Source: an uncultured Clostridia bacterium (GTDB lineage: Bacteria > Bacillota > Clostridia > Oscillospirales > Oscillospiraceae). From it: a stretch of DNA of 36,444 nt. The DNA is taken from contig CAMGRA010000002.1 in the NCBI GenBank assembly GCA_946061345.1, positions 1 through 36,444 on the forward strand, in the 5' to 3' direction. Each line of letters starts with the position of its first letter. The first letter of the stretch is position 1. Position numbers and translations under genes: made by a program. Of this stretch, positions 1-36,444 are shown in pieces. The notes under the pieces were generated by a model. The model made no database searches and had not been told where the DNA came from. It saw only the letters and a list, made by a program, of their open reading frames with translations.

Positions 1-1
1 C

Positions 2-634
2 CGGGTGCTGCGGCTGGAAAAAAACTGCGGCCACGGCGCGGCAAGACGGGCGGGATTAGAGGCCTGCCGGTGTGAGCTGGTTGCCCTGATGGATGCCGAC
101 GATATCTGCGTGCCGGAGCGGTTTGCACTGCAGACGGCGGCTTTTGCGGCCCATCCTGAGGCTTGTGTCATCGGCGGACAGATCGAGGAATTTATCGGTA
201 CGCCGCAGCAGACCGTGGGAAAGCGTGTGGTTCCGCTGACAGATGCGGAGATCAAGGCATATATGAAAAAACGCTGTCCTTTCAATCAGGTCACCGTCAT
301 GCTTCGCAAGCAGGCAGTCGGGGAGGCCGGCGGCTATTTGGACTGGTACTGCGACGAGGATTATTATCTTTGGCTCCGGCTATATCTGGCGGGAGGCTGC
401 TTTGCCAACGTACCCGAGACCCTGGTCATGGTCCGCGTTTCCGGGGAAATGTACGCCCGCCGCGGCGGACGGAAGTATTTTCAAAGCGAGGTTCGGCTGC
501 AAAAATATATGTACCGGCAAGGGATCATCACCTTCCCGCAATACTGCGTCAATGTGGTGAAACGATTCATCGTGCAGCTTCTGCTGCCGAACAAATTACG
601 CGGCTGGGTATTCCGCCGCCTGGCACGGGAGTAA
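2..634 (+). CDS. Glycosyltransferase family 2, C-terminal portion (truncated by left edge)
   Basis: Open frame from the window edge; 'ARRAGLEACRCELVALMDADDICVPERFALQ' matches the GT2 (GT-A) pattern with a DADD metal-binding motif. Confidence 0.85.
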   Translation, partial: RVLRLEKNCGHGAARRAGLEACRCELVALMDADDICVPERFALQTAAFAAHPEACVIGGQIEEFIGTPQQTVGKRVVPLTDAEIKAYMKKRCPFNQVTVMLRKQAVGEAGGYLDWYCDEDYYLWLRLYLAGGCFANVPETLVMVRVSGEMYARRGGRKYFQSEVRLQKYMYRQGIITFPQYCVNVVKRFIVQLLLPNKLRGWVFRRLARE

Positions 635-636
635 GT

Positions 637-1062
637 ATGGCTGAAAAGAAATACAAAATCGGATATACCGCAGGCGTTTTTGACCTGTTCCACATCGGAC
701 ATTTGAATATCCTCCGGCGCGCCAAAGAATTGTGCGAGGTTCTTATCGTCGGCGTGACGACGGATGAGCTTTGCCTGCAGCGGAAAGGAAAGCACCCTGT
801 TGTCTGCGAGCATGATCGTATGGAGCTTGTCGCTGCCATCCGCTATGTGGACCGGGTGATTGCGCAGAAGGACATGGACAAGCGGAAAGCGGTTCTGGCC
901 TGTCACGCAGACGCGGTATTCGTCGGCTCTGACTGGCAGGGTACACCCGCATGGCAGCAGTACGAACGTGAGCTGGCCGAGATCGGCTGCGACGTGGTGT
1001 ATTTTCCCCATACAGAGGGCGTTTCCTCCTCCATCCTGCGAGAGCGGCTGGAGGCACGATAA
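637..1062 (+). CDS. Cytidylyltransferase, glycerol-3-phosphate cytidylyltransferase (TagD)-like
   Basis: MAEKKYKIGYTAGVFDLFHIGHLNILRRAKE: GxFDxxHxGH nucleotidylyltransferase motif, plus C-terminal 'EGVSSSILRERL' (ISST/S-x-R type motif). The ATG at 637 is internal to the listed 163..1062 ORF. Confidence 0.85.
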   Translation: MAEKKYKIGYTAGVFDLFHIGHLNILRRAKELCEVLIVGVTTDELCLQRKGKHPVVCEHDRMELVAAIRYVDRVIAQKDMDKRKAVLACHADAVFVGSDWQGTPAWQQYERELAEIGCDVVYFPHTEGVSSSILRERLEAR

Positions 1063-1141
1063 GAGGGCTTCCGCCCCAAAGCGGGCGCGGAAGATGCCAC
1101 TGTTTTTAGCGAAAAGACCGACTACAAGGGGATGTGAACAC

Positions 1142-1999
1142 TTGGCTGTTGAGAATTCCGCGAACTCTATCGCCGCGGTTCAGAAAAAGATCCTGGAGAT
1201 CATGCGATATATCGACAGGCTTTGCCGGGGAAACGGCATTACTTACTGCATCATGGGCGGAACGGCCCTGGGGGCGGTCCGCCACGGCGGCTTCATCCCC
1301 TGGGACGACGACCTGGATATTTTTATGACGCCGGACCAGTATGAGAAGTTCCATCGGGTATTCCTTCGGGAAAACAGCGATACCTTTGTGCTGCAGGAAT
1401 GGCGCACGACAAAGCAGTATCTGGAATATGCCAAGGTGCGCATGAACGGCACGACCTTTATCGAGCACTGCTTTTCCGACTGTCCGGAGATGCATCACGG
1501 CATTTACGTGGACATTATGATACTTCACAAGGTGCCGAAAAACCGGCTGGTCCAGCGTCTGGTGTATCTGGAATCCAAATATGTGACTCTCTATGGCCTG
1601 TCCCAGCGCAACTGGCAGCCCAAGACCGGGATGCAGAAAGCCACGCTTCATATGCTGAAGCTGTTGCCCAACCGTTGGCTGGCAAAACGCTGCTACCGGC
1701 GCATCTATCGCTATGATGAGCTGCAGACCGGCTTTGACTACTGCTATTGGATCACCAAGGCCGGCTTCCGACAGGGGTTGTTTGATGCCTCTCTCTTTTC
1801 AGAAGTGAAGGAGATGCCCTTTGAGGATTGCAGCTTTCTTGCGCCGGTTAGGATCGAAGAATACCTCACCTACCGCTACGGTGATTTCAGAAAGCTGCCG
1901 CCGGAAAGCGAACGGATCGCGGCGCTTCACGCGGAAACGGTGGACACGCAGAGAGATTACCGCCTGTATTTTGAAGAGAAGGAGCACTGTGCGGGATAA
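1142..1999 (+). CDS. LicD family phosphotransferase
   Basis: 'CIMGGTALGAVRHGGFIPWDDDLDIFM' is the LicD/nucleotidyltransferase signature. TTG start at 1142 has an AAGGGG SD upstream; the alternative in-frame ATG is 1094. Confidence 0.85.
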   Translation: MAVENSANSIAAVQKKILEIMRYIDRLCRGNGITYCIMGGTALGAVRHGGFIPWDDDLDIFMTPDQYEKFHRVFLRENSDTFVLQEWRTTKQYLEYAKVRMNGTTFIEHCFSDCPEMHHGIYVDIMILHKVPKNRLVQRLVYLESKYVTLYGLSQRNWQPKTGMQKATLHMLKLLPNRWLAKRCYRRIYRYDELQTGFDYCYWITKAGFRQGLFDASLFSEVKEMPFEDCSFLAPVRIEEYLTYRYGDFRKLPPESERIAALHAETVDTQRDYRLYFEEKEHCAG

Positions 2000-2019
2000 T
2001 TGTTTTCGCAAAACGGCCT

Positions 2020-3276
2020 ATGAAACGAGTACTGATCCTGGGTAATAATTGCCTTTCCCAGAGCAATAACAACGGCAGAACCCTTTCCAATCTGCTGTTG
2101 GGATATCCGAAAGATAAGCTGGCGCAGTTCTGCCTGCTGGACGGTGCGCCGGATTTCGAACGCTGCGAGCGCTATTTTGTGGTCTCCGACCGGGAGGCTC
2201 TGGACGCTCTGCTACATTTGCGCCGCGTGGGAAGACGGCTGACGGAGACCGACGCGGCTAAGCTCATCGCGCCCAGAAGAAGCATCAGGAACCGCAATGC
2301 GCTGACCATGCTTTTACGGGAAGCGGTCTGGCGCAGCGGACTGTGGAAGCGGGGTGGCTTCCGGAAATTTGTGGAGGAATTCCATCCTGAGGTCATTTTG
2401 CTTCAGGCGGGGGATTGCGCGTTTATGCTCCGCCTGGCAAGGCTTCTGGCGAAAAAATACCATATCCCGCTGGTGATCTACAACAGCGAGAGTGACTATT
2501 TCAAGGACCACGACTATTTCCGCGCCAGGGGCATTGCACATCTTTGCTACCCGCTGTTCCGGCGGATGCTTCGCAGGGAATTCAGAAAGACGATGCAGGC
2601 TGCAAGCTATGCGGTCTATCTCTGCGATGAGTTGAAAACGGCTTACGATGCCGAATTTGACTGCCCGTCGGAGGTCATCTACACGGCGACACGGCTTCAG
2701 CCTGTGAATAAGCCTCTGACCGGACCGCTGTCGGCGGTGTATCTGGGGAATCTGGGCCTGTGCAGGCATGAGAGCCTGATCGAACTGGCTCGGACGCTGC
2801 AGAGGATTGAGCCCGGGGCGTTGCTTCATATCTACGGCAGAGCCCCCAACGACACGGTGGAACAGGCTCTGCGCTCCTGCGGCGCGATACAGCTTCACGG
2901 CTTTGTCCCCTATGACGAGGTCCGCCGCGTAATGTCGGAGGCAGTGCTTCTGGTCCACGCGGAGAATTTTTCCGAGCTTTACAGAAAAGAATTACTATAT
3001 GCATTTTCGACAAAAATACCCGATTGCCTGGCAAGCGGAAGCTGTTTTCTGCTCTACGCGCCGTCGGAACTGGCGGCAACAAAGTACCTGCTGAAAACGG
3101 AATCAGCCTACGTAGCGACAGACAAGGCGCAGCTTGAGACATATTTGCGCCTGCTGCATGAGCAGCCGGAGGCAAGAAAAAGATATCTGGAGCGCGCCGG
3201 GGCTGTGGTGGAGGAAAACCACAACGCGGTAAAGAACGCTGCGCGTTTCTGCGCGATCCTGAACAGCAGGCTTTGA
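2020..3276 (+). CDS. Glycosyltransferase, GT-B fold (group 1-like)
   Basis: 418 aa; Rossmann-like N-terminus, 'PLSAVYLGNLGLCRHESLIELARTL...LHIYGRAP...LHGFVPYDEVRRVM' typical of GT4 C-terminal domains. Confidence 0.7.
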   Translation: MKRVLILGNNCLSQSNNNGRTLSNLLLGYPKDKLAQFCLLDGAPDFERCERYFVVSDREALDALLHLRRVGRRLTETDAAKLIAPRRSIRNRNALTMLLREAVWRSGLWKRGGFRKFVEEFHPEVILLQAGDCAFMLRLARLLAKKYHIPLVIYNSESDYFKDHDYFRARGIAHLCYPLFRRMLRREFRKTMQAASYAVYLCDELKTAYDAEFDCPSEVIYTATRLQPVNKPLTGPLSAVYLGNLGLCRHESLIELARTLQRIEPGALLHIYGRAPNDTVEQALRSCGAIQLHGFVPYDEVRRVMSEAVLLVHAENFSELYRKELLYAFSTKIPDCLASGSCFLLYAPSELAATKYLLKTESAYVATDKAQLETYLRLLHEQPEARKRYLERAGAVVEENHNAVKNAARFCAILNSRL

Positions 3277-3294
3277 AGGCCAAACGAGATCAAC

Positions 3295-4377
3295 GTGGTG
3301 AAAGGTATGACAGTATATTTTGCGGTTATTTTCCTGATTGCATTATTCTCAATTCTATACAGCGCCCGCTGCAAGACGGAAAAGACCAGAAACACGCTGT
3401 TGTGCTGGACGGTTTTTTTCCTGCTGTTTCTTCTCCTGGCCCTGCGAAACGAAAATATGGGCGCCGATCTGCTGAACAAGGACATGACCGGCGGCTATCT
3501 GGTGGCCTATGACGAATTGGCTGATAAGCCCTGGGGGGTCATTTTTGACGGCTATCTGAACTATGAGGCGGGCTATATCCTCCTGAATAAGCTGGTCGCC
3601 CTGCTATCCGGTGGAAACCGGCAGATATTCCTGGCCGTTTGCGCCCTTGGCTCTATGCTGCCCGTGGCCTACATGATCTACTGCAACAGTGATACACCGG
3701 CCTTTTCTTTCTTGATTTACATGGGCCTGCCTGTGTTTCTGCTGCTGTATTCCGGCCTGCGGCAGAGTCTGGCCATCGGTCTGACCTTCCTTTCTGTCCG
3801 CTATATCCAAAAACGGAAGCCTATCCCGTTCATCCTGCTGATCCTGGCTGCGGCTCAGTTCCATTATTCCGCCTACCTTTTCCTGATTGCTTACCCGATC
3901 TATTATCTGCGGATGAATACGTCACTGCGGGTCGTGTCGGTGTTTTCGCTCCCGGTGGTCTTTTTGCTCCGTTATCCTCTCTTTTCCATTTTAAGCAAGC
4001 TGCTGAAACAGAATGCGGCCGTGGAGGACAACGGTGCGATTACACTGTTCCTGGTGTTTTTTGCCATCTATTTTTTCTGCTTTATATTTACCAACGAGAG
4101 CGAAGAACAAACCGGCTATATCAACCTGTTTTTCCTTGCCTGTTTCTGTCAGGCCTTTGGCGGCGTGAACTCCATCGCGCTGCGAATGGGCTATTACTTT
4201 ATGATGCCGCTGGTGCTGCTGCTTCCAAAGGTGGACGGCAGTATGCGGGTGGAGCAGGAACGCAAGCTGGCTAAAATCGTGATTTTGGCCTGCTTTGTGC
4301 TCTACGGGCTTTACGCCATTTCCAGCTCAAAATGGGCGGAGGCAAATCCCTACTATTGGTTTTGGGAAACGGTCTGA
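3295..4377 (+). CDS. EpsG/Wzy-like polysaccharide polymerase, integral membrane
   Basis: 360 aa, about 10 hydrophobic segments; 'ALRNENMGADLLNKDMTGGYLVAYDEL' and 'GLRQSLAIGLTFLSVRYIQKRK' resemble the EpsG family. Position among glycosyltransferases. Confidence 0.7.
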   Translation: MVKGMTVYFAVIFLIALFSILYSARCKTEKTRNTLLCWTVFFLLFLLLALRNENMGADLLNKDMTGGYLVAYDELADKPWGVIFDGYLNYEAGYILLNKLVALLSGGNRQIFLAVCALGSMLPVAYMIYCNSDTPAFSFLIYMGLPVFLLLYSGLRQSLAIGLTFLSVRYIQKRKPIPFILLILAAAQFHYSAYLFLIAYPIYYLRMNTSLRVVSVFSLPVVFLLRYPLFSILSKLLKQNAAVEDNGAITLFLVFFAIYFFCFIFTNESEEQTGYINLFFLACFCQAFGGVNSIALRMGYYFMMPLVLLLPKVDGSMRVEQERKLAKIVILACFVLYGLYAISSSKWAEANPYYWFWETV

Positions 4378-4409
4378 CCGCCGGGAAAGAAGAGAGCGTG
4401 GTGTGAAAT

Positions 4410-5615
4410 ATGAAAATCGTTGCGATCAATTCCTGTACCTACGGCAGCACCGGAAGTATCATGCAGAGCATCGCGCAGACAGCCATTACCCATGGCCATA
4501 CGGCCTATATTGCCTTTCCCGACGGGAGGCACAGGGAGCGCAACCGTCTGGCATGCCGGGACCTTCCGGCGATTCCCTTCAGCAGCCGGTTTTCCGAGAG
4601 CTTTCACCTGCTGGCTGACCGTCTGACGGGCTTCAACGGCTGCTTTTCCGTGTTTTCCACAGCGGCGCTTCTGCGTAAGCTGGACAAGCTGCAGCCGGAC
4701 CTGCTCCATCTGCACAATCTGCATAATTGTTACATCAATCTGCCCATGCTGTTCCGCTATATCAAAAAACGTCACCTCCGGGTGGTGTGGACCCTCCACG
4801 ACTGCTGGGCCTTCACCGGCCACTGCCCCCATTTTGACGGTATCGGCTGCGATAAATGGCAGACGGGCTGTGAGCACTGTCCCCAGTACAGGCGCTATCC
4901 CCAAAGCCTGGTCGACCGGTCAAAAGCCATGTACCGCCGGAAGAAAAACTGGTTTACCGGGGTAGAGGATTTGACCATTGTCACGCCCTCTGCCTGGCTG
5001 GCGGAGCTGGCTGAACGCTCCTTCCTGGGGGACTATCCCATTCGGGTCATCCCTAACGGTATCGACCTGTCCGTTTTCCGCCCGACGGGAACGAATAAAG
5101 AGCGACGGAAGGATAGATTTGTCATTCTGGGTGTTGCCGCCGCCTGGTCGGAGGCGAAGGGCCTGGATGTCTATATAGAACTGGCAAAACGTCTGGAGGA
5201 TCGCTTTCAGATCGTCCTGGCGGGCACTGATGAAGAAGTGGACCGCAAACTGCCGGGCAACATTATCTCTATCCGGCGGACTGCCGACCCTCATAAATTG
5301 GCAGAGCTATACACCGCTGCCGACCTGTTTGTCAACGCAACGCGGCAGGACAATTACCCGACGGTGAATCTGGAGGCGCTCGCTTGCGGTACACCGGTTT
5401 TGACTTTTCGTACCGGCGGCAGTCCTGAGGCCATTGACGCCGAGTGCGGTATGACTGTCGAAAGGAACGATATCAATGCTCTGGAGCAGGCCATCCGAAG
5501 AATCGCGGAGGTAAGCCCGTTTGTGCCGGAGGCCTGCATTCGCCGCGCACAGGAATTTGCTGCGGAGCACCAATTTGAAAAATACGTGAAACTGTATGAG
5601 GCAGGTGCGACATGA
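4410..5615 (+). CDS. Glycosyltransferase family 4
   Basis: MKIVAINSCTYGSTGSIMQSIAQTA...; 'WTLHDCWAFTGHCPHF', 'VIPNGIDLSVFRP', 'VNLEALACGTPVLTFRTGGSPEAID' are classical GT4 motifs. Confidence 0.9.
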   Translation: MKIVAINSCTYGSTGSIMQSIAQTAITHGHTAYIAFPDGRHRERNRLACRDLPAIPFSSRFSESFHLLADRLTGFNGCFSVFSTAALLRKLDKLQPDLLHLHNLHNCYINLPMLFRYIKKRHLRVVWTLHDCWAFTGHCPHFDGIGCDKWQTGCEHCPQYRRYPQSLVDRSKAMYRRKKNWFTGVEDLTIVTPSAWLAELAERSFLGDYPIRVIPNGIDLSVFRPTGTNKERRKDRFVILGVAAAWSEAKGLDVYIELAKRLEDRFQIVLAGTDEEVDRKLPGNIISIRRTADPHKLAELYTAADLFVNATRQDNYPTVNLEALACGTPVLTFRTGGSPEAIDAECGMTVERNDINALEQAIRRIAEVSPFVPEACIRRAQEFAAEHQFEKYVKLYEAGAT

Positions 5616-6778
5616 GAATCGTTTTTGCTTCCAATTTCATGAATCACCATCAGATGCCGCTGGCAAAGGCGTTCTCTGCCATGAGGGATGTGGAATTCAC
5701 CTTTGTCGCCGCAGAGCCTGTCCCTGCAGAGCGCAGGAAGTTGGGCTACCATGACATGAATCACGCCGCACCCTTTATTCTCTGCGCCTATGAAAGCGAA
5801 GAAGCGCACCGGTGTGCTGTCGAGCTGTGCGAAGCCTGCGACGTTCTGATCTACGGCAGCGCACCCGGGGAATTCTACCGGCACCGTCAGAGAAAGGGCA
5901 AGCTGACCTTCCGCTATTCCGAACGCGTGTATAAGGAGCCGTGCCCCCGGTATGAGATACCTATGCGCACCGTCTGCTATTTCTTCCGCTACACGCTGTG
6001 CAGGAAGCTCTATCTGCTTTGTGCCAGCGCATATACGGCGGGAGACTACAGAAAAACCGGGACCTTCCGCGGCAGAGCCTACAAGTGGGGATATTTTCCG
6101 GAAGTGACGGAATACGCGGATATTGCCGCGCTGGTGACGCAAAAAAAACCTGCGTCTCTTTTGTGGGCAGGCAGGCTGATCGGCTGGAAGCACCCGGAGG
6201 CTGCGATCCTTGCGGCAAAAAAGCTGAAAGAAACGGGTACCAGCTTCTCACTGAACATCATCGGCACCGGCGAGATGGAAACGAAGCTGCGGACGATGAT
6301 TGCCGAAGCCGGTCTGGAGGAACAGGTGCATTTGCTTGGCCCCATGCCGCCGGAGCAGGTGCGCAGGTATATGGAGTCCTCCGAGATCTTTCTGCTCACC
6401 TCTGACCGCAATGAGGGCTGGGGCGCGGTGCTGAACGAGGCGATGAACAGCGGCTGTGCCGTTGTGGCGAGCCATGCCGTCGGCTCAGTACCGTTTCTGA
6501 TCCATCATAAAGAGAACGGTCTGATCTATCGAGACGGGGACACGGATATGCTTTTCCGCCGCATCCAATGGCTGTTGGAGCGTCCTGACGCACGGGAAGC
6601 AATGGGAAAACACGCCTATGACACCCTGCGGGAGGAATGGAATCCCAAAATGGCGGCGAGTCGATTTGTCTCCCTTTCCCGCGCGATCCTGAACGGGGAG
6701 GGCAGACCGAAGCCCTTTGACGGCGGCGTTTGCAGCGAGGCTAAGCCGATCCCGGAAGAATGGTTGGAGGAAACATGA
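5612..6778 (+). CDS. Glycosyltransferase family 4
   Basis: 'LLWAGRLIGWKHPEAAILAAKKL...IIGTGEMETKLRTMI...HLLGPMPPEQVRRYM...EGWGAVLNEAMNSGCAVVASHAVGSVPFLI'. ATGA-type overlap with the preceding CDS. Confidence 0.9.
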   Translation: MRIVFASNFMNHHQMPLAKAFSAMRDVEFTFVAAEPVPAERRKLGYHDMNHAAPFILCAYESEEAHRCAVELCEACDVLIYGSAPGEFYRHRQRKGKLTFRYSERVYKEPCPRYEIPMRTVCYFFRYTLCRKLYLLCASAYTAGDYRKTGTFRGRAYKWGYFPEVTEYADIAALVTQKKPASLLWAGRLIGWKHPEAAILAAKKLKETGTSFSLNIIGTGEMETKLRTMIAEAGLEEQVHLLGPMPPEQVRRYMESSEIFLLTSDRNEGWGAVLNEAMNSGCAVVASHAVGSVPFLIHHKENGLIYRDGDTDMLFRRIQWLLERPDAREAMGKHAYDTLREEWNPKMAASRFVSLSRAILNGEGRPKPFDGGVCSEAKPIPEEWLEET

Positions 6779-7812
6779 AGCTTTTGGTCAGCGTTATCAT
6801 TCCTGTTTTTAACACAGAACGGTATCTGCGCGGCTGCCTGGACTCGGTATGCGCCCAGAGTTGGCGGGATTTGGAGCTCATCCTTGTGGATGACGGTTCA
6901 ACTGACGGCTCCGGTGTTATCTGCGATGAATACGCAGCACACGATGCTCGTGTTCGTGTGCTGCACCAGGAAAACAGCGGCGTTTGTGCCGCACGCAACG
7001 CAGGTTTGCAGATGGCCGCGGGCCGCTATGTCTGCTTTGTCGACAGCGACGACAGACTGGCGGAAAACGCGGTCGCCGACCTGGTCAGCGCAGCACTGCG
7101 CAGTGGTGCGTCCTATATTGGGGAGTTTCCCCAAAAGCAAAATACAGACGAAACTGTAATCGACGTTCAAAAAAAGCCAATGGAATTGCTTCATTACCTT
7201 TCCACCGGCACGTCCGCTTCCTCCTGCGCGAAGCTGTTTGAGCTTTCTGTCATCCGGGCGCATGGCCTTTGTTTTGACACAGAACTGAAATGCTCAGAGG
7301 ACGCGCTGTTTAACCGGCAGTATCTTTGCTGCTGTGACCGGCTGTGTCTGATACCCGAAACGATCTATACGATCAATGCAGAGAATCCCGTATCTCTCTC
7401 TAAAAAAGGCTATCCCGAATTCAGCCGTTATTTTGCAAAAAAGCTGAAAGTGCTGGAGGAGCTGACGCAGCGCTTGAGCATCACACAGGCGCAGAGAGAG
7501 GAGTTTCTCTCCTACCGCGCCGTCCACGGTATCCGCATCAGTGTTCGCCATTACTTCACCTGCTTACCGGTGGAAGCGGAAAGGCTTGTCACCGAAGCGA
7601 CAGCCCAATTGCTGCCCTGGGTGCGCTTTGATACGGTGCCCTGGGACCGGGAACTGCAGATTTGGTGGCAGCACCACCGCCGGGAACTGGAACAGGGGGA
7701 GTTTCGGACCTTTCTGAAGAGGACGCGGCGGGAGACCTTGATCGAAAAGCAGCGGGCTAAGCTGGCAAGGAGAGTCAGGGCCTTACAGAAAAGAATTACC
7801 GCTGCTCGGTAG
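6775..7812 (+). CDS. Glycosyltransferase family 2
   Basis: 'VSVIIPVFNTERYLRGCLDSVCAQSWRDLELILVDDGSTDGSG' and 'ARNAGLQMAAGRYVCFVDSDD'. Start taken at ATG 6775 (GGAGG upstream), internal to the listed 6760 ORF. Confidence 0.95.
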   Translation: MKLLVSVIIPVFNTERYLRGCLDSVCAQSWRDLELILVDDGSTDGSGVICDEYAAHDARVRVLHQENSGVCAARNAGLQMAAGRYVCFVDSDDRLAENAVADLVSAALRSGASYIGEFPQKQNTDETVIDVQKKPMELLHYLSTGTSASSCAKLFELSVIRAHGLCFDTELKCSEDALFNRQYLCCCDRLCLIPETIYTINAENPVSLSKKGYPEFSRYFAKKLKVLEELTQRLSITQAQREEFLSYRAVHGIRISVRHYFTCLPVEAERLVTEATAQLLPWVRFDTVPWDRELQIWWQHHRRELEQGEFRTFLKRTRRETLIEKQRAKLARRVRALQKRITAAR

Positions 7813-7859
7813 AAGACACGTGATACCGTCGAATTACACGATCTCAGGGGCAAGACACT

Positions 7860-9092
7860 ATGAGGAATATCCTGTTTTTATTGAATATGTATCTGCCAAA
7901 CGCGGACCCAAACGGGGTTTGCTGCAGTCATGTGGCGGAAGCATTGGCACGTCAGGACTATCATGTGCTGGTCGCTGCCCACGAGCAGCCGGATGCAGCG
8001 GAGCTTGAGGTGATCAACGGCGTCGAGGTATTCCGGCTACACCGCAGCTGGCCTGTTAAGAAGCAGAGTCATGCGATTAACGGCGTTATGACTTACTGCA
8101 AATTGCTTTGGCCATGGTACCGCTATCCCTACACCACAGACTGGAAAGGCGTCGCCGACATGACTGCCGTCGCAGAGAAGCTCATAAAGGAAAAAAGCAT
8201 TGACACGCTGATCTGCGTATCTTTCCCGACAGAATCCCTGAACGCGGGGGCGTTATTGAAAAAGAAATTCCCCAATCTCAGGTGCTATGGATATCTGCTT
8301 GACTCCTTTTCCGCCGGGTTCTGTCCCAGATTTCTTCCTCGCAGCCTTGTCCGGCACAGGAAGCAAAAGTGGGAAGAGCGGCTGTTGGAACCAATGGATG
8401 GTGTGCTGCTGATGGAATCCGGCAGAGACCACTATGAAAAAAACTGTCGCCGTATGCCCTGGTACGGGAAAGCACGTTACTGCGATATCCCGGCTGTGGT
8501 GCCGCCGGCGGGACAGCCGGTGAGGGCGGAAGACCCGCAGACCGTGACGATCTGCTTCACGGGCACGATGCTGACCCATACCCGGACACCCGACTACTTT
8601 CTGGAACTGCTGAAAAGGCTCAGGGGTATTCGGATCAAGGCTGTGTTTGCGGGATATACCAACTGCGCCCCGGACCTGTCCGCCTTTTCGGAGGACAGCA
8701 ATATCTCCGTGCATATGCTCGGTCAGGTCAGCCATGAAGCTGTCAGCGGCCTTTTGTCGGAGGCGTCGATGCTGCTGAATCTCGGAAATAAAAACGCCGC
8801 ACTGACGCCGAGCAAGATCTTTGAATATATGTCCTACGGCAAGCCGATCATTTCCACATTTTGCGTCGATAACGATAGCAGCGCGACGTATTTGAGAAGA
8901 TATCCCTGTGCGTTGCTGCTGGACGAAAGAGACGCTGATCTGGATGGGGCGGCAGAGCGGCTGAGGCGGTTTATCCTTGACAACCGGAATACCGTGATCC
9001 CCTACGGGGAGACGGAACGGCGGTTTTACGGCAATACGCCGTCTGCAACCATCGAAGCGCTGAAAGAACTGGAAGAAAAGGCAGGCAAATAG
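7860..9092 (+). CDS. Glycosyltransferase (GT-B, group 1-like)
   Basis: 410 aa; 'YLPNADPNGVCCSHVAEALARQDYHVLVAA' and 'TPSKIFEYMSYGKPIISTF'. Confidence 0.8.
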   Translation: MRNILFLLNMYLPNADPNGVCCSHVAEALARQDYHVLVAAHEQPDAAELEVINGVEVFRLHRSWPVKKQSHAINGVMTYCKLLWPWYRYPYTTDWKGVADMTAVAEKLIKEKSIDTLICVSFPTESLNAGALLKKKFPNLRCYGYLLDSFSAGFCPRFLPRSLVRHRKQKWEERLLEPMDGVLLMESGRDHYEKNCRRMPWYGKARYCDIPAVVPPAGQPVRAEDPQTVTICFTGTMLTHTRTPDYFLELLKRLRGIRIKAVFAGYTNCAPDLSAFSEDSNISVHMLGQVSHEAVSGLLSEASMLLNLGNKNAALTPSKIFEYMSYGKPIISTFCVDNDSSATYLRRYPCALLLDERDADLDGAAERLRRFILDNRNTVIPYGETERRFYGNTPSATIEALKELEEKAGK

Positions 9093-10502
9093 ATGTCATT
9101 TTTAACAGACAAACTGAAAAAAATGGATACAAATGACCGCTCCATTCTGACGAATACCATTGCTGCCTTTCTCATCAAGGGCGGCGGGCTTGTGCTGTCT
9201 TTGTTCACCATGCCGGCCTATCTCCGTTATTTCCATAACGAAACTGTCCTTGGACTGTGGTTCACCCTCTTGTCTGTGCTGACATGGATCCTGAATTTTG
9301 ATTTCGGCATCGGCAACGGTCTGAGGAACCATCTGGCCCGGACCCTTGCAACGGGGGAATATGGGGAGGCAAAACGCTATCTTTCCGCCAGCTATGCGGC
9401 ATTAGGCACCATATGCCTGTGTATCATTGTTTGCTTCCTCGGTCTCTTTCAAAACGTCAACTGGCACCGAATATTCCACATTGACGCCCAGGTTGTATCC
9501 TCCGGGGCACTCCGGCTTTCCGTAGCGATTGTTTTTGTGGGGATCATTCTGCAATTCTTCCTGGGCCAGATCACGGCGGTCCTGTATGCCATGCAAAAGC
9601 CGTCCGTGAATAATCTGTGCAGTCTGGTGACCAAAATACTGCTCGTAGCTTCCTTATATCTGCTGCCCTCCGGGGCAAATGACACAAACCTGATCACCAT
9701 GTCCGTTCTCCACGTGGTTACTATGCTGCTGCCGCTGGCTGTTGCAACGCTGGCTGTGTTCAGTCAACGGACAATGCGAAGCCTCCTGCCGTCCTTCCGC
9801 TGCATAAAGAAGCGCTATATCAAAGACATTGTCTCTCTGGGCGGTATGTTTTTCCTCGTGCAGGCGGCCTATGGGGTGATCGTCAGCACGGATAACTATC
9901 TGATTTCATGGTTTTCCGACAGCGCGGATGTGGTTTCCTATCAGATCTATGCGAAATTCTTTCTCCTTATCAGCTCCCTGTTCATCCTTGCTGTGTCGCC
10001 GGTCTGGTCCGCCGTCACAAAGGCGGTGGCCGAGGGCAACAAAAAATGGATCGAAAAACTCTACCGTCGGCTGCTTCTGATGGCAGGCCTGGGAACGTTG
10101 TGCGAATTCGCCCTCCTGCCGTTTTTGCAGTTTGCCGTTGACCTTTGGCTCGGGGAAGAGACGATCACAATCCAGTATTTGTACTGTCTGCCCTTTGCCG
10201 TTTTGGGGAGCCTGACCATGTTTAACAGCGTGTTTTCCAGTATCACCAACGGTGCGGGAAAACTGCGGATTCAGGCGGCCTGTTTTGGCATCGGCGCCCT
10301 GGTCAAGGTGCCGCTGTCCTGGCTGCTGGTCCGGCTGACGGGCAACTGGACCGGTGTGATCATTGCGACTGGTGTCTGTGTGGGACTGTATTGTCTCGTT
10401 CAGCCGCTGACTATCAGAAAATGGCTGACTGGCCTGCCGCAGGGCGGAGAGCATAGCCACGTTTCGGAATTGAAAGAGGAAGGTAAAAAATATGATAAAT
10501 GA
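9093..10502 (+). CDS. Polysaccharide flippase / Wzx-like (MOP superfamily)
   Basis: 469 aa, about 12-14 hydrophobic segments; 'LTNTIAAFLIKGGGLVLSLFTMPAYLRYFHNETVLGLW' N-terminus typical of oligosaccharide flippases. Confidence 0.85.
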   Translation: MSFLTDKLKKMDTNDRSILTNTIAAFLIKGGGLVLSLFTMPAYLRYFHNETVLGLWFTLLSVLTWILNFDFGIGNGLRNHLARTLATGEYGEAKRYLSASYAALGTICLCIIVCFLGLFQNVNWHRIFHIDAQVVSSGALRLSVAIVFVGIILQFFLGQITAVLYAMQKPSVNNLCSLVTKILLVASLYLLPSGANDTNLITMSVLHVVTMLLPLAVATLAVFSQRTMRSLLPSFRCIKKRYIKDIVSLGGMFFLVQAAYGVIVSTDNYLISWFSDSADVVSYQIYAKFFLLISSLFILAVSPVWSAVTKAVAEGNKKWIEKLYRRLLLMAGLGTLCEFALLPFLQFAVDLWLGEETITIQYLYCLPFAVLGSLTMFNSVFSSITNGAGKLRIQAACFGIGALVKVPLSWLLVRLTGNWTGVIIATGVCVGLYCLVQPLTIRKWLTGLPQGGEHSHVSELKEEGKKYDK

Positions 10503-11676
10503 GCAGCAACGCGGCGTACTCCTGCTGGTGCGCAGTGCGCTGACAGGAAATAAGGAACAGCTTCCGACAGATTTCAATCTGGAAGAGGCCTATACGGAGG
10601 CGCTGAAGCAGCAGATTGTGCCGCTTCTGTACTATGGCGCTATGAACTGCGATGTTTCCGGCGACCTGCCGATCATGGAGCAGATGCTCCTGACCACCGC
10701 AAAGGCAATTTCTATCTGTGAAAGCCAGGAACAGGTGCGTGATGAGATATGCCGGTGCTTTGAGAGCGCCGGAATTGATTACGTTTTACTGAAAGGCTCG
10801 GTCCTGCAGTCGCTTTACCCTGAAGCGGGAATGCGACTGATGTCGGATATCGACATTCTGATCCGCATGGAGCAGTATCCCCGTATTCTGGCGCTTATGA
10901 CAAAAATGGGCTTCGCCCGGGGGGCGGAGACGGACCATGAACTGCCGTGGCAAAAACACGGTGTACATATTGAACTGCATAAGAGCCTGATCCCCTCTTA
11001 TAACAAGGACTTTTACGCTTACTACGGTACAGGCTGGCAGTTTGCAAAGCCTGTTGCCGGGAACCATCGGTATGATTTCTCTGATGAAGATCAAATGGTG
11101 TATCTTTTTTCCCACTTTGCCAAGCACTACCGCGATATGGGTATCGGCGTGAAGCATTTTGCGGATCTGTATGTCTACCGCAGGGAAAAGCCGGGACTGG
11201 ATGAAGACTATATTCGGCGCGAGCTGAAAAAACTGAGTTTAGAGAAGTTTTATGCCCATGTTCTTCAAACACTGGCAGTTTGGTTTGACGGTGCTGCGTC
11301 AACGGAGGCCACAGACATGATCACCGCTATCGTACTTACCAGCGGCGCTTACGGTGACAGCAGAAACAGCTTTTATTCCAATCTGATCAAGAACACTGCG
11401 AGTCCGGAGGAATGTAAAAAGGCCTGCCGTCACAGAAAACTCGAGTTGGTATTCCTTCCGTACCGGGATATGTGCGTTAAATTCCCAATTCTAAAAAAGG
11501 TGCCGGTGCTGCTGCCCTTTATGTGGGTGGCGCGTGGTGCCGGTTCGCTGTTTGTGTCAAATAAGTTCAGAAAGATGAGAAGGACCATGAAAAGCCTGAA
11601 ACCGGAATGTGTGGAGGGATACCAGGAGTCTCTGCATCTTGTTGGGCTGGATTACCATTTTGAGGATCAATACTGA
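10492..11676 (+). CDS. Nucleotidyltransferase family protein (PF14907-like)
   Basis: 'GIDYVLLKGSVLQSLYPEAGMRLMSDIDILIRMEQY': KGxxLxxxY...RxxxDIDIL signature. Overlaps the 3' end of the flippase gene. Confidence 0.75.
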   Translation: MINEQQRGVLLLVRSALTGNKEQLPTDFNLEEAYTEALKQQIVPLLYYGAMNCDVSGDLPIMEQMLLTTAKAISICESQEQVRDEICRCFESAGIDYVLLKGSVLQSLYPEAGMRLMSDIDILIRMEQYPRILALMTKMGFARGAETDHELPWQKHGVHIELHKSLIPSYNKDFYAYYGTGWQFAKPVAGNHRYDFSDEDQMVYLFSHFAKHYRDMGIGVKHFADLYVYRREKPGLDEDYIRRELKKLSLEKFYAHVLQTLAVWFDGAASTEATDMITAIVLTSGAYGDSRNSFYSNLIKNTASPEECKKACRHRKLELVFLPYRDMCVKFPILKKVPVLLPFMWVARGAGSLFVSNKFRKMRRTMKSLKPECVEGYQESLHLVGLDYHFEDQY

Positions 11677-11727
11677 AAACCAATTAAAATATTCATTTCA
11701 ATCGGTTTTCAACGCCGTTCCGGCGTT
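11671..11727. repeat. 57-bp dispersed repeat, copy 1
   Basis: tactgaaaaccaattaaaatattcatttcaatcggttttcaacgccgttccggcgtt; matches 33566..33622 with 2 mismatches by eye. Confidence 0.85.
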
Positions 11728-11880
11728 GCGTTTTCGCAATGGAAAGGTAAGCATCGCGATAATACGTCTCGTATCAATCACGATATCGCAATTGAAATGC
11801 GCTTTGCACATTTCAATTGGTGATTGGTTTGATTCTGTTCAGGAAATGATTCGACGTTCTACGGAAAAAGGAGAGAAAAA

Positions 11881-13356
11881 ATGAATAAGGCAATACGCTT
11901 TTATCTCAGCAGAAGAAACCCGCTGAGCTGGCTGGCTGCGTTGATGGCTGTGGCATCCGCCGTGCTTCAGATCCTGGCGCTCTGCTTCGGCCTGCAGTTG
12001 ACTACCGTGAACTTCTGGTTCCAGAAGGTCCTGCCCATCTGGATCGCCCTGGGCTTTGCCTTTATTGTTCTGGTTCGCGGGCCGAAGGAATTCTACCGCT
12101 CCACAAAGCCGGTATTCTGGACCTGCGTCTATTTTGCCCAGATCGCCCTGGACTGGAACCTGCAGCTGCAGGAGGCTCCCGGTCTTGCAGCGGAGCTGGG
12201 AGGCGGCTATGCCCTCTTCGGCTATAAGCGCTATGTCGCGGTCTGCTGGATCATCTACCTGGCGTTTTATTTCATTTACCGTATGTTCATGACGGGGAAG
12301 CTCAGGCATTATCTGATCCTGCTTTTTATGGGACTGCTGCCTTTTTCAGTGCTTCTGTATGATTTTATCTATTGCGTTCCCGGCCTGGCGCTGTGCGAAC
12401 TGATGAATAAGCTGGCGAACGTGCTTCTGGTGGGGTCCCTCTTCGCGGCGGTCCTGGGCCTGCGAATTTTCACCGATGGGAAATATCATCCAACCTGGGG
12501 CGACCGCGGCGATGGACGTCAGCTCCGCACCATTGATGGTATGTCACTTGTCGCCAACTATATTATGCCCAACCGCAACGGTGCCTCCAACTCCATCCAT
12601 GACAAGCTGGAGATCTCCAATATTGAACGTTACATTCACAAAAAACGCGCCGAGGGTATGGATAATTTCGGTATTACCCATGTGTTCCTGGCGGCTTATG
12701 TGCGCTGCGTTGCCAAATATCCCGGCATCAACCGCTTCCTGTCCGGCCAGCGGGTATTCCAGCGTGACGAGGATATCCAGTTCACCATGGCCATGAAAAA
12801 GGACATGCGCACCGACGGCGAGGAAACCATGATCAAGCTCCATCTGACCCAAACGGACACCTCCAGGGAGGTCTACGAAAAATTCAACAAGGCCTATGAG
12901 GAGGTCAAATCTACACCGCTGAACAGCAGCTTTGACGCTGTGGCGGGAGCGCTGGCGAGCATCCCCGGCCTGCTGCTGAAATTCGTGGTCTGGGTCCTCA
13001 AGGTCATGGACTATTTCGGTAAGCTGCCCAAATTCCTGCTGGAGGTCAGCCCGTTCCATGCCTCTGTGATCTTCACCTCCATGGGCTCTCTGGGCATCCC
13101 GCCCATTGTCCACCATCTCTATGATTTCGGCAACCTGCCGGTATTTTTGGCCTTCGGCAGAAAGTATCGCAAACAGGAGCTGGACGCGGAGGGCAATGTA
13201 GTCACGCGGCGTTATGTGGATTTTGTGATGAACTGTGACGAACGCACCGTCGACGGCTTCTATTATGCAACGGTGCTGAAATACTTCCACAAGCTTCTGC
13301 GCAACCCCGAGGTGCTGGACAACCCGCCGGAAGAAATTATCCGTGATATTGATTAA
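11881..13356 (+). CDS. Membrane protein with C-terminal 2-oxoacid dehydrogenase E2/CAT-like acyltransferase domain
   Basis: N-terminal ~200 aa with several hydrophobic helices; C-terminal 'FGITHVFLAAYVRCVAKYPGINRFLSGQRVF', 'FTSMGSLGIPPIVHHLYDFGNLPVFLAFGRKYRK', 'VDFVMNCDERTVDGFYYATVLKYFHKLLRNPEVLDNPP' parallel the E2 catalytic domain. Confidence 0.7.
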   Translation: MNKAIRFYLSRRNPLSWLAALMAVASAVLQILALCFGLQLTTVNFWFQKVLPIWIALGFAFIVLVRGPKEFYRSTKPVFWTCVYFAQIALDWNLQLQEAPGLAAELGGGYALFGYKRYVAVCWIIYLAFYFIYRMFMTGKLRHYLILLFMGLLPFSVLLYDFIYCVPGLALCELMNKLANVLLVGSLFAAVLGLRIFTDGKYHPTWGDRGDGRQLRTIDGMSLVANYIMPNRNGASNSIHDKLEISNIERYIHKKRAEGMDNFGITHVFLAAYVRCVAKYPGINRFLSGQRVFQRDEDIQFTMAMKKDMRTDGEETMIKLHLTQTDTSREVYEKFNKAYEEVKSTPLNSSFDAVAGALASIPGLLLKFVVWVLKVMDYFGKLPKFLLEVSPFHASVIFTSMGSLGIPPIVHHLYDFGNLPVFLAFGRKYRKQELDAEGNVVTRRYVDFVMNCDERTVDGFYYATVLKYFHKLLRNPEVLDNPPEEIIRDID

Positions 13357-13364
13357 CTGAAAAA

Positions 13365-13403
13365 ACGGTGCGCTGCAGATCTTCAAGACCTGCAGCGCAC
13401 CGT
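13365..13403. terminator. Bidirectional intrinsic terminator between convergent genes
   Basis: Perfect 14-bp stem ACGGTGCGCTGCAG/CTGCAGCGCACCGT, A-rich 5' flank and T-rich 3' flank. Confidence 0.85.
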
Positions 13404-13409
13404 ATTATA

Positions 13410-14387
13410 TTATGTGAGTGCTGCCAGAGCTTCTTTCAGTTGGCTTGCGTAGGCATCTACGGCGCTCTGGGGGAAGACGACGGAGGCCCGTCCGCCGAAG
13501 CCTGCCAGCCACCCCAGAAAGTTGGGGGAGAGGGATACTCTAACTGTCAGCGTAAAATGCTCGTCGCCGTCGGGAATGAGCAGGACATCCCGGCCAAAAC
13601 GGTCAACCACCACGCCGGCCAGGGCGTTTTCAAACCGCAGCTTGACCTGCTGCGTCTTTCCGCGGTACATGCCGAAGACCTCCCGTGAATAGGCGGCCGG
13701 GTCAAATTTCCGGCTTTCTTCAGTAAAGACGCGCTTCTGGCCCGTCAGGAAGATCTCTTCCATCTTGTCCACGCGGTAATGGGTGATGCCGTGCTTTCCC
13801 GTATAGGCGATGAGATAGTAATTCTCATTGTCCCAGAGCAGGGCGTAAGGACTGGCGGTACAGCGCCCCCGGCGGAAATGTTTCTTCAGATCCACGCCCC
13901 AGTCAAAATAGCGGAATACGACTTGGCTGTCTCGATCTATGGCTTCGTACAGGGTGTCGATGTTGGAAATGCTGGTATCGTTTTCCGTTTTCAGACGACC
14001 GGACAGGACGATCTGGCGCCGCAGCAGCTCCGCCTCATGGGTGCTGGACAGGGCGGCCAGCTTTTTGATCAGGGCGGACGACTGCCCGGCGGTCAAAAAC
14101 CTCGACGAGAGCACCGCGTCTACCAGCAGCTTTAACTCCGAAAGCTCAAAATCCCGCTGGGCAACGTAGTAGCCGCCGTTGCTGCCCCGACGGTAGAGGA
14201 CCTCGGTCCCGTATTCGTTCAGCATACTGATATCGTCGTAGATGCTCTTTCGTTCGGCACGGATGCCCCTGGATGCCAGATAGTCCACCAGGGCCGTCAC
14301 CTTTGCCGGATGCTTTTCATCGGTGTTTTGCCGCAGGTAATCCCGCAAATAGAGCAGTTTCAGCTTCTGATTCTCTGATTTTGCCAT
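13410..14387 (-). CDS. WYL-domain transcriptional regulator (HTH + WYL)
   Basis: 'KLKLLYLRDYLRQNTDEKHPAKVTALVDYLASRGIRAERKSIYDDISML' HTH; 'ALLWDNENYYLIAYTGKHGITHYRVDKMEEI' WYL-type core. Confidence 0.9.
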   Translation of the reverse strand: MAKSENQKLKLLYLRDYLRQNTDEKHPAKVTALVDYLASRGIRAERKSIYDDISMLNEYGTEVLYRRGSNGGYYVAQRDFELSELKLLVDAVLSSRFLTAGQSSALIKKLAALSSTHEAELLRRQIVLSGRLKTENDTSISNIDTLYEAIDRDSQVVFRYFDWGVDLKKHFRRGRCTASPYALLWDNENYYLIAYTGKHGITHYRVDKMEEIFLTGQKRVFTEESRKFDPAAYSREVFGMYRGKTQQVKLRFENALAGVVVDRFGRDVLLIPDGDEHFTLTVRVSLSPNFLGWLAGFGGRASVVFPQSAVDAYASQLKEALAALT

Positions 14388-14485
14388 GAAAAACCGCCTC
14401 TCCCTTCGATCTCTATTTACAATACCATAAACGGGACGAAAAAAGCAAGAGGGCAGGGGAGCTCAAGCGCAAATATCGGCGGCAC

Positions 14486-14514
14486 TTGACGATTTCCCAA
14501 CTTCGTGGTATTTT
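14486..14514 (+). promoter_or_regulatory. Sigma-A-like promoter for the AI-2E permease
   Basis: TTGACG - 17 nt - TATTTT about 30 nt upstream of ATG 14545. Confidence 0.55.
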
Positions 14515-14544
14515 AAGAAAGAAGCTGGAAAAGGAGCGACCGCT

Positions 14545-15855
14545 ATGAAGCTGCATCGCAACGAAAAATATTTTAAATGGGGGATGACGGCCTTCCTGGT
14601 CATTGTGGCAGGAGGCTTGTTTTGGCTGATCTTTTCCAATCTGTCGGGATTCTATCAGTTGATCCTGGACTTTCTGGACATTATCTCCCCGCTGGTCTAC
14701 GGCTGCCTGTTTGCTTATCTGATGAATCCCATTATGCAGTTTGTCAGGAAGCTGATGGACAAGGCCCTGGCCAACCGCAAGCTTTCAGACAAGGCCAGAT
14801 CCCGTCTGAGCACGACGGTCAGTGTTGTCACAGCAGTCATTGCTTTGCTGGCGCTTCTTTATGCTCTGGTCGCTCTGATCGTTCCGAGCATCATCAACAG
14901 CCTGGAGGAGCTTTTGCAGCAGGAGAGACTGGAACGCTATGGACTCACCATCACCACCTGGATCAATGATACCTTCGCCGGGACAGCGGTGGAGGAATGG
15001 TTCCACGAGAATCTGGACAGCCTGCTCCAGCTGCTGATCAACGAGCTGAAAAAGATCGATATTGCTTCCTTCCTCGGCAGCCTGACCAGTTCAGTCTACA
15101 GCGTGGTCATGGGTGTGTTTAATGCCGGCATTGGCATCATCGCCGCGGTCTATATCCTGATCTACAAGAAAAGCCTGTGCGCGCAGGCGAAGAAGATCAT
15201 CATTTCCGTCTTCTCCACAAAGCACGCCGACCGTATTTTTGAGGTCGCCCGCCGCACCAACAAGATCTTCGGCGGCTATGTCATCGGCAAGCTCATCGAC
15301 GCGCTCCTGGTGGGCATCATTACCTACATCTTTTTGATCATCACGGGCATGCCATACGCGCCGCTGATCGCAACGTTGGTAGGCGTGACCAATATCATTC
15401 CTTTCTTCGGGCCGTTCCTTGGTGCCATCCCGTCGGCACTGCTGCTGCTCATTGAGCATCCCATTGACGCGCTGTACTTCTGCATTTTTATCCTGGCGCT
15501 TCAGATGATCGACGGCAATATCATAGAAAACCGCATCCTGGGCGAGAAGTTGGGTATTTCCGATCTTTGGGTCCTGGTAGCGATCCTTGTCTTCGGCGGC
15601 ATTTTCGGCTTTGCCGGGATGCTGCTGGGCGTGCCGGTTTTTGCCGTGATCTATACGCTCATCAATGACCGGGTCAACGGACGCCTGAAGCACAAGCGCT
15701 ATCCCACGGATACCGACGTCTACTATTCCATCAAGATGGTGGAGGATCTGCCGGTGGAGCCTGCGCCCAGCTATTCCTACGTCTCCGTCGAGCCCGCCTA
15801 CGATATGCACGCTGAGCCGGATGACGATGACGACTATGACGACTATGAAGAATAG
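14545..15855 (+). CDS. AI-2E family transporter / permease
   Basis: 'GGYVIGKLIDALLVGIITYIFLIITGMPYAPLIATLVGVTNIIPFFGPFLGAIPSALLLL' and 'LGEKLGISDLWVLVAILVFGGIFGFAGMLLGVPVFAVI' are family hallmarks. Confidence 0.95.
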   Translation: MKLHRNEKYFKWGMTAFLVIVAGGLFWLIFSNLSGFYQLILDFLDIISPLVYGCLFAYLMNPIMQFVRKLMDKALANRKLSDKARSRLSTTVSVVTAVIALLALLYALVALIVPSIINSLEELLQQERLERYGLTITTWINDTFAGTAVEEWFHENLDSLLQLLINELKKIDIASFLGSLTSSVYSVVMGVFNAGIGIIAAVYILIYKKSLCAQAKKIIISVFSTKHADRIFEVARRTNKIFGGYVIGKLIDALLVGIITYIFLIITGMPYAPLIATLVGVTNIIPFFGPFLGAIPSALLLLIEHPIDALYFCIFILALQMIDGNIIENRILGEKLGISDLWVLVAILVFGGIFGFAGMLLGVPVFAVIYTLINDRVNGRLKHKRYPTDTDVYYSIKMVEDLPVEPAPSYSYVSVEPAYDMHAEPDDDDDYDDYEE

Positions 15856-15881
15856 ACAATTAGAGTAACAAGAATCATATC

Positions 15882-15909
15882 ACAGGGGGGCTGCCTGTCA
15901 GCCCCCTGT
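15882..15909 (+). terminator. Stem-loop terminator/attenuator
   Basis: ACAGGGGGGCTG..CAGCCCCCTGT inverted repeat in the intergenic gap; T-tract is poor. Confidence 0.6.
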
Positions 15910-15938
15910 TCGTAAACCAAAAGAAAGTGAGGTGCTGT

Positions 15939-17687
15939 ATGCTGCCTGATTTCTTTGAAACACTGAACAGTTACTTCCAAACCGACGGCAGAGGCTTTGC
16001 CGAGGTGTTCTGCGCGGTCTGGTGCTATCTTGCGCCGGTGCTGGGCGTCCTCATTCTTTGGCGCTGCGCCAAGCCCCTGCTGCGTTTCCGCCGTGAGCCG
16101 GAGACCTGGGCGTGGCTGGTCATGCCCGACGGTCAGCAGCTTCCCGTGACCCACTGGGAGAATATCATCGGCCGCGGCCGTGGCTGCGACATTGTGGTGA
16201 ATCTGTCCACGGTCTCCCGCAATCACGCGGTCCTGACCCGCTATGACGACGGAAGCTGGTCCCTGACGGACATCGGCTCCCGGGGCGCGGTATCGGTCAA
16301 CGGCAAGACCGTGGATATCTGCGCCCTGCAATACGGCGACGTGATCTCCCTCGGCGGCGTGGAAATGGTTCTTGCTCCTACCACGGCGGAGGAGGTGGAG
16401 GAGCAGAAATACTACCGCACCCGCCCCGCCGCCATTGCAAGCCCCGGCCTGACCCTCACCATCCTGACTGTATTTCAGCTCCTGACGGCGCTGCAATTCT
16501 GGATGAACGGTAAGGAGGATGCCATTTCCACAGTCGTATTGGGCTTTATGGCGGTCATCGGCCTGGAATGGCTGCTGTTTATGGCCCTGAAGATCATGCG
16601 CCGCAGCAGCTTTGAGGTGGAGACCCTGGCGTTCTTCCTTTCCACCATCGGCCTTTCCGTCATTGCGTCCTCTGCGCCGACGGAGGTGACCAAGCAGCTC
16701 ATTTGTATTGCCGGCGGCATTTTTATCTATCTGGTCATCGGCTGGTCCATGCGGGACCTGAACCGCGCCAAGCGCTTCCGCTATCTGGCAGCGGTGGCAG
16801 GCCTGCTCCTGCTGGCGGCGAACCTGGTCCTGGGCCGGGAGATCAACGGCGCGAAAAACTGGATCCAGATCGGCTCCATGTCCTTCCAGCCCTCGGAGCT
16901 GGTCAAGCTGTGTTTCCTGTACGTGGGCGCGTCCACCATGGACCGCATCGTGACCAAGCGGAATATGCTCTCTTTCATCATTTATTCCGCGGCCATCTGC
17001 GGCTGCCTGGCGCTGATGAACGACTTCGGCACCGCGCTGATCTTCTTTGTGGCCCTGGTGGTCATCTGCCTCATGCGAAGCGGCAGCTTTTCCGCTCTGG
17101 CGCTGCTGGGAACGGTGGTGTGCTGCGGCGTTTTGCTCCTGCTGGTCATCGACATCCCGCCCCATGTCCTGCGGCGTTTTTCCACCTGGGGCCATGCCTG
17201 GGAGGATCCGCTGAACGGCGGCTATGACCAGGTCAAGGCCATGACCTGTATCGCCTCCGGCGGCCTGTTCGGCCTCGGCGCGGGCAACGGGGCCTTCCGC
17301 TACTACGTTATGGCGGCGGACACGGACTATGTGTTTGCCTTCGTATGCGAGGAATGGGGCCTTATTCTGGGACTGCTCCCGGTCCTTGCCATCATTCTGC
17401 TGGGTGTCTTTGTGGCCCGCTCTGCAGCCATCGGGCGCAGCAGCTTCTATACCATCGGTGCCTGTGCGGCGGTGGCTATTATGATGACCCAGACGATTTT
17501 GAACGTGTTCGGCACCATGGACATCCTGCCTATGACCGGCGTTACGTTCCCCTTTGTGTCCAACGGCGGTTCCAGTATGCTCTCGTCCTGGGGACTTTTG
17601 GCGTTTATCAAGGCTGCCGACACGCGGCAAAACGCCAGCTTCGCGGTGAGGACCGCCAAGGCTGAGGAGGTGGAGCCGTATGAATAA
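15939..17687 (+). CDS. FtsW/RodA/SpoVE (SEDS) family protein with N-terminal FHA domain
   Basis: FHA: 'IIGRGRGCDIVVNLSTVSRNHAVLTRYDDGSWSLTDIGSRGAVSVNGKTV'. SEDS: 'GAKNWIQIGSMSFQPSELVKL', 'NVFGTMDILPMTGVTFPFVSNGGSSMLSSW'. GTG-rich leader; ATG 15939 has AAAGTGAGG upstream. Confidence 0.93.
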   Translation: MLPDFFETLNSYFQTDGRGFAEVFCAVWCYLAPVLGVLILWRCAKPLLRFRREPETWAWLVMPDGQQLPVTHWENIIGRGRGCDIVVNLSTVSRNHAVLTRYDDGSWSLTDIGSRGAVSVNGKTVDICALQYGDVISLGGVEMVLAPTTAEEVEEQKYYRTRPAAIASPGLTLTILTVFQLLTALQFWMNGKEDAISTVVLGFMAVIGLEWLLFMALKIMRRSSFEVETLAFFLSTIGLSVIASSAPTEVTKQLICIAGGIFIYLVIGWSMRDLNRAKRFRYLAAVAGLLLLAANLVLGREINGAKNWIQIGSMSFQPSELVKLCFLYVGASTMDRIVTKRNMLSFIIYSAAICGCLALMNDFGTALIFFVALVVICLMRSGSFSALALLGTVVCCGVLLLLVIDIPPHVLRRFSTWGHAWEDPLNGGYDQVKAMTCIASGGLFGLGAGNGAFRYYVMAADTDYVFAFVCEEWGLILGLLPVLAIILLGVFVARSAAIGRSSFYTIGACAAVAIMMTQTILNVFGTMDILPMTGVTFPFVSNGGSSMLSSWGLLAFIKAADTRQNASFAVRTAKAEEVEPYE

Positions 17688-19014
17688 GCTGGCAAAACGT
17701 GCCTGGTTTGCCTATTTCCTGGCCGCTGCCATGCTGGTAGGCGTGCTGGTCATTGTGGTACGCTATGTTGTCAACGGGCCGGACTGGATGCCCTTCCAGA
17801 ACGACGGCGTCATCGTCGACCGCTCCGGGACGGTGCTGATGGACAACACCGATGGCCGTACTCTTGCCGATGACGCGACGGTGCGCGCCTCCATGCTCCA
17901 GATCCTCGGCGACAACGAGGGCTATATCACGCCCTATCTTCTCAACGAATACGGCGACGAGCTGGCCGGCTTCAACCGCATCAGCGGAACGCGCCATATG
18001 GGCGGCGGAGAGGGGAGAATGACCCTGACCCTGAGCGCCTACGTACAGCGGGCCGCCCTCAACGCCCTGAACGGGCAGCACGGCACCGTGGGCGTGTATA
18101 ACTACAAAACCGGCGAGATCCTCTGCATGGTTTCCTCGCCCACCTATGACCCCTGGACCGTGCCCGATGTGGCGGGCAACCCGGAGCAGTACAACGGCGT
18201 CTACGTCAACCGTTTTCTCCATTCGGCCTACGCACCCGGCTCCACCTTCAAGCTGGTGACGGCGGCTGCGGCGCTGGAACGGATTTCGGACATCGAAGAC
18301 AGAACCTTTTACTGTGAGGGCAGCGCCCGGATCGGCAGCGAGACGGTGATCTGCAACGGCGTCCACGGGACGATCAGTTTCCGACAGGCCCTCTGTCAGT
18401 CCTGCAACGTCGCCTTTGCGCAGATCGCCGATGAATTGGGCGCAGACGTGCTGACGAATTATGCCGAACGGTTTGGTATCACCGACAGCCTCTCCTTTGA
18501 CGGATTCATTACAAAGAAAGGCAACTTTGACCTCTCGGAGGCGACGGCCTATGAAGCGGCCTGGGCGGGTGTCGGCCAATACACGGATCAGATCAACCCC
18601 TGCCAGTACATGACCTTCTTGGGAGCCATTGCCAACGGCGGTCAGGCGGCAACGCCCTATCTCGTGGACAAGGTCACTTTCGGCAGCAAGACAAAGTACG
18701 AGGCAAAGACGGAGATGGGGGATAAGATCCTCAGCGCGTCGGCGGCGGATACCCTGGCGGAAATGATGCACTATAACGTGGTCAACAACTACGGCGAGTG
18801 GTATTTCAGCGGCCTCTATGCCGGCGCAAAATCCGGCACGGCGGAACGGGGCGAGGGTCTGACCTCCAACGCGCTGCTGACGGGCTTTGTCCAGAGTGAG
18901 GATTATCCGCTGGCTTTCGTGGTGGTCATCGAAGGCGGCGGCGCAGGCAGTACAGCCTGTACGCCGGTCATCCGTCAGGTTCTCGATGCCTGCGTCGTGG
19001 CGATGGGTTCGTGA
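17680..19014 (+). CDS. Class B penicillin-binding protein (transpeptidase), PbpA-like
   Basis: 'HSAYAPGSTFKLVTAAAALE' (SxxK), 'CQSCNVAFAQIADELG' (SxN), 'GAKSGTAERGEG' (KSG). Overlaps the SEDS gene by 8 nt. Confidence 0.93.
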   Translation: MNKLAKRAWFAYFLAAAMLVGVLVIVVRYVVNGPDWMPFQNDGVIVDRSGTVLMDNTDGRTLADDATVRASMLQILGDNEGYITPYLLNEYGDELAGFNRISGTRHMGGGEGRMTLTLSAYVQRAALNALNGQHGTVGVYNYKTGEILCMVSSPTYDPWTVPDVAGNPEQYNGVYVNRFLHSAYAPGSTFKLVTAAAALERISDIEDRTFYCEGSARIGSETVICNGVHGTISFRQALCQSCNVAFAQIADELGADVLTNYAERFGITDSLSFDGFITKKGNFDLSEATAYEAAWAGVGQYTDQINPCQYMTFLGAIANGGQAATPYLVDKVTFGSKTKYEAKTEMGDKILSASAADTLAEMMHYNVVNNYGEWYFSGLYAGAKSGTAERGEGLTSNALLTGFVQSEDYPLAFVVVIEGGGAGSTACTPVIRQVLDACVVAMGS

Positions 19015-19130
19015 TGCTTTCGCCGGAGCAGGAAAGAAATACCGAAAAATCAAAAGAAAACACTTGACATCCGGCGATTTATCATGTATGATATTCAAGC
19101 TGATTTTGCAGAAGCAAGATCGGCTGAATT

Positions 19131-19222
19131 GGAGAGGTGGCTGAGCTGGCCGAAGGCGCACGACTGGAAATCGTGTAGGCGTTAAAAGCGTCTCGCGGGT
19201 TCGAATCCCGCCCTCTCCGCCA
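19131..19222 (+). tRNA. tRNA-Ser (anticodon GGA)
   Basis: ggagagg...cctctcc acceptor stem, anticodon arm cacga-ctGGAaa-tcgtg, long variable arm, GGTTCGAATCCC T-arm, encoded CCA. Confidence 0.95.
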
Positions 19223-19224
19223 TG

Positions 19225-19253
19225 AAAAAAGCACGCGAAAGCGTGCTTTTTTT
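19225..19253 (+). terminator. Intrinsic terminator of tRNA-Ser
   Basis: AAAAAAGCACGCgaaaGCGTGCTTTTTTT. Confidence 0.92.
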
Positions 19254-19420
19254 CAATGATATCCGTCCTTGGGGAACGGATGATATACTTGACAGTATGA
19301 TATCTGCTTCGCAGATGATATACGCTTCGCGTATGAGGGGAACGGATATTATATCATATTTGCAAAGCAAATATATCATGCGGCGTAAGCCGTATATCAC
19401 CTCGCGCAGCGATATAAATT
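19254..19420. repeat. Array of short AT-flanked hairpins downstream of tRNA-Ser
   Basis: Consecutive palindromes: ATATCCGT..ACGGAT.ATAT, ATAC..GTAT, GATATCTGCttcGCAGATgATAT, ATACGCttcGCGTAT, ATATTTGCaaaGCAAATAT, GCGGC.taa.GCCG, TCGCgcaGCGA. Confidence 0.8.
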
Positions 19421-19428
19421 TGAATAAG

Positions 19429-19456
19429 GCTGGATCCTGATCCCGGAATCCAGCCC
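19429..19456 (-). terminator. Stem-loop downstream of the SLH surface protein gene
   Basis: GGCTGGAT...ATCCAGCC just after the minus-strand stop; weak U tract on the minus strand. Confidence 0.55.
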
Positions 19457-19463
19457 ATTTTCT

Positions 19464-22400
19464 TTATTTGCCGAACTTTTCCACAAAGCGCATGAGCACC
19501 GTTGCGATTTCCGCGCGGGTGGCGCTGCTTGCGGGGAGAATGTAGGTTTTGCCGCCCTCGGCGGAGCCTTGGATGATCTCCTCGGCAACGGCCCAGCTCA
19601 TGGCCTCTTTTGCGTAGCTGCGGACCTGATCTGCGTCGGGGAAGCCGTCCAGATCGGCACGGGCTTCGCTGACCTTGCCCTTGTAGTCCGTGTAGCGGTA
19701 GAGGATCGTAACCATCTGCTCGCGGGTCACGGGATCGTCCGGGGCAAATACGCCGTCGGAAACGCCGTTGACGATTTGGTTGGCGGCGGCCCAGCAGACC
19801 GCGTCGGTGTACCAGCTTTCGTCCACATCCTTGAACGGATTCTCAAGGCCGGAAACGTCGGGGTTGCCCTCTGCCCGGTACAGGACTGTGACCAGCATGG
19901 CACGGGTCATCTCCGTCTGCGGCTCAAAGGTGTCTTTTCCCATGCCGTTCATCAGACCGTTGACGCTGGTGTATTTCACCGCCTCGTAGAACCAGTCGGT
20001 CTCATTGACATCGGTATAGGGATTCACGAAGGGGACTTCCGGCATCTCTATGGTCACATCGCTCATGTCATAGAGGGAGGTCTGGCCGCCCAGGAAGCGG
20101 TAGTAGGCAGTCAAAGCGTAGTAGCCCTGCTCTGTTGCCATACCGTCACGGTCACCGCTGGGAAGATGACAGAAGCCACCGCCTTCCACATAATAGTCAC
20201 ACAGGGCGTCAACTGCACTGCGTCCGTTCTTGATAAAACGGACATCGGTGTTCGGGTCGATACCCAAGGCTGTCAGGGCGGCGATCACCTGAGCGGAAGA
20301 TTCCGCGTTGGCGGTATTCCAGGAGCCGTAGCCGCCGTCTTTCTGCTGAGCTTCGGAGAGAAGCGCGAGGGCAGCGTCAACAGCCACCTTTACCGCTTCA
20401 TTTCCGCTGTAGTAGGGAGCCAGTGCCTGCAGCGCCATGGCGGTCATATCCGGATCGCCGATGTCGCCGGAGAGCGCCCAGCCGCCGTCCTCCAACTGCG
20501 CGGAGAGAATGTAGGCGATCAGCTTTTCGCGGGTGACCTGTTCTGCGCCCTCGGGTGCGGCGGGGATCTCATACTTGCCGCTGTCAAAGGCAATCAGTGC
20601 CCAGACCGGGCCGTTGATGCCCTGCTTTGTCAGGTATGCCATATCGGTCAAACCCTGCAGCAGATCGTGACCGTCCACGTCGGTGACATCCTTTCCCATG
20701 GCAGTCAGGGCGAGAATGACGCGGGAATTGTCCGTGGATTTCGAGCGGTGGAGCTGCTCTGCATCGTTGATATTCTGCTTAACGTAGTCAACCACGTTGT
20801 CATAGTAGGCATCAGGCACGTCCCGGCCGCTTCTGGCAAGGCCAATGATGATCCAATCACCGCCAACGGAGCCGACCGCGGGTGTTTGCTCCGCGGACAG
20901 AGCTTCCAGATAGCTGCCGGTGGCCAGATAGATGGTTTCCACGTCGGCGTGGGGCAGCTTCAGGATCGCAAGAAGGGCCTCCGCCTCCGTCAGCACGTCG
21001 TAGTTGGTGACCAGGACCTTTTGGGCATCGGTCAGGGCATCGTAAGCCGTCCGGGCGGCGTTGATGGCCGTTTCAGATTCCGCCGTGACGGCGCCGATGG
21101 CGTCGATCAGCCCGATGACTGCATCGGCTGCAAGCTGATCCTTTGCCGCCTGGGTCATTCCCAGGGCGAAAACGTTGCTGCTGTCGTTTTTATAGTAGAG
21201 CGCGCCGTCGCTGCCTGCAATGACGCTGCAAACACAGAACTGTTCATAGCCTGCCGCGTCGTACAGGGTGGTCTGGACTGCCTCAGAGCCGTCGGCCTTT
21301 GCCTTGATCACGTTGAGTCCGCCTGGGTTGGCGTTATAGGTGACATAGAGATAGACATAGCCGCTTGCCTCATAAGCAGTGGAAAGTAGGATGGAACACT
21401 GGGGATAGGCCGGTTCCTCCACGGACCAGAGGATCTCCATCGAGTCCGCGTCCACGGCAATGATATTATTGCTGCCGGACCAGTTTCCCACGCCGAGATA
21501 AACGATGCCGTTATAGACGACCGGCGTGCCGGTGGAAGCGCTGCCGCAGGCCGAGCAGTCCTTCACGGTCAGATCGGACAGAACGCCGGTTTCTGCATCC
21601 AGGGCAGCGCGGCAAAGGCTGGCGTTGTTCAGAGTGAAGTAGACCTTGCCATCCTCATAGCACACGGTGGAGCGAATCGAGCCGTCACCAACAGTCAGAT
21701 CAGAAATGAGAGCGCCGGTATCCTTGTCGCGGCTGAAGATATGGCCGCTGTCGCTGCCGCAGACCACATAATCACCGACGACTACCGCGCCTGCCCAGTA
21801 GTAGCCCATTTCGTCCGTCTGCCGCCAAACCAGAGAGCCGTCCGCTGCATCCAGACAGACGAAGGCGTATTCCCCGTTGTAGCCGAAGCCTACGTAGATC
21901 TTCCCGTCGGCGCAGGCAATGGGGCTCTGTGCCTGACCGCCCAGAGCGTCGGAATAGGTCCAGAGCGCCTCCAGTGTTTTGGCGTTGAAGGCCTGAATGG
22001 TGCCGCCGCCCAACGGGCAGAAGATGATCCCGTCTGCATAGGCAGCGGGTACGGAGCCCCAGCTTGTCGAGGCGCACATCTGCGCGGAAGCCAGAACCTC
22101 GCCGGTCTCCAGGCTCAGCTTTTTGATGGAATTGCCGTAGAGCACCACCAGACTGTCGTCTACGATCAGCATGGGGCTGGGAGCATCCGACCAACCGGAG
22201 GAGTGCTTGACGGCCCACTTCAGTTCCGTTTCTTCCGCACTGCGCGGCGTAGCGGCGCTTGTCACGCCGTTATTTTGGCTGTTGCCGCGGAAGCTGGGCC
22301 AATCCGCGCCGACAGAAGGATCCACCTCGTCCGGCAGATCGACGGTGATGGTGTAGGTGGTGGGGGTCGCGCCGGAATTCATGGATTCGCCGGTGCCGAC

Positions 22401-23096
22401 CTCCAGGGTAAGCACGGTGCCGTCCGTTACGGGAACGGTGGCGGTGCGCTTATACTCTGTTTCGCCCGCCATAATGTGTACCTGAAAATTCTTGTTGGTC
22501 GCGGTGGGCGTCACGACGATGCCTTCCGTGCCGGCAGGAAGCGCCAGGGTATATTCCAGCGTTTCGGACGCGAAAGCAGGGGAGAGGGTACCCTTGCTGA
22601 AGGCGAGGGCCTTCAGACTGGTGTCGTTGCTGCCCCAGTCGCTGCCCAGATCTGTGCCGTAATCGCAGGAGTACAGGATGGCGATCTCGTCGCCTGCTTC
22701 CAGAGTTCCGTCAGCGACGGTGTAGTGCTCAAAGCCGTAGTTGGTAAACCAGTCGTTCAGGGTGCCCATCCAGCCCGACATGGCGCCGCCGTCATAAGCG
22801 GCTAGGCCGTCCACACTGCTGATGTAGCCGCTGTCCAGGCCCTCAGCAGTCAGATTTGCTTCCTCCAGTGCCACACCGACACAGCTCAACATGGTAGAGC
22901 TTTCGTCGATCTCTACCCATGTGTCCACAAGGGTACCGGCCCAGGGAGCGCCGTCTTCCACGGAAAGTGTGTTGTTCTCCACGGTCACGTGTACCTGATC
23001 CTTTGTCTCGTCCCGCTCGGCGGCAAGGGCCGAGAAGGGGACAAGGCTCAGGACCATGGCAAGGACCAGGAGAAGGCTTACAATTCGTTTCTTCAT
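19464..23096 (-). CDS. Cobalamin-riboswitch-associated SLH surface protein: DUF4430, cadherin-like, PQQ-like propeller, FIVAR-like helical segment, prenyltransferase-like barrel, 3 SLH
   Basis: Start at ATG 23096 (GGAGG 7 nt upstream), signal peptide MKKRIVSLLLVLAMVLSLVPFSALAA. DUF4430: 'SGWMGTLNDWFTNYGFEHYTVADGTLEAGDEIAILYSCDYGTDLG'. Propeller: repeated 'ADGIIFCPLGGGTIQAFNAKTLEALWTYS'. Barrel: 'EDGGWALSGDIGDPDMTAMALQALAPYY', 'QKDGGYGSWNTANAESSAQVIAALTALG'. SLH: 'NPYTDVNETDWFYEAVKYTSVNGLMNGMGKDTFEPQTEMTRAMLVTVLYR' x3. Confidence 0.85.
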   Translation of the reverse strand: MKKRIVSLLLVLAMVLSLVPFSALAAERDETKDQVHVTVENNTLSVEDGAPWAGTLVDTWVEIDESSTMLSCVGVALEEANLTAEGLDSGYISSVDGLAAYDGGAMSGWMGTLNDWFTNYGFEHYTVADGTLEAGDEIAILYSCDYGTDLGSDWGSNDTSLKALAFSKGTLSPAFASETLEYTLALPAGTEGIVVTPTATNKNFQVHIMAGETEYKRTATVPVTDGTVLTLEVGTGESMNSGATPTTYTITVDLPDEVDPSVGADWPSFRGNSQNNGVTSAATPRSAEETELKWAVKHSSGWSDAPSPMLIVDDSLVVLYGNSIKKLSLETGEVLASAQMCASTSWGSVPAAYADGIIFCPLGGGTIQAFNAKTLEALWTYSDALGGQAQSPIACADGKIYVGFGYNGEYAFVCLDAADGSLVWRQTDEMGYYWAGAVVVGDYVVCGSDSGHIFSRDKDTGALISDLTVGDGSIRSTVCYEDGKVYFTLNNASLCRAALDAETGVLSDLTVKDCSACGSASTGTPVVYNGIVYLGVGNWSGSNNIIAVDADSMEILWSVEEPAYPQCSILLSTAYEASGYVYLYVTYNANPGGLNVIKAKADGSEAVQTTLYDAAGYEQFCVCSVIAGSDGALYYKNDSSNVFALGMTQAAKDQLAADAVIGLIDAIGAVTAESETAINAARTAYDALTDAQKVLVTNYDVLTEAEALLAILKLPHADVETIYLATGSYLEALSAEQTPAVGSVGGDWIIIGLARSGRDVPDAYYDNVVDYVKQNINDAEQLHRSKSTDNSRVILALTAMGKDVTDVDGHDLLQGLTDMAYLTKQGINGPVWALIAFDSGKYEIPAAPEGAEQVTREKLIAYILSAQLEDGGWALSGDIGDPDMTAMALQALAPYYSGNEAVKVAVDAALALLSEAQQKDGGYGSWNTANAESSAQVIAALTALGIDPNTDVRFIKNGRSAVDALCDYYVEGGGFCHLPSGDRDGMATEQGYYALTAYYRFLGGQTSLYDMSDVTIEMPEVPFVNPYTDVNETDWFYEAVKYTSVNGLMNGMGKDTFEPQTEMTRAMLVTVLYRAEGNPDVSGLENPFKDVDESWYTDAVCWAAANQIVNGVSDGVFAPDDPVTREQMVTILYRYTDYKGKVSEARADLDGFPDADQVRSYAKEAMSWAVAEEIIQGSAEGGKTYILPASSATRAEIATVLMRFVEKFGK

Positions 23097-23214
23097 TGTC
23101 ATACCTCCAAGCAAAGAATTGGTTGAAGTGTCTTGCATCCGGCCTGCCTTTTCGGCAGACGCGATAGCGCGGCCCCTTTGCCGGGACAGTCCTTTTGCAA
23201 GGCGGCAAAGAAAA

Positions 23215-23244
23215 GCTGCGGCGACCGATCATGGTCGCCGCAGC
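23215..23244 (-). terminator. Intrinsic terminator in the leader of the SLH gene (probable riboswitch expression platform)
   Basis: 12-bp perfect stem GCTGCGGCGACC/GGTCGCCGCAGC followed on the minus strand by TTTTCTTT, between the aptamer and the start codon. Confidence 0.8.
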
Positions 23245-23304
23245 CGTTTTTCCGCGCACAAAGCAGCCAGCGCTCCGTACTTGCAGAGCCTGACCGAGGA
23301 CACC

Positions 23305-23488
23305 GCTTGAGCAGGTCTCCTGACTTGCGTATTTACAGCACCCCCGCAGCCTTCTCAGAGCAAAGCTCCAATGACCGGCTTTCGCCATGCAGGGTGCCTC
23401 CACGCTTACAGTGGCGGTACCGTTCGTGAGTTTCACACGATTCCCTATTCTCCCGTGGGCTTGCCTGCAAGCCGTTGGGCACTCAAAC
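23305..23488 (-). ncRNA. Cobalamin riboswitch aptamer
   Basis: Minus-strand sequence GTTTGAGTGCCC...AATAGGGAATCGTGTGAAACTCACGAACGGTACCGCCACTGTAA...CATTGGAGCTTTGCTCTGAGAAGG...AAGTCAGGAGACCTGCTCAAGC. GCCACTG B12 box, terminal GTCAGGAGACC, P1 closing GTTTGAG/CTCAAGC. Confidence 0.9.
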
Positions 23489-23508
23489 GTTATTCACTTT
23501 CTGCTTAA

Positions 23509-23537
23509 AAAATAGCACTGAAAACCGGCTTTGTCAA
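23509..23537 (-). promoter_or_regulatory. Sigma-A-like promoter for the minus-strand riboswitch/SLH transcript
   Basis: Minus strand TTGACA (23537-23532) - 17 nt - TATTTT (23514-23509), just upstream of the aptamer. Confidence 0.75.
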
Positions 23538-23620
23538 TCGAATCCTGAAAAAAGGATTGCGCCGGAAAGAAAAATGTGCTACCATGAATACAACGGCAGT
23601 TGCCTGTATACTTTATATAC

Positions 23621-23760
23621 GAATCACGGTTGAATTGGAATGGGAAAATCCCAACGGTACCAAGCCGCCGTAGACGGACAGAAAGCCGCACAAGGCCATT
23701 GGAGCGATCTGAGAAGACCTGTGCAAAGGGTGTCCGGAGTCGGAATACGGACCGTGATCG
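23621..23760 (+). ncRNA. Compact/variant cobalamin riboswitch aptamer
   Basis: P1 ATCACGGT (23623-23630)/ACCGTGAT (23751-23758). Core GGGAAAATCCCAACGGTACCAAGCCGCCGTA and GGCCATTGGAGCGATCTGAGAAGACC parallel the minus-strand riboswitch core (AACGGTACCGCCACTGTAA; GTCATTGGAGC..GCTCTGAGAAGG). Terminal GTCGGAATACGGACC. Confidence 0.75.
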
Positions 23761-23832
23761 AAGCAGAGAGACTCTTGGGGATGGTCTGTCGGCTTTTTCT
23801 GCGCCCTGCGAATGGGCTTATTTGTGCGTCTG

Positions 23833-23857
23833 AAAGTCCCCGAACGGGGACTTTTTT
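23833..23857 (+). terminator. Intrinsic terminator between variant riboswitch and DUF4430 gene
   Basis: AAAGTCCCCgaaCGGGGACTTTTTT, immediately before the SD GGAGG of CDS 23878. Confidence 0.88.
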
Positions 23858-23877
23858 CTCGTCTATGGAGGCTTTTT

Positions 23878-25146
23878 ATGAAAAAGCGGATCGCAAATTT
23901 CATTATGATCGCCGTCATCGTGCTCATAGCCGCCGTTGGAGTTCTGGCGGTGGGGCATATCCAGGGCTGGTTCGACAAGGCCGACGGGGAGAACGCCGTG
24001 CTTTCCGCAGTGCGCGGGATCGTGACCGTGGAGCGCGGCGGCGTTGCCTATGATGCCGAAGCGGGCACCGTTCTCCGGCAGGGAGACCGGCTGACGGCTT
24101 CTTACGGTGCCACGGCAACGATTCAGGTGGGCGGCGGCTGGCTGACCATGGGCGAAAAGACGGAGCTGTCGGTCACGGAGCCTTCGGCAGACGGCTTTGC
24201 CGCGGCGGTGGCCTCCGGCGAGGTATTTTTCTGCGCCGAAACGCCCATGACAGTCGCCTTTGACCGTTACGAGGCCGTTTTTTTTGATGCCGTGGCATCT
24301 CTCAGCGTTCGCAGCGGCGCCCGGAGCATCAGTGTCTATGAGGGAACTGTCTCCTGCGAAGATAACGAAGCCCGGGCAGGGCAGATGCTCAACCTGATCG
24401 GGGATGACTGCAGTGTAGCGGCCTGCCGGATCGAGTCGCTGAATGATTTTTTGATCGTACAGCTCCGCGCCGCCAACGAGACCCGCTCACTCTGCTTCAC
24501 CAATGAGGACCTCGACCGGCTGGTGGCAGACCGTCAGGCCTCCATGCAGGCGCTTTTGACAGCTCCGACCCAACCGGAGGCCTCTGGGGAGCCGTCAGAG
24601 GAAACAGAGCCTTCTTTCGCAGAAACGCAGGAAAACACCGCGCCCTCCATAGCGCCGACAGAGAAGCCGACGGAAGCTACACAGGCTGCATCCCCGACGG
24701 AAACGGAGCCCTCCGAGACCCAGCCGGAGGAGACGGAACCTCCCGTAAAAAACACCTGCACTGTTTCCATCCGATGCGACACGATTCTGAATAACATGGA
24801 CAATCTTGCGCCGGGCAAAGCGGAATTTGTCCCCGGCGACGGCTTCATTCTCTATCCCGTCACCGTGGAATTTGAGGAGGGTGAGACGGCCTTTGACGTG
24901 CTGACCCGCGTCTGCACAACCTATGGCATCCAGATCGAATACAGCTGGACGCCCATGTATGACAGCTACTACATCGAGGGCATCGGCCACCTGTACGAAT
25001 TTGACTGCGGCAGCGAGTCGGGCTGGATGTATAAGGTCAACGGCTGGTTCCCCAACTACGGCTGCTCCGTCTACACGCTGAAAGACGGCGACAGCATTGC
25101 CTGGTGCTATACCTGCACCGGCCTGGGGGCCGACATCGGCGGCTGA
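23878..25146 (+). CDS. Membrane-anchored extracellular protein: FecR-like domain, Pro/Thr/Glu-rich linker, C-terminal DUF4430 (transcobalamin-like C-terminal) domain
   Basis: N-terminal TM 'IANFIMIAVIVLIAAVGVLAVGHI'; 'GIVTVERGGVAYDAEAGTVLRQGDRLTASYGATATIQV' FecR-like; 'ESGWMYKVNGWFPNYGCSVYTLKDGDSIAWCYTCTGLGADIGG' DUF4430. Confidence 0.8.
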   Translation: MKKRIANFIMIAVIVLIAAVGVLAVGHIQGWFDKADGENAVLSAVRGIVTVERGGVAYDAEAGTVLRQGDRLTASYGATATIQVGGGWLTMGEKTELSVTEPSADGFAAAVASGEVFFCAETPMTVAFDRYEAVFFDAVASLSVRSGARSISVYEGTVSCEDNEARAGQMLNLIGDDCSVAACRIESLNDFLIVQLRAANETRSLCFTNEDLDRLVADRQASMQALLTAPTQPEASGEPSEETEPSFAETQENTAPSIAPTEKPTEATQAASPTETEPSETQPEETEPPVKNTCTVSIRCDTILNNMDNLAPGKAEFVPGDGFILYPVTVEFEEGETAFDVLTRVCTTYGIQIEYSWTPMYDSYYIEGIGHLYEFDCGSESGWMYKVNGWFPNYGCSVYTLKDGDSIAWCYTCTGLGADIGG

Positions 25147-25158
25147 GTGGAGTAGCAT

Positions 25159-26028
25159 ATGAAACGAGACGCTTTTTCCCAGTATCATCCCGCGGTGAAT
25201 TTCGTGTTCTTCGTCGGAGCCATCGGCTTCGGCGTGGTGATCCAGCATCCTGCCTATGCGGCGGCGGGCTGTGTCTCCGCCGCGCTCTATTATCTTTTGC
25301 TGCGGGGCAGGTCTGCATGGAAGCTGATCCTTTCCATGCTCCCGCTGGCAGCGCTGCTCACCCTTATCAATCCGCTGTTCAACACCTCCGGCGAGCACAT
25401 TCTCTTCCGGGTGTTCGGACGGCCCTATACCCTGGAGGCGCTGTACTACGGCATGGCCATCGCCGCAATTTTTGTGGTGATGATGCTCTGGTTCGGCTGC
25501 TATAACGCCGTGCTGACCAGTGACAAGTTTACCGGACTGTTCGGAAATCTGATCCCGGCTTTGTCCCTGCTTTTGGTGATGGTCCTGCGGATGATCCCCA
25601 ACTTCTTTAGAAAAATGAAGCAGATCATCGGTGCGCGGCGATCCATCGGCAAGGGCGCCGAGAAGTCCGGCAGCACCAAAGAGAAGATCGGTCAGGGAAT
25701 GACCGTATTATCAGCGCTGACGGACTGGGCGCTGGAGGGTAGTGTCGTGACTGCCGACTCCATGCGCGCCCGGGGCTACGGGACTGCCCGGCGCACCAGC
25801 TTTCAAATCTACCGCATGACCCTGCGGGACTGGGTGCTGCTGGCGCTCATGGTTTTTCTGGCGGCAGGCGTGATCGTCGCAGGCGGCGTCCGGGCTGAAT
25901 TTACCCCGATTCTGTCCATTGCGCCTCTGACCTGGGGCTTTGCTGCTTACTGCGTATTTCTCTCCATCCCCACGGCACTACACATCAAGGAGGCCCTCCA
26001 ATGGCGCATTTCCATATCCAAAATCTGA
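25159..26028 (+). CDS. ECF transporter transmembrane (T) component
   Basis: 'TADSMRARGYG' and 'MKQIIGARRSIG' EcfT-type A-R motifs; multi-TM. Confidence 0.88.
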   Translation: MKRDAFSQYHPAVNFVFFVGAIGFGVVIQHPAYAAAGCVSAALYYLLLRGRSAWKLILSMLPLAALLTLINPLFNTSGEHILFRVFGRPYTLEALYYGMAIAAIFVVMMLWFGCYNAVLTSDKFTGLFGNLIPALSLLLVMVLRMIPNFFRKMKQIIGARRSIGKGAEKSGSTKEKIGQGMTVLSALTDWALEGSVVTADSMRARGYGTARRTSFQIYRMTLRDWVLLALMVFLAAGVIVAGGVRAEFTPILSIAPLTWGFAAYCVFLSIPTALHIKEALQWRISISKI

Positions 26029-27662
26029 GCTTTTCTTACCCTAATGCGAAAAAGGAATCCCTGAGCGGGGTGACCCTCAGCGTTGAAAAAGGGGAGTATG
26101 TGGTCCTCTGCGGCAAGAGCGGCAGCGGAAAAACCACCCTCCTGCGGCACCTGAAATCCGTGCTGACGCCCCACGGCAAGCGCAGCGGACAAATTCTGTT
26201 CTGCGGTGTGCCCATAGATGAGGTGAGCAAGCAAGACCAGGCCTCCAAGATCGGCTTTGTCATGCAGAACCCCGACGATCAGATCGTCACGGACAAGGTC
26301 TGGCACGAATTGGCCTTCGGACTGGAAAGTCTGGGCTGCGACCAAAAGACCATGCGGCTCCGGGTGGCGGAAATGGCCAGCTATTTCGGCATCCAGGGCT
26401 GGTTCCACCGAAATGTGGCGGAGCTTTCCGGCGGTCAGAAGCAGCTTCTGAATCTGGCCTCCATCATGGCGATGCAGCCGGAGGTGTTGATTCTGGACGA
26501 ACCGACCAGCCAGCTTGACCCCATTGCCGCGTCGGATTTCCTGAATACGGTGCGTAAGATCAACCTGGAGCTGGGCACCACCATCCTCATCACGGAGCAC
26601 CGGCTGGAGGATATTTACCATGCCGCTGACCGGGTGGTCGTCATGGACGGCGGAAAGATCATCGCCAACGATACGCCTCGCAGGGTGGGGGAGCAGCTTT
26701 ACGCCCAAAATAACGAGATGTTCGCGGCGCTTCCCACGCCGGTGCGGGTGTTCTACGGGGCAAAGGCCGAGGGAGACTGCCCACTGACCGTCCGTGAGGG
26801 GCGCAACTGGCTGTCAAAAACTTTTGAAAACCGCACGCTGGCGGCGGTGGAGCCTGACAGTGAGCCTGCCATGGAGGAAGTAAGGAATCCTGCCTTGAAG
26901 GTAAAGGAGGCCTGGTTCCGCTACGAAAAGGACAGCCCGGACGTGCTGCGGGGTGTCAGCTTTGAAGTGCCTGCCGGCAGCCTGTTTGCCGTCGTCGGCG
27001 GCAACGGCGCGGGCAAGTCCACCGCTCTGAAAGCCGTCTGCGGCATCTGCAAAATCTACCGCGGCCGGGTGGAGATCTTCGGAAAGGACCTGAAAAAGTA
27101 CCGCTCCGGGGAGCTGTTTCAAAACTGCCTTGCCATGCTGCCCCAGGATCCCAAAAGCCTGTTTGTAAAAAAGACCGTCCGGGAGGAATTGGCCGAGATG
27201 TGCCGGGAGGAGGACAAGATCGCTCAGGCCGCCGCCCTCTGCGAGATCGAATCGCTGATGGACGCCCATCCCTATGACCTGTCCGGCGGCGAGCAGCAGA
27301 GAGCAGCCCTTGCCAAGGTTCTGCTGACCCAGCCGCGCCTCCTGCTTTTGGACGAGCCGACCAAGGGCCTGGACAGCTTCTTCAAGCAGAAATTCGCCCA
27401 AATACTGCGCAAGCTCAGACAGCAGGGCATGACCATTGTCATGGTGTCCCATGACGTGGAGTTCTGCGCTGAGCACGCCGACCTTGTGAGTATGTTCTTT
27501 GACGGCCAGATCCTCACCACGGACACGCCCCACCGTTTCTTCGGCCAGAACAGCTTCTACACCACGGCGGCAAACCGCATGAGCCGCTGCGTGTTCCGCA
27601 ACGCCGTCACCGCCGGGGATGTGGTGGCCCTGTATCAAAAGAACCGGGAGGGAAGCACATGA
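26001..27662 (+). CDS. ECF transporter ATPase, two ABC domains fused in one chain
   Basis: Two Walker A motifs (GKSGSGKTT, GGNGAGKST), two signature motifs (LSGGQKQ, LSGGEQQR), two Walker B motifs (VLILDEPT, LLLLDEPT). Confidence 0.95.
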   Translation: MAHFHIQNLSFSYPNAKKESLSGVTLSVEKGEYVVLCGKSGSGKTTLLRHLKSVLTPHGKRSGQILFCGVPIDEVSKQDQASKIGFVMQNPDDQIVTDKVWHELAFGLESLGCDQKTMRLRVAEMASYFGIQGWFHRNVAELSGGQKQLLNLASIMAMQPEVLILDEPTSQLDPIAASDFLNTVRKINLELGTTILITEHRLEDIYHAADRVVVMDGGKIIANDTPRRVGEQLYAQNNEMFAALPTPVRVFYGAKAEGDCPLTVREGRNWLSKTFENRTLAAVEPDSEPAMEEVRNPALKVKEAWFRYEKDSPDVLRGVSFEVPAGSLFAVVGGNGAGKSTALKAVCGICKIYRGRVEIFGKDLKKYRSGELFQNCLAMLPQDPKSLFVKKTVREELAEMCREEDKIAQAAALCEIESLMDAHPYDLSGGEQQRAALAKVLLTQPRLLLLDEPTKGLDSFFKQKFAQILRKLRQQGMTIVMVSHDVEFCAEHADLVSMFFDGQILTTDTPHRFFGQNSFYTTAANRMSRCVFRNAVTAGDVVALYQKNREGST

Positions 27663-28384
27663 AACGGTCTACGGTATCTTCCATTCTCACGGTTCTTCTG
27701 CTGATCCCCGCGACCCTCTATCTGGGAACCAAGCTCCCCGGCCGCTGGTATTACCTGACCAGCACGCTCATTATCATTGAGACCATGATCCCCTTTTTTC
27801 TGGCCTTTGAAAAGCGCAGACCTCAGGCCAGGGAACTGGTGACCATTGCGGTCATGGCGGCCATTGCGGCCGTATCCCGCGCCGCTTTCGCCTTCATCCC
27901 GAATTTTAAGCCCATTGTGGGCATCATCATGATCACGGGCATCGCCTTCGGCGCCGAGGCGGGCTTCCTGACGGGCACCGTCGCCGCCTTTGCCAGCAAC
28001 TTTTTCTTCGGCCAGGGACCCTATACCCCGTGGCAGATGATGGCTTACGGCTTCGGCGGCTTCCTGGCTGGCCTGCTCTTCCACAAAAAGCGGAAGCTGC
28101 ATCAGAAGCCTGTGCTCTATCTGGCGGTCCTCACAGCCTTTGGCTTCGTCGGCATTGTCGCCGTGGTGGGGCCGCTGCTGGACTGCTGCACCATCTTCAC
28201 CACGGGCACGCAGCTCACCTGGGCCTACGCGCTGGCCTGCTTTGCCTCCGGCTTCCCCATCAATGTGACCCATGGCATTGCCTGCGGATTGACCATGCTG
28301 CTTTTGAGCAAGCCCCTGCTTGACAAGCTGGACCGCCTGAAAACCAAATACGGCATGATGGAGGCCGGTACCGATGGGCTTTGA
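27659..28384 (+). CDS. ECF transporter substrate-binding (S) component, probable corrinoid specificity
   Basis: 241 aa, about 6 TM; 'AAIAAVSRAAFAFIPNFKPIVGIIMITGIAFGAEAGFLTGTVAAFASNFFFGQGPYTPWQMMAYGFGGFLAG' S-component fold; specificity inferred from context. Confidence 0.8.
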   Translation: MKRSTVSSILTVLLLIPATLYLGTKLPGRWYYLTSTLIIIETMIPFFLAFEKRRPQARELVTIAVMAAIAAVSRAAFAFIPNFKPIVGIIMITGIAFGAEAGFLTGTVAAFASNFFFGQGPYTPWQMMAYGFGGFLAGLLFHKKRKLHQKPVLYLAVLTAFGFVGIVAVVGPLLDCCTIFTTGTQLTWAYALACFASGFPINVTHGIACGLTMLLLSKPLLDKLDRLKTKYGMMEAGTDGL

Positions 28385-29255
28385 ATGTTACCATCCGGCG
28401 ATCGGCCTGATCTATTTTGCTGCGGTCATCGCCGCGACGATCTGCTTTCAGCAGCCTGTCTTTCTGGCCATCTCTTTTCTCTGCGCTTTTGCCTACTCCG
28501 TGAAGCGGAACGGCAGGCGGGCGCTCCTCTTTGACCTCTGTCTGATCCCGCTCATTTTGCTGTTTGCCGGCTTTTATTCCGGCTATCACCACTTCGGCGT
28601 GACGGTTCTGGACAGGAATTTCATCGGCAACCGTATGACGCTGGAATCCCTCCTGTACGGCCTGACCCTGGGGACCGTGACCGCCGCAGTTTTCATGTGG
28701 ATGAGCTGCGTCTTTTCAATTTTTACGGCGGATAAGGTGGTCTACCTGTTCGGCAGGGTCAGCCCAAAGCTGTCCCTGTTTCTCTCCATTGTCCTACGGA
28801 TGGTGCCCCGGCTCAAGGTCCAGGCGAAAAAGGTCAGTACGGCGAGGAAAGCCATCGGCAGGGGAGCGGGTCAGGGCAGTTTCTTTCGCCGCCTTTCCAA
28901 CGGTATCAAGCTGCTGTCGATCCTGATCACCTGGCTGCTGGAATCCATGGCGACCATCTCCGATTCCATGCGCAGCCGCGGCTATGGCCGGAAAGGCCGC
29001 ACCGCCTTTTCCATCTACCGCTTTGACAGCCGGGACCGAAGCGTGGTCATCGGGATCTTCACCTGCCTGACGCTTCTGGCCATGGCGGTCCTCCTCGGGC
29101 AGACCGGCATGGACTTTGACCCCAGACTCCACATGAACCCGATCACGCCTCTGTCCTGCCTTTTCTATCTGGGCTACGGCGTCCTTTGCCTGCTGCCCCT
29201 GGGACTGGAAGTGACGGGAGAGCTTCGCTTTGCACACCTGAGGAAAAGCATATGA
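28374..29255 (+). CDS. Second ECF transporter transmembrane (T) component
   Basis: 'SDSMRSRGYGRKGRTAFSIYRF' and 'KKVSTARKAIGRGAGQ' parallel the first T component. Confidence 0.88.
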   Translation: MGFECYHPAIGLIYFAAVIAATICFQQPVFLAISFLCAFAYSVKRNGRRALLFDLCLIPLILLFAGFYSGYHHFGVTVLDRNFIGNRMTLESLLYGLTLGTVTAAVFMWMSCVFSIFTADKVVYLFGRVSPKLSLFLSIVLRMVPRLKVQAKKVSTARKAIGRGAGQGSFFRRLSNGIKLLSILITWLLESMATISDSMRSRGYGRKGRTAFSIYRFDSRDRSVVIGIFTCLTLLAMAVLLGQTGMDFDPRLHMNPITPLSCLFYLGYGVLCLLPLGLEVTGELRFAHLRKSI

Positions 29256-30004
29256 AACGACAAAACTGGTACCTGTCCACCATCGACCCGCAGGCGGAAA
29301 AGTTGGTGCGGGAATACGGCCTGGGCTTGGAGATCGCCGAATTCTGCACTGCCTCCAACCTGGACGACAACCTGAAAGAGACAGACAGGGTTGTGGGCGA
29401 AAAAATAAAATACGCAGACCACTTCATTCTCCACGGCCCCTTTAACGAGCTGTTTCCCTGCGCCGTTGACCCGAAAGCAAGGGAGCTGGCCTCCTTTCGT
29501 TATGGCCAGGCCCTGGAACGTGCCCGAGCCTACGGCATCGGAAAGGTCGTTCTTCACGCGGGCTTTAACCCCTATTTATATTATCCCTGCTGGTTTGAAG
29601 AGCAGTCAATTGACTTTTGGCGGGCTTTTGAGATCCCCGACGGGATGACTGTCTGCCTGGAAAACGTTTTGGAAGAGAAGCCGGAGATGCTGGCAAATAT
29701 CCTACAGGCGGTGGACAGCCCGAAGCTGCGGATGTGCCTGGATTTGGGCCATGTGAGCGCCTATTCCAAGATCCCGGCGGAGGACTGGCTGCGGATCTGT
29801 GCGCCCTGGCTTTCCCATTTCCACATTCACAACAACGACGGCTCCCGGGATACCCACAGCGGCTTGACGGAGGGAATCCTTCCCGTGGAATCGCTGCTGC
29901 ACCTGGCGGAGAAGCTGTGTCCCGACGCGACCTTTACCCTTGAACTTCCCGAAGCAGGCACTTCTGTCTGCTGGCTGAAAGAAAAGGGCTTTCTGGAGGA
30001 ATGA
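29252..30004 (+). CDS. cbiR: Xylose isomerase-like TIM barrel (AP endonuclease 2 superfamily); candidate CbiR cobamide-remodelling hydrolase
   Basis: 'HFILHGPFNELFP', 'KVVLHAGFNP', 'VCLENVLEE', 'LRMCLDLGHVSAYS', 'HFHIHNNDGSRDTHSGLTEG', 'FTLELPE' match the AP_endonuc_2 fold metal sites. CbiR assignment rests on family plus context. Confidence 0.6.
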   Translation: MKRQNWYLSTIDPQAEKLVREYGLGLEIAEFCTASNLDDNLKETDRVVGEKIKYADHFILHGPFNELFPCAVDPKARELASFRYGQALERARAYGIGKVVLHAGFNPYLYYPCWFEEQSIDFWRAFEIPDGMTVCLENVLEEKPEMLANILQAVDSPKLRMCLDLGHVSAYSKIPAEDWLRICAPWLSHFHIHNNDGSRDTHSGLTEGILPVESLLHLAEKLCPDATFTLELPEAGTSVCWLKEKGFLEE

Positions 30005-30006
30005 CC

Positions 30007-31089
30007 ATGGAATTACTGGACCTGGAGATCAAGCCGCTGGACGAGACGGCAATGTCTGCTGCCCGTGCGCGGCAGGCGCAGCTTGCCAAACCGCCCGGAA
30101 GCCTGGGACGGCTGGAGGAATTGTCCGTGCAGCTTGCGGGCGTCACGGGAAAAGTGCAGAGCACCATCAAAAAGAAGCATCTTCTGGTCTTTGCCGCCGA
30201 TAACGGCGTGGTGGAGGAGGGCGTGTCCAGCGCGCCCCGGTCCGTGACCCTGCAGCAGACGGTGAACCTGACACGGGCCAAGACGGGCGCCTCTGTGCTG
30301 GCAAAGCACTTTGGCTGCGGGATCACGGTCTGTGATGTGGGCGTGAATGCCGACATCACGGAGAAAGCCGTTTTGGACCGAAAGATCGCCTACGGGACGG
30401 GGAATATCGCCCACGGCTCTGCCATGACGCGGGAACAGGCCCTGACTGCCATCCGCACCGGCATAGAGCTGGCCCAAAGCACCGACGCGGACGTGCTGGG
30501 AGTCGGTGAAATGGGCATCGGCAATACCACGACCTCCTCTGCTGTGCTGGCGGTGCTGCTCGAAGCGGATGTGGAGGCTGTCACAGGCCGCGGCGGCGGC
30601 ATTACGGACGAGAGTTTCCGCAAAAAGAAGGACGTGATCCGCCGGGCCATCGCCGTGAACCAGCCGAACAGATTCGACGTGGTGGACGTGCTTGCAAAGG
30701 TGGGCGGCTTCGACATTGCCGCTATGTGCGGCGCGTTCCTGGGAGCCGCCGCGACACAGCGCCCGGTGGTGATCGACGGCTTTATCTCCGCGGTTGCCGC
30801 CTTGTGTGCGGTGAGGCTCCGTCCCAACGTCCGGGGCTACCTGATCCCCAGCCACGCCTCCTATGAGATCGGCTACCGGCTTGCCATGGATGCCATGGAG
30901 CTGCAGCCCATGCTTCTGCTGGGGATGCGCCTCGGGGAGGGAAGCGGCTGCCCCCTGGCCTTTGAGATCCTCTCTGCCGCCTGCGCGGTCATGAACCACA
31001 TGGCGACCTTTGACCAGGCCGGCATCAACGATGACTACTTAGACGAGATCCGCGTCGGCGACAAATTCACCGTGGAGGGAAAAGCATGA
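30007..31089 (+). CDS. cobT: Nicotinate-nucleotide--dimethylbenzimidazole phosphoribosyltransferase
   Basis: 'QAQLAKPPGSLGRLEELSVQLAG', 'VFAADNGVVEEGVSSAPRSVTLQQTVN', 'GVGEMGIGNTTTSSAVL' diagnostic of CobT. Alternative start 30001. Confidence 0.97.
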   Translation: MELLDLEIKPLDETAMSAARARQAQLAKPPGSLGRLEELSVQLAGVTGKVQSTIKKKHLLVFAADNGVVEEGVSSAPRSVTLQQTVNLTRAKTGASVLAKHFGCGITVCDVGVNADITEKAVLDRKIAYGTGNIAHGSAMTREQALTAIRTGIELAQSTDADVLGVGEMGIGNTTTSSAVLAVLLEADVEAVTGRGGGITDESFRKKKDVIRRAIAVNQPNRFDVVDVLAKVGGFDIAAMCGAFLGAAATQRPVVIDGFISAVAALCAVRLRPNVRGYLIPSHASYEIGYRLAMDAMELQPMLLLGMRLGEGSGCPLAFEILSAACAVMNHMATFDQAGINDDYLDEIRVGDKFTVEGKA

Positions 31090-31631
31090 CAGTCTTTGTA
31101 AGCGGCGGCGCAAAAAACGGAAAATCCTCGTTTGCCCAGGATCTGGCTGTGAAATTAGCCAAGGGCGGCAAGCACTACTACGTCGCCACCATGATCCCCA
31201 GTGACGAAGAAGACCGGGAGCGCATCCGAAAGCACCTGGCTGACCGGGAAGGACTGGGCTTTGAGACCATCGAGTGCGGGAGAAACATCCTTTCCTGCCT
31301 GGATAAGGCGGAAAAGGACGCCACCTTTTTGCTGGACAGCGTGACGGCGCTGCTGATGAACGAGCTGTTTCCGAATCCTGCCGACGGAAAAATGGATACG
31401 GACGCGGCCTGGCGCTGCGCAGAGGACCTGGTCACCTTTGCCCAAAGCGTCCGAAACGCCGTGTTCGTCAGCGATTATATCTACTCTGACGCCGCCTGCT
31501 ATGATGAGACTACAGAGGTTTACCGTGCCGGTCTTGCGGCCATTGACCGGCGCCTGGTAGCGGCCTGTGACACAGTGGTCGAAGCGGCGGCAGGAAATTT
31601 TATCGTCCACAAGGGGGAAGCGCTCCTATGA
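31086..31631 (+). CDS. cobU: Adenosylcobinamide kinase / adenosylcobinamide-phosphate guanylyltransferase
   Basis: 'VFVSGGAKNGKSSFAQDLA' P-loop, 'HYYVATMIPSDEEDRERIRKHLADREGLGFETIEC', 'TFLLDSVTALLMNE'. Confidence 0.88.
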   Translation: MTVFVSGGAKNGKSSFAQDLAVKLAKGGKHYYVATMIPSDEEDRERIRKHLADREGLGFETIECGRNILSCLDKAEKDATFLLDSVTALLMNELFPNPADGKMDTDAAWRCAEDLVTFAQSVRNAVFVSDYIYSDAACYDETTEVYRAGLAAIDRRLVAACDTVVEAAAGNFIVHKGEALL

Positions 31632-32368
31632 AACAACTGCTCCATGCCTTTGCCATGTGCCAGTCCATGTTCTGCGCCCTCCCATGCCCCTGGCACATCT
31701 GGGACGAGGAAGCAAGGGACAAAATGCTGCTGTTTCTGCCTGTTGTCGGTCTGGAGATGGGCGCGATCTGGGCAGGGCTTGCCTATCTTGCGCGGCTCAT
31801 CGGCCTTCCCGCTCTTGTAACCGGACTGGTTCTATGCGCCTGTCCCTTTGTGCTGAGCGGCTTTATCCATCTGGACGGCTTTCTGGATGTGACCGACGCC
31901 GTGCGGTCCTGCCGGGAACTGCAGCGCAGACGGGAGATCCTCAAGGACCCCCACGTGGGTTCCTTTGCGGTCATCGGCTGTATTTTGTTGATGCTTGCGC
32001 AGTTTGCGCTGTTTGCGTCCGCGCCGGATGGCGCGGATTTGCGGATCTTATTTTTTATCCCGGCGGTGAGCCGCTGCTGCTCCGTCCTGGCGGTGTCTGC
32101 GCTGCGGCCCATGCACACCAGCCAATACGCCGCGAGAAAAAAATCAAAAGCGCAGAGTTGTATCATCGCGACCTCGCTGTGTGCCGCCGTTGCCGCAGGC
32201 TTCCTGCTCTGTGGGAAATACGGCTTTACCCTGTTGGGATGCCTGCTTGGTTATGGGCTGGCTCTGTGCAGGGGCTACAGGTCCCTGGAAGGGATGAACG
32301 GCGATATTTCCGGCTATGCTCTGACCGTCGGAGAACTGTGCGCTGTGGCGATTTTTGCGTTTCTATAG
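31628..32368 (+). CDS. cobS: Adenosylcobinamide-GDP ribazoletransferase
   Basis: 'SGFIHLDGFLDVTDAVRSCRELQRRREILKDPHVGSFAVI' is the CobS signature; multi-TM. Confidence 0.96.
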   Translation: MKQLLHAFAMCQSMFCALPCPWHIWDEEARDKMLLFLPVVGLEMGAIWAGLAYLARLIGLPALVTGLVLCACPFVLSGFIHLDGFLDVTDAVRSCRELQRRREILKDPHVGSFAVIGCILLMLAQFALFASAPDGADLRILFFIPAVSRCCSVLAVSALRPMHTSQYAARKKSKAQSCIIATSLCAAVAAGFLLCGKYGFTLLGCLLGYGLALCRGYRSLEGMNGDISGYALTVGELCAVAIFAFL

Positions 32369-32377
32369 GAGGCGGCT

Positions 32378-32752
32378 ATGGTTTTGATCATCGGCGGCGC
32401 GTACCAGGGAAAGCTGGACTACGCCAAGGTCGTTTTTTTCATTGAAGATAACGAGATTTTCGCCTGTGACGGCGCTGAAATCGATTTTTCCAGGCGGTGT
32501 ATTTACCGCATTGAGGAATTCACTCTGGCCTGCGTTCGGGAAAACATCGATCCGACGGAGTATTTTCGTTCCCACCGGGAAAGGTGGAAAGACAGCATTT
32601 TGATCTGCCAAGATATTTTCTGCGGTGTGGTGCCGTTGGGCGAGGAAATGCGGGCCTGGCGGCAGGCGACCGGGCGGCTGTGCCGGTATCTGTCCGGGGA
32701 AGCCGCACAAGTCAGCAGGCTTTTTTGCGGCTTGGAGCAGCGGCTGAAATGA
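32378..32752 (+). CDS. Second, short CobU-like protein
   Basis: 'MVLIIGGAYQGKLDYA' P-loop; C-terminal 'ILICQDIFCGVVPLGEEMRAWRQATGRLCRYLSGEAAQVSRLFCGLEQRLK' matches the CobU C-terminal pattern (VSNEvG.GivP...R.FR...G..nq.lA..ad.V..v..G...rlK). Confidence 0.75.
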   Translation: MVLIIGGAYQGKLDYAKVVFFIEDNEIFACDGAEIDFSRRCIYRIEEFTLACVRENIDPTEYFRSHRERWKDSILICQDIFCGVVPLGEEMRAWRQATGRLCRYLSGEAAQVSRLFCGLEQRLK

Positions 32753-33309
32753 GCACCGTATATCTGATCCGCCACGGCAGGACTGAGGCCAACGAAAAAC
32801 ATCTCTACTGCGGAAGCTCGGATGTCCCGCTGTCCGAGGCAGGCATCATGGCACTGAAAAAGCTGACCTACCGTATTAAAAGCGCCCACTTCATCACCAG
32901 CGGTATGAAACGGACGGAACAAACACTGCAGGTGTTGTTCGGAAAGGTCCCTCACAGCCGGGAGCCAAGATTCCGGGAGATGGATTTTGGCCTGTTTGAG
33001 CTGCGCAGCTACGAAGAAATGAAGGACGACCCTGCCTATCAGGCGTGGATCAGCGGCGATAACGAGGCCAAGGCGGCTCCCGGCGGTGAGAGCGGCGTGC
33101 AGATGCAAAAAAGAGCTATAGAGGCCTTTTCGGAACTGAAAGAGACAGGACGGGATGTGGTGATTGTCACCCACGGCGGAGTGATCGCCGCGATCATGGC
33201 TCATCTGTTTCCCGAAGAAAACAAAAACCGCTATCAGTGGCAGCCGAATCCCGGGTGCGGATACGCTGTGTTTCAGGGTCGTTACGTGCCGTTAACGGTC
33301 ACCGGTTGA
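32749..33309 (+). CDS. cobC: Histidine phosphatase family, probable alpha-ribazole phosphatase
   Basis: 'VYLIRHGRTEANEKHLYCGSSDVPLSEAG' RHG motif, 'VVIVTHGGVIAAIMAHLF'; last gene of the cob run, ATGA overlap with the preceding CDS. Confidence 0.85.
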   Translation: MSTVYLIRHGRTEANEKHLYCGSSDVPLSEAGIMALKKLTYRIKSAHFITSGMKRTEQTLQVLFGKVPHSREPRFREMDFGLFELRSYEEMKDDPAYQAWISGDNEAKAAPGGESGVQMQKRAIEAFSELKETGRDVVIVTHGGVIAAIMAHLFPEENKNRYQWQPNPGCGYAVFQGRYVPLTVTG

Positions 33310-33358
33310 GGGCACGAACGGGAGCAAGTCCGGTTTTGTGCTTTGCCGGTAAACATAG

Positions 33359-33402
33359 AACAGACTGTTCATTTTTACGATTGAACAGCCTGTTGGTTTT
33401 TT
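33359..33402 (+). terminator. Intrinsic terminator of the B12 operon
   Basis: AACAGaCTGTTCA...TGAACAGcCTGTT then TTTTTT. Confidence 0.85.
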
Positions 33403-33471
33403 ACATTATTTACATTCCTGTCTATTCCCGGTGTGTTGGGTATAATTCAAGCGAGATGGAATACTGATACT

Positions 33472-33665
33472 GATTCTTGGTGAAAAAGTTTCATCAAGAA
33501 TCCCGTGTGCTGCGCACACTCACATCTTGCTTAAGGCACGCTGTGCCGTCTTGTGCAGAATCTGATACTGAAAACCGATTAAAATATTCATTTCAATCGG
33601 TTTTCAACGCCGTACCGGCGTTTTCGGCGCTATAAAAAGCAAGGAAAGCTTTTTATCAGATTCTG
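33472..33665. repeat. Multi-hairpin element containing copy 2 of the 57-bp repeat
   Basis: Stem-loop 33472-33502; GTGTGCtgcGCACAC 33505-33519; perfect 12-bp outer inverted repeat CAGAATCTGATA (33556-33567)/TATCAGATTCTG (33654-33665) enclosing AAAACCGATT..AATCGGTTTT and AACGCCGtacCGGCGTT hairpins; 57-bp repeat at 33566-33622. Confidence 0.85.
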
Positions 33666-33721
33666 GATAAAAGCACGCTGACCTTTTTTGGAAAAAATGA
33701 TCATATTTTGCAGAAAACTCC

Positions 33722-33750
33722 TTGACTGTTCCCACTATAATGGGTATAAT
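33722..33750 (+). promoter_or_regulatory. Sigma-A-like promoter for the LRR surface protein
   Basis: TTGACT - 17 nt - TATAAT, about 80 nt upstream of ATG 33833. Confidence 0.85.
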
Positions 33751-33832
33751 TTAAAATGAAGAGCTATCTGTTTCGGATGCTTCGGATGCATTTCAGAGGA
33801 TGCTTATAAAGAATTATAAAGGAGACGAAAAG

Positions 33833-36444
33833 ATGAAAAAACGATTTCTCAGCGTATTTCTGGCACTGTGTATGCTCTGTGCCCTGCTGCCTGCTGGCTT
33901 GCCGGCGGCAAGCGCGGCGGGTGTAGCCTACCCCGTTGAGGGCGGTAACATCTACTTCGACGTGTTCACAGGGAAGATCACGGACTGTGATGACACCGTG
34001 ACCAAGGCGTATATCCCGGCGGAGATTAACGGCAAGGCTGTTACGGGAATCGGTGGGTACGCGTTTCAGGACTGTTACTATCTGACGAGCGTGACGATCC
34101 CCGAAAGCGTGACCAGCATCGGTGATTATGCGTTTAGTTACTGCAGAAGCCTGACCAGTGTGACGATCCCTGATGGCGTGACCAGCATCGGCAATTCTGC
34201 GTTCTACAATTGCACCAGCCTGACGAGCGTGACGATCCCGAACAGTGTGCCGAGCATCGGCGATTATGCGTTCTCCCATTGCAGCAGCCTGACGAGCGTG
34301 ACGATCCCTGATGGCGTGACCAGCATCGGTGATTATGCGTTTAAGGACTGCACCAGCCTGACGAGCGTGACGATCCCCAACAGCGTGACCAGCATCGGCA
34401 ATTCTGCGTTCTACAATTGCACCAGCCTGACGAGTGTGACGATCCCGAACAGTGTGATGAGCATCGGTTACGAAGCATTCAGCAACTGCAGCAGCCTGAC
34501 CTCAGTTTATTTTTTGGGCAACGCGCCTAAGGTTGGAACGAACGCATTCGCAACGTTGAGTGGGGAAACCGCCCTGACGCTCTATTACCTTGAGGGCAAG
34601 AGCGGCTGGACCACGCCCACCTGGAACGGCTATCCGGCAGAACCGGTAACAAGCATTGCCTACCCCGTCGAGGGCGGCAACATCTACTTTGACATGGCCA
34701 CGGGAACCGTTACGGATTCTGACAAAACCATAACCAAGGCGGATATCCCGGCGCAGATCAACGGTGTGGCGGTGACCGGCATAAAGAGTCATGCTTTTTT
34801 CGACTGCACAGACCTGACCAGCGTCACGATCCCCGACAGCGTGACGAGTGTCGAAGAATTTGCGTTTTCGGCCTGCAGCAGCCTGACCGCAATCAATGTG
34901 GCGACGGGAAATACCGCCTATACCTCGGTGGATGGCGTCCTGTTCAGCAAGGATATGACGATCCTGGTTGCTTATCCGACCGGCAAGGCAGGAGAATATG
35001 TTGTTCCAAACGGCGTGATGAACATCGGTGATACCGCGTTTTCGGGTTGCCGCAATCTGACGAGCTTGACGATCCCCGACAGTGTGACCAGTATCGGTAT
35101 TTTTGCATTCGAAAGCTGCACCAGCTTGACGAGCGTGACGATCCCGAACAGTGTGACGAGCATTGGCAGAGGTGCGTTTAGCGAATGTAGCAGTCTGACG
35201 AGTGTGATGATCCCCGACGGTGTGACCAGTATCGATGATTCTGTGTTCTCCGGCTGCAGCAGTCTGACGGACGTGACGATCCCGAACAGTGTGACCAGTA
35301 TCAGTGATTGGGCGTTCGAAAGCTGCAGCAGCCTGGCAAGTGTGACGATCCCGAACAGTGTGACGAGCATTGGTGATGCTGTGTTCTCCGGCTGCAGCAG
35401 TCTGACGAGTGTGGTGATCCCCGCCGGTGTGACCGATATCGGCAATAATGCGTTTTTCGATTGCACCAGCCTGACGAGTGTTACGATCCTGAACAGTGTG
35501 ATGAGCATCGGTAGTTATGCGTTTTGGAACTGCAGCAGCCTGACGAGTGTGACGATTCCCGACAGCGTGACGTTCATCGACAGTTATGCGTTTTACAACT
35601 GTATCAGCCTGACCTCCGTTTATTTTCTGGGCGATGCGCCCGAGCTTGGATCGCGCGCATTTCAGACGAAAAGCGGTAGTGAATATGTCAATATCCCCGG
35701 CCTGACGCTCTATTACATTGACGGAAAAGCCGGCTGGACCACGCCTACCTGGAACGGTTATCCGACGCAGCCGCTATCCGCATTGCCGGTTGTCGCTTAC
35801 CCTGTCGAGGGCGGCAATATCTACTTTGAAAAAGCAACGGGAACCATTACGGATTGTGACGACACCGTAACCAGGGCGGATATCCCGGCAGAGATTGACG
35901 GCGCGGCAGTGACAAGCATCGGCAATGATGCATTCAGCTACTGCAGCAGCCTGACAAACGTCACGATCCCCGACAGCGTGAGGACCATGGGTTGGAATGC
36001 GTTTCTCTATTGTACTGCCCTGGAGGATGTGACAATACCGGGCGGATTGACGAATGTTGGACAAAGCGCGTTTTTTTGCTGCACCGCACTGACGAGTGTG
36101 ACGATCATGGACGGCGTGATATCCATCGATTGTTTTGCGTTCCGCGGCTGCAGCGGCCTGACCAGCGTTACGATTCCGAACAGCGTGACGACCATCAGTT
36201 ATTATGCGTTCAACGGCTGCACCTATTTGAGGGAGATTACGATCCCCGACAGCGTGACCAGTATCGGTGATTATGCGTTCTTCAACTGCAGTAGCCTGAC
36301 CTCCGTTTATTTTCTGGGCGATGCGCCCGAGCTTGGATCGCGCGCATTTCAGACGAAAAGCGGTAGTGAATATATCAATATCCCCGGCTTGACGCTCCAT
36401 TACATTGAGGGCAGGAACGGCTGGACCACGCCCACCTGGAACGG
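33833..36444 (+). CDS. BspA-like (TpLRR/LRR_5) leucine-rich-repeat secreted surface protein, truncated at right edge
   Basis: ATG 33833 with GGAGACG SD; signal peptide MKKRFLSVFLALCMLCALLPAGLPAASA; many ~23-aa units 'LTSVTIPDSVTSIGDYAFxxCSS'. Absent from the ORF track because no stop codon lies in the window. Confidence 0.93.
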   Translation, partial: MKKRFLSVFLALCMLCALLPAGLPAASAAGVAYPVEGGNIYFDVFTGKITDCDDTVTKAYIPAEINGKAVTGIGGYAFQDCYYLTSVTIPESVTSIGDYAFSYCRSLTSVTIPDGVTSIGNSAFYNCTSLTSVTIPNSVPSIGDYAFSHCSSLTSVTIPDGVTSIGDYAFKDCTSLTSVTIPNSVTSIGNSAFYNCTSLTSVTIPNSVMSIGYEAFSNCSSLTSVYFLGNAPKVGTNAFATLSGETALTLYYLEGKSGWTTPTWNGYPAEPVTSIAYPVEGGNIYFDMATGTVTDSDKTITKADIPAQINGVAVTGIKSHAFFDCTDLTSVTIPDSVTSVEEFAFSACSSLTAINVATGNTAYTSVDGVLFSKDMTILVAYPTGKAGEYVVPNGVMNIGDTAFSGCRNLTSLTIPDSVTSIGIFAFESCTSLTSVTIPNSVTSIGRGAFSECSSLTSVMIPDGVTSIDDSVFSGCSSLTDVTIPNSVTSISDWAFESCSSLASVTIPNSVTSIGDAVFSGCSSLTSVVIPAGVTDIGNNAFFDCTSLTSVTILNSVMSIGSYAFWNCSSLTSVTIPDSVTFIDSYAFYNCISLTSVYFLGDAPELGSRAFQTKSGSEYVNIPGLTLYYIDGKAGWTTPTWNGYPTQPLSALPVVAYPVEGGNIYFEKATGTITDCDDTVTRADIPAEIDGAAVTSIGNDAFSYCSSLTNVTIPDSVRTMGWNAFLYCTALEDVTIPGGLTNVGQSAFFCCTALTSVTIMDGVISIDCFAFRGCSGLTSVTIPNSVTTISYYAFNGCTYLREITIPDSVTSIGDYAFFNCSSLTSVYFLGDAPELGSRAFQTKSGSEYINIPGLTLHYIEGRNGWTTPTWN

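Follow-up and report, generated by a model that had tools for sequence, protein, structure and literature searches.

The window, a stretch of 36,444 nucleotides from an uncultured bacterium of the class Clostridia (family Oscillospiraceae), contains a minus-strand gene for a large surface protein and a divergent plus-strand operon encoding an importer and corrinoid salvage enzymes. The features are as follows.

19464..23096, minus: surface protein of about 1210 aa, likely start codon to stop (open reading frame, GGAGG/ATG spacing)
19473..20018, minus: three SLH domains, cell-wall anchor (Pfam)
20040..20954, minus: alpha/alpha toroid, aa 729-1033 (predicted model with pLDDT 94.8, PDB fold matches, 57-sequence alignment)
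20955..21134, minus: helical segment, aa 669-728 (homologous repeats)
21135..22304, minus: PQQ/BamB-type beta-propeller, aa 279-668 (Pfam, PDB sequence matches, genomic context)
22314..22631, minus: cadherin-like beta sandwich, aa 170-275 (Pfam)
22644..23015, minus: transcobalamin-type SLBB (DUF4430) domain, aa 42-165 (Pfam, alignment, predicted model with pLDDT 94.9, PDB fold matches)
23019..23096, minus: signal-peptide-like segment (by eye)
23214..23245, minus: terminator hairpin and U-rich run between riboswitch and surface-protein gene (fold, z = -4.3)
23293..23501, minus: cobalamin riboswitch of the surface-protein gene (Rfam RF00174, 94.4 bits)
23610..23770, plus: cobalamin riboswitch of the divergent operon (Rfam RF00174, 36.4 bits)
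23832..23855, plus: terminator hairpin and U-run past the second riboswitch (fold, z = -3.9)
23881..25146, plus: second SLBB (DUF4430) protein, apparently N-terminally membrane-anchored (Pfam, E 3e-17; hydrophobic N-terminus by eye)
25159..26028, plus: predicted EcfT membrane subunit, first copy (BLAST counterpart of EcfT genes in related loci; no Pfam match)
26001..27662, plus: fused double ECF ATPase (ABC_tran twice, ECF_ATPase_1)
27659..28384, plus: CbrT-like ECF S subunit, cobalamin/cobinamide (PDB match to CbrT, 6fnp)
28374..29255, plus: EcfT (CbiQ family), second copy (Pfam)
29186..30004, plus: CbiR-like cobamide-remodelling enzyme (AP_endonuc_2; NF041277 CbiR, E 7e-12, below its cut-off)
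30001..31089, plus: CobT (profile matches)
31086..31631, plus: CobU (profile matches)
31628..32368, plus: CobS (profile matches)
32584..33309, plus: CobC-like alpha-ribazole phosphatase (NCBIfam, E 6e-38, below cut-off)

The open reading frame of the surface protein, as called, extends over 19464-23138 (1224 aa). By eye, a GGAGG ribosome-binding site precedes the ATG at 23096 by seven bases and the signal-peptide-like MKKRIVSLLLVLAMVLSLVPFSALAA follows it, so that this ATG is likely the true translation start, in agreement with the coordinates given in a previous reading of the DNA letters (hereafter the sequence-only reading). The chain runs from the signal peptide through the SLBB, the cadherin-like domain, the propeller, the helical segment (present as several repeats in relatives) and the toroid to the three SLH domains. 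The domain list in the sequence-only reading was correct: Pfam matches passed their cut-offs for SLH (E 2e-30), PQQ_2 (E 9e-16), the cadherin-like domain (E 5e-8) and DUF4430 (E 1e-5; 26.3 bits, cut-off 23.8), and the toroid, for which the matches to Prenyltrans (20.7 bits, cut-off 26.5) and to SQHop cyclase fell under the cut-offs, was confirmed by its predicted model. The signal-peptide-like segment together with the SLH domains identifies an SLH-anchored surface protein, as had been proposed. Many SLH proteins are encoded in the host's genus.

Animal intrinsic factor and transcobalamin consist of an alpha6-alpha6 barrel and a beta domain, and this fold family binds complete cobalamin. The SLBB and the toroid were modelled as separate pieces, and each was compared with PDB folds on its own. 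Among the 19 best matches of the SLBB model (Foldseek; E <= 0.0031, prob 1.00), 17 were transcobalamin, haptocorrin or intrinsic factor and two were chains of one bacterial protein, 3u7z, with the next match at E 7e-3; the suggested likeness of DUF4430 to transcobalamin is thus strong. In the alignment, Tyr105 and Trp123 of the SLBB are invariant, and a profile match to the beta domain of TC2 is in register but weak (E 0.54). The toroid model matched two transcobalamin structures with bound cobalamin, 2v3n and 2bb6 (E 4e-5, prob 1.0), and prenyltransferases and terpene cyclases were equally near, so that the likeness of the barrel to transcobalamin stands at the level of the fold and is shared with those enzymes. 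Sequence searches with the toroid returned cyclases only. An ordinary cyclase was rejected in view of the genomic context and of the cyclase DXDD motif, which aligns as D-x-D with the third Asp missing. Unlike the animal proteins, in which the toroid is N-terminal and the SLBB C-terminal, the window protein has the reversed order with a propeller and a cadherin-like domain inserted and an SLH anchor added, as had largely been recognized; what it shares with them is the SLBB, the toroid and an extracellular location, and its cobalamin binding is predicted. Since separate alpha and beta domains of human transcobalamin assemble on addition of cobalamin (PMC5599065), a joint site is conceivable in spite of the reversed order and the inserted propeller. 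In many relatives the SLBB and the toroid are encoded on different proteins, and the partner of the window toroid could therefore be the SLBB of the divergent operon's protein.

BtuG of Bacteroides is also a beta-propeller and binds cobalamin with femtomolar affinity. A link by descent between BtuG and the window propeller, as raised in the sequence-only reading, was rejected on sequence, because the PDB matches were BamB and PQQ enzymes and none of the matches listed was BtuG. The two resemble each other as surface propellers in B12 uptake systems, so that a similar function may be considered by analogy; they differ in that no relationship is detectable by sequence and in that the window host has no BtuB or outer membrane. 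When 21 genomes were picked by propeller homology alone, a cobalamin riboswitch lay upstream of the propeller gene on the same strand in 11, and upstream of it in seven of the eight with a single cobalamin riboswitch. Moreover, some SLBB/ECF operons are led by a propeller with no toroid detected nearby (L136-L138, L264, L269 and L277). The propeller family is therefore strongly linked to B12 and can head such operons without a toroid.

Complete corrinoid cofactors are the signal to which riboswitches of the cobalamin family respond. Both riboswitches in the window exceed the RF00174 gathering threshold (31.5 bits) and are accompanied by a terminator as expression platform, including the one reported earlier upstream of the surface-protein gene, which is followed by a strong hairpin. 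The second one, serving the divergent operon, was absent from the sequence-only reading. In this operon, the only PDB entry that the S subunit matched significantly was CbrT (6fnp, E 8.6e-10), and with the CbiQ-family EcfT and the double ATPase the subunit makes up an importer like ECF-CbrT of Lactobacillus delbrueckii, in which CbrT transports cobalamin and cobinamide (PMC5997447). Unlike that system, the window devotes an operon of its own to the importer, whose ATPase is fused and whose EcfT gene is present twice, and adds enzymes of corrinoid salvage and SLBB proteins with a putative capture role. CbiC was absent from all 17 genomes of the host's genus; thus, no de novo synthesis of the corrin ring is seen, and salvage genes are present. 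Among B12-dependent enzymes, PF02310 and NrdJ were not found in the host genome, an absence that carries no weight at the 56% completeness of that genome, and B12-binding domains occur in eight of the 17 genomes.

We also examined 55 toroid loci picked solely by homology. SLBB genes adjoin the toroid relatives in 52, EcfT and EcfAA' genes in 38, and a cobalamin riboswitch in 33; the other 22, some of them at contig edges, have no riboswitch at threshold. Cobalamin riboswitches numbered 43 in 0.76 Mb, compared with 17 in some 50 Mb of control genomes. The propeller is missing from most relatives, including Ruminococcus bromii, whose SLBB-cadherin-toroid protein (L209 and L216) has the same core order as the window protein and is followed by SLBB and CbrT-type ECF genes, with a riboswitch in L216 and with CbrT again alone among PDB entries in matching the S subunit significantly. 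Unlike the window protein, it has no detected SLH domains, and its open frames are 635-701 aa.

The architecture had been called novel, which is only partly right. In the available part of Burroughs et al. 2007 (PMC1796856), bacterial proteins with SLBB and toroid in either order, SLBB with a propeller (seen as a possible tether), surface anchors and CbiO/CbiQ operons were described and B12 scavenging was proposed, so that B12 capture had already been predicted there, down to the reversed order of the domains and the fusion to a propeller. The window protein has the same parts, being a secreted SLBB and toroid protein with a surface anchor and CbiO/CbiQ-type genes nearby in a host with no complete B12 synthesis. 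Riboswitches, S subunits of the CbrT type, anchoring by SLH domains and the union of all these domains in a single chain do not come up in the same part of that account. New here are the links to riboswitches and CbrT, the R. bromii relative with the same core and the evidence that the propeller family is associated with B12 in its own right and can head operons of this type in the absence of a toroid. An accessory surface B12 binder from a riboswitch-linked uptake locus is BtuH of Bacteroidetes, one Firmicutes homolog of which is encoded close to a predicted ECF cobamide transporter (PMC8941943). A comparable role is predicted for the window protein. According to the published description, the binding domain of BtuH lacks any known structural homolog; the window SLBB, by contrast, matches transcobalamin. 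In the literature searched, we found no published B12-binding measurement on a bacterial DUF4430/SLBB-toroid protein.

The riboswitches, the SLBB and toroid folds, the CbrT-like importer and the conserved neighbourhood together support B12 capture very well, and with a probability of roughly 85% we consider the surface protein to be a cobamide-capture protein that catches B12-type corrinoids and supplies them to the adjacent B12 importer, in line with the corrinoid role first suggested, with binding itself inferred. The SLH domains would hold the protein on the cell wall, and the SLBB and the toroid may bind the corrinoid between them, as transcobalamin does with its beta and alpha domains. 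The ligand would then be handed to the CbrT-type importer, probably via the SLBB protein of membrane type that the divergent operon encodes, and would be remodelled inside the cell by the CbiR-like and CobT/U/S/C enzymes. When B12 is scarce, both riboswitches would stop favouring termination and the whole system would be made. The propeller may offer a platform for docking or provide a second head for binding.

Rather than B12 itself, the main natural ligand of the same machine may be cobinamide or some other incomplete corrinoid, or else a range of cobamides. The CobT/U/S/C and CbiR-like enzymes of the operon and the dual range of CbrT favour this, while the riboswitch family senses complete cofactors and it is likewise complete cobalamin that proteins of the transcobalamin fold bind; the mechanism would be unchanged, and we regard such a ligand as quite possible, at somewhat under even odds. 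The propeller itself could be the main binder, a BtuG-like head by convergence, with the SLBB and the toroid docking to the membrane SLBB and the importer. The riboswitches upstream of propeller genes and the propeller-led operons point in this direction; however, the propeller is lacking in the majority of relatives, among them R. bromii, which has the SLBB-cadherin-toroid core in common with the window protein, and the BamB/PQQ fold family often serves protein-protein contacts, making this reading rather unlikely. A broader and still speculative proposal, to which we give a little more credence, is that the PQQ-type propeller is an unrecognised cobamide-binding head in Gram-positive B12 uptake that evolved separately from BtuG and, in SLBB/CbrT-ECF operons, is able to take the toroid's place as leading surface protein, the window protein joining both heads in one chain that would relay corrinoids to the membrane SLBB and the importer.

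Readings unrelated to B12 capture fare much worse. Adhesins often carry cadherin-like, propeller and SLH domains, and SLH proteins are numerous in the genus, as would suit a general cell-wall adhesin with a chance resemblance to transcobalamin and incidental B12 regulation; but enrichment next to ECF genes and cobalamin riboswitches is seen in other families for the toroid, the SLBB and the propeller alike, and we judge an adhesin very improbable. The lead of prenyltransferases and terpene cyclases among the sequence and fold matches of the toroid would fit a surface enzyme of that kind, unrelated to B12, which is scarcely credible given the incomplete DXDD motif, a fold common to transcobalamin, the secreted location, the B12 riboswitch and the linkage to SLBB and CbrT-type ECF genes.

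Little is known of B12 capture by Gram-positive gut bacteria that lack corrin synthesis. The locus connects a B12-carrier fold of the human type on a bacterial surface with B12 riboswitches and a CbrT-type importer, and the cultured gut species R. bromii is a candidate organism for testing the capture system. The locus is relevant as well to the suggestion, made in 2007, that animals gained their transcobalamin from bacteria of this kind.

The domain order proposed for the large surface protein in the sequence-only reading was accurate, and the B12 riboswitch that it had placed upstream of the gene was confirmed on the same strand, with a terminator after it.

Features of the surface protein, its gene and its control region
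23293-23501, minus strand (that of the surface-protein gene): cobalamin riboswitch, 94.4 bits
19464-23096, minus strand: gene of the secreted, SLH-anchored protein
aa 42-165: DUF4430/SLBB domain, the first domain
between the SLBB domain and the propeller: cadherin-like domain
aa 279-668: PQQ/BamB-type propeller
between the propeller and the toroid: helical segment
aa 729-1033: alpha/alpha toroid
C-terminal to the toroid: three SLH repeats

Downstream of the riboswitch, a hairpin of 13 bp comes before a U-rich run (fold, z -4.3), which is the usual layout of an off-switch acting through transcription termination. Back to back with it, a second cobalamin riboswitch (36.4 bits) with a terminator precedes the divergent operon. 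The host genome (uncultured, Clostridia-like, 56% complete) carries a third on contig C34 (locus L153, 7601-7824, minus strand). Downstream of it, an open frame of 2394 codons encodes an SLH surface protein that has GLUG and Ig-like domains and in which no SLBB domain or toroid was detected.

The SLBB domain and the toroid of the surface protein were modelled separately. When the SLBB model (pLDDT 94.9) was compared with solved structures, transcobalamin (TC), haptocorrin and intrinsic factor led the matches, all with prob 1.00, and the only other entry among the best 19 was 3u7z (two chains), a bacterial protein of Ruminococcus gnavus; the proposed likeness of the DUF4430 part to transcobalamin is thus upheld. 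In a sequence profile comparison, the human TC2 beta domain matched the SLBB domain weakly (E 0.54) and in register, and Tyr105, an aromatic position invariant in 37 of 37 SLBB sequences, aligned with a tyrosine of the TC2 beta domain; this is probably the position remarked on by Burroughs et al. By sequence the toroid scored below the Pfam cut-off, but its model is of very high confidence (pLDDT 94.8, pTM 0.92). The model did match cobalamin-bound bovine transcobalamin (E 4e-5, prob 1.0, TM 0.50), as had been expected of the barrel, but at ranks 28 and 31. Since these ranks lie amid prenyltransferases and terpene cyclases, the toroid by itself would not prove a B12 role, and most weight is placed on the SLBB domain and the context.

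Besides a second SLBB protein, the divergent operon codes for an ECF set made up of a predicted EcfT, a fused double ECF ATPase, an S subunit and a CbiQ-like EcfT. It also has genes for an AP-endonuclease-2 protein, for CobT, CobU and CobS, and for a CobC-like phosphatase. CbiC, which marks corrin-ring synthesis, was found in none of the 17 genomes of the genus, whereas control genomes did yield it. The sole significant match of the S subunit among solved structures was 6fnp (E 8.6e-10), the ECF-CbrT complex, for which cobalamin and cobinamide transport has been demonstrated (PMC5997447). The AP-endonuclease-2 protein (29186-30004) resembles CbiR (NF041277, E 7e-12, below the equivalog cut-off), which hydrolyses cobamides for remodelling (PMC7733943). 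The CbrT-like S subunit, the CbiR-like and Cob genes and the absence of CbiC therefore indicate that the neighbourhood serves corrinoid salvage, uptake and remodelling.

A CbiR-like gene within a Clostridia corrinoid operon is also present at loci L116 and L165. Two EcfT-type membrane subunits (25159-26028 and 28374-29255) flank the single fused ATPase and S subunit; this T-ATPase-S-T order is shared with L165 and L210, and most relatives have one EcfT, often with a fused ATPase-S protein. Elsewhere, the window contains a surface polysaccharide cluster (860-11676; LicD, several glycosyltransferases, EpsG and a flippase-like protein), a gene for an FtsW/RodA-type protein with a fused FHA domain and, after it, one for a penicillin-binding protein (15927-17687), and the first part of a large leucine-rich-repeat surface protein of the BspA type (33800-36442), interrupted by the window end.

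For comparison, 60 loci were taken around homologs of the toroid, the propeller and the N-terminal domains, without reference to B12. Among the 55 toroid loci, a same-strand SLBB gene occurs at 52, EcfT with the fused ATPase at 38, and a same-strand cobalamin riboswitch (Rfam) at 33. All the loci together hold 43 riboswitches in 0.76 Mb, whereas the 24 control genomes, about 50 Mb in all, hold 17, an enrichment of roughly a hundredfold or more, which is approximate because the control count used a faster prefilter and the control genomes include a few of the same loci. At 17 loci a single open reading frame contains both toroid and SLBB, and at most of the others the two are encoded by adjoining genes. 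Among genomes with a species name, those of Ruminococcus bromii strains ATCC 27255 and YE282 encode a shorter protein of SLBB-cadherin-toroid layout, with SLBB, EcfT and ATPase/S genes after it; the S part of ATCC 27255 also matches CbrT, and in YE282 a riboswitch lies upstream. The full SLBB-cadherin-propeller-helical-toroid-SLH chain was seen in one genus, in three of its species, and in one other lineage as part of a longer protein (L134). The L134 open frame (5412-14336, 2975 codons) has two SLBB domains and SLH domains, together with the propeller, helical repeats and a toroid.

Kinship of the propeller to BtuG was not borne out, as its sequence relatives among the matches listed are BamB and quinoprotein propellers, and it is missing from relatives of the closest architecture. 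Searched with a propeller-clade profile, 22 of the 388 genomes from the class gave homologs. A cobalamin riboswitch lies at most 4 kb upstream of the propeller gene, on the same strand, in 11 of the other 21 of these genomes, and where a genome has a single cobalamin riboswitch the propeller gene owns it in seven of eight cases. SLBB is nearby at 15 of 20 propeller loci and an ECF ATPase at 11, and at several (e.g. L264, L269, L277, L136-L138) no toroid was detected within the region taken. From this genomic context we take the propeller to be a regular component of these B12 systems, one that may serve as an alternative capture head. L136, L137 and L138 are riboswitch-led operons, in which the toroid-less propeller protein is followed by SLBB and ECF genes.

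From the control elements, folds, importer type and gene linkage observed here, we infer the following as the most likely route for the corrinoid. When corrinoid is low, both transcripts would be read through, and the SLH protein would display its SLBB domain and toroid on the wall, where the two would close round a corrinoid in a putative pocket, like the domains of transcobalamin. The second SLBB protein would take the corrinoid and pass it to the CbrT-like S subunit, and remodelling by the CbiR-like and Cob enzymes would come last. The alpha and beta domains of human TC, when produced apart, come together only upon cobalamin addition (PMC5599065), which by analogy is a precedent for a site built from chain-distant domains or separate proteins.

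Burroughs et al. 2007 (PMC1796856) had described bacterial SLBB domains fused to toroids on either side, SLBB-propeller fusions, wall anchors, CbiO/CbiQ operons and the absence of key enzymes for making B12. They proposed that such proteins scavenge B12 and that genes of this type were passed on to animals. The architecture is therefore not novel in kind, and the surface protein is a new variant of the kind predicted there. A literature search, with most subscription journals outside its range, found no experiment on any bacterial member. What the present analysis adds is the riboswitches with their terminators, the CbrT identification and the wide statistical linkage, together with the relative in R. 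bromii and the link between the propeller clade and B12.
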